From assembly GCA_012269555.1 (NCBI GenBank), contig JAAXKA010000185.1, positions 1 through 37,096 on the forward strand: a stretch of 37,096 nucleotides of DNA, read 5' to 3'. Both the position numbers and the translations under genes were made by a program. Under the pieces are notes generated by a model, which was not told where the DNA came from, made no database searches, and was given only the letters and a program-made list of their open reading frames with translations. The stretch is from Alphaproteobacteria bacterium (GTDB taxonomy: Bacteria > Pseudomonadota > Alphaproteobacteria > Puniceispirillales > Puniceispirillaceae). Positions 1-37,096 of this stretch are shown piece by piece (position 1 is the stretch's first letter; each line of letters begins with the position of its first letter).

Positions 1-141
1 ATACACAAATGGGTATAGAATAAGGTCTCTTATTGATTTTTTTATCAAAATAAGTCAGATTATCGGAACATTATAATTTATTATGGACATTATTACGTAA
101 AAACGCAGAATTACTTGCAATACGTTTATAGGAGCAGGTTT

Positions 142-1362
142 ATGTTCAATAAATACGGATTACTTTTGGTGACATCAATCTCATTGTCTTGTCAAGTTGC
201 TTTTGCTGGAGGGGATGGATCGGAATTTGACACTCTCGCAGCTGAATTAGCTGAGTCAAGCTCTGACACTAATTCATCCAATGCAAAGGATGCTTCAAAT
301 AAGAAAGATACCCAAAGCTCAGGCAGTGGAAATAAATCCAACGATGCTGGCAAAGGTTCCGGAGTTAAAACAAAATCTGAAGCTATAACAACTAGCGATG
401 CATTTAAACAAAACAGTGAAACAGCATCCTCTGAGAGTGTACAATCGAGTAGAGGAACTGGTTTTGATGCCATCGAAGACGAACAGCTTGTTATTGATAC
501 TTCTAATATTCAGGATGGTGATGGTATTGGAAACACACAAATACAATGGCAAATTTCTGAAAACGGAGATGAGTGGCGTATTGTTCCGGGTGCAATAACA
601 CCCACATTTACTCCAAGAGACCAACATGTAAACAAATATTTGCGCGTTCAAGTATCTTATGTGGATGGGCAGGGAAATTCTGAAGTTATAATTAGCCCAA
701 GCTCTTCTGCTGTTAAAAATGTTAATGATAATCCCGTCGGAGCTCCTGTAATAGTTGGGGAAGCACGTGAAAACAAAACATTAAGTGTTGATTTAAGCCG
801 AATCACAGACGAGGATGGACTAGGTGCAATAAACATTGATTGGGAGCGTTCAACAACGAAAGCAAATTGGCAAAGACTACCAGATAAATCAAATTCCGCT
901 GTAAGCCTCAATCAAACCGATGTCGGATACAGTTACAGAGCGGTGATAAATTATATCGACGGCTTTGGAACATCTGAAACACTATATACAGAACCAACCG
1001 AATTGGTTGCAAATGTAGACAATCCACTAACCGGAGAAATTGTAATTCGTGGTCAAGCGATCGAAAACAATGAGTTAGTAGCCAGTTTGAGTAGTCTCGC
1101 AGATTATGATGGTATAGCAAGCACCGCATTCAGATGGGAAGCTTCTACAGACGGCCGAACTTGGGACTCAATAAACCTACCAGCTAATTCACCCACAATT
1201 TTGCTAGGGCAGGCGCTCGTTGGAATGAAAATAAGAATTAGCGCAAATATCGTAGATAATTTTGGAGTGGAAACAAAAGTAATAAGCGCTGTAACTGAAC
1301 CAGTTCGGAACGTAAACGATAAACCAGTTGGTACACTTTTAATTAGAAGTGTTGGCGGCTAA
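142..1362 (+). CDS. Secreted protein with tandem ~97-residue cadherin/Ig-like repeats
   Basis: Probably an exported surface or extracellular protein; function unknown. The ATG at 142 is preceded by AGGAG at 130-134 and begins a clear signal peptide (basic start, hydrophobic core, cleavage near AFA-GG, residue ~22), so it is preferred to an in-frame TTG at 115. Residues ~25-105 are a Ser/Asn/Lys/Gly-rich low-complexity linker. Then come three degenerate repeats (about 105-197, 198-294, 295-394), each with a D-x-DG-x-G turn, an I-x-W strand, a VG-x-x-x-R segment, a Y/V-D-x-FG turn, and a closing NVND-x-PVG-type linker. Such repeats are typical of large bacterial adhesin-like proteins. A fourth repeat begins (NVNDKPVGTLLIR) and stops after about 15 residues, so the protein may be a shortened version of a longer one. 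It stands alone, with no secretion genes next to it. Confidence 0.75.
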   Translation: MFNKYGLLLVTSISLSCQVAFAGGDGSEFDTLAAELAESSSDTNSSNAKDASNKKDTQSSGSGNKSNDAGKGSGVKTKSEAITTSDAFKQNSETASSESVQSSRGTGFDAIEDEQLVIDTSNIQDGDGIGNTQIQWQISENGDEWRIVPGAITPTFTPRDQHVNKYLRVQVSYVDGQGNSEVIISPSSSAVKNVNDNPVGAPVIVGEARENKTLSVDLSRITDEDGLGAINIDWERSTTKANWQRLPDKSNSAVSLNQTDVGYSYRAVINYIDGFGTSETLYTEPTELVANVDNPLTGEIVIRGQAIENNELVASLSSLADYDGIASTAFRWEASTDGRTWDSINLPANSPTILLGQALVGMKIRISANIVDNFGVETKVISAVTEPVRNVNDKPVGTLLIRSVGG

Positions 1363-1453
1363 CATTCAAAGACGAATATATAATTAAATTTTTGAAAAAT
1401 ACAATTATTTATCTAATAAACTATTGTCTTCGGCAACACCTATTCTTATGATT

Positions 1454-1469
1454 ATACTATGTATAGTAT
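1454..1469. promoter_or_regulatory. Near-perfect AT-rich palindrome upstream of the small gene at 1578
   Basis: ATACTA (1454-1459) and TAGTAT (1464-1469) flank TGTA, giving 14 of 16 positions symmetric. It lies in the 215-bp spacer between the repeat protein and the small ORF, about 110 bp upstream of the latter. It could be an operator or a chance AT-rich dyad. Nothing else recognisable is in this spacer. Confidence 0.25.
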
Positions 1470-1577
1470 GAATGAACTAATTGCTGATACAACCAGTAGT
1501 TTTTTCCAAAACTTTTCAAAGCTGCATTAATGCTTTTTGTTTTCTCAAAAAACTTTTAAAATATAGGGAGACCTTTT

Positions 1578-1862
1578 GTGCAAAATCCAGATAGGAATAC
1601 GATTAAGATAAGCAATATAATCCCGTTTTCTCCTCGCAAAGCAAATCAGAAAAATGTTTCAGTTACAACGATTGCTGCTATAATAGCGGTATCTGTGCTT
1701 CATAGTGACGATGAAAATCCAGAAGATAAATTAATGACATTAATAGAATCAAGCGGTGAAGTGGAAATTTTAGATGCTCTTGACGCTACCGATGATATAG
1801 AAGTTGCTGGTCAGGAACTAAACAGACTTTGGTTAGATCCTTTAAATGATAATATAAAATAA
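1578..1862 (+). CDS. Small hypothetical acidic protein (GTG start)
   Basis: I do not recognise this 94-residue protein. The GTG start at 1578 is supported by GGGAG at 1566-1570 with good spacing. The N-terminal ~28 residues are polar and basic (PFSPRKANQK). A short apolar stretch follows (VSVTTIAAIIAVSVL, ~28-42), too short and weak to be called a membrane helix with confidence. The rest is strongly acidic with helix-like spacing (EILDALDATDDIE). There is no signal peptide and no Cys or His cluster. It is monocistronic, followed by the convergent bioY. The start signal and full-length open frame in AT-rich DNA argue that it is real. Confidence 0.5.
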   Translation: MQNPDRNTIKISNIIPFSPRKANQKNVSVTTIAAIIAVSVLHSDDENPEDKLMTLIESSGEVEILDALDATDDIEVAGQELNRLWLDPLNDNIK

Positions 1863-1958
1863 AGAAAATAGTCTACTTGGATATTAAATTAATTATTTCA
1901 AATTTAGAAAAAATAAGTTTTGCGAAATAAAAAATTTTTCATATAAATTAGAGGTAGC

Positions 1959-2561
1959 TTATTTCAATATTTTATCTACAAATGACCAAGCTGTTGGCAT
2001 GGCAAAGCTTGCAATAATAATTTTCAAACAATCGGCATAAATAAATGGAATAAAACCTTTGAGAATAGCAGCTTCAAAGCCGATATAAGTTGAAAGCCAA
2101 GTTATACCACTCAGAAAAATTATAAAAACACCTGCTATCATGCTGATTGCAGTTGTCTTCCATGTTTTCCCCCACCCTCTGCTTGCCAATAAACCGAGAA
2201 AGGTTGCTGAAATTAAAAATCCTATAATATAACCACCCGTTGGCCCGATAATATACGTTATTCCCCCGCCACCGGCAAATACTGGAAACCCCAATACTCC
2301 CTGAATTATATATAGAGAAATTGTTACAGCAGCTAAATAAGGACCATAAGTCATTCCAATTAAGAGTACAACTAGAGTCTGCATTGTCATTGGCACTGGG
2401 TAAAAAGGTATTTGAACTTTCGCAGAAATTGTAAGCAAGAACGAGCCTATTATTGCAAGGACAAAATATGCTAATAACCTTCTTTTAAAATTAACTTCTC
2501 CAGAAGAATAACTAGCTATAACTGTTGGAAATAATGGCGTAGAGTAACCCAAAATCTGCAT
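1959..2561 (-). CDS. bioY: BioY biotin transporter (ECF S component)
   Basis: Integral membrane substrate-binding component of biotin uptake; it works alone or with a shared ECF EcfT/EcfA module, neither of which is in the window. The 200-residue protein has about six hydrophobic segments and the BioY core: AKVQIPFYPVPMTMQTL near residues 50-65, then the glycine-rich GVLGFPVFAGGGG and GPTGGYIIGF around 90-120. The ATG at 2561 follows an AAGGGA element and gives the usual family length; a start further out at 2597 would add a hydrophilic extension with no ribosome site. It is divergent from the purine permease, with 132 bp between the starts. I saw no convincing BirA or BioR operator there. 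Confidence 0.93.
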   Translation of the reverse strand: MQILGYSTPLFPTVIASYSSGEVNFKRRLLAYFVLAIIGSFLLTISAKVQIPFYPVPMTMQTLVVLLIGMTYGPYLAAVTISLYIIQGVLGFPVFAGGGGITYIIGPTGGYIIGFLISATFLGLLASRGWGKTWKTTAISMIAGVFIIFLSGITWLSTYIGFEAAILKGFIPFIYADCLKIIIASFAMPTAWSFVDKILK

Positions 2562-2693
2562 GCTTTGTTCCCTTTCTTTCAAAAAACTGTTAAGCACATC
2601 TTAATTTTAGAAAGTGTCTCAAATAAGGTCAATTTAATTTGTCGTAGATTTGTTACATCTATTTTTGAAACAATCTTTGAAAGTCTTGAATAT

Positions 2694-3986
2694 ATGTTAA
2701 ATAAAATTTTTAAGCTTGAAGAAAGAAATACTAATTTCAAAACCGAGATTATTGCGGGAATAAGCACATTTTTTACACTTTCTTTCATTATTGCTGTTAA
2801 TCCGGCAATTCTATCGGATGCTGGGATAGATTTTGCTGCTGGTTTTGTTGCTACTATTATCGCATCTGCTTTGGGATGCTTTATGATTGGGATTTGGGCT
2901 GGTTGGCCAGTGGCTATTGCCCCAGGAATGGGGCTTAATGCTTATTTTGCTTATGTTGTGGTTTTAGGGTATGGGTTTAGCTGGCAGCAAGCCCTTGCAG
3001 CAGTATTTACTTCTTCAGTTTTATTTTTTTTATTTTCCTTATCAAGGGCTCGAAGCTGGCTAATTCTTTCAATCCCAAAACCACTCCAAGCCGGTATCAC
3101 AGCTGGGATAGGTATGTTTCTTGCGATGATAGGCTTAACAAGCGCTGGCATCATTATTGAAAACCCAGATACTTTAATCGGAATAGGTGATTTCACAGAA
3201 CTCCCGGTATTGCTATCTTTCTTGGGATTAATAGTGATGGCAGGCCTAAGTTATCGAGGACTAATGGGAGCCATATTATTGTCCATAATCACAATAAGTG
3301 TGATAGGTTGGTCGATAGGTATAGCAGAAATCGAAGGTGTGATTAGCAAACCTCCTTTAGCAAGTGCTACCTTCTCACTTGATTTTTCACAAATAGTTTC
3401 GTTTAGTTTTTTATCTGTTGTATTCGCAATGTTCTTTGTCGATTTTTTTGACACAACAGGGACACTCACCGCTATTGCAGAACCCGCTAAATTACGAAAA
3501 ACAGATGGCACAATAGTCAATTTAGATAAGGCGGTTTTATCAGATACATCTGCCAGTATATTTGGAAGTCTATTAGGAACTTCAAATATGACAACTTATT
3601 TAGAAAGTGCGGCTGGACTAAAGGCTGGGGGCAGAACAGGGCTTACATCTATTACCGTTGGTATATTGTTTTTATCCTGTCTTTTTTTTGAACCCTTGTT
3701 TGCTTCGATACCAAGCTTTGCGACTGCGCCTGCGTTAATATTTGTGGCTGCCACTTTTCTCAGCAGTTTAAGAAATGTAAACTGGGATGATGTAAGTGAA
3801 ACATTACCAGTGCTCGTTATTATACTTGTCATGCCACTTACATTTTCTATTGCAGCAGGAATAGCTTTTGGATTTTTTGCTTTTGTAGGGATGAAAAGTT
3901 TAGCTGGAGAATTCAGAGAGTTAACACCAGGAGTATGGGTTATTTCAACTTTTGGTTTGATATGGTTAATTTTAAGTGTAACTTAA
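2694..3986 (+). CDS. NCS2/AzgA-family purine (adenine/guanine/hypoxanthine) permease
   Basis: Proton-coupled uptake of nucleobases across the inner membrane. The 430-residue protein is highly hydrophobic with the many helices expected of the fold. It opens with the family-typical N-terminus (FKLEERNTNFKTEIIAGIST, then VNPAIL), and has the APGMGLNAYFAY motif, the MFFVDFFDTTGTL motif carrying the conserved Asp residues, and a GTSNMTTYLESAAG loop. These are hallmarks of AzgA proteins such as E. coli AdeP/GhxP. The ATG at 2694 is chosen because it aligns with the family start; the ribosome site is weak. The open frame runs upstream to 2565, but that would add 43 unrelated residues. The exact base transported cannot be told from sequence. 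Confidence 0.9.
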   Translation: MLNKIFKLEERNTNFKTEIIAGISTFFTLSFIIAVNPAILSDAGIDFAAGFVATIIASALGCFMIGIWAGWPVAIAPGMGLNAYFAYVVVLGYGFSWQQALAAVFTSSVLFFLFSLSRARSWLILSIPKPLQAGITAGIGMFLAMIGLTSAGIIIENPDTLIGIGDFTELPVLLSFLGLIVMAGLSYRGLMGAILLSIITISVIGWSIGIAEIEGVISKPPLASATFSLDFSQIVSFSFLSVVFAMFFVDFFDTTGTLTAIAEPAKLRKTDGTIVNLDKAVLSDTSASIFGSLLGTSNMTTYLESAAGLKAGGRTGLTSITVGILFLSCLFFEPLFASIPSFATAPALIFVAATFLSSLRNVNWDDVSETLPVLVIILVMPLTFSIAAGIAFGFFAFVGMKSLAGEFRELTPGVWVISTFGLIWLILSVT

Positions 3987-4017
3987 AACGGAATTTAACG
4001 TGAGTCAGACATACCAC

Positions 4018-4074
4018 TTAGTGAAAAAACTTCACTAAACTTTCAATTTTTGCTATTTTAAACGCTAAAAATTG
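4018..4074 (+). terminator. Two consecutive inverted repeats after the purine permease
   Basis: TTAGTGAA (4018-4025) and TTCACTAA (4031-4038) form an 8-bp stem with a 5-nt loop. CAATTTTT (4044-4051) and AAAAATTG (4067-4074) form a second, weaker one. They lie 32 bp past the permease stop and 53 bp before the acyltransferase start. There is no clean U-tract after the first stem, so termination is plausible but unproven. Confidence 0.35.
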
Positions 4075-4126
4075 ATGCTATTTTTTCAACAAATGAGAAT
4101 TCACCCGTAAATGGCTAAATTTAATT

Positions 4127-4987
4127 ATGGAACAAACTTTAGAAAATCCAAAACCACCCATATTTTCATTTGCTAATGGTGAATTGAACCCATTTCAGAA
4201 TGGTGTGATCCGACACCTAGAGCGCGTTACGGGTCAGCCAAAGATAAAACGTTTATATCTTGACTACTTAGATGATAATCGTCCAGATGAGTTATTCTGG
4301 AGCGATGCTTTAGACAGACTTAGCATTACAATAAATTTAAAAAAACATACTTCACAGACTATTCCTAAAAGTGGCCCATTATTGATTATATCAAACCACC
4401 CTTTTGGGGTAGTAGACGGAATTGCATTATGTGCTTTAGTATCACAGGTTCGACAAGATTATAAATTAATCACACATCGCATACTTCGACAAGCACCAGC
4501 GGTAATGGACAAAATCTTGCCTATAGATTTTGATGAAACAGAACAGGCATTACAAACGAATTTGGAAACAAGACGTCTCGCTGTAAAAGAACTTCAGAAT
4601 GGAGGGGTTGTAATTATATTTCCATCTGGAGCTATTTCTAGAGCAAAACGATTTGTAGATAAAGCGGTTGACCCAATTTGGAAAAAATTTGTAGCAAAAC
4701 TGGCAACACAATCAGGAACACAAGTTCTTCCATTCTTTATTGAAGGGCAGAATACGCCTATTTTTCAGTTTGCTATTCAATGCAGTCAAACATTAGGGTA
4801 TTCGCTTATGTTTCGGGAGATATGCAAACGAATGTATAGACCCGTTAACATTCAGATGCGCCCTATAATCACAGAACAGATGATAGCTGATATTAACGAT
4901 AGAAATAAGCTTATAGAAAAATTACGTAATATAACTTATTTTGGAGTTGATAAACCACCAATCAACATGAATAAATTATCAAAGTAA
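4127..4987 (+). CDS. Lysophospholipid-type acyltransferase (PlsC superfamily)
   Basis: Probably transfers an acyl chain to a lysolipid or related acceptor at the inner membrane. The 286-residue protein has the acyltransferase signature ISNHPFGVVDG, with His91 and Asp97. The spacing is H-x5-D instead of the classical H-x4-D of PlsC, as is common in the OlsA / hemolysin-associated subfamily. The second block is FPSGAISR (165-172), the equivalent of FPEGTRS with Ser in place of Glu. There is no long membrane helix. Alternatives are an ornithine-lipid acyltransferase (OlsA) or another lipid-remodelling enzyme; no OlsB partner is adjacent. The ribosome site is weak. The last 52 bp overlap the convergent thiamine diphosphokinase gene. 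Confidence 0.8.
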   Translation: MEQTLENPKPPIFSFANGELNPFQNGVIRHLERVTGQPKIKRLYLDYLDDNRPDELFWSDALDRLSITINLKKHTSQTIPKSGPLLIISNHPFGVVDGIALCALVSQVRQDYKLITHRILRQAPAVMDKILPIDFDETEQALQTNLETRRLAVKELQNGGVVIIFPSGAISRAKRFVDKAVDPIWKKFVAKLATQSGTQVLPFFIEGQNTPIFQFAIQCSQTLGYSLMFREICKRMYRPVNIQMRPIITEQMIADINDRNKLIEKLRNITYFGVDKPPINMNKLSK

Positions 4988-5616
4988 ATGTAAGATAAAA
5001 TTATGAGATAAGTTCCACGATTTTCTTCTGATAGGATTATTTGAACTGAGTTTTCTGATACAGAATTTGACGTCCCAATTTGGTTCCCCTGGACCATTTT
5101 AATCTTTTTCAAGGAATATAAGAGCCCAGTTGAATATTCAAAACTAACTTTACCTAGAGGCCATATTGATACTCGTTCTCCGACGGGTAAAGAGATACAA
5201 AAATCATTTGGTCCGGTTAATACAACATCCTCAGAGCCAAGCAACAAAATTGGCCTCTTATGAGATTGTTTTTGAATAACATGCAGTACTGCTAGTGAAT
5301 GATCTAGTCTGCCATCAAGAAATCCGAGACAAACATATCCTGCTGCATCAACATACATTAATGCTTTTTCAAAGTCAGTTGTTTCTTGCTCAGCAACGAA
5401 GTTGGAGGGAATTTTATTTAATTTTGCATACTGTTTTGCGCTAGAACTCGCTGAGTCCATATCACCAATAAAATAATTTGGTACCATAGAATAACTTATA
5501 CAACTATCGAGTCCGCCGTCCACAGCAACTATTGGTAGGCCCTTAATAAGATTAGGGATAGTCCGTGCTACCGGACCACCTCCAATTAAAACTACTATTT
5601 TATTAGTCTTAAACAT
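4936..5616 (-). CDS. thiN: Thiamine diphosphokinase
   Basis: Transfers pyrophosphate from ATP to thiamine to give thiamine diphosphate in the cytoplasm, which fits salvage of external thiamine. Visible family motifs: an N-terminal GGGP nucleotide region, GDMDS (51-55), TTDFEKAL (79-86), GFLDGRLDH (98-106), and GTSNSV (181-186) of the C-terminal thiamine-binding domain. At 226 residues it is slightly longer than usual. The recognisable domain ends near GTYLIILS (~208), and the last ~18 residues come from the strand opposite the acyltransferase coding end, which suggests loss of an earlier stop codon. There is no TPP riboswitch in the leader and no other thi gene nearby. Confidence 0.9.
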   Translation of the reverse strand: MFKTNKIVVLIGGGPVARTIPNLIKGLPIVAVDGGLDSCISYSMVPNYFIGDMDSASSSAKQYAKLNKIPSNFVAEQETTDFEKALMYVDAAGYVCLGFLDGRLDHSLAVLHVIQKQSHKRPILLLGSEDVVLTGPNDFCISLPVGERVSIWPLGKVSFEYSTGLLYSLKKIKMVQGNQIGTSNSVSENSVQIILSEENRGTYLIILSYIYFDNLFMLIGGLSTPK

Positions 5617-5896
5617 AAATTTTTTTCACAATATTTATTCATTAAATTTATACTCTTAATATGAAACTAGTTCTCCATAAAAATAAAAAATGGAATAAAT
5701 TAAGCATTAACCTACTATTGCTTTTGTTACTTAATCTTTCTTAGGAATTTAATATTATGAGTAAAAGTTTAAGCGAGTTTAAAATAAATATAGTAAAAAT
5801 TTTACTTAAGAAATTATGTATACAAGATTAAATTGAATTAACGAGATTATTAAAATTCTTGATTTTCTTGTTTCGACAAGGATGCAAATAAATTCT

Positions 5897-6379
5897 ATGT
5901 TGCAAATTATTCTTTACACACCCCAGATACCACCTAACACTGGAAATATTATTCGTCTATGCGCAAATAGTGGCGCTAGGTTACATTTAATAGAGCCAAT
6001 AGGCTTCTCCGTTGATGAAAAATCATGTCGAAGAGCAGGCTTAGACTATAAATCACTCGCTGATGTCATAATTCATAGAAATTGGTTTTCATGTAAAGAA
6101 ATGCTTTCGGATAGGAGCATTTGGGCAATTACAAAATTCGGAAATAAACGCTATGACCAAGTTAAATTTTCAAATAACGACGCCTTATTATTTGGATCAG
6201 AAACTAGTGGTCTTCCAAAAAATATCAAAGATGAATTTGCTCGATCCCATCAATTATATTTGCCCATGCAAAATGAAAGTCGTTCGTTAAACCTGTCGAA
6301 TTCTGTGGCTATATGCCTTTATGAAGCATGGAGACAAAATAACTTCATCGATACTGATTACAATTTTGAAAACTTATAA
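5897..6379 (+). CDS. trmL: tRNA (cytidine(34)-2'-O)-methyltransferase
   Basis: SPOUT-class methyltransferase that 2'-O-methylates the wobble base of certain tRNA-Leu species using SAM. The 160-residue protein starts in the family style (MLQIILYTPQIPPNTGNII) and has the knotted C-terminal half with ALLFGSETSGLP and the LPM...SRSLNLSNSVAI motif that forms the SAM-binding trefoil knot. The ATG at 5897 is chosen because it matches the start of E. coli TrmL. An ATG at 5882 in the same frame has AAGG directly abutting it, too close for a normal ribosome site, so the true start is not certain. The 280-bp AT-rich spacer upstream holds no other gene I can support. Confidence 0.93.
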   Translation: MLQIILYTPQIPPNTGNIIRLCANSGARLHLIEPIGFSVDEKSCRRAGLDYKSLADVIIHRNWFSCKEMLSDRSIWAITKFGNKRYDQVKFSNNDALLFGSETSGLPKNIKDEFARSHQLYLPMQNESRSLNLSNSVAICLYEAWRQNNFIDTDYNFENL

Positions 6380-6444
6380 ACAAAATTGCTAGTAAAGTTG
6401 ATAATCACAATGCTAAATTGAAAACGAAAATTGGAAAACTAATA

Positions 6445-7641
6445 ATGTTGATTAACTCAGAAAACGGAAAAAAAAGTGGTGTCTTAAGTGATATATGCGT
6501 TCTCGACCTCTCACGCGTACGCTCAGGCCCAACGTGCGTGCGACAATTAAGCGACTGGGGAGCTAGGGTCATAAAGATCGAAGCTCCGGAGGATACCTCA
6601 GAAATGGGTGGGCCAAGAAACGGGCCAGATTTTCAAAATCTTCATAGAGGAAAAGAAGGACTTTCCCTAAATCTAAAATCAAAAGAAGGATATGATATTT
6701 TTAAAAAATTGCTGAAAAAAGCTGATGTCGTCGTAGAAAATTTTAGACCTGATGTAAAATATAAACTAAGCATAGATTATGAAACACTCTCTACTGTGAA
6801 CCCAGCGGTTATTCTCGCCTCAATATCTGGGTTTGGCCAGGAAGGTCCTTATAAAAATAGACCAGGTTTTGATCAAGTCGCGCAAGGGATGTCTGGTTTG
6901 ATGTCTATAACAGGAGAGCCTGGAGGTGGCCCAATGCGTGTTGGGATACCACTTGCAGACTTGTCTGCTGGATTATTTGCAGCTCAAGGCATTTTACTAG
7001 CCTTATATGAACGAATGAGTTCTGGAAAAGGTCAATGGGTTCAAACATCTTTATTGCAATCACAAATTTTTATGCTGGATTTTCAGGCAGCAAGATATGT
7101 TATGAACGGAGAAATACCAAGACAGGCTGGAAATAATCATCCAACATCTATCCCAACAGGAGTATTTAAAACCAAAGACGGTTTTATAAATATTGCAGCG
7201 TCTGGTGAAACAATTTGGAAAAAATTAGCTATGGCATTTGGCCACGAAGAATGGATCTCCGACCCGCTATTTTCAACTGCTCTAGCAAGGTCTGAAAATA
7301 GAGATAAACTCGGGGTAAACATAAATGAATGCACCATTCATAAAACTACTTCAGACTGGATATCACTATTAAATAAACATGGTGTTCCATGTGGTCCAAT
7401 ATATTCAATAGACGAAATGTTTTCTGACGAACAAGTAAATTTTCTTAATGTAAGCCAATCAGTAATTAATACAGACTTAGAAAGAATACAGGTATTGACG
7501 CAACCTGTATCCCTCTCGCGAACAGATAGTGAACTTAGCAGAGCAGCTCCTAAAATAGGAGAACATACGAATCAAATTTTAGCTGAGTTAGGTTACGAAG
7601 ATAGTGATATTAAACTTCTGCGTGACAATAAATTTGTTTGA
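6445..7641 (+). CDS. CaiB/BaiF (family III) CoA transferase
   Basis: Moves CoA between acids through an enzyme-bound aspartyl thioester. The 398-residue protein is of normal family length. It has the N-terminal nucleotide-fold segment (VLDLSRVRSGPTCVRQLSDWGARVIKIE), the RGKEGLSLNLK block, VVENFRPDV, GFGQEGPY, and GFDQVAQGMSG. Asp172 in the IPLADLSAG motif sits where the catalytic Asp (Asp169 of formyl-CoA transferase) is found. The ATG at 6445 is preferred to a TTG at 6418. The downstream gene is 22 bp away, and a malonyl-CoA decarboxylase follows, so malonate or another dicarboxylate is a reasonable guess for the acid activated. The substrate is not decided by sequence. Confidence 0.88.
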   Translation: MLINSENGKKSGVLSDICVLDLSRVRSGPTCVRQLSDWGARVIKIEAPEDTSEMGGPRNGPDFQNLHRGKEGLSLNLKSKEGYDIFKKLLKKADVVVENFRPDVKYKLSIDYETLSTVNPAVILASISGFGQEGPYKNRPGFDQVAQGMSGLMSITGEPGGGPMRVGIPLADLSAGLFAAQGILLALYERMSSGKGQWVQTSLLQSQIFMLDFQAARYVMNGEIPRQAGNNHPTSIPTGVFKTKDGFINIAASGETIWKKLAMAFGHEEWISDPLFSTALARSENRDKLGVNINECTIHKTTSDWISLLNKHGVPCGPIYSIDEMFSDEQVNFLNVSQSVINTDLERIQVLTQPVSLSRTDSELSRAAPKIGEHTNQILAELGYEDSDIKLLRDNKFV

Positions 7642-7663
7642 TCATTAAAGATAAGGTAAAAGA

Positions 7664-8449
7664 ATGGAAGATAAAATTCTACAGCACCGCACCGGTCCTA
7701 TTGCACACATCATTTTTAATCAACCTGAAAAAAGAAATGCTGTTTCTCTCGAAATGTGGGAAACTGTAGACAAGGCACTACAAACGCTAAAATCAGATAA
7801 TAGCATAAGAGCCTTAATCCTATCTGGAGCAGGTGGCAAATCTTTTGTTGCAGGTGCTGATATATCTAAATTCGAGAGTGAGCGAGCAAGCAAAGAAGGT
7901 GTAACAGAATATAATAATATGACAAAAAAAGTTTATGACGGCGTAGCCAATTTTCCTAGACCAACAATAGCTCAGATAGATGGCTTTTGCATTGGAGGCG
8001 GTGTTGGACTGGCAGCAAGTTGTGATATACGGTTTTGCGGTAATTCATCTCAATTTGCCATTCCAGCTGCAAAATTAGGGCTTGGGTATGAATATGAGGG
8101 AATTAATAGGCTTGTTCAACTCATTGGTCCTGCTTTCACTAAAGAAATTTTTTATACTGCTAGACGCTTTTCTGCAGAGGAAATGATATCAATGGGTTTT
8201 ATAAATAAAATTCTTGATGACACAGATGTTGCATCTTACTGCCTTGAGGTTGCAAATATGATAGCATCAAACGCTCCGTTAACAATTGAAGCAACAAAAT
8301 TTATAACGAACCAATGTGTTTTAGAGGAATCTGAAAAAGACCTTGTTGCATGTAATGAAAAAGTAATGAATTGCTTTGAAAGCTCTGATTATATCGAAGG
8401 AAGAACAGCATTTATGGAGAAACGCACTCCTATTTTTGAAGGAAAATAA
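7664..8449 (+). CDS. Enoyl-CoA hydratase/isomerase-family (crotonase) protein lacking both catalytic Glu
   Basis: A 261-residue crotonase-fold protein with an AAGGT ribosome site. The CoA-binding and oxyanion elements are present: FVAGADI (61-67) and GGG at 111-113. Aligned with classical hydratases (GGGCELA and FGQPE), the two catalytic glutamates are replaced: Gly115 and Ala135. The segment LGLGYEYEGINRL (138-150) keeps a Tyr (Tyr142) where E. coli methylmalonyl-CoA decarboxylase has its active-site Tyr (LGVPYNLVG). The normal C-terminal SSDYIEGRTAFMEKRTP is present. It is therefore unlikely to be an ordinary hydratase. Given the malonyl-CoA decarboxylase next door, a CoA-ester decarboxylase or another crotonase activity is possible. 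This part is inference. Confidence 0.82.
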   Translation: MEDKILQHRTGPIAHIIFNQPEKRNAVSLEMWETVDKALQTLKSDNSIRALILSGAGGKSFVAGADISKFESERASKEGVTEYNNMTKKVYDGVANFPRPTIAQIDGFCIGGGVGLAASCDIRFCGNSSQFAIPAAKLGLGYEYEGINRLVQLIGPAFTKEIFYTARRFSAEEMISMGFINKILDDTDVASYCLEVANMIASNAPLTIEATKFITNQCVLEESEKDLVACNEKVMNCFESSDYIEGRTAFMEKRTPIFEGK

Positions 8450-8548
8450 TAGTAAAACTAAAAAAGTATCCCTTATTTAAGGGCCAAAATCGCAAACAAG
8501 AATAAAACTATCATAATTTGATGGTTTCCTGTTGAAAACGAGGAACTA

Positions 8549-9829
8549 ATGAAATTCTTTAACGAACTTATTGAAACAATAATGAATAAATCTCGCGCGG
8601 GATTTGGTTTTTCAAATAGGACATCTGTTTCGGTGAGTAATAATCCAAAAGAGATGATAACATCTGTAATGACAGCCGTAGGTGAGGTGTCATCGATTGC
8701 TTATGCAGACCAGTTCCTGCGATTATTTGATGAGATGGATTTAGCTAAAAAACAAGAGCTTTTTCTTACAATTGCCTCTGAACTTGATATTGATTTATCA
8801 ATACTTAGCAAAGCTTTAGAAAATTACTCTAAATCCCCTGATGAGGAGAACTTTGCCCATATAACAAACGCTGTAGAGCCTGGTTGGACTGAGTTAGTTC
8901 GCCGGTTAAATGCAACAGCACATGGAACAGTCCGTCTAGTAAAAATGAGAGCTGACTTGCTATCGATTATCCGCACAGATTCCTCTCTTGCACGACTTGA
9001 TGTAAGTTTCAAAGCACTTTTACGAAACTGGTTTAGCCCAAGCTTTCTGGTGTTACGGCCAATTGACTGGAGCACACCAGCAAATATTCTTGAAAAAATC
9101 ATAGCCTATGAGGCAGTACACGAGATCACTTCCTGGGATGATTTGCGCTCTAGATTAGCGCCAGATGACCGAAGATGTTTCGCTTTTTTTCATCCTTCAA
9201 TGGAAGATGAACCCCTCATTTTTGTTGAGGTTGCATTGACTAGTGAAATCCCTGGACAAATAAATGCTGTTTTAGAGGCAGATAGAATGATGCTAGACCC
9301 AACCGATGCGTCATATGCTATTTTTTATTCTATTTCAAACTGTCAGAAAGGTCTTGCGGGAATTTCGTTTGGTAATTTTCTGATCAAACAGGTAGCGCAA
9401 GCATTACAAAGTGAATACCCTAATTTGAGAAACTTTCTTACACTTTCACCTCTACCATATTTTTCAACCTGGCTAGAAAAAGCAGAGCCACATACATTCT
9501 CAAATTTTGCCTTGATTGACTGGTCAGAAGCATCAGAGCAAAATGAGAAGGAACTAATTGAAGCAGCAGGAAGATACTTTCTTAATTCTACGAGAAAAGA
9601 TAAACAGCCTAATGATCCAGTGGCTAGATTTCATCTAGGAAATGGTGCTCTCTTAGACCGGATCAACCCTTCCGGAAATTTGTCAAACAAAGGCTTATCT
9701 GAGTCATTTGGAATGATGGTAAATTATCGGTATGACCTCCCAAATGTTGAAAAAAATCATGAAGCTTACGCCAAGGAACAAAAGATTGAGATATCACAAG
9801 AAGTAAAAAAACTTTTCAATACTCCCTAA
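8549..9829 (+). CDS. Malonyl-CoA decarboxylase
   Basis: Converts malonyl-CoA to acetyl-CoA and CO2. The 426-residue protein has the helical N-terminal domain (about 30-160, ending in RADLLSIIR...LDVSFKALLRNWF) and the acetyltransferase-like catalytic domain. Ser300 in LTLSPLP and His362 in VARFHLGNGA correspond to the catalytic Ser/His of the family. The terminal GMMVNYRYD block is also present. GAGGA in front of ATG 8549 supports the start. It lies 99 bp after the crotonase gene; this spacer holds a small CCCTT/AAGGG hairpin (8470-8483). No malonyl-CoA synthetase is present, so the CoA transferase upstream may supply the substrate, completing a malonate catabolic unit. Confidence 0.93.
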   Translation: MKFFNELIETIMNKSRAGFGFSNRTSVSVSNNPKEMITSVMTAVGEVSSIAYADQFLRLFDEMDLAKKQELFLTIASELDIDLSILSKALENYSKSPDEENFAHITNAVEPGWTELVRRLNATAHGTVRLVKMRADLLSIIRTDSSLARLDVSFKALLRNWFSPSFLVLRPIDWSTPANILEKIIAYEAVHEITSWDDLRSRLAPDDRRCFAFFHPSMEDEPLIFVEVALTSEIPGQINAVLEADRMMLDPTDASYAIFYSISNCQKGLAGISFGNFLIKQVAQALQSEYPNLRNFLTLSPLPYFSTWLEKAEPHTFSNFALIDWSEASEQNEKELIEAAGRYFLNSTRKDKQPNDPVARFHLGNGALLDRINPSGNLSNKGLSESFGMMVNYRYDLPNVEKNHEAYAKEQKIEISQEVKKLFNTP

Positions 9830-9833
9830 GGTG

Positions 9834-9881
9834 AAAAAGGCTCGTGTTGTAATTAATAGATTAGGAAGAACTGGCCTTTTT
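9834..9881 (+). terminator. Possible terminator-like inverted repeat after malonyl-CoA decarboxylase
   Basis: AAAAAGGC (9834-9841) and GCCTTTTT (9874-9881) are exact inverted complements ending in a T run, just after the decarboxylase stop. The 32-nt loop is long, and the right arm overlaps the start of the MFS remnant, so this may be fortuitous. Confidence 0.3.
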
Positions 9882-10140
9882 ATATTTTGAGTTTGTTTTT
9901 GCCATTAGCTCGTCTTTGCATTCTTATCTTATTTTAGCTATCAACGATTTCGAATGCGTAACTATGGATGTTGGTTTTTATTACTTGTCCAATGCAGCTA
10001 GCAGACTAGCGGGGAAATTTCTATTTGGTACAAGCTGTCAGTTTGGGGGTTTACCCGCATGTCTTTCTTGGGCTACCATACTATGTTTATTGTGCTGGTT
10101 GTTTACATTCTCTCTAGAAATTCTGGAAGAAGAAAGATGA
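9865..10140 (+). pseudogene. C-terminal remnant of an MFS transporter
   Basis: The frame open from 9865 to the TGA at 10138-10140 reads like the last ~90 residues of a 12-helix MFS exporter: SSLHSYLILA, then MDVGFYYLSNAASRLAG, then QFGGLPACLSWATIL and a final hydrophobic helix. Family members typically show HSYLILAY, VGFYYMANAGGRLxGT and YQxGGLxxCL at these places. Nothing upstream in any frame continues the transporter: a stop codon lies at 9862-9864 and the malonyl-CoA decarboxylase ends at 9829. There is no credible start with a ribosome site. It ends 9 bp before cysQ, suggesting the intact gene was once cotranscribed with it. Several normally invariant glycines are changed, as expected after loss of selection. 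The family match is from memory of motifs. Confidence 0.65.
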
Positions 10141-10149
10141 TTTACCGAG

Positions 10150-10914
10150 ATGGCTTCAGACTTAGAACTCGCAAAATCCTTGGTCCCAGATATTTTATTA
10201 GCTGGAAAAGCCATAATGAAAATTTATCATCACCAGACAGAATTTAAGGTCAAGCAAGATGGCTCACCTGTTACAAAGGCTGATTTAATAGCAGAGAGAA
10301 TTTTGTTGTCAGCCTTAAAGCGCTTAAAAAATGATGTACCTATAATCTCTGAAGAAAATACACAAAGTCATACCATAAAAACACCAGAAAGTTTTTTTTT
10401 AGTTGACCCTCTTGATGGAACCAAAGAATTTTTAAAAGCAGATGGCTCTGGAAATTTTACAGTTAATGTTGGACTAGTTAGAAATGGGTATCCTGAAATG
10501 GGTATTATTCTCGCTCCAGCTTTAAATCTATTATTTGTAGGAGCACGAAATGAAGGCGCTTTTGAATTAATAGGTGATAGCTTTCATCCGCTCCTACCAC
10601 GTAAATTAAAATCAGGAGATTGTATTGCCGTCGCTAGTACTTCCCATCGAGATACCGAAACAGATAATTGGCTTTCTGCACATGGGGTAAAAAAAACCAT
10701 AAGGGCAGGCTCGTCTCTAAAATTCTGTCTTGTCGCCTCTGGAAAAGCAGACTTTTATCCCCGTTTTGGACCAACAATGGAGTGGGATACAGCAGCTGGA
10801 GATGCTATTTTACGCGCTGCTGGAGGAATGACTTATACTAGTGACAATAATGTTTTTAAATATGGCAAGAAATTCTATAAAAATGGGTCATTTATTGCAA
10901 AGGCACAACCATAG
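10150..10914 (+). CDS. cysQ: 3'(2'),5'-bisphosphate nucleotidase CysQ
   Basis: Hydrolyses 3'-phosphoadenosine 5'-phosphate (PAP) to AMP, clearing a by-product of sulfate assimilation; a Mg-dependent, Li-sensitive inositol monophosphatase-fold enzyme. The 254-residue protein shows the metal-binding sites: SEEN (67-70), DPLDGTKEF (86-94) with its following GNFTVNVGL, and the C-terminal WDTAAGDAILRAAGG motif. These match CysQ rather than SuhB. The ATG at 10150 has only a purine-rich GAAGAAAG leader ~12-19 bases upstream. It follows the MFS remnant by 9 bp. No other sulfate-assimilation gene is in view. Confidence 0.92.
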   Translation: MASDLELAKSLVPDILLAGKAIMKIYHHQTEFKVKQDGSPVTKADLIAERILLSALKRLKNDVPIISEENTQSHTIKTPESFFLVDPLDGTKEFLKADGSGNFTVNVGLVRNGYPEMGIILAPALNLLFVGARNEGAFELIGDSFHPLLPRKLKSGDCIAVASTSHRDTETDNWLSAHGVKKTIRAGSSLKFCLVASGKADFYPRFGPTMEWDTAAGDAILRAAGGMTYTSDNNVFKYGKKFYKNGSFIAKAQP

Positions 10915-11062
10915 GTAATCTGTTTGATATTTACAAATATAAGTTGTAGAAAACCCTTTTTTATTATGTTCTTAGTTAAACCATATTCCTGACCGAATTA
11001 GACCCCTATTCTGAATAATTATTGCTGTTATTTAATTAGCTTTTCAAAATGGTGTGTCTGAA

Positions 11063-11137
11063 ATGAAGCAATCTACATTATGGTTATACGCAAATATGAT
11101 GTGTGCACTTGTTCTATTGAGTGCTTCAATTTTATGA
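11063..11137 (+). CDS. Possible 24-residue single-helix membrane peptide
   Basis: ATG at 11063 to TGA at 11135-11137 encodes a short peptide: a polar start (MKQSTLW), then a hydrophobic run to the C-terminus (YANMMCALVLLSASIL). It has the shape of a small inner-membrane protein, but the ribosome site is weak and such ORFs also occur by chance. It sits alone in the 273-bp gap between cysQ and the convergent dehydrogenase, directly before an AT-rich dyad. Confidence 0.25.
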   Translation: MKQSTLWLYANMMCALVLLSASIL

Positions 11138-11138
11138 G

Positions 11139-11164
11139 TATTAATTTTAATTGAAAAATTAATA
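11139..11164. terminator. AT-only inverted repeat between cysQ and the convergent dehydrogenase
   Basis: TATTAATTTT (11139-11148) and AAAATTAATA (11155-11164) are perfect complements with a 6-nt loop, in the convergent gap just past the minus-strand gene stop. A weak bidirectional terminator is possible; the stem contains no G or C. Confidence 0.3.
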
Positions 11165-11187
11165 TTACTAGAGGAGTTTTACAGTAT

Positions 11188-12087
11188 TCACGTGAGCGTT
11201 GGTGGATATCCATCTGCCCTTAAATTTGTATTTAGTGCATCTTCAAGTAATTTCACTACTTGGGTCGATTGTGCTTCGCCTCCATAGGTTTTTTTTCCTT
11301 CTTCAAAAATCTGTTTGACCTTATCAGCTAACTCAAGCGGCACACCAAATTCTTTAGAAAACTGACTCACGAAGCCTAAATCTTTCAACGCTAGTTCCAT
11401 TGTAAAACCTATATCATAACTTCCATTTAAAATTAACTGACCTTCTGTTTCATGCACAAACGAATTACCTGATGATGCTGCTATAGCTTGCCAAGCAATG
11501 TCTAAATTCAATCCTCCTTTTTTAGCTAGCATCAATGCTTCCCCATCTGCAACGAGATGAATGAAGGCAAGCATATTTGTAATTACTTTAATCACAGCTG
11601 CAGAACCAATTGGGCCAATATGAAATATGTTGTCTCCCATAGCTTGCAATAAAGGATAATGCAGCCTAAACAAATCAACATCTCCGCCAGCGAGCATGGT
11701 TATTTTTCCTCGTGCCGCAAGATGAACGCCCCCAGTAACCGGCAATTCCAGCATGCCTACATTATATTTTTTCGCGAATTCTGCAAATCTTAAGATATCC
11801 TCTTTGCTAATGGTTGACATCTCTATCCAACTAGCTCCCTCAGTCAAATGAGGCAGGGATTTTTCTGCAACCTCATAAGAGATTTGGGGAGAAGGAAGGC
11901 AGGTAATTAAGTGGTCTACACTTTCTGATAACTCCTCCACAGAATTAACAATAAGAGCACCTTTTGAGCTAAGAGAGTTTAAAAGTGTAGAATTTTTATC
12001 ATATACTGTTAATGAAAATCCGGCGTTGATTAGATTTAAAGCTAATTTACTTCCCAGGTTTCCTAATCCTATAAACCCATAATTCAT
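11188..12087 (-). CDS. NAD(P)-dependent beta-hydroxyacid dehydrogenase (3-hydroxyisobutyrate dehydrogenase family)
   Basis: Oxidises a beta-hydroxyacid, or reduces a semialdehyde, using NAD(P). The 299-residue protein has the Rossmann start GFIGLGNLGSKLA (4-16), the dinucleotide-end signal Asp30, the substrate-binding motif ELPVTGGVHLAARG (family: DAPVSGG), and the catalytic Lys167 in IKVITN with Asn171. The Glu-Leu in place of Asp-Ala in the substrate motif hints at a substrate other than 3-hydroxyisobutyrate. ATG 12087 is chosen over TTG 12099 because it puts the Rossmann strand at the usual distance from the N-terminus. It lies 45 bp behind the DmdA-like gene on the same strand and is probably cotranscribed with it. 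Confidence 0.85.
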   Translation of the reverse strand: MNYGFIGLGNLGSKLALNLINAGFSLTVYDKNSTLLNSLSSKGALIVNSVEELSESVDHLITCLPSPQISYEVAEKSLPHLTEGASWIEMSTISKEDILRFAEFAKKYNVGMLELPVTGGVHLAARGKITMLAGGDVDLFRLHYPLLQAMGDNIFHIGPIGSAAVIKVITNMLAFIHLVADGEALMLAKKGGLNLDIAWQAIAASSGNSFVHETEGQLILNGSYDIGFTMELALKDLGFVSQFSKEFGVPLELADKVKQIFEEGKKTYGGEAQSTQVVKLLEDALNTNLRADGYPPTLT

Positions 12088-12132
12088 CTGATTTTCCAAA
12101 ATTGAGTTGGCTAACTTATAACTATAAAAAAC

Positions 12133-13239
12133 TCACACAAATGGTAAGTCTACTAATTCTGCTTCTTTCATACCCTGTTCAGTCTCAATTAACACAGACT
12201 CTCCCGCATGCACCTTTTTTGACACTAGAGCAAAACCAATAGTTTTTTCTAATTGAAAAGACCATGTACGATTAGTCAGACTTCCGACCAGCTCTCCCTG
12301 ATGATATATTGCCATCCATTCAAATATAGGCAAATTGCTGACATCCTTATTTTTGAATATTGCTCCTAATTGGTGTCTTTTCGGTCCCTGCTCATAGATT
12401 TTCTTAAGAGATGACAATCCAATTATATCCCCTTCAAGGTCAAGATCCAGATAATTGCCTAACCTAACTTCAAATGGGTTTGTTAAGTGGTCTGTATCTC
12501 CTCCAAAGGATAAGAGTCCGCTTTCAACTCTCTCGCTTAAATTAGGGCACCCAGGACCAATATTATATTTTTGACCAACCTCCTTGACAAAATTATATAA
12601 TTTTGTCCCCAGTCTTTTATTTTGCAAATAAAATTCAAAACCGCCTTGTTTAGAATAACCCGAACGGGCTACAAGAAATGGAATTCCCTCAATTTCAATA
12701 TGTCTAAACCAAAAATACTTAAGATCTCTTACCCAATTGCCGCATATTTCTGCTGCTAAATCCTCTGACTTTGGACCCTGGATAGCCAGGGGAGCGACAT
12801 CTGGCTCACTGATATCAACATTAAGCTGCCGCTCATAATTGATAGCGCGAGCCCATGACCATACATCACTATCCGCTATAGAAAACCAATAACAATCTTC
12901 ATCTATTTTCAGTAATACGGGATCATTTATAAGAACTCCTGAATGATTACATAAAGGGATATATTTTCCTTGTCCTATCTTCATCTTAGAAATATCCCGA
13001 GGACTTAATATTTGGGCTAATTTTCCTGCATTCTTTCCTTTTAATTGAACTTGGCGCTGAACAGCAACATCCCATAAAGAAACATCGTTTTTCAATCGCC
13101 AATACTCAGCTTCAGGGTTGCCGAAACCAGTAGGCAAAAACATAGAATTATATAGAGTAAAAGAGACTACCCCGTCATCAACAGTGGACTGGTAAAAAGG
13201 TGACCTAAGTGTGCGAGCTGAGGGAGATATATTAATCAT
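12133..13239 (-). CDS. dmdA: DmdA-like DMSP demethylase / GcvT-fold aminomethyltransferase-family protein
   Basis: Probable tetrahydrofolate-dependent demethylase that would turn dimethylsulfoniopropionate into 3-methylmercaptopropionate. The 368-residue length is that of DmdA. It shares the recognisable DmdA string of motifs: LYNSMFLPT, WDVAVQRQV, SPRDISKMKIGQ, the ADSD block, PLAIQGPKSEDL, RSGYSKQGGFEFY, GCPNLSERVESGLLSFG and NPFEVRLG. GYSKQGG and GCPN favour DmdA over the broader GcvT-like clade, which usually has SGEVG in the same place. Differences such as Ser for His in YNSM mean a related demethylase on another substrate cannot be excluded. GAGGA precedes ATG 13239. No dmdB, dmdC or dmdD gene is adjacent; the downstream partner is a beta-hydroxyacid dehydrogenase. 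Confidence 0.68.
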   Translation of the reverse strand: MINISPSARTLRSPFYQSTVDDGVVSFTLYNSMFLPTGFGNPEAEYWRLKNDVSLWDVAVQRQVQLKGKNAGKLAQILSPRDISKMKIGQGKYIPLCNHSGVLINDPVLLKIDEDCYWFSIADSDVWSWARAINYERQLNVDISEPDVAPLAIQGPKSEDLAAEICGNWVRDLKYFWFRHIEIEGIPFLVARSGYSKQGGFEFYLQNKRLGTKLYNFVKEVGQKYNIGPGCPNLSERVESGLLSFGGDTDHLTNPFEVRLGNYLDLDLEGDIIGLSSLKKIYEQGPKRHQLGAIFKNKDVSNLPIFEWMAIYHQGELVGSLTNRTWSFQLEKTIGFALVSKKVHAGESVLIETEQGMKEAELVDLPFV

Positions 13240-13325
13240 AAAATCCTCAAAAATGTGTAACTAATTCTATTTTTGTGACTATTAAATTCACATGTAATCT
13301 AGCAAATACGTTTATAGCATCTGAC

Positions 13326-13356
13326 TTACGACCTAATATTAGATAAAAAGTCGTAA
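13326..13356. promoter_or_regulatory. Compound inverted repeat between dmdA-like and glutaryl-CoA dehydrogenase genes
   Basis: TTACGAC (13326-13332) and GTCGTAA (13350-13356) are exact complements, and a perfect 10-bp palindrome CTAATATTAG (13333-13342) lies inside. It is 87 bp upstream of the DmdA-like start, within the 413-bp divergent spacer (13240-13652). The rest of that spacer is AT-rich with no gene that I can support. Likely a regulator-binding site; the regulator is unknown. Confidence 0.4.
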
Positions 13357-13652
13357 ATTAGATATTTATCTCCTTCAAAGTGTATGTCTCTAAAATTTTG
13401 ACTTTTACAACATTTAATTAGCAAAAAATTAAATATTTAAAAAAGAGGTTTTTCTTCTAACTTACCAGCAGTTGAGAACCTGTATAAACAAAAATATTCA
13501 ACTAGATTAATTCTAATAACAACAATTTTCTATCTAAACGTTGTAACTTAATGGACAATTTATTTCAAAAAAACATATTCTTATATTAAAATTAATCAAA
13601 GTTATAAATTATAAAGCTATTACTATGAACTTTTTTGGACCATTATTTTGAA

Positions 13653-14843
13653 ATGTCTAAATCAATGACTAAATTCGATTGGAGAGACCCTTTATCTCTA
13701 TCAGATCAATTAGGGAGTGAAGAAAAACTTATTCAGCAGACGGCAGCCCAATTTTCGTCTAATGAATTAGCCAAATTTCTACCAATAGCCTTTGACGCAA
13801 AAGGACTATCAAGAGAAGGGTACAAGGCTATAGGAGAGGCTGGGTTATTTGGTGTTACCTTACCAGAAAAATATGGTGGGGCTGGTTCTTCATTTATTTC
13901 ATATGGATTGATTGCAAGAGAAGTAGAGAGAATTGATTCTGGTTTTAGATCTATTCTTTCGGTTCAATCCTCTCTTGTAATGTATCCTATCTTTAAGTTT
14001 GGTACTACTTGGCAAAAACAAACCTATCTAAAAAAACTAGCCTCAGGCGAATTAATTGGCTGTTTTGGATTAACAGAACCCGAAGCTGGCTCAGACCCTG
14101 CTGCTATGCAAACTAGGGCAAAAAAAACATCCAATGGATATATTTTAAATGGTTCCAAGACTTGGATTTCCAATGCTTCTATTGCTGATATATTTATCAT
14201 CTGGGCGAAATCCGAAGACGAGGGTGGTGAAATCAAAGGCTTTATTGTTGAGAGACGAAACAAAGGAATTGAAACATCAAAAATTAACGGAAAGTTATCA
14301 ATGCAAACGGCTGATACTGGCTCGATCTACCTAACTAATGTAGAGGTGGACGAATCTTCAATCTTGCCAGACTGCACTGGATTAAAAGGTCCGTTCTCAT
14401 GCTTGAATTTAGCAAGGTATGGAATTTGTTGGGGGGTTTTGGGTGCAGCGGAGGATTGCTGGTTCAGAAGTTATGAATATGGAATACAAAGGCATCAGTT
14501 TTCGCGCCCACTTGCAGCAACTCAACTTTATCAGAAAAAACTTGTCGATATGCAAACAGAAATCACTTTGGGACTTCAAGCATGCTTAAGGCTAGGTCAA
14601 TTAATGGATAGTCAAAATGCAACGCCTGAAATGATATCTTTATTAAAACGAAATAATTGCGAAAAAGCGCTGACAATTGCCCGTGCATCTCGTGATATGC
14701 ATGGTGCTAATGGTATTCATCAGGATTATCAAGTAATGCGACATCTTGCTAATCTTGAGACAGTTAATACCTATGAGGGGACATCAGACATTCATGCACT
14801 TATCTTAGGAAGGGCACAGACTGGGATCCAAGCTTTTAACTAG
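13653..14843 (+). CDS. gcdH: Glutaryl-CoA dehydrogenase
   Basis: FAD enzyme that oxidises and decarboxylates glutaryl-CoA to crotonyl-CoA in lysine, tryptophan and glutarate breakdown. The 396-residue protein follows the family closely: FDWRDPLSLSDQL at the start, PEKYGGAGSSFISYGLIAREVER, SVQSSLVMYPI, GCFGLTEPEAGSDP, the ARYGI-WG-LGAAE stretch, LADMQ-type VDMQTEITLGLQACLRLG, MISLLKRNN, and the catalytic Glu375 in VNTYEGTSD. ATG 13653 is chosen over a TTG at 13635. It is monocistronic and convergent with coxG 40 bp away. An electron-transfer flavoprotein is presumably encoded elsewhere. Confidence 0.95.
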   Translation: MSKSMTKFDWRDPLSLSDQLGSEEKLIQQTAAQFSSNELAKFLPIAFDAKGLSREGYKAIGEAGLFGVTLPEKYGGAGSSFISYGLIAREVERIDSGFRSILSVQSSLVMYPIFKFGTTWQKQTYLKKLASGELIGCFGLTEPEAGSDPAAMQTRAKKTSNGYILNGSKTWISNASIADIFIIWAKSEDEGGEIKGFIVERRNKGIETSKINGKLSMQTADTGSIYLTNVEVDESSILPDCTGLKGPFSCLNLARYGICWGVLGAAEDCWFRSYEYGIQRHQFSRPLAATQLYQKKLVDMQTEITLGLQACLRLGQLMDSQNATPEMISLLKRNNCEKALTIARASRDMHGANGIHQDYQVMRHLANLETVNTYEGTSDIHALILGRAQTGIQAFN

Positions 14844-14883
14844 TCTTAAACGGATAGGTTACTTAATGATTTTAATTCTGGCC

Positions 14884-15330
14884 TTAATTATTCTCATTCA
14901 TAATTCCCTCAAACGACTGAAAAAAAGCTTTTGCCAATTTACGAGCTGTACTGGTAATAAGTCTACTTCCAAGCTGAGCTATCTTACCTCCAGTCTCTGC
15001 CTTAGCGAGATATTTTAAAATCGTTTTTTCACCATCATCAAGCAATTCAACTTCTGCACCTCCTTTTGCGAAACCAGCTACACCGCCTTCACCGGCACCA
15101 TTAAGAGTCAATCTAGACGGCGCATTTGTTGTATCCAGTTCAACAGAACCACTAAATTTTGCCTTAATAGGACCAATCTTCAGAAGAACTTTAGCACTAT
15201 ACTTATTCTCTTCTGTCATTGTTAATTCTTCACATCCAGGTATGCATAATTTTAAAATCGTTGGGTCTATTAGTTTTGCAAATACCTCTTTACGATTTCC
15301 AGGGATTATGATCTCATCACTTAGTTCCAT
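14884..15330 (-). CDS. coxG: CoxG / carbon monoxide dehydrogenase subunit G family (SRPBCC) protein
   Basis: CoxG proteins are START/SRPBCC-fold accessory proteins of CO-dehydrogenase-type molybdenum hydroxylases, implicated in membrane recruitment of the enzyme. The 148-residue protein shows the family pattern: IIIPGNRKEVFAKLIDP, CIPGCEELT, KVLLKIGPIKAKFSGSVEL, GAGEGGVAGFAKGGAEVEL, and GGKIAQLGSRLITSTARKLA. AAGGAAAA precedes ATG 15330. It is the last gene of the long minus-strand operon, 80 bp after the RutE-like gene. No coxL, coxM, coxS or other Mo-hydroxylase gene is in the window, so it either serves an enzyme encoded elsewhere or has a different role here. Confidence 0.85.
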   Translation of the reverse strand: MELSDEIIIPGNRKEVFAKLIDPTILKLCIPGCEELTMTEENKYSAKVLLKIGPIKAKFSGSVELDTTNAPSRLTLNGAGEGGVAGFAKGGAEVELLDDGEKTILKYLAKAETGGKIAQLGSRLITSTARKLAKAFFQSFEGIMNENN

Positions 15331-15410
15331 ATTATCTTTTCCTTAGAAAGGTCCTTTAAAACATTTAAAATTTTTGATTCTTTTGTGAAACACGCCAGCT
15401 CTTGAAAACA

Positions 15411-15992
15411 TTATAATATTTGACATGCATTTACGAAATCTATTCGAGGTGCTCTTGGACGCATTTTCTCATAATCCCCATAACCAAGATTAATAAGCAT
15501 ATTAGACCTCCAGCTAGTGCCTGAATAAAATGCCTCATCCGCAAGATTTTTGTTAAAACCATTCATAGGTCCGCAATCTAACCCAAGCAAACGGGCTGCA
15601 ATTAAAATGTAACCAGCCTGCAACCATGATAACTCTCTTGCAAATTTATCACGTTCTAATTCTGGTTGTGCCGCTATTTTAGATACATCTGCATGCGGTG
15701 CTAATAAAGAAATGTGCTTATGGTAATCAACATCATAAGCTATAATTATGGTTACGGGCGCAGAGGCAATTTTAGGCCGATTACCCTCACTCGCTGTTTC
15801 AATTAATTTTTCCTTGGCTTTTTGAGACTTAACAAAAGTAAGGCGCATTGGACAATAATTATTTGCAGTAGGCCCAAATTTTGCAAGTTCGTAAATTTCA
15901 CGTAATATAGCGTCATCAACACCTTTGCTGGAAAAACTGCGATGAGTCCTTGCTTCCACAAAAAGCTGTTTTTTTAATTCAGCTAAGTCCAT
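15411..15992 (-). CDS. Malonic semialdehyde reductase-like nitroreductase (RutE/HadB type)
   Basis: FMN-dependent nitroreductase-fold enzyme. In the uracil Rut pathway RutE reduces malonic semialdehyde to 3-hydroxypropionate. The 193-residue protein matches RutE in length and motifs: ARTHRSFSSKGVDDAILREIY, KFGPTANNYCPMRLTFV, APVTIIIAYD, the LQAGYILIAARLLGLDCGPMNGF stretch, and SNMLINLGYGD near the C-terminus. It begins 1 bp after the CoA transferase stop, so translation is probably coupled. No other rut gene is nearby, so the aldehyde or other electrophile it reduces in this operon is open. Confidence 0.82.
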   Translation of the reverse strand: MDLAELKKQLFVEARTHRSFSSKGVDDAILREIYELAKFGPTANNYCPMRLTFVKSQKAKEKLIETASEGNRPKIASAPVTIIIAYDVDYHKHISLLAPHADVSKIAAQPELERDKFARELSWLQAGYILIAARLLGLDCGPMNGFNKNLADEAFYSGTSWRSNMLINLGYGDYEKMRPRAPRIDFVNACQIL

Positions 15993-15993
15993 T

Positions 15994-17160
15994 TTAATAT
16001 CCCTCTGATTTGATAATATTGAATTCTCTTCTTAATTTGCTCCCATGCTGGTCAAGTTCTGGGACTTCACCTAATTGATATTTTTGCCCTTGAATAATAC
16101 CAGAGGGTGAGAAAAGATTATATTCTTTTCCTCCCGAACTGACCGAAATAAACTCTGTCTGAGAATGAACAAGTAAATCATCCAATCCGTTTAATCGTCC
16201 AAAAGCAATATTATTTTTTTGCAAAGCATCTGCTAACGTATCTAATTCTATTTCGGCAAATCTAGAGTTTATAATTTTATCTAGTGTATTTCTATTCACC
16301 ACACGATTAATATTATTATCAAATTCTGGTTTTGTGGCTAACCATTCCATTTCAAGAATTTCAGAACAAAAAATTTTAAATTCTCTTTCATTTTGGATCC
16401 CTATTAATATTTTTTTTCCATCCTTAGTTGAATATAGCCCATAGGGTGCAATAGTTGGATGATTCAACCCCACACGAGCTACATCTGTGTTTCCATAGTG
16501 CTTTTGCAAATGAGGTACATTCATCCAATCCATTAAACTATGAAATAGTGAGACCTCGATTTGACGTCCTTGATTTGTTTTTAATCGAGCATATAAAGCT
16601 TGCAGGATACTCTGATATGCAGTCATTCCAGCTGCAATGTCGCATACTGAAACACCTACCCTGCCTGGTTCTGATTCCGCTCCTGTGATGGAAGAAAGTC
16701 CTGTCTCTGCTTGAATGAGTAAATCATAAGCTTTTACATTTGCAAATTTCCCTGTTGAACCGTAGCCGCTAATATCACATCTAATTAATGAGGGATTTAA
16801 TCTTCGCATCTTCTGAAAATCAGCAACTAATCTGTCAATAACACCCGGCATGAGATTTTGTATAAAAACATCTGCATGCTCAACCATAGTTATCAAAACT
16901 TTTTTATCTTCCGGTTTTTTCAGGTCTAAACAAATTGACTCTTTTCCTCGGTTTAACCAAATAAAATAGGAACTTTTATTACCACCAGCCGCATCATATT
17001 TTCTGGCAAAATCACCCTCTGGTCGCTCTATCTTTATAACCCTAGCTCCAGCATCAGCTAACTTTCCTGACGCATATGGTCCTGCAACAGCTTGTTCAAC
17101 TGAAACAATTAGCAATCCTGCTAAATCAGTATTAAAATTTTTATCCTTTGACTTTTCCAT
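15994..17160 (-). CDS. CaiB/BaiF CoA transferase, mesaconate/citramalate/itaconate-like subgroup
   Basis: Family III CoA transferase of 388 residues. The N-terminus LIVSVEQAVAGPYASGKLADAGARVIKIERPEGDFARKYD resembles the mesaconyl-CoA, citramalate and itaconate CoA-transferase subgroup; the segment is quoted in part at residues 18-56. SSYFIWLNRGKESICLDLK and GYGSTG follow. Asp174 in SVCDIAAG is the expected aspartyl-thioester residue. ATG 17160 has AAGGT upstream and leaves 17 bp after the MmgE/PrpD gene; an earlier start would overlap it by 43 bp and add a non-family extension. With PrpD and acyl-CoA dehydrogenase neighbours it likely activates a short di- or tricarboxylic acid. The subgroup is assigned from memory of motifs. 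Confidence 0.85.
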   Translation of the reverse strand: MEKSKDKNFNTDLAGLLIVSVEQAVAGPYASGKLADAGARVIKIERPEGDFARKYDAAGGNKSSYFIWLNRGKESICLDLKKPEDKKVLITMVEHADVFIQNLMPGVIDRLVADFQKMRRLNPSLIRCDISGYGSTGKFANVKAYDLLIQAETGLSSITGAESEPGRVGVSVCDIAAGMTAYQSILQALYARLKTNQGRQIEVSLFHSLMDWMNVPHLQKHYGNTDVARVGLNHPTIAPYGLYSTKDGKKILIGIQNEREFKIFCSEILEMEWLATKPEFDNNINRVVNRNTLDKIINSRFAEIELDTLADALQKNNIAFGRLNGLDDLLVHSQTEFISVSSGGKEYNLFSPSGIIQGQKYQLGEVPELDQHGSKLRREFNIIKSEGY

Positions 17161-17177
17161 TCTTACCTTTTTTATGC

Positions 17178-18530
17178 TCAGAATTTTCGAAGCCAATCGC
17201 CAATTCCCTTGGCAGTGCAATTATCTTTGTTCTCAAGTAAATGATACAATAATTGTATTTTTTCTGTTTCAAGTAAATTATATGCCTTATCTTTAAGTCT
17301 TGGATAAGCATCAATAGCACTTTGGTTTTTATTCAAATCAAATTCAAAACTCTTTTTTGGCAAACCCTTTGAGCGCACAAAAACACTAGCAAAGCTATCT
17401 TCCATACTTTCATCGAAAGATACTTTTATTTTTTGCATCTGATGTTTGATTTCTTCATTCCTAACCAATTCTTCAAGGAAACTATCTAATGCTGCCGTAT
17501 TATATCCACAAATCAACAAAGCAGCTACGTAATGAAAACTAAATTTGCCTTGCAAACCTGTTTGCGGATTTTCAATGTCACAAACTCCATACCAACTAGA
17601 ACTAACTATAATATCAATCGTCTGAACAGTTTGTGGGTGAAGATAATTTTCTGATTTTGCTATAATTAAAGCTTCTATTGCCGCGTGTAACCCATGACAA
17701 CAGGCATGAAGTTTATAACTTACTTTATCAAAACGAAACGGTAATTCAGCACCTCGATCATAAAAAGATAAATGTGTTTTTTCTGGCGAATGTGTTTCAA
17801 TAAAGCCCTGTGGACTGCCAAGCCCATCTGGATTAGAGATAAAATCAAACCCTGCTAAAGTAGCTGCTTTGACTCCATTTGAAGCAGCTATTCCTGCATT
17901 AAGAGGCTTTCCCATTGTACCAAATTGAGACTTCAAACCAGATGCCATCGTGCTTGCTATCCCAAGAGCATGATATCTTTGTGTCTCCGTTAACTCAAGT
18001 AAACGACACGCTCCAATTACTGCCCCAAAACAACCTGCCGTTGCAGTTTGGTGAAAACCAGCTCTATAATGCTCCATGCCTAATATTTCCCCAACTAGTA
18101 TCGCTGCTTCTGCCCCAACCAGAAATGACTCTATGATATCAAGGTAGGTTTTATTGCTACTTTCGCTTAATGCTAAAATGGCGGGAAAAATGGCTGCTGA
18201 TAAATGACCAATATGCAGAAAATGAGTATCATCATAATCTAAAGCATGGGAGATTGTACCATTAGCTAAAGCGGCAAGATGAGGGGCTGTCTTAATATTA
18301 AGTCCCAATACTGATGATGTTTGATTTCCTCCTTCATTTTGAACAAACTGCTGTATTTTTTTTGTCACAGGTTCTTGGCTGCCTGCTGCAGATACCACTA
18401 ACCAATCAAAAAAGGAGTACTCGGCTACTTGCATGCATTTAGTTGGTAGTTCACTTGAGGAGAAATAGGAGTAACACACTAAATCCCTTGATACATTATC
18501 TACAACTTTTAAATAAGAATTATTATCCAT
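17178..18530 (-). CDS. MmgE/PrpD family protein
   Basis: The family holds 2-methylcitrate dehydratase (PrpD), cis-aconitate decarboxylase and several isomerases or dehydratases of small branched acids. The 450-residue protein is of normal length and carries LDYDDTHFLHIGHLSAAIFPA near residues ~82-102, where PrpD has the D-D-T-H...H-x-G block. Other family blocks are GKPLNAGIAASNGVKAATLA and the KLHACCHGLHAAIEA lid motif. ATG 18530 overlaps the acyl-CoA dehydrogenase stop by 8 bp (ATGGATAA), strong evidence of cotranscription. Function is most likely hydration, dehydration or decarboxylation of a small carboxylic acid in the operon's pathway; the true substrate is not visible. Confidence 0.85.
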   Translation of the reverse strand: MDNNSYLKVVDNVSRDLVCYSYFSSSELPTKCMQVAEYSFFDWLVVSAAGSQEPVTKKIQQFVQNEGGNQTSSVLGLNIKTAPHLAALANGTISHALDYDDTHFLHIGHLSAAIFPAILALSESSNKTYLDIIESFLVGAEAAILVGEILGMEHYRAGFHQTATAGCFGAVIGACRLLELTETQRYHALGIASTMASGLKSQFGTMGKPLNAGIAASNGVKAATLAGFDFISNPDGLGSPQGFIETHSPEKTHLSFYDRGAELPFRFDKVSYKLHACCHGLHAAIEALIIAKSENYLHPQTVQTIDIIVSSSWYGVCDIENPQTGLQGKFSFHYVAALLICGYNTAALDSFLEELVRNEEIKHQMQKIKVSFDESMEDSFASVFVRSKGLPKKSFEFDLNKNQSAIDAYPRLKDKAYNLLETEKIQLLYHLLENKDNCTAKGIGDWLRKF

Positions 18531-19686
18531 ATGATTTTGGCATACCAAGAATTTTTTCTGCAATATAGGACAAAATCATATTTGTTGAAATAGGTGCAAC
18601 CTGATACAGTCTGGTTTCACGATATTTTCGCTCAATATCGTATTCTTCTGCAAACCCAAAACCACCAAATGTCTGCATACATGCCTCCGCAGCCATCCAA
18701 GAAGCATCAGCAGCAAGAAGTTTTGCAATATTAGCACTTTCACCATCATTGATCCCATTATCAAATTTTTCTGCTGCATGATGCACCATTAATTCTGCAG
18801 CTTTCATATGTGCATAAGAGTTAGATATTGGAAATTGAATTCCCTGATTCTTTGAAATAGGCGCGTTAAACAGAATTCGATTATTCCCATATTCACTTGC
18901 CTGACGAATAAACCATTGGGCATCACCAATGCATTCTGCTGCTATTAAAACACGCTCAGCATTCATCCCAGAAAGAATATACTTAAAACCCTCCCCTTCG
19001 TTGCCAACGAGCGTATTTTTATCTACTTGCAAGTCCTGAATAAATATTTCAGTTGTCGAATGATTAATCATGGTACGAATTGGATTTATCTGAATGTGCT
19101 CCCCACTGGCCTCTCTCATATCAATTAAGAAAACAGACAGTCCGTCCGTTTTCTTAGTAACTTGTTCTATTGGGGTTGTTCTCGCCAAAAGTAATAATAA
19201 ATCAGAATACTCAGCTCTAGATGTCCATATTTTTTGGCCATTTATTATATAACCAGAGTCTGTTTTCTTTGCAAAAGTCTTTAAAGAGAGGGTATCTGTC
19301 CCAGTGTTTGGCTCAGTTACACCGAACGCTTGTAGACGAATATCTCCACTTGCAATTCCGGGTAAATATTTTTGCTTCTGATCTTTAGAACCATGCTTTA
19401 ATAAAGTTCCCATAATATACATTTGGGCATGGCAAGCAGCTGCATTCGCACCATTATAATGTATCCTTTTTAAAATTTCTAAAGCTGTTCTCAATCCTAG
19501 CTCAGAACCCCCATATTCTTCTGGAATCAAGGCTGCCAAATAACCAGAGGTGGATAACTTTTGGACAAATTGAGATGGATATTCTCTGTTTCTGTCTAAA
19601 TCCCTCCAATAAGACATAGGAAATTCAGAGCAAATAGCATCAACGCCAATGTGAATATCATTTATTAACTGGTCAAGTTCGCTCAT
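18523..19686 (-). CDS. Acyl-CoA dehydrogenase with IVD-type catalytic Glu
   Basis: FAD-dependent alpha,beta-desaturation of an acyl-CoA. The 387-residue protein has PEEYGGSELGL, the FGVTEPNTGTDTLSLKT FAD/substrate loop, INGQKIWTSRAEYSD, and the QTFGGFGFAEEYDIERKYRETRLY C-terminal block. At the usual catalytic-Glu place (YEGT in MCAD-type enzymes) it has Tyr-Gln-Val-Ala (Gln362). However, Glu244 in GMNAERV matches the position of Glu254 in isovaleryl-CoA dehydrogenase, so an alternative base is present and a branched acyl group is plausible. ATG 19686 begins 7 bp after the amidohydrolase stop. Its stop overlaps the MmgE/PrpD start. Confidence 0.88.
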   Translation of the reverse strand: MSELDQLINDIHIGVDAICSEFPMSYWRDLDRNREYPSQFVQKLSTSGYLAALIPEEYGGSELGLRTALEILKRIHYNGANAAACHAQMYIMGTLLKHGSKDQKQKYLPGIASGDIRLQAFGVTEPNTGTDTLSLKTFAKKTDSGYIINGQKIWTSRAEYSDLLLLLARTTPIEQVTKKTDGLSVFLIDMREASGEHIQINPIRTMINHSTTEIFIQDLQVDKNTLVGNEGEGFKYILSGMNAERVLIAAECIGDAQWFIRQASEYGNNRILFNAPISKNQGIQFPISNSYAHMKAAELMVHHAAEKFDNGINDGESANIAKLLAADASWMAAEACMQTFGGFGFAEEYDIERKYRETRLYQVAPISTNMILSYIAEKILGMPKSYG

Positions 19687-19693
19687 TCTAATT

Positions 19694-21070
19694 TTAACCA
19701 AAATCAGCCGTAGCTGCTTTGGACTTGAACTCGTTGTAAATTTTTCTCCCAGATGATTCTAGATTTGATAGCTTAGTATCTAAATCTGCAAAGTTAAGCT
19801 TCCCATTTTGCTTCATTATCTCACCTTCAATGATAACTGTATCAACATTGCCTGGATGACCATAACATATAATAGAATGAAGTGGGTTAAAGCTATTTTT
19901 CAAGTTCAAATCATTGTTTCTTAATAATGTGATATCTGCTTTTTTCCCGATTTCTAATGTACCAATTTTATCATCAAGTCTAAAATCTTTAGCGCCGTTT
20001 ATGGTTGCCCAATCAAACGCATCTGATGTTGTAATTGGGATAGGATGCGGTCTTTGTCCTGTTTTCGATTGCTCTTCACGACTCAAAAAATGCCTCTCAA
20101 CTTGCATTGTTGTTCGTGCAATCGCAAACATGTCGGGGGAATAAGCACTTTCAATATCTGAGCCTATTGAAAATGGATAATTTTTTTTCAATAATCTTGC
20201 AGAAAGAGGGTTTCCATATGACATTTGCATTTCAACTTCTGCGGTAATAGTGAACGTAGCCCCAGAGTCAGTCAGAACCTCCAAATCCTTTTCTAATAAT
20301 TCGTTTCCATGCACAATATTGATATGTTCACCAAGCAAACCATCTTTATAGGCCATAGAATATGCCTGCTCACCAACCATTTGCAAACCAGAATGGTGCA
20401 TACTAGTTACCAAGTCCATGTCCTTTGCTAACTTAAAATCCTGCATACATACTTCGTTCACAGCCATTTGTGGACCAAGAATAGCAAGCCCCATTGTTAC
20501 CTTTTTATCAGAACTAGACATTCGGCCAGAACGAAGCCTAACTACCTCATTTTCTGGCATTGGAACTTCAGAAAAGTGTGGCTGCCCCGGTGCTGGATCT
20601 GGTTTTGGTGTCCCATGCAAAAATACAGCTCGTATGCCGGACTCCTCTAATCCGTCAATTGCTGCATCAGAATGATCGGGCGTACGGTTGCAGTGGTGCC
20701 AGTCAACTAAAGTAGTAACACCGTTGTTAATTTGGTTAAGAGCGCCTACCAAATTAGCAATGTAAATGTCTTCAGGCTCAAAAAATGTAGCTAAGCCAGC
20801 ATGCATTGCTCTAAAGTAATTAGTTGCTGTCCAATCGCCAGCCAGTCCACGCAAACCAGTCTGCCAAGTATGTATATGGGCATTTACAAAGCCAGGCATC
20901 ACTAGCATATTTTTTGCATCTATCTCTTTATATTTATTAGGATTTTCAATTGAGGTTTCTATAGAAACTATTATTCCGTCTTTTACCAATATATCATGTT
21001 TCTGGTCGTAATTTTTAAAATCACTACCAGATACAATAAGCGCATTTTTAATAAGTAAATCACCCGGCAT
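19694..21070 (-). CDS. Amidohydrolase, TRZ/ATZ (cytosine-deaminase-like) family
   Basis: Metal-dependent hydrolase or deaminase of 458 residues acting on a ring or amidine C-N (or C-halogen) bond. It has an N-terminal beta-sandwich piece, PGFVNAHIHTWQTG with metal ligands His65 and His67, MHHSG (His225/226), VHGNEL (His254), IGSDIE (Asp305), and the C-terminal IGTLEIGKKADITLL. In deaminases of this family the third ligand is followed by a catalytic Glu (H-x-x-E); here that place is Gly228, and the HCP segment after the fourth ligand is replaced. Reaction chemistry may therefore differ. GGAGGAGAG in front of ATG 21070 is the strongest ribosome site in the operon. It lies 24 bp after the TRAP permease gene. 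Confidence 0.85.
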   Translation of the reverse strand: MPGDLLIKNALIVSGSDFKNYDQKHDILVKDGIIVSIETSIENPNKYKEIDAKNMLVMPGFVNAHIHTWQTGLRGLAGDWTATNYFRAMHAGLATFFEPEDIYIANLVGALNQINNGVTTLVDWHHCNRTPDHSDAAIDGLEESGIRAVFLHGTPKPDPAPGQPHFSEVPMPENEVVRLRSGRMSSSDKKVTMGLAILGPQMAVNEVCMQDFKLAKDMDLVTSMHHSGLQMVGEQAYSMAYKDGLLGEHINIVHGNELLEKDLEVLTDSGATFTITAEVEMQMSYGNPLSARLLKKNYPFSIGSDIESAYSPDMFAIARTTMQVERHFLSREEQSKTGQRPHPIPITTSDAFDWATINGAKDFRLDDKIGTLEIGKKADITLLRNNDLNLKNSFNPLHSIICYGHPGNVDTVIIEGEIMKQNGKLNFADLDTKLSNLESSGRKIYNEFKSKAATADFG

Positions 21071-21094
21071 AATAGCTCTCCTCCATTTGAATAA

Positions 21095-23017
21095 TTAAAT
21101 TAAAATTGTTACGATCCATGGGAAATAGATTAGTATTGCTATAACAAATAGCATAGCGATTACGAATGGTGTGGACCCTGTAAAAATATCCCCTAGTGAT
21201 ACATTTAAATTTTTAGGCAAAGATGCCTTCACTACAAAAACACTTAAACCAAACGGCGGCGTCAGTAATCCCAGTTCGATTGCAATCACGGTAATTATGC
21301 CGAACCAAATTTGGTCAACACCCATAGCAATTGTATAGGGAAGAGCAATTGGTAATAAAATTAACAAAGCCGATACTGAATCAAGAACCATTCCTAAAAG
21401 GATAATAATTAATATATGCAAAACCAAAAAAGCTATTAAATTTAAATCCATTGCTTGCAGAAAATTTGTTAGATGCATCGGAATTCCAGACAATGCAAGC
21501 ATCCTAGTATACAGGCTAGAAGCAATAATTAAGAATAAAATTCCTGAGGTAATAAACCCTGCTTCAAATACAACTTCTTTAAATGTTTGAAAGTTTATTT
21601 TCCTTCTAAGAATAGCAGTAATTAATGCTCCAAGTGCTCCAACAGCTCCGGCTTCAGTGGGTGAGAAAAATCCAGCATATATCCCACCCATTACTAGAAA
21701 AATAAGAAATAAAATAGGTAAAATCTGTATTAATTTATTCTGTTTATCTTCGATTTCAGGCATTTCAAGAGATGGATTAATCTTTTCCAAAACACTGTTA
21801 GGAAAAAATTTTACAGAACAAAATATCATTAAACCAAAAATACATGAGAGTAATATACCCGGTAATATCCCAGCAATGAAAAGTTTTCCAATTGATACTT
21901 CCGCAAGAATTCCATAGATAATTAGCAGAATACTAGGAGGAATAAGCATGCCAAGCACTGAACTTCCTGCTACAATTCCAACCGCAAAACGATTCTTAAA
22001 TCCATGATAAACCATAGGTGGCACAGCAATTCGGCTAAACACTGATGCAGAGGCTAAGGAAGAACCAGTAATCGAGGCAAAAATTGCATTTGCAAATACA
22101 GTTGCTATACCGAGTCCACCTTTTAACCACCTTAAAGTGCGGACAGCGAGCGCAAACGCATCTTTACCGACATCTCCCCGTTCCAATAATAAACCCATTA
22201 AAACAAAAAGTGGAACAACTCCAAATTCAAAAGATTGGATCGCTGTAGCAGAACTCATACCTAGGGATTTAAAAGCAACTGGAAATTTATTTATGATTAG
22301 CCAAATGCCCGCGAATGAACTAAACATCAAAGCAATTCCAATTGGCATTCCCATTAATACTAAAAATAGCATGCCGCCAAAAGCAATAAAGCCTAATTCT
22401 GCTCGCGTTAATGGTAAACCTGTTAATAAAAAAAATAAAATTACAACAAAGGCCAGTAAACCCATCATAAGAATTTTATCTTTAATATCACCAAAGCCAT
22501 CTTGGTAAATAGTATAAAGATGGATTAATATAACTCTAATTATTTCAAAAATGATTATAAGGGAAGCTATGGAATTTACCAGTTTGAACGGCCATGTTGG
22601 TATAGTAAATGCTCCAATTGCACCAGTAAATTCCGAGCCAATGTAAGCCTTATAAAAATCTGCCCAGAAGTAGATGGATATAAAATAAAAAACCACTAAT
22701 GCAGCAACAAAAAATAGACTAGTTAACAAATTACTAAATGATGGACTTATTTTCTGAAACAGGGTGGAAAATATTTCTGCAGATATTAAACGGTTGCGTC
22801 GAATGGTAATTCCTATTTGCAAAAAAACAACAGAAACTATACCAAAACCGACTATTTCAGAGACTCCATTTATTGGGAAGCTAAAGAGATTTCTCAGTAA
22901 AACATCTACACAAATTAAAATAGTTGCTAAAATAATAGCAACTGATGCAGCCCACGCGAATGATACTGAGATTGTATCAACTATATGGTCTATATATTTT
23001 AAAAATTTAATGTACAT
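21095..23017 (-). CDS. dctQM: Fused TRAP transporter permease DctQM
   Basis: Single polypeptide of 640 residues joining the small (DctQ) and large (DctM) membrane subunits of a sodium-coupled TRAP transporter. Residues ~1-165 are the four-helix DctQ part (with VDVLLRNLFSFPINGVSEIVG). A hydrophobic linker helix follows, and then the 12-helix DctM part from about 205, with LMGMPIGIALMFSS, ITGSSLASASVFSRIAVPPM, GSSVLGMLIPPSILLIIYG, GFFSPTEAGAVGALGAL and ELGLLTPPFGLSVFVVK. Such fusions are common in marine bacteria. ATG 23017 gives a normal N-terminus although AGGA abuts it; a TTG at 23044 is the alternative. The gene follows dctP after a stem-loop. Confidence 0.92.
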   Translation of the reverse strand: MYIKFLKYIDHIVDTISVSFAWAASVAIILATILICVDVLLRNLFSFPINGVSEIVGFGIVSVVFLQIGITIRRNRLISAEIFSTLFQKISPSFSNLLTSLFFVAALVVFYFISIYFWADFYKAYIGSEFTGAIGAFTIPTWPFKLVNSIASLIIIFEIIRVILIHLYTIYQDGFGDIKDKILMMGLLAFVVILFFLLTGLPLTRAELGFIAFGGMLFLVLMGMPIGIALMFSSFAGIWLIINKFPVAFKSLGMSSATAIQSFEFGVVPLFVLMGLLLERGDVGKDAFALAVRTLRWLKGGLGIATVFANAIFASITGSSLASASVFSRIAVPPMVYHGFKNRFAVGIVAGSSVLGMLIPPSILLIIYGILAEVSIGKLFIAGILPGILLSCIFGLMIFCSVKFFPNSVLEKINPSLEMPEIEDKQNKLIQILPILFLIFLVMGGIYAGFFSPTEAGAVGALGALITAILRRKINFQTFKEVVFEAGFITSGILFLIIASSLYTRMLALSGIPMHLTNFLQAMDLNLIAFLVLHILIIILLGMVLDSVSALLILLPIALPYTIAMGVDQIWFGIITVIAIELGLLTPPFGLSVFVVKASLPKNLNVSLGDIFTGSTPFVIAMLFVIAILIYFPWIVTILI

Positions 23018-23032
23018 TCCTGAAATACGGCA

Positions 23033-23057
23033 GGCGGCTAACAAACCATCAGCCGCC
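23033..23057 (-). promoter_or_regulatory. GC-rich stem-loop between dctP and dctQM
   Basis: GGCGGCT (23033-23039) and AGCCGCC (23051-23057) form a perfect 7-bp, mostly G-C stem with an 11-nt loop, unusual in this AT-rich DNA. It lies 19 bp past the dctP stop and ends 15 bp before the dctQM ATG. On the minus strand no U-tract follows, so partial attenuation or protection of the dctP mRNA end is more likely than full termination. Confidence 0.55.
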
Positions 23058-23076
23058 CCAACCTTTTTATCAATAT

Positions 23077-24156
23077 TTAAATATTTGCGGACCAGTCCCT
23101 AAGTGGTTGACCAGTTTCTGCGGCGAGTTTCATGAATTTTTTAAGTATATCGCCAGCAGGAATACCTTTCGGCTCAAGGTTTTGTACAAATAAGGCTCCC
23201 AGATCTTCCATACCATTTGCCATATCTTTTCTTTGACTATCTGGCATTTCACGAATAGTACAACCAAAAGCCTCATATGCTCCAAGTGCCTTTTTACCAA
23301 GTATATTAATAACACCCGCATTTGCAGAGGAATATTCTCTTCCAAGAGTTTTAAGTACATCTTGTACTTCAGAGGGTAATGAATTGAATACGTCCAAATT
23401 CATTCCACTTGCACCAAAAGTAAATGGACCTGTATCCACTAATGTTACATGCTTAGCTTGTTCATATAACTTTAATGGAAATGCTCCTGCATGGATTATA
23501 ATGACGCCATCACCAACACCTGTTTCAAGTTGCGAGTACATAGCCGGTAGTCCAGATGGCACAACAGTAGCCCCAAAAGGAGTAAGATAAGGCGCTGTTG
23601 TGGGAGCTCCTAGAATTTTCATTCCCTCTAAATCAGACAACTTATTGATAGGTTTTTTGGTAAACAAATGATACCCCCCTGAGACACATGCGCCAAAAGA
23701 GATTACATCTTGTTTTGTCCATTCGTCCTGCATTGCTTTTTCGCTATCATCTAGTGCATTCATAATGCCAACAGCCTGCTCCGGACTAGTAGTTGTAAAG
23801 GGCGTGCTGAAATATATATTATGAAGTGGAAGTGTTGAAGGCTCCCAGAGACTTCCAATCCAACCAATATCTGTTAAATTATTAGTCACCGCCTCTAATG
23901 TGTCATTAAAATTATAGAGTGCTCCTCCATAAGCTTCAGTCCATTCTATTTCGTATTCACTTCCGCGCTCTTTGAGCATGCTATTTGCTTTAGCAACGAT
24001 AACAGACTGAAGTGGACCCACCCATGGTATTACTGTTGGATGACTAGATGCAATCGTGAGATTAATTTTCTTTGTCGCAGCAATAGCCTCTTTGAAAGCT
24101 GCCAATGGCATACTAGCCGCGATTAATCCTGCATTAAAGTTTCTTCTGTTTATCAT
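23077..24156 (-). CDS. dctP: TRAP transporter substrate-binding protein (DctP family)
   Basis: Periplasmic solute receptor delivering ligand to DctQM. The 359-residue precursor begins MINRRNFNAGLIAASMPLAAF, a signal with twin arginines resembling a Tat leader. Family features include the FSTPF element, KPINKLSDLEGMKI, and the SQLETGVGDGVI stretch that matches the ALQTGVVDG block. At the position of the nearly invariant carboxylate-binding Arg (as in KLRVP of sialic-acid SiaP), this protein has Leu182 (EGMKILGAP). The ligand may thus not be bound through a classical Arg-carboxylate bridge. GGGGAGGT precedes ATG 24156. It is 58 bp after the SDR gene. Confidence 0.9.
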   Translation of the reverse strand: MINRRNFNAGLIAASMPLAAFKEAIAATKKINLTIASSHPTVIPWVGPLQSVIVAKANSMLKERGSEYEIEWTEAYGGALYNFNDTLEAVTNNLTDIGWIGSLWEPSTLPLHNIYFSTPFTTTSPEQAVGIMNALDDSEKAMQDEWTKQDVISFGACVSGGYHLFTKKPINKLSDLEGMKILGAPTTAPYLTPFGATVVPSGLPAMYSQLETGVGDGVIIIHAGAFPLKLYEQAKHVTLVDTGPFTFGASGMNLDVFNSLPSEVQDVLKTLGREYSSANAGVINILGKKALGAYEAFGCTIREMPDSQRKDMANGMEDLGALFVQNLEPKGIPAGDILKKFMKLAAETGQPLRDWSANI

Positions 24157-24214
24157 TTTTACCTCCCCATGAATTACAGATTTCCAGTTTTTTAATAATA
24201 ATCAATATATCAGC

Positions 24215-25003
24215 TTAACTTATATATTTCGTGATACCACCGCAGATTTCTACGGTAGTTCCCGTCATGTATGAATTTCTCTCCGACACCATAAAAGCTG
24301 CTAAATCGCCAACTTCACTAGGTTCTGCCCATCTTCCAAGCATTGTCTGAGAAGCAAACCCTTTGCGCAATTCTTCTGAAGTAGTATTTCTGACTTTAGC
24401 CATTGCCTCACCTCTAGGCCCCCAAGATTCTGTGTTTATCATGCCAGGGCAAATATTATTCACTGTAATATTACTGGAGCCTAATTCGTTAGCCATTAAT
24501 TTGTTAAAACCTATGAGGCCAGCATTTGGTATAGTGGTAGATAATGCTCCCGGCATAAGTTGTGTACCAGAAAATCCTGTAACGTTAAGTATCCTTGCCC
24601 AATCATTGTTTTTTAAATGTTCAGCAGCATGTTTTGTTGTATATACTGCTGCCATAAGATTAACGTTTATTGCCCTAGCCCATGTATCTTCACCCATAGT
24701 TGCTAGCGTGCCTGGTATCATACCGCCAACGTTATTAACTAAAATTTGTAAACTTCCAAGCTCTTTTACAGCCTCTTCAATAAATAGCTGACAGCCGTCC
24801 TCTGAAGATAAATCTGCAATAACACCTACAGCTTTAACTCCTTTAGCTTTTAGTTCTGAGACCGTCTGGTCGAGTCTTTCTTTGTTTCTTGCACAGATTG
24901 CGACATTACAACCCTCATTAGCCAATGCATGAGCAACAGCTTCTCCAATGCCTTGGCTAGCGCCAGTTATAGCAGCGTTCTTATTTTTTAGACCTAAATC
25001 CAT
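24215..25003 (-). CDS. Short-chain dehydrogenase/reductase-like protein lacking the Tyr-Lys dyad
   Basis: Rossmann-fold protein of 262 residues: TGASQGIG (13-20), the Asp of ADLSS (~64), NNVGG (90-94), and N-x-N (113/115). The ICPGMINT stretch and the C-terminal MTGTTVEICGG are also typical. The segment that should be Y-x-x-x-K reads STTIPNAGLIGFNK: Thr156 replaces Tyr and Asn160 replaces Lys, while the rest of the helix is conserved. It either has a changed mechanism or is not a conventional oxidoreductase. GGAGA sits 7 nt before ATG 25003, favouring it over a TTG at 25021. It is the first gene of the minus-strand operon; its promoter should lie in the 187-bp spacer shared with the divergent AhpD-like gene. 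Confidence 0.85.
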   Translation of the reverse strand: MDLGLKNKNAAITGASQGIGEAVAHALANEGCNVAICARNKERLDQTVSELKAKGVKAVGVIADLSSEDGCQLFIEEAVKELGSLQILVNNVGGMIPGTLATMGEDTWARAINVNLMAAVYTTKHAAEHLKNNDWARILNVTGFSGTQLMPGALSTTIPNAGLIGFNKLMANELGSSNITVNNICPGMINTESWGPRGEAMAKVRNTTSEELRKGFASQTMLGRWAEPSEVGDLAAFMVSERNSYMTGTTVEICGGITKYIS

Positions 25004-25190
25004 ATCAAAGTCTCCAAACAATTTCGTTAACTGTATATATTTTCAAGAAAAAAATATTTTAATCAAACAAAAATTATGTTTTCTTGGGAAAATGTGAATT
25101 CATAATATTCGTATAAATTTATAATCAAATTTATGATACCATTAAAATTGAAGTTTAATTATATCTCTAACCATTAAAATGGGGTTGAAT

Positions 25191-25772
25191 ATGCCAAGAA
25201 TTGATTACGTAGATGAAGAAACAATTTCGGATGAGGCCAGAACTTTAATTGAAAGTGCTGACGAAACTGGGGCTCCTGACCCACGATGTGTACGAATTTA
25301 TGTTAAAAATAAAGATGCTGGCGTCGAATGGGTTAAATATTGGAACAGTTTGCTTTATGGGGGCGTGCTTCCTCATGCCCTAAAGGAATTATGTAGAATC
25401 TATATTTCGATTGATCATGAATGTGGGTATTGCTCAACGGTTAGATCTACTAAGGGTGCTGCAGAGGGTGTTACTGAAGAAAAAGTGGCAGCTTTAATGC
25501 ATTTCGAAGCCTCAGACCTGTTTTCAGAAAAAGAAAAAATAGCCCTTAGCTATGCTAAAAAATTTAAAACTAGCGTGACCGAAATTGACAATGATGAGGT
25601 TTACAACTCTTTAAAAAAGACATTCACAGACGAAGAAATTATTGAACTTGGAATGCTTTGTGCACAGACTGACGGTGTTGGAAAATTTGCAAAGTCTTTA
25701 AATATTATAAGCTGGGAAGATGCATGTATGATCAATCCTAATATTGTAAAAAAAGAATATGCTAATTCTTAA
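25191..25772 (+). CDS. AhpD-like / carboxymuconolactone decarboxylase-family protein with CxxC
   Basis: All-helical protein of 194 residues related to alkylhydroperoxidase AhpD. The DHECGYCSTVRST segment carries Cys78-Gly-Tyr-Cys81, the redox pair, preceded by Glu77. In AhpD a His lies four residues after the second Cys; here the corresponding place is Arg85. Many such proteins are peroxidase- or disulfide-type enzymes of unknown substrate. GGGG six bases before ATG 25191 supports this start over an ATG at 25179. It is divergent from the big catabolic operon and 36 bp ahead of an SDR gene, with which it likely forms a two-gene operon. Confidence 0.78.
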   Translation: MPRIDYVDEETISDEARTLIESADETGAPDPRCVRIYVKNKDAGVEWVKYWNSLLYGGVLPHALKELCRIYISIDHECGYCSTVRSTKGAAEGVTEEKVAALMHFEASDLFSEKEKIALSYAKKFKTSVTEIDNDEVYNSLKKTFTDEEIIELGMLCAQTDGVGKFAKSLNIISWEDACMINPNIVKKEYANS

Positions 25773-25808
25773 AATAATAGTTTTTAATCTATTTGAGGGA
25801 ACAAATTA

Positions 25809-26537
25809 ATGCCAACCGTATTGATAACTGGTGCGAATCGTGGTCTTGGGCTAGAATTTACAAAAATTTATGCCGAAAATAAGTGGAAGGTTATTGCATG
25901 TTGCCGCACGCCAGACAAAGCATCTGAATTAAAACAAATTAAATCAGAGTTTGACTCACAAATAATCATTTTCAAAATGGATATTTGCAATCAAAAAGAC
26001 ATTGATGATTTTTGCAATGAAAATAAAACTACCACAATTGATTTGCTAATTAATAATGCTGGCGCACAATTCGAAAATTATGGCTCTGCAGCATATGAAA
26101 GTATGGGAGAGGATCCAAACCCTGCTAATTATGATTATGAAATGTGGGCAGAAACTATGAAAATAAACTTATTCGCCCCAACGAAATTGACAGGTCATTT
26201 AACACCAATGTTAGAGCGAAGTGATAACGCCAAAGTCATTATGCTATCCTCTGGTATAGCAAGTCTCGAGAATACTTGGCAAGCAGGTAGATATGCCTAT
26301 AAAACAAGTAAAGCCGCTCTGAACATGGTGGTGCGTACCTTGGGTGAATGGCTGCAAACAAAGAAAATTGCTACATTCGCCGTGTCACCAGGTTGGACGA
26401 GAACTGATATGGGAGGACCAAACGCTCCCCATGATTCCAGGACAGCCGTTGTTGGATTGTATAAAGTGATATTGGAAGCAGATTTCACAAATACTGGAAG
26501 CTTCTACAATTTTGATGGAAAAAAAATACCCTGGTAG
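25809..26537 (+). CDS. Short-chain dehydrogenase/reductase (C-factor-like)
   Basis: NAD(P)-dependent oxidoreductase of 242 residues. It has TGANRGLGLEF (7-17), the NNAGA motif (82-86), Ser147/Ser148 in MLSSG, and the intact Tyr164-x-x-x-Lys168 pair (RYAYKTSKAAL), then SPGWTRTDMGG. The GANRGLGLE start and the PGWTRTDMGG ending are those of the CsgA/C-factor-type subgroup. GAGGGA lies upstream of ATG 25809. The substrate is unknown; the AhpD-like partner gives no clear hint. It is convergent with the next gene, only 11 bp between stops. Confidence 0.88.
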   Translation: MPTVLITGANRGLGLEFTKIYAENKWKVIACCRTPDKASELKQIKSEFDSQIIIFKMDICNQKDIDDFCNENKTTTIDLLINNAGAQFENYGSAAYESMGEDPNPANYDYEMWAETMKINLFAPTKLTGHLTPMLERSDNAKVIMLSSGIASLENTWQAGRYAYKTSKAALNMVVRTLGEWLQTKKIATFAVSPGWTRTDMGGPNAPHDSRTAVVGLYKVILEADFTNTGSFYNFDGKKIPW

Positions 26538-26548
26538 GGATAGTGCCT

Positions 26549-27427
26549 TTAAGATAATTTTCGCTGCCATCCAGCAATCTCGGTATGGTCACACCCTAAT
26601 TCTAGTTCATTTTCTGCTCTTTTCCATTTATCTATACTTGTCTTTGAAAGGCTAAAATCAACTTTTAGAGAATTAGCAAGGTTCAAAGCTGTAAGAATAT
26701 CTTTATTCATTAAGTCCATTCTAAAACCAGAATTGAATTTTTCGGATAGAATAAATTGATGAAATTTATTTTCAGTACTATTGTTTTTTCCCGAAGAATA
26801 ATTCAGCACATCTATAAAAGTATCCGGCATAACACCAAATTTTTCTGCCAATGACAATGCCTCCGCAACCACAAGCAAACCCGTTGCAGAACATAGATTA
26901 TTAAGGCATTTACAAGCTTGTCCGCTTCCTAAAGACCCTGTATGAATTATTTTTCCTCCCATCAAAGTCAAGGTAGGCATTGCTTTTTCAACATTGGGTT
27001 TATCACCACCCACTAAAATGGCCAATTCTCCAGATATTGCCTTTTTAACTCCACCAGAAACAGGTGCATCTATTAGATCTACACCCATTTTCGTTAAAGT
27101 GTTCCCAAGTTCAATTGTAAGATGTGGATCACTTGAACTCATGTCTATTGCAAGTGTTCCCTCCTTTAAATTAGATAAAATTCCTTTGTTACCATAATAA
27201 ACTTCTTGAACAATGGATATGTCAGGGAGACAAGTAATTACCGTATCCGAATTTGTAGCCAGTTCAGACAAATCATTTGTTGGTACGACGTTTTCCGGCC
27301 ACAAATTCTTTTTCAAGGTTTCTATATTTAAATCAAATACGTAAATATTATGCTGTTTTTCTTTAGCTAAATTTTGTGCCATGGGGAAACCCATGTTACC
27401 CAAGCCAATAAAACCAATATTGCTCAT
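26549..27427 (-). CDS. NAD(P)-dependent beta-hydroxyacid dehydrogenase (3-hydroxyisobutyrate / tartronate semialdehyde type)
   Basis: A 292-residue member of the same family as the gene at 11188-12087, but closer to the canonical motifs. GFIGLGNMGFPMA (5-17), Asp32 for NAD preference, DAPVSGGVKKAISGELAILVGG (120-141, cited in part), and GQACKCLNNL with catalytic Lys173 and Asn176/177. It could act as 3-hydroxyisobutyrate dehydrogenase or 2-hydroxy-3-oxopropionate (tartronate semialdehyde) reductase. It is the last gene of the YciI / hydrolase / dehydrogenase group, 61 bp after the hydrolase. The two paralogues in this window differ enough in the substrate motif to suggest different substrates. 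Confidence 0.87.
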   Translation of the reverse strand: MSNIGFIGLGNMGFPMAQNLAKEKQHNIYVFDLNIETLKKNLWPENVVPTNDLSELATNSDTVITCLPDISIVQEVYYGNKGILSNLKEGTLAIDMSSSDPHLTIELGNTLTKMGVDLIDAPVSGGVKKAISGELAILVGGDKPNVEKAMPTLTLMGGKIIHTGSLGSGQACKCLNNLCSATGLLVVAEALSLAEKFGVMPDTFIDVLNYSSGKNNSTENKFHQFILSEKFNSGFRMDLMNKDILTALNLANSLKVDFSLSKTSIDKWKRAENELELGCDHTEIAGWQRKLS

Positions 27428-27488
27428 AACTTCTCATTACCTCTACAATAAAAAAACCTGAATCTAGAGAAAAATTTCTTTTTGCTGT

Positions 27489-28397
27489 TCACAGATATTT
27501 TTTAGCAAAATTAGCACATGCGGAACCAACTATCTGTAAATGATCCAGATTATCGTAAAGTGACATATGAGAAGCATCGCCACCTACTTGAAGCAACTCT
27601 TTTCTGGGACTCGGTATAGTTTGAAATGCCGGCACCTCAAATTCCGTCATCGTTATATCATCATACCAAGAAGTAACCATTAACGTTGGTTGATGAATAA
27701 TCCTTTTCATATAGGGTGTAACATCGTATCGGATTGCATATTCAAAGCTTTGGACTGTAGTCCAGTGTTCGTGATTAGGCGCAACCGTCTCTTTGAATTT
27801 TTTAAATACAGGCCAAGTCTCCGGTGCAGGCCAAACTGATGCCTTTTCATGTGGATGTGCTGAGTGTGCAATAGTACCGTGCTTCCCAGTTTTAAATCTT
27901 TCAACCCGGTCTTTAGCGACTATATCCCATAATTCACGCAATCCCACATTTGAATTAGCTCGAAGGGCATTATACCAGCCATCCAGCATTGGAACAACAC
28001 TCATGATAATTCTTATCCTAGGGTCAAGTGCTGCGACTGGGAAAACATGCCCTCCTGCGTAAGAAATTCCCCATATTCCTATTCTATTATCATCAATATC
28101 CCCGCGCTCACATACATAGGTAACCGCATTAATCAGGTCATCAATTTGCTCCCAAGGGTTAATATGCTGTCTTATTTCACCCTCACTTTCACCCAGATTT
28201 CGATAATCAAAAGATAAAGCAGCATATCCAGCGTCTGCTAAAAATTGAGCATATTCGGGTTGAATCAGCTCTTTTACGTAACACCATCCGCCCCCCATCA
28301 CAATACATGGATATGGCGGTTTTACGTTATCAGGTATATAAAGATGTCCTACTAATTTTAGCCCATCACTATTAAATGTAACGTCTTCTCTTGGCAT
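27489..28397 (-). CDS. Alpha/beta hydrolase (S15/acetyl-xylan-esterase-like)
   Basis: A 302-residue serine hydrolase. The fold is visible in YPCIVMGGGWCYVKE (29-43), carrying the oxyanion strand, GYAALSFDYRNLGESEG, and the nucleophile elbow WGISYAGG with Ser112; Ala instead of Gly follows two residues later. Near the C-terminus are Asp in SWYDDIT and His in DASHMSLY as likely triad acid and base. Similar proteins are annotated as dienelactone-hydrolase-like or X-Pro peptidase-like, but the substrate cannot be derived. The ribosome site is a purine-rich AGGAGAAG in front of ATG 28397. It is transcribed with the YciI gene 54 bp upstream. Confidence 0.85.
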   Translation of the reverse strand: MPREDVTFNSDGLKLVGHLYIPDNVKPPYPCIVMGGGWCYVKELIQPEYAQFLADAGYAALSFDYRNLGESEGEIRQHINPWEQIDDLINAVTYVCERGDIDDNRIGIWGISYAGGHVFPVAALDPRIRIIMSVVPMLDGWYNALRANSNVGLRELWDIVAKDRVERFKTGKHGTIAHSAHPHEKASVWPAPETWPVFKKFKETVAPNHEHWTTVQSFEYAIRYDVTPYMKRIIHQPTLMVTSWYDDITMTEFEVPAFQTIPSPRKELLQVGGDASHMSLYDNLDHLQIVGSACANFAKKYL

Positions 28398-28451
28398 TTG
28401 CTTCTCCTAAAAATCACAATTTTGATTAACAAATATTTCGATTTAATTATT

Positions 28452-28730
28452 TCAATCCGTTTTTTTGTCCCACGCAACCAGGCTTATTTGGCTAAACAAT
28501 CCTGCTTTTACATACGGATCGTTATCAATAAAATTTTGGACTGCTTCCCTATCAGGGGCATCTACAATTATCAATGTTCCTATAGGACTTACCCCATCGT
28601 CACATACCAACGGGCCTGCATGAACGATTTTCATACCATGTTCATACACATATTTTACATGTGCAGGATTATTTTTTGTTCTTATGGCTGATTTATCATG
28701 ACAATCAATAGCTGAATAGACAAAAAGCAT
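28452..28730 (-). CDS. YciI family protein
   Basis: A 92-residue ferredoxin-like alpha/beta barrel protein. The family is dimeric, with a putative active-site His-Asp pair; biochemical roles are mostly unknown (some relatives act as dehydrochlorinases or small lyases). It shows NNPAHVKYVYEHG with the conserved His, IVHAGPL, the GTLIIVDAPDREAVQNFIDNDPY block and the AGLFSQISLVAW ending. GGAGGG lies 7 nt before ATG 28730, so this start is clear. It is the first gene of the minus-strand trio with the hydrolase and dehydrogenase. The 218-bp spacer behind it (28731-28948) holds nothing that I recognise. Confidence 0.85.
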   Translation of the reverse strand: MLFVYSAIDCHDKSAIRTKNNPAHVKYVYEHGMKIVHAGPLVCDDGVSPIGTLIIVDAPDREAVQNFIDNDPYVKAGLFSQISLVAWDKKTD

Positions 28731-28948
28731 AATATTTCCCTCCAACAAAACTAAGCCTAATGGCGCGCATTTAGACGCTTAATTTTATCCATAACAACAA
28801 CTCTACAATATATTTTTGCTGTGTCACTTTATATTTTATAGTTAGCTAAGAAACTCTTTATTTCTGTTGAGAAAACTTTTTGAAACAAATCAAGGACGAG
28901 AATCTAATACTCAAAACATTATGGAAAATAGGATTTAAACTATTTTTC

Positions 28949-29629
28949 CTATCGCCAGCCAAGTTCATCTCTAGCCTTGTCAAGGCTGTCAAAAATCAGA
29001 TGACCTAGGGCAACACATTTTTCTGAAGGAATTTTTATATCTGGAATCTGGATAACAGGTATGCCTGCAGCATGTGCTGCCATTACACCCACATCTGAGT
29101 CCTCAAACGCAATGCAGCTATTGGCTGATACGTTAACACAAGAGGCTGCTTTTAGATAAATATCTGGAGCAGGTTTTGCATTTCTTACTTGGTCACCTCC
29201 AACAATAAAACCGATAAATGAACGTAATTTTGCACGCGTCAAGAGTGTTTCAGCAGATTGAGTATACGAAGATGTGGCAACTGCAATTTTAATTTTTCGG
29301 GAATTAATATAATCGAGAAATTCTAATGCACCTTCCTTGGCTGGAACTTCATCATTTAAAATTTCCTGAAAATGCTCCCACCAAGTCTGATTAAAATGTG
29401 TGATATTTGCATCCTTAGGCAGGATAGAAGTTAGTAGCTTATCTCTTAAAACAGAACCATGCCCAGTTAGTTGGGCATACTCCTCATCTGAGCAAGAAAA
29501 ATTAATTTTTTTGCAGCTATAAAAAAAGGCATGCTTAGCTACTTTTTCTGTGTCTAGGAGAAGCCCATCCATATCTAATAAAATAGCTTCTGGAAGGGGA
29601 ACCGGCTTATTAATTATATTGATTTGCAT
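28949..29629 (-). CDS. HAD-superfamily phosphatase/phosphomutase (beta-PGM-like, subfamily IA)
   Basis: A 226-residue hydrolase with all four HAD motifs. Motif I is LLDMDGLLLDTE (nucleophile Asp19, acid Asp21); motif II is VATSS; motif III is the Lys in NAKPAPDIY; motif IV is AFEDSDVGVMAAHAAG. An alpha-helical cap lies between residues ~30 and 100. DTE and the KPAPDIYLKAA segment resemble beta-phosphoglucomutase and sugar-phosphate phosphatases such as YniC. The substrate is probably a small phosphosugar. It is divergent from the dipeptidase gene with 104 bp between starts, and two genes away from the glucosylglycerate pair, so a link there is possible but not shown. Confidence 0.87.
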   Translation of the reverse strand: MQINIINKPVPLPEAILLDMDGLLLDTEKVAKHAFFYSCKKINFSCSDEEYAQLTGHGSVLRDKLLTSILPKDANITHFNQTWWEHFQEILNDEVPAKEGALEFLDYINSRKIKIAVATSSYTQSAETLLTRAKLRSFIGFIVGGDQVRNAKPAPDIYLKAASCVNVSANSCIAFEDSDVGVMAAHAAGIPVIQIPDIKIPSEKCVALGHLIFDSLDKARDELGWR

Positions 29630-29733
29630 TTGTTATTCTCTTTTTAATTAATTCTTTTGCCGATATATTATGTATCATAGAAGCATTAATATTATTCAGT
29701 AAATTTTCAAACTTTAGGGAGATAGTTAGTAAG

Positions 29734-30828
29734 ATGATAAAAACACCCGTCTTTGATGGTCATAATGACCTATTACTAGCGCTTTGGCGTTCTAATGATT
29801 TAGACGGAAACGATTTTATATTTGGAAGGGAAAAAGGGCATATTGATCTTCCCAGGTGCAAAAAAGGTGGTCTTAAAGGGGGATTTTTTGCGATCTTTGT
29901 TCCTGCAACCAATGTAGCACCAGAAGCCTTTTGGGAACGTCATCCAGACCTAGTAAAAAATAAAAAAGGGGCTAAAGAAAAAATGCCCTCTAACAACTTG
30001 CTAAATACAGAACAAATTTCACAAACATATGCTTACGCAGCTACAATCGAGATGATAAATATAGCGCGTAATATAGCTGACCAAAATCCAGACAAACTAG
30101 AAATATGTACAGATTATGGAACATTACGAAGTTGCATCGATAAAGAAAAAATTGCGCTACTTTTGCATATTGAAGGTGCAGAGGCAATCGGCTCAGACTT
30201 AAGTCAGCTAGAGATATTATACAACATTGGATTGAGGTCTATTGGTCCTGTATGGTCACGTAAGAATATTTTTGCGGAAGGGGTAAATTTTAGTTTTCCT
30301 TCAACCCCTGACCAAGGGGATGGTTTAACGGATGCTGGCAAAGAGCTAATTCGTTTTTGCAATAGAAAAAAAATACTCATTGACCTCTCTCACTTAAATG
30401 AGAAGGGGTTTTGGGATATTGCAAAAATTTCTGATAAGCCTCTTGTGGCTACCCATTCTAATGTCCATTCTCTTTGTCCTTCTCCGCGAAATTTAACACA
30501 ATCTCAACTAGCAGCAATCGCGGAAACTAATGGTGTTGTAGGTTTAAATTTTGGGATTGGTTTTCTACATCCTGAAGGTAAACAAGACAAAAATCTAAGT
30601 CTTGATAATATGTGTAAACACCTAGATGCGCTTCTTGAAATTCTTGGAGAGGATGGGGTAGCACTTGGCTCTGATTTTGACGGTATTCAAATATCAAACC
30701 ATATTTCAGATTGCTCAGGTCTGCCAAAACTTATTGCTTCAATGAAAAAGAATGGATATGACGATACCTTAATCCAAAAAATATGCTTTGAAAATTGGCT
30801 TAATTTATTGAAGAAAACAATTGGTTAA
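29734..30828 (+). CDS. Membrane dipeptidase (peptidase family M19)
   Basis: Zinc hydrolase of 364 residues in the renal dipeptidase family; some bacterial members act on dipeptides with D-residues. Metal ligands and family blocks are visible: FDGHNDLLLALW with His10 and Asp12, LLHIEGAEAIG with the bridging Glu, LIDLSHLNEKGFWDI, ATHSNVHSLCPSPRNL, and LGSDFDGI near the C-terminus. There is no signal peptide, so it is probably cytoplasmic. GGGAGA lies ~12 bases before ATG 29734. It stands alone, convergent with gpgS across a 62-bp AT-rich gap. Confidence 0.92.
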   Translation: MIKTPVFDGHNDLLLALWRSNDLDGNDFIFGREKGHIDLPRCKKGGLKGGFFAIFVPATNVAPEAFWERHPDLVKNKKGAKEKMPSNNLLNTEQISQTYAYAATIEMINIARNIADQNPDKLEICTDYGTLRSCIDKEKIALLLHIEGAEAIGSDLSQLEILYNIGLRSIGPVWSRKNIFAEGVNFSFPSTPDQGDGLTDAGKELIRFCNRKKILIDLSHLNEKGFWDIAKISDKPLVATHSNVHSLCPSPRNLTQSQLAAIAETNGVVGLNFGIGFLHPEGKQDKNLSLDNMCKHLDALLEILGEDGVALGSDFDGIQISNHISDCSGLPKLIASMKKNGYDDTLIQKICFENWLNLLKKTIG

Positions 30829-30890
30829 CAATTTTCAAACATACCATATTTTCATCTAATTAATTTTAAATTGAAATTAAAAATTATCCT

Positions 30891-32147
30891 TTATGAAGCC
30901 GTCATTTTAGGAACAACATGTAAAAATGTGTTTAGTTCTTGATTGTCCGCTTCAACCGCACGCCTTAGATGATATTCAATATCTGGTATAGCTGACTTTA
31001 CCCTTGCCCATGATGGAATAAAGGGTGTTTCCATTGGTGCATAACTAAAATCACTTCCTGCCCGCATAATATTTTCAGCAAATAACTCTACGGCTCTTTC
31101 TTCAGAATCTATGTCGTAGCTCAACCCATTAACCTCAGCATCCGTTTGGTAATGACGAACCATATCAAGAGCAATTCGAAAGTAGGATGCTTTTAGAGTT
31201 CGAAATGTATCAGGTCCGAAACAATATCCTTGAGTAGCTAATTTTCTTATAATTACTTTAACTATATCAATGGACATGCGTGATAAACCAAAATCACGGT
31301 CATCTTCTGAAAGTTCTTGATGTTTATGTTCATAAGTATCTGCAATATCGATTTGGCATATTCTGTTACTTGCTTGATTTCTCTGCATCTCTGATAATAT
31401 TCCAACTTCCAATCCCCAATCTGACGATATCCGAAGTTCAGGGATTAGAGACCTTCTAAATGAAAACTCTCCAGCGAGAGGATATCTAAAACTCTTCATA
31501 AAATTAAGATAATCGCTGTGACCTAGCACTTGTTCCATTGCCAAAAGCAAAGGGGACACTAGCAGTCGGCAAGCTCTACCGTTCATTTTATTATCGGATA
31601 TTCTTGCATAAAATCCCTTACAAAATTCAAATTGATAATTTGGATTTGATATTGGATAGAAAAGTCTTGCCAGTAACATCCTATCATAGGTCAAAATATC
31701 GCAATCATGTAACGCAACTGCATCTGCTTTAGCTCTCGCATTAACATACCCTATACAGTACCATACATTTTGGCCTTTTCCTGGCTCCATTGGGGCAAGA
31801 CCTTTTTCTTCAAGCATTTGTGAAATAGCCTTCATGCGAGGACCATCATTCCATAAAAGTGAGAATGGCTGGTTCAACTCCTTAAAGAAAGAATATGCAT
31901 ATTCGTATTGATCGCGATCTGCTTTATCTAATCCGATTATAATATGATTAAGATATTTTACCTTTGAAATATTTCTTACAATTTCTTTAAGCGCAGAGCC
32001 CTCTAATTCAGAATACAAGCTTGGCAATATTAGTTCCATTGGCCGATACCCCGCAAATAACGAAAGATCATCTTCCATCTGCTTAAGTGTTTTAGTGCCA
32101 AAGTTATGTAAGGTAGCCACACTACCATTCTGTGCAAAATCACCCAT
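30891..32147 (-). CDS. gpgS: Glucosyl-3-phosphoglycerate synthase
   Basis: GT81-type glycosyltransferase joining glucose from an NDP-glucose to D-3-phosphoglycerate, the first step to the compatible solute glucosylglycerate. The 418-residue protein has the family opening DFAQNGSVATLHNF (3-16), ILPSLYSELEGSALKEIV (40-57), the metal/nucleotide motif HDCDI with Asp148 and Asp150, and the SFRYPLAGEFSFRR region, then SDWGLEVGILSEM for the acceptor side. Its ATG overlaps the phosphatase stop by 8 bp (ATGGGTGA), so the two are translated together. The glucosyl rather than mannosyl call rests on its resemblance to bacterial GpgS. Confidence 0.88.
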   Translation of the reverse strand: MGDFAQNGSVATLHNFGTKTLKQMEDDLSLFAGYRPMELILPSLYSELEGSALKEIVRNISKVKYLNHIIIGLDKADRDQYEYAYSFFKELNQPFSLLWNDGPRMKAISQMLEEKGLAPMEPGKGQNVWYCIGYVNARAKADAVALHDCDILTYDRMLLARLFYPISNPNYQFEFCKGFYARISDNKMNGRACRLLVSPLLLAMEQVLGHSDYLNFMKSFRYPLAGEFSFRRSLIPELRISSDWGLEVGILSEMQRNQASNRICQIDIADTYEHKHQELSEDDRDFGLSRMSIDIVKVIIRKLATQGYCFGPDTFRTLKASYFRIALDMVRHYQTDAEVNGLSYDIDSEERAVELFAENIMRAGSDFSYAPMETPFIPSWARVKSAIPDIEYHLRRAVEADNQELNTFLHVVPKMTAS

Positions 32148-32967
32148 AACGTAATGTCTCCTCTATGTGATTTAAATTTAATGCTTTTCTAACTGCCTCT
32201 AACCATCCGAGGGGAGCAATATTTCCTGCAATGATAGTGCGCTCAAGTGGCATGGATATCGAAAGAAGGGGTTTGTGCGGGCGAGGTATAATGCAAGCTA
32301 TATCGCAGTTTTCTAGCATATATGAATCATTTTCACTGTCGCCAACTCCTACTAAAAATGGTTCAAACCCAAAACTCTTTTGTTTGATGCGGATTAAATT
32401 GCAATAATCGGCTTTATTGTGCTTTCCACTCAAGGTCATTAGTCTGCCACCTTGCTGAGCCGTTAAATTTTTAGCACTCAATATATAGTTTAAATGCTGA
32501 AGTTGTATTTGATTACCTAAAAATTTAAAATTGAGGGAATATTCTCGAGCTAACGCATTTTCAAGTTTCTGCCCAGTAAATCCAAACACATCTGCTTGTT
32601 GTTTCACATTCATTTCGTGCACAAATAAACATTGATTTTTCAGTTCTTCAGTTACAGATTCACACCATATTTCCCATATATTCTCCGAATTAATAGCCGC
32701 TTGGGATAAAGTAAAAGGCTTAGACGATTTTTCTGATGTGATTTCTTGGATGTTATGAAACCCTGCACCATTTTCATATATGAACGGGACATTTCTTCCC
32801 AACTCTGCACAAAACATTTCCATTTCTGTTTTAGTTTTACTAGAGGCAGGTACTATTAAAGTTCCGGAATCCAATAAACTTAGTATGTCGGAATGAATTT
32901 GTTTAAAGCTGAAAGTTGAATGACTCAACAGGGTTCCATCAAGATCAGTGATTATAATATTCTTCAA
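32140..32967 (-). CDS. gpgP: Glucosyl-/mannosyl-3-phosphoglycerate phosphatase (HAD)
   Basis: Removes phosphate from glucosyl-3-phosphoglycerate to give glucosylglycerate. The 275-residue HAD protein of the MPGP/YedP type has DLDGTLL (Asp8, Asp10), SSKTKTEM (42-49), IYENGAG (63-69), GGRLMTLSGKHNKADY with the motif III Lys, and VGVGDSENDSYML (Asp210, Asp214). The start is a TTG at 32967: the codon three triplets upstream is an in-frame TAA, no ATG precedes the DxD motif, and AGG lies 9 bases upstream. Coupled to gpgS by an 8-bp overlap. MPGP-family members often accept both glucosyl and mannosyl substrates, so the sugar is set by the synthase. Confidence 0.87.
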   Translation of the reverse strand: MKNIIITDLDGTLLSHSTFSFKQIHSDILSLLDSGTLIVPASSKTKTEMEMFCAELGRNVPFIYENGAGFHNIQEITSEKSSKPFTLSQAAINSENIWEIWCESVTEELKNQCLFVHEMNVKQQADVFGFTGQKLENALAREYSLNFKFLGNQIQLQHLNYILSAKNLTAQQGGRLMTLSGKHNKADYCNLIRIKQKSFGFEPFLVGVGDSENDSYMLENCDIACIIPRPHKPLLSISMPLERTIIAGNIAPLGWLEAVRKALNLNHIEETLRYG

Positions 32968-33150
32968 TTTTTTTTACCTATCTGATCCCAAAACTCAAGA
33001 TAATAGGAAAAACATCAAAGAAAAGTGCTTATTTTTACGCGATGTGCTGCATTTACTGCATCGGTGCTTATCAAAAATAAAGGTGATTAGGTAATCTTTC
33101 TAAATTATAGTAAGCAAAATTCATTTAATTAATTTTTTGAGAGGAATATT

Positions 33151-33540
33151 ATGAGTGTTTTTGACAAAGATTTATTCGACACTGGGTTAGCTAAGCGAAA
33201 AGCAACACTAGGAGAAGAATACGTAGAACAAAGTTTAGCTAACGCTGATGAATTCACAAGACCATTCCAAGAAGCAATGACTGCTTGGTGCTGGGGTTTT
33301 GGATGGGGTGATGAGGTTATTGATGCAAAAACTCGTTCTATGATGAACCTAGCCATGTTAGGGGCAATGGGACGAATTCATGAATGGGAATTGCATTGCA
33401 GGGGGGCCCTCAATAATGGTGTTAGCAAAGAAGAAATAAGAGCTATTATACATTGTGTTGGTATTTATGGAGGTGTGCCATTGTCTCTAGAGTGTTTTAG
33501 GGCTGCTAAGAAGGTATTTGCTGAGAGAAATATAGAATAA
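33151..33540 (+). CDS. Carboxymuconolactone decarboxylase family protein (PcaC-like)
   Basis: A 129-residue all-helical protein close in size and pattern to 4-carboxymuconolactone decarboxylase. Seen: AWCWGFGWGDEVIDAKTRSMMNLAML (residues ~45-70, cited in part), then a Glu and His in HEWELHCRGALNNGVSKEEIRAIIHC, and GIYGGVPLSLECFRAAKKVF. The absence of CxxC places it nearer PcaC than AhpD. No other protocatechuate-pathway gene is near, so its true substrate is open. AGAGGA lies 7 nt before ATG 33151. It is divergent from gpgP and convergent with the next gene. Confidence 0.82.
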   Translation: MSVFDKDLFDTGLAKRKATLGEEYVEQSLANADEFTRPFQEAMTAWCWGFGWGDEVIDAKTRSMMNLAMLGAMGRIHEWELHCRGALNNGVSKEEIRAIIHCVGIYGGVPLSLECFRAAKKVFAERNIE

Positions 33541-33657
33541 TACCAATGATATGTAATTAGGTTAGTAATATTAAAAATTATAGGCCCTTAAAATAGGTAA
33601 GTTTAATGCTTGCAAAAAATAACTGAATTTAAATTAGACCTGGAAAAATATTTGAAA

Positions 33658-34524
33658 TCAAATTGCGTAAAATTCACTTGCAGTCTTTTTAAAAATTGAT
33701 TCATGCGAAGATTTGGGAATTAGGGTTTTAAAAGCACTCATCAAAGTGTTGTAGTCTGAATATAGACTATCAACAGGAAAATTAGATCCAAACATGCATC
33801 GTTCTGACCCAAACTGATCTAAACATGTTTCGATTATGGGCCGAAAGTCCTCTATCGTCCAATTATGCTTAAACATTCCAAGTCCTGAAATTTTGCATGT
33901 TACATTAGATAGTGAAGAGAGTGACTTTAGTGCTTTTTGCCAGTAATTGATGCCTTCTATTGTTCTGTCATGTGGACTTCCAGCATGGCAAAGTGCAACC
34001 TTCAACTCTGGCACCTTCTCAAAGAGTAAAGAAGCTTGCTTCATTACCTCTGGAATAAGCTGCAAATCAAATGAATACCCTAGTTTAGATAGTGTTTTTA
34101 GGTTTTGCAGTACAATTGGAGATGCAATATTATCTAAAAAACTAGAACCTGCTTCCTTACCAGGTGCTCTGCTTAAAATTTGTCTCACTCCAGCTACTGA
34201 TGGTAAAATTTCAAACTTTTCCATTTCTGCTCGCATTTCAGATTTAGTTAAGTCACAAAATACGACTTGTTTCATATTCCAATCAGGGTGGTTTTTAATA
34301 ATATCATCAATCCAAATCGCTTCCTTTTCAGGTTCTTTGGCGCCAACTTGAATATGTATCGAAGCATTAAATCCATGTGGCTTACAATCTTTTTTAAAAT
34401 CTTGAATTAAATAATTTTTCTGAATTGGTGTCGGGTCACCAAAAAAGCGCTTCTTTGATTTATCCTCTAACCATGGGTATGAAACAGCTGACAAATCCCA
34501 CAAATGATGATGTGCATCAATCAT
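33658..34524 (-). CDS. Amidohydrolase-2 family TIM-barrel hydrolase (COG3618, lactonase-like)
   Basis: Metal-dependent hydrolase of 288 residues of the group that includes L-fuconolactone and L-rhamnono-lactone hydrolases. It begins MIDAHHHLWDL with the H-x-H pair (His5, His7) and YPWL. Other blocks are HIQVGAKEPEKEAIW, VRQILSRAPG, FDLQLIPEVM, LCHAGSPH (third His ligand), and MFGSNFPVDSLY with the final Asp. It starts within the stop of the SnoaL-like gene (4-bp ATGA overlap), so the two are one operon. A sugar-lactone or similar cyclic ester substrate is a reasonable inference from the family and the divergent sugar transporter. Confidence 0.85.
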   Translation of the reverse strand: MIDAHHHLWDLSAVSYPWLEDKSKKRFFGDPTPIQKNYLIQDFKKDCKPHGFNASIHIQVGAKEPEKEAIWIDDIIKNHPDWNMKQVVFCDLTKSEMRAEMEKFEILPSVAGVRQILSRAPGKEAGSSFLDNIASPIVLQNLKTLSKLGYSFDLQLIPEVMKQASLLFEKVPELKVALCHAGSPHDRTIEGINYWQKALKSLSSLSNVTCKISGLGMFKHNWTIEDFRPIIETCLDQFGSERCMFGSNFPVDSLYSDYNTLMSAFKTLIPKSSHESIFKKTASEFYAI

Positions 34525-35531
34525 CTAAAACTGTTTTCCTGCATCCGCTTTAGTATATCAACGCCTTGCATTTTCCAAAAATGTAATAAATCAATAAAAA
34601 CCCAGTTTTCTGTGAGTTTTTCTCCTTCACGCCTATAAAAGTCAATTACCCGCATATCTGCGGCCTTGGAACTTCCTGGCATTCCCATAAATCCACCTGT
34701 TGGAGTAAGGGTAAGATTTGGCCAACCAAAAAATCCCCCAAAAGCTCCCTCTGCTATCCTGCAAACATGCCCGTTGAATTTTCTATCTGTAAAACCTGCG
34801 CGAAATGGCCCAGAGTGCTGCTCAGCATAGCGCTCAATAGTATACGTGGCGCCAATACCAGAGGGACCCCACCAAATCATATCTTCATTCCAACTGCGAC
34901 GAAGCTCATCAACGAGAGGTTCATCACTACCACCACTCCAGTTTTTGCTATCCTCAATCATAAATTCAATTGCGTTAAGCGTCTTAGTACCTTCTTCATC
35001 TGGTAAGGACTGATAAACCAATCCATTATGTGTCATGGGACCAGGTTGAACAAGATGTGCCCCCGTTTGTGGCGGAAAGGGATTAAATCCTGCCTGCATC
35101 ATAAAATGGGGAATATCAAAAAACATTGCTGTTTCAATAATTTTATCATCTACAATGTGATTGAACTCACCATATCGAAGCATAACAATTTTTCGTGTCG
35201 GAGGAATTTCAAGCCAGGGCGAATCAAACAAACCCAAAAAATGCCCCATTGATGCAACCCATATGCCCTTATAGCCCTCTATATTATTTTCGCCTGCGAA
35301 AAAGATATCCATTCTTCGTTGTAAATTACTTAGAGCTTTTTTTAACGGTCTCCAGAATTGGTCTGAGACTGCCTTGGGACCAAATTGTTCGTTAAAAGGA
35401 TGATACCCTCGCCAAAAAATTTCCGGATGCATAACTTCAACTAACAAATCCTCAACTGTGTTTTCCGGAGTCGAGTCGAGCCTTTGATAATAATCCAGTA
35501 CAGTTTTTTTTGCTCTTTGTTTTTGGCTCAT
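34521..35531 (-). CDS. Double SnoaL-like (NTF2-fold) protein
   Basis: A 336-residue protein made of two cone-shaped NTF2/SnoaL-like domains. The first (~1-150) has the DYYQRLDSTPENTVEDLLVEVMHPEIFWRGYHPF start; the second (~180-325) has RRSWNEDMIWWGPSGIGATYTIERYAEQHSGPFRAGF and the closing ADMRVIDFYRREGEKLTENWVFIDLLHFW (cited in pieces). The last is typical of SnoaL-like ester cyclases and polyketide cyclases. The fold serves many small-molecule isomerases, dehydratases and hydrolases, so no reaction can be assigned. ATG 35531 follows CAGGGT; an ATG at 35561 has no ribosome site. First gene of the operon with the COG3618 hydrolase, divergent from the sugar ABC operon. Confidence 0.78.
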   Translation of the reverse strand: MSQKQRAKKTVLDYYQRLDSTPENTVEDLLVEVMHPEIFWRGYHPFNEQFGPKAVSDQFWRPLKKALSNLQRRMDIFFAGENNIEGYKGIWVASMGHFLGLFDSPWLEIPPTRKIVMLRYGEFNHIVDDKIIETAMFFDIPHFMMQAGFNPFPPQTGAHLVQPGPMTHNGLVYQSLPDEEGTKTLNAIEFMIEDSKNWSGGSDEPLVDELRRSWNEDMIWWGPSGIGATYTIERYAEQHSGPFRAGFTDRKFNGHVCRIAEGAFGGFFGWPNLTLTPTGGFMGMPGSSKAADMRVIDFYRREGEKLTENWVFIDLLHFWKMQGVDILKRMQENSFR

Positions 35532-35588
35532 ATCGTTTTTAACCCTGTATTTTTTTAACATGGTAATATAAGAAAAATTTAACTTGCC

Positions 35589-35633
35589 AAGTAAAGAATT
35601 ACTTGTCTAGAATTTTTGCAAACGTATGCAAAA
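35589..35633. promoter_or_regulatory. LacI/GalR-type operator palindrome plus flanking dyad
   Basis: TTTTGCAAAC|GTATGCAAAA at 35614-35633 is a 20-bp palindrome with 9 of 10 symmetric pairs, centred on CpG and with the GCAAAC core typical of LacI/GalR-family operators. Just upstream AAGTAA (35589-35594) and TTACTT (35599-35604) form a second dyad. The palindrome is 80 bp before the binding-protein ATG (35714) and 83 bp before the divergent SnoaL-like start (35531). A TTGCAA / 18 bp / TAACTA promoter-like pair overlapping it is possible. No lacI-type regulator gene is in the window. Confidence 0.6.
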
Positions 35634-35713
35634 TTACCTTAACTATTATGTTATTTATTTTTTCAGGCAGGCCCTGAGCGACATTTCAAAACTATACAGG
35701 AGAATAATATATT

Positions 35714-36940
35714 ATGTTTTTCAAAACAATTTTAACAGCAGGAGCCATAGGGCTCCTTTCAACTGCGTCATATGCTGGATGTGGTATCGATTCCGGATCT
35801 GTGCGAATTGGTGGAAATGATTTTCCAGCCTATCAAGCCGTAGCAGAAGCTGCATCCCAATGCTCAGGGGGCGGAGTTAGTGTATCTGTGGATTTAAATA
35901 AAGACCATAAGGACCGGCAAGTTGCTTCACTCACAGCAAGCCCGGCAGAATTTACATCATCTCTGGCAAATAATAGCGCATTGAGTGCATTAATGAACGA
36001 TGGTCTTGTTCGTCCACTCAACAACCTAATAGCTAAACATGCATCTGGCCTTCAAGATATGCAATTTGTTACAGTAGACGGTGAAGTTATGGCTATTGCG
36101 TACATGGCCAATGCTCAACATTTATTTTATCGTTCTGATATTTTAGACGCTGCGGGTGTTGCCCCACCAAAAACATATGAAGAAGTATTAGCTGCTGCCA
36201 AAACTATTAAAGATAAAGGTTTAATGGAGTATCCGATTGCTGGAACTTATGCGGGTTGGAATTTAGGTCTAGAATTTATTAATATGTACCTAGGACATGG
36301 GGGTGAATTTTTTGAGAGTGGTTCAGCAAAACCTGCTGTGAACAACTCTAAAGGTGTTGCAACTCTCAATATGATGAAATCCCTTACAGAATATATGAAC
36401 CCTGATTTTTTAACTTATGACTCAAATGCTGTTCAGGCAGACTGGGAAGCCGGAAAAGTAGCTCTTACCAATTTATGGGGATCACGAGCCGGACCAGTGA
36501 CAGATGGAGAGGGTTCAACACCAGAAATAGAAAGTAACACAAAATTTACTAGTGCACCTACTGTAGCAGGTGGTTCCAGACCAGCAACAACTTTATGGTG
36601 GGATGGCTTCACTGTTGCCACAAACATATCAGATGAAGATGCAGAGGCCACCTTCAAAGCGATGATGAATGGTATATCTACGCAAATGGCTGTCGCTAAT
36701 GCCGAAAAAGCCAACTGGTTAATAAAAGGAACTCAACCAAATCCGGCTGGTGTTGGTGTTTTAGCTTCAGCTAGCGGCGGCGCACTTCCATATCCAATGC
36801 TACCCTATTTTGGAGCAATGCATTCAGCAATTGGAGCCGAAATTGTTGATTTCTTGCAGGGTAATGAAACTGCAGAAAAAGCTCTAGAGGATGTTGAGGC
36901 AGCCTACATTGCTGCAGCAACTGAAAAAGGCTTTCTTTGA
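35714..36940 (+). CDS. Sugar ABC transporter substrate-binding protein (family 1)
   Basis: Periplasmic sugar-binding protein of 408 residues. A signal peptide (MFFKTILTAGAIGLLSTASYA, about 21 residues) is followed by a mature two-lobe protein. Family signs are SSLANNSALSALMNDGLVRPLNNLI, AIAYMANAQHLFYRSDIL then APPKTYEEVLAAAKTIKDKG, the LTNLWGSRAGPV stretch, TLWWDGFTVATN and ALEDVEAAYIAAATEKGFL. The pattern is of COG1653-like receptors for oligosaccharides, polyols or glycosides. AGGAGA lies 10 nt before ATG 35714. A stem-loop and the first permease gene follow. The ligand is not evident. Confidence 0.9.
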   Translation: MFFKTILTAGAIGLLSTASYAGCGIDSGSVRIGGNDFPAYQAVAEAASQCSGGGVSVSVDLNKDHKDRQVASLTASPAEFTSSLANNSALSALMNDGLVRPLNNLIAKHASGLQDMQFVTVDGEVMAIAYMANAQHLFYRSDILDAAGVAPPKTYEEVLAAAKTIKDKGLMEYPIAGTYAGWNLGLEFINMYLGHGGEFFESGSAKPAVNNSKGVATLNMMKSLTEYMNPDFLTYDSNAVQADWEAGKVALTNLWGSRAGPVTDGEGSTPEIESNTKFTSAPTVAGGSRPATTLWWDGFTVATNISDEDAEATFKAMMNGISTQMAVANAEKANWLIKGTQPNPAGVGVLASASGGALPYPMLPYFGAMHSAIGAEIVDFLQGNETAEKALEDVEAAYIAAATEKGFL

Positions 36941-36955
36941 TCAATACTTAAAACG

Positions 36956-36980
36956 CACAGGGGGATTTTATCCCTCTGTG
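36956..36980 (+). promoter_or_regulatory. Strong stem-loop between binding-protein and permease genes
   Basis: CACAGGGGGAT (36956-36966) pairs with ATCCCTCTGTG (36970-36980) across a TTT loop: 11 pairs including one G-U. It begins 16 nt after the binding-protein stop and lies 57 bp before the permease ATG. No T-run follows, so it probably stabilises the upstream mRNA or partly attenuates rather than ending the operon. Confidence 0.6.
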
Positions 36981-37037
36981 TCCATTGAAAAAGCAATTCT
37001 TTTCTAAAACTTATCAGTAACCTTTGGGCAATAAAAA

Positions 37038-37096
37038 ATGCCTCATCATACCTTTTTTAAGTTTATTTGGCCTTCAGCACTTGCGATGCTAATTTT
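37038..37096 (+). CDS. ABC sugar transporter permease, N-terminal part (cut by window end)
   Basis: Only the first 19 full codons are present, from ATG 37038: MPHHTFFKFIWPSALAMLI. A short polar start followed by F-x-W-P-S-A-L-A-M-L and a hydrophobic run is characteristic of MalF/UgpA-type permease subunits, and the position after a binding-protein gene agrees. The ribosome site is weak. The rest lies beyond the window. Confidence 0.7.
   Translation, partial: MPHHTFFKFIWPSALAMLI

Follow-up and report, generated by a model that had tools for sequence, protein, structure and literature searches.

A nine-gene TRAP uptake and degradation block in a Puniceispirillaceae bacterium, with a centre similar to methylsuccinate genes of the itaconate cluster

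Layout and conservation of the block

The window, i.e. the whole stretch of DNA analysed (37,096 nucleotides of contig JAAXKA010000185.1, assembly GCA_012269555.1), carries nine open reading frames on the minus strand between positions 14884 and 25003. The earlier note had described them as a one-strand operon with named families, and profile searches recovered all nine with those families. The first gene encodes a short-chain dehydrogenase (SDR; 24215..25003, ATG at 25003; PF13561/PF00106). It is followed by a TRAP DctP binding protein (23077..24156; PF03480, 70.3 bits against a gathering score of 23.4), a fused TRAP DctQ–DctM permease (21095..23044; PF04290 and PF06808), an amidohydrolase of the PRK08204 subfamily with the ATZ/TRZ fold (19694..21070; Amidohydro_1 match) and an acyl-CoA dehydrogenase (ACAD; 18523..19701, likely ATG at 19686; Acyl-CoA_dh match). 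The remaining genes encode an MmgE/PrpD protein (17178..18563, likely ATG at 18530; MmgE_PrpD N and C domains, PF03972 and PF19305), a CaiB/BaiF CoA-transferase similar to itaconate CoA-transferases (15994..17220, likely ATG at 17160; PF02515 (CoA_transf_3), 311 bits), a RutE-like FMN reductase of the nitroreductase family (15411..15992; PF00881 and NCBIfam NF003768, 233.7 bits against a cut-off of 152) and a CoxG-family (SRPBCC) protein (14884..15330; PF06240, 101 bits).

The tight spacing described earlier is borne out by measured junctions of −8 to 80 bp. Gaps are 58 bp (SDR–DctP), 32 bp (DctP–DctQM), 24 bp (DctQM–amidohydrolase), 1 bp (CaiB–RutE) and 80 bp (RutE–CoxG), and the other three junctions measure +7, −8 (the overlap of the adjoining ACAD and MmgE genes) and +17 bp if the genes begin at the ATG codons at 19686, 18530 and 17160. 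Counted from the TTG codons further upstream that the open reading frame list prints, they would be −8, −41 and −43 bp. Consensus scans for promoters (44 sites versus 38.7 ± 8.3 in shuffles) and terminators (3 versus 7.7 ± 2.5) neither join nor separate the nine genes. A second ACAD gene on the plus strand (13635..14843) converges on the CoxG gene and is a conserved neighbour in three genomes of the genus (G001, G002 and G007). On the other side, a flank comprising genes for a CMD-family protein (+), a second SDR (+), a 3-hydroxyisobutyrate-dehydrogenase-family protein (−) and an alpha/beta hydrolase (−) (25179..28397) is retained in G001 and G007, with no orthologous match within the G002 stretch compared (L017).

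The earlier note had let its operon reading stand or fall with the recurrence of the gene order in related genomes. The order is kept in three of ten genus genomes, the own genome (G000) included, the other two being G001 (L014) and G007 (L015); a fourth genus genome holds a decayed version. Against the G001 and G007 orthologues, dN/dS is 0.014–0.138 in 16 of 18 comparisons (two were not computable), values that are rough in part, several dS values exceeding 1.5. The nine genes are under purifying selection, and since the order is kept in G001 and G007 and dN/dS is low, the block represents more than a chance assembly. It could still be a recombined catabolic island with two independent functions, TRAP import plus amidohydrolase and CaiB–MmgE–ACAD, as partial loss in G002, a mosaic pattern between G000 and G001, and an amidohydrolase gene that in G008 has none of the other block genes on the same stretch of contig would suggest. 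We consider this quite unlikely, given the short or overlapping junctions, the order shared by three genomes and the finding of the ACAD only in those genus genomes that also hold the amidohydrolase.

CaiB, MmgE and ACAD and the itaconate route

The itaconate/methylsuccinate cluster was worked out in 2023–2025. As described in the two reports (PMC9875883, PMC12290011), the ACAD and MmgE proteins encoded beside Ict, Ich and Ccl are a methylsuccinyl-C4-CoA dehydrogenase and a methylsuccinate isomerase. By signature and synteny, the CaiB–MmgE–ACAD trio of the window resembles this methylsuccinate part, and the previous remark that the combination fits no familiar pathway has to be revised accordingly. 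Itaconate and mesaconate, proposed there as test compounds, are sensible choices, and CoA activation and desaturation, also proposed, are supported by the family membership of CaiB and ACAD. Like the block, P. aeruginosa PA0878–0886 and Cupriavidus necator E6A55_22580–22600 cluster CaiB, MmgE/PrpD and ACAD genes, and the P. aeruginosa cluster has a dedicated transporter. Moreover, the window ACAD falls in the group found beside MmgE genes with the signature of the Pseudomonas isomerase (Msi). It is 61–64% identical to the ACADs of L086, L091 and L162, NAER and APIS motifs being common to all, and each of these loci encodes an MmgE with the exact Msi active-site offsets (3 of 32 aligned MmgE proteins) near ACAD, CaiB, Ich-like and Ccl-like genes. 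The Cupriavidus megaplasmid clusters L062, L166 and L167 were set aside as references because their ACADs, which have an EGT motif and 26–27% identity to that of the window, are of another type.

The CaiB protein is 39–58% identical to its counterparts at loci combining ACAD and/or MmgE with Ich-/Ccl-like genes, including 43–47% for the three Msi-signature clusters and 47–58% for L060, L063, L065 and L132, where Ich- and Ccl-like genes are present. At L132, from a genome of the same family (G015), the ACAD (65%), CaiB (58%), Ich and Ccl all occur together. The clusters of Aminobacter SR38 (L086), Mesorhizobium AR02 (L091) and Paracoccaceae La6 (L060) contain ACAD (54–64%), CaiB (43–53%) and MmgE and, unlike the block, Ich- and Ccl-like genes; the full five-gene cluster of La6 carries an MmgE of the window type. 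Their upper genes differ, with a Rut-like set in L086 and a TPP enzyme and an aldehyde dehydrogenase in L091, according to record names. Within 6 kb of 42 genome ACAD loci (E 1e-12; per-gene identity floors 25–40%) we counted CaiB at 21, Ich at 17, Ccl at 5 and MmgE at 6, and none of the four at 15, in a sample where L173, L179, L060 and L061 were picked via MmgE searches, and are therefore biased to MmgE neighbours, and the other 40 genome loci were hand-chosen, mostly as best-scoring places rather than at random. The corresponding counts for 12 plasmid loci, taken from among the best-scoring rows of plasmid searches, are 8, 9, 7 and 7; homologues of the amidohydrolase, DctP, RutE and CoxG lie within 6 kb of the ACAD at none of these 12.

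Compared with the Pseudomonas/Cupriavidus cluster, the block lacks the Ich hydratase and the Ccl lyase, has an MmgE of another subfamily and a DctP without the carboxylate arginine, and adds the amidohydrolase, RutE, SDR and CoxG. Ich- and Ccl-like homologues lie together on another contig of the own genome (G000:C144:57554-59196), 35–43% identical to those of relatives. The pair is also present in G005 and G009, neither of which has the block, and searches gave no match to it in G001 (73% complete), a genome in which the block is present. Ccl-like reference proteins score 161–164 bits against the NCBIfam RipC_Ccl cut-off of 375.

The MmgE protein retains all seven catalytic residues (H106, D109, H120, Y166, H171, K219 and K284), those of IDS epimerase being H85, D88, H99, Y145, H150, K198 and K266 (PMC12290011). 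Its spacing (D+3, H+14, Y+60, H+65, K+113, K+178) differs from that of Pseudomonas Msi (E+3, H+14, Y+60, H+64, K+114, K+178; residue numbers from PMC12290011), and for this reason the name methylsuccinate isomerase was rejected. We predict it to be a C2 isomerase or epimerase of a 1,4-dicarboxylate. Alternatively, the protein may act as a dehydratase or decarboxylase, because the ACAD occurs at only 2 of 10 loci drawn from 12 other MmgE places in the phylum sampling, and L063 and L065, from family and order relatives, combine a window-type MmgE with CaiB, Ich and Ccl with no ACAD nearby. The phylum sampling, by which beta- and gammaproteobacterial references were sought, gave matches in the own class only. 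Since B. subtilis IRG1 and, after it, IDS epimerase are among the solved relatives, and the IDS-epimerase spacing is matched at five of six offsets, the protein might epimerize an N-substituted succinate (iminodisuccinate- or N-acyl-aspartate-like) whose N-substituent the amidohydrolase removes. However, 22 of the 32 proteins in the MmgE alignment share those five offsets, and the company of ACAD and CaiB speaks for succinates substituted at carbon, which makes this very unlikely.

Importer, amidohydrolase and accessory enzymes

The DctP protein has Leu in place of the conserved carboxylate-binding arginine (equivalent of SiaP Arg-147), its GMKILGAP contrasting with LKFRV in L001 and GMEIRGA in the solved 4nap. 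Of the 11 other rows that could be aligned, 10 have a residue other than Arg here and one, L001, has Arg, a count that leaves out L002, L003, L005 and L139 (partial or off-target alignments) and L004, L006, L065 and L084 (no alignment). Arginine-less DctP proteins make up ~3% of the family, and the examples noted in PMC4646407 are ethanolamine binders or have hydrophobic pockets; 12 of 13 plasmid records label members of the arginine-less subfamily as C4-dicarboxylate binding proteins. Even the closest DctP proteins of solved structure (best E 1.3e-16) were too distant for naming a substrate, and the predicted model was too poor (pLDDT 54.8) for reading the fold. The missing arginine weighs against direct import of branched C5 dicarboxylates (methylsuccinate, itaconate, mesaconate), with the amidohydrolase as a side enzyme opening a cyclic derivative, and so does the location of Ich and Ccl outside the block. 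Nevertheless, the mix of transporter, CoA-transferase, MmgE and ACAD is that of the Pseudomonas cluster, in which, as described in PMC9875883, PA0884–0886 is a dedicated branched dicarboxylate transporter and PA0880 a 2-hydroxyparaconate lactonase. On balance, direct import appears rather unlikely.

In the amidohydrolase, the ATZ/TRZ deaminase fold and the HxH, H, H and D metal ligands are all present. ATZ/TRZ aminohydrolases have a catalytic Glu three residues past the third His (HxxE motif). No Glu is found at this position (228) in 25 of 25 aligned relatives, and in an alignment to 3lnp, His226, variable within the family, faces the E of 3lnp. E280 and E307, which are invariant, are candidates for taking over its role. 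The previously proposed hydrolysis of a C–N bond thus keeps the support of the fold and loses that of the usual glutamate; judged from the sequence, it is plausible. Homologues at seven loci outside the genus (44–60% identity) gave no clue to the substrate, their neighbours being different and including no ACAD or MmgE of the block type. Two of these loci, L028 and L031 (other alphaproteobacteria), encode PRK08204-type proteins 55–60% identical along the full length or most of it. Neighbours include a 2OG-Fe(II) oxygenase at each locus, together with an SDR and an EamA protein at L031 and an ATP-grasp protein at L028, again without block-type ACAD or MmgE; a CaiB-type gene is present at both, but it is closer to another CaiB of the window.

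The nearest solved relative of the RutE-like reductase by sequence is IstO (7vqk). Handling of malonic semialdehyde, suggested earlier, has just the RutE family match (NF003768) in its favour and was abandoned. The block and the uracil Rut pathway have a RutE-family reductase in common, whereas profile searches of the nine genes found none of the families RutA, RutB, RutC and RutD. Their absence, like that of the HxxE glutamate, argues against degradation of a pyrimidine- or purine-like ring, in which the amidohydrolase would deaminate or open the ring and RutE, as in uracil breakdown by the Rut pathway, would reduce a semialdehyde. Moreover, the Rut route is not known to require CaiB, MmgE or ACAD. 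We regard ring degradation as unlikely, even though the amidohydrolase has a nucleobase-deaminase fold and adjoins a RihA-like nucleoside hydrolase in G008, RutE passes its NCBIfam cut-off, and the Aminobacter plasmid joins its Rut-like genes, so named in the record, to the five-gene module. CO oxidation was dismissed, as the nine genes include no CO dehydrogenase structural gene; all MoCoBD_1 matches of the genome lie on contigs other than that of the window. CoxG is described as a membrane anchor of a flavin dehydrogenase (PMC11962113), and by analogy the CoxG-family protein is predicted to dock a flavoenzyme at the membrane.

Proposed function and significance

Gene content, a TRAP importer plus catabolic enzyme families, upholds the idea of an uptake and degradation block. 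As the importer and amidohydrolase are combined with three enzymes related to those of a route for branched C5 diacids, the operon likely allows the cell to import and use a probably N-containing compound as food. Our tentative reading, held at somewhat less than even confidence, is that the block imports a likely uncharged N-containing precursor, hydrolyses it and converts the 2-substituted succinate so formed to a thioester of the mesaconyl-CoA type; the substrate itself we infer. DctPQM would import a ligand not dependent on the arginine–carboxylate contact, and the amidohydrolase would cleave a C–N bond, be it of an amide, an imide, a lactam or a ring amine, to give a branched diacid with a C4 backbone. 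RutE and the SDR may trim the upper part by C=C or aldehyde reduction and alcohol oxidation. MmgE would then isomerize or epimerize the branched diacid at C2, CaiB would move CoA from succinyl-CoA onto the acid, ACAD would make the enoyl-CoA, and a hydratase and a lyase would act in trans to yield acetyl-CoA and pyruvate, with CoxG possibly docking a flavoenzyme at the membrane.

A more specific version, which we consider highly improbable, makes the arginine-less TRAP system, the glutamate-less amidohydrolase and RutE a new upper pathway through which a cyclic imide or lactam would enter the CoA route for branched C5 diacids. Here, a neutral ring, for example methylmaleimide-type debris left when sunlight breaks chlorophyll and bilins, would be imported, reduced at its C=C bond and hydrolysed at the imide or lactam to a methylsuccinate-type acid, which would undergo isomerization by the new-subfamily MmgE, CoA transfer and desaturation.

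We found no published description of the nine-gene set in the openly accessible literature. The set has precedent in its centre, and its MmgE, DctP and amidohydrolase depart from the known system. The ACAD–CaiB–hydratase(–lyase) set recurs in alphaproteobacteria and, on plasmids, stands behind different upper genes, and the comparison marks out two subfamilies, an uncharacterized one of MmgE/PrpD proteins and a TRAP one without the arginine. SAR116 is a common lineage of the surface ocean. For one of its operons of unclear purpose, the analysis provides a short testable list of 2-substituted succinates and their likely uncharged precursors.

Layout and conservation of the gene block

The nine minus-strand genes at 14884..25003 encode, from first to last, an SDR, a TRAP binding protein (DctP), a fused DctQ-DctM permease, an amidohydrolase, an acyl-CoA dehydrogenase (ACAD), an MmgE/PrpD protein (MmgE), a CoA-transferase (CaiB), RutE and CoxG; ORF calls and family matches bore out the coordinates and families proposed in the earlier note. 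The source assembly consists of 247 contigs (2.47 Mb, completeness 96%). With likely starts at ATG 19686 for ACAD, ATG 18530 for MmgE and ATG 17160 for CaiB, the respective junctions are +7, -8 and +17 bp, the other gaps between block genes being 58, 32, 24, 1 and 80 bp. Consensus scans over the block gave no signal either separating or joining genes. Elsewhere in the window, two genes overlap at 30891-32967 (minus strand), one for a HAD-type phosphatase and one for a 418-aa protein that matches no Pfam family. The product of 12133-13239 (minus strand), a GcvT-family protein whose nearest family is the DMSP demethylase DmdA (380.8 bits, below the NCBIfam cut-off of 410), is classed by similarity as a DmdA-like paralogue; its neighbours are genes for an acyl-CoA dehydrogenase and for a member of the 3-hydroxyisobutyrate-dehydrogenase family.

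The amidohydrolase query (E 1e-60) matched five of 151 genomes, the window's own included, all within the genus (5/10 genus genomes); ACAD is present in four of these ten, all four being genomes that carry the amidohydrolase. Two genus members, G001 and G007, have all nine genes in the same order, with flanks identical in content. In G002 the corresponding stretch retains CoxG, RutE, ACAD and the amidohydrolase, the SDR, DctP and fused permease are gone, and of MmgE and CaiB only a decayed start and a decayed end, respectively, survive between the intact ACAD and RutE genes (L017, 6600-7300); neither MmgE nor DctP of the block type was found elsewhere in that genome. The 11.7-kb amidohydrolase stretch of G008 (61% complete) carries none of the other eight block genes, and MmgE, DctP and ACAD were not found in the rest of this partial genome. 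There, the amidohydrolase adjoins a RihA/UriH-like nucleoside hydrolase (L016, 8620-11081), which scores under the RihA/UriH NCBIfam cut-offs and is a possible hint at nucleobase-like substrates. In the genus member G006, a DctP lacking the conserved carboxylate-binding arginine adjoins another RutE-like nitroreductase (39% identical to that of the window), a further case of DctP and RutE side by side (L068, 3390-5573).

Against G001 and G007, dN/dS of the block genes is 0.014-0.138 in 16 of 18 comparisons, synonymous changes far exceeding amino-acid changes; DctP and SDR against G007 are saturated and fall outside these 16 values. Against G002 it is 0.065-0.158 for ACAD, amidohydrolase and RutE, with CoxG saturated and the permease row (0.405) representing a paralogue; dS exceeds 1.5 in many comparisons, where the values are rough. 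DNA identity to G001 (L014) is 71-79% left of ~16.0 kb, jumps inside CaiB to 87-98% up to 28.5 kb, and is 84-88% in the following kilobase. This step makes it probable that the right part of the region, whose high-identity stretch (~16000-28500) holds the importer, amidohydrolase and CoA genes, was exchanged as one block by recombination.

The central CoA trio

Trios of the CaiB-MmgE-ACAD type are explained in two papers, which cover P. aeruginosa and C. necator (PMC12290011, PMC9875883); the P. aeruginosa cluster also has a lactonase and a transporter dedicated to branched dicarboxylates (PMC9875883). The link to characterised enzymes was tested via catalytic residue numbers printed in PMC12290011, offsets rather than sequences being compared. 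Three of 32 aligned MmgE proteins match the P. aeruginosa offsets exactly (L086 Aminobacter, L091 Mesorhizobium and L162), and in all three loci MmgE adjoins an ACAD 61-64% identical to the window's, together with CaiB, Ich-like (hydratase) and Ccl-like (lyase) genes. The window-type ACAD group, found in 124 of 385 genomes of the class (E 1e-130), shares NAER and APIS motifs, with NSER in L094 and APVS in three rows as exceptions; the four other aligned ACADs show EGT instead. Among 42 genome ACAD loci examined, 27 have at least one of four partner genes within 6 kb: CaiB at 21 loci, Ich at 17, MmgE at 6 and Ccl at 5. Among 12 plasmid loci, 11 have at least one, with CaiB at 8, Ich at 9, MmgE at 7 and Ccl at 7. 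Amidohydrolase, DctP, RutE and CoxG were found at this distance in 0/42 and 0/12. Within the window's bacterial family, G015 groups ACAD, Ich, Ccl and CaiB at a single locus (L132); in G022 one locus (L063) unites MmgE, Ich, Ccl and CaiB, and ACAD lies at a separate site (L143). Given these neighbourhoods, the most fitting reading of the window trio is a further arrangement of the same lower-pathway set.

On Aminobacter SR38 plasmid pSR3 (L086, 756-15517), annotated RidA, alpha/beta hydrolase and flavin reductase genes form a Rut-like set, with an LLM oxidoreductase on the opposite strand, adjoining MmgE, ACAD, CaiB, hydratase, lyase and ETF genes; judged by gene content, this is predicted to be another upper pathway leading into that module. 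The strain's genome paper describes it as atrazine-degrading. Cupriavidus megaplasmids (L062, L166, L167) carry MmgE 38-39% identical to the window's near EGT-type ACADs (26-27% to the window's ACAD); in L166, MmgE is interrupted by an intervening stretch.

The window MmgE keeps all seven catalytic residues and is likely an isomerase, with a spacing that differs from that of the Pseudomonas isomerase; its first five offsets are common to 21 of the 31 other aligned proteins, including proteins encoded at loci from Palleronia, Paracoccaceae La6, Shinella and Cupriavidus. Among ten further loci picked with MmgE of this type, ACAD occurs in only two, and L063 and L065, from relatives in the family and order, have such an MmgE together with CaiB, Ich and Ccl and show no ACAD nearby. 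A dehydratase or decarboxylase role is therefore a less likely possibility.

Possible partner genes in trans and the predicted pathway

The block itself contains no Ich-like and no Ccl-like gene; in the window's genome the two sit side by side on contig C144. Both were found in six of eight genomes searched; Ccl-like reference proteins score 161-164 bits against the NCBIfam RipC/Ccl cut-off of 375, and no NCBIfam model matched the Ich-like ones. Since the pair also occurs in G005 and G009, both without the block, and was not found in block-bearing G001 (73% complete), its service to the block in trans is only plausible. We take the branched-dicarboxylate transporter of the P. aeruginosa cluster to be of the TRAP type. 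The earlier interpretation of the block as an uptake-and-degradation operon is supported in part, its substrate being a matter of inference. With substrate identity and all enzymatic steps predicted from sequence, the operon appears to be a known branched C5-diacid CoA module joined to a new upper part.
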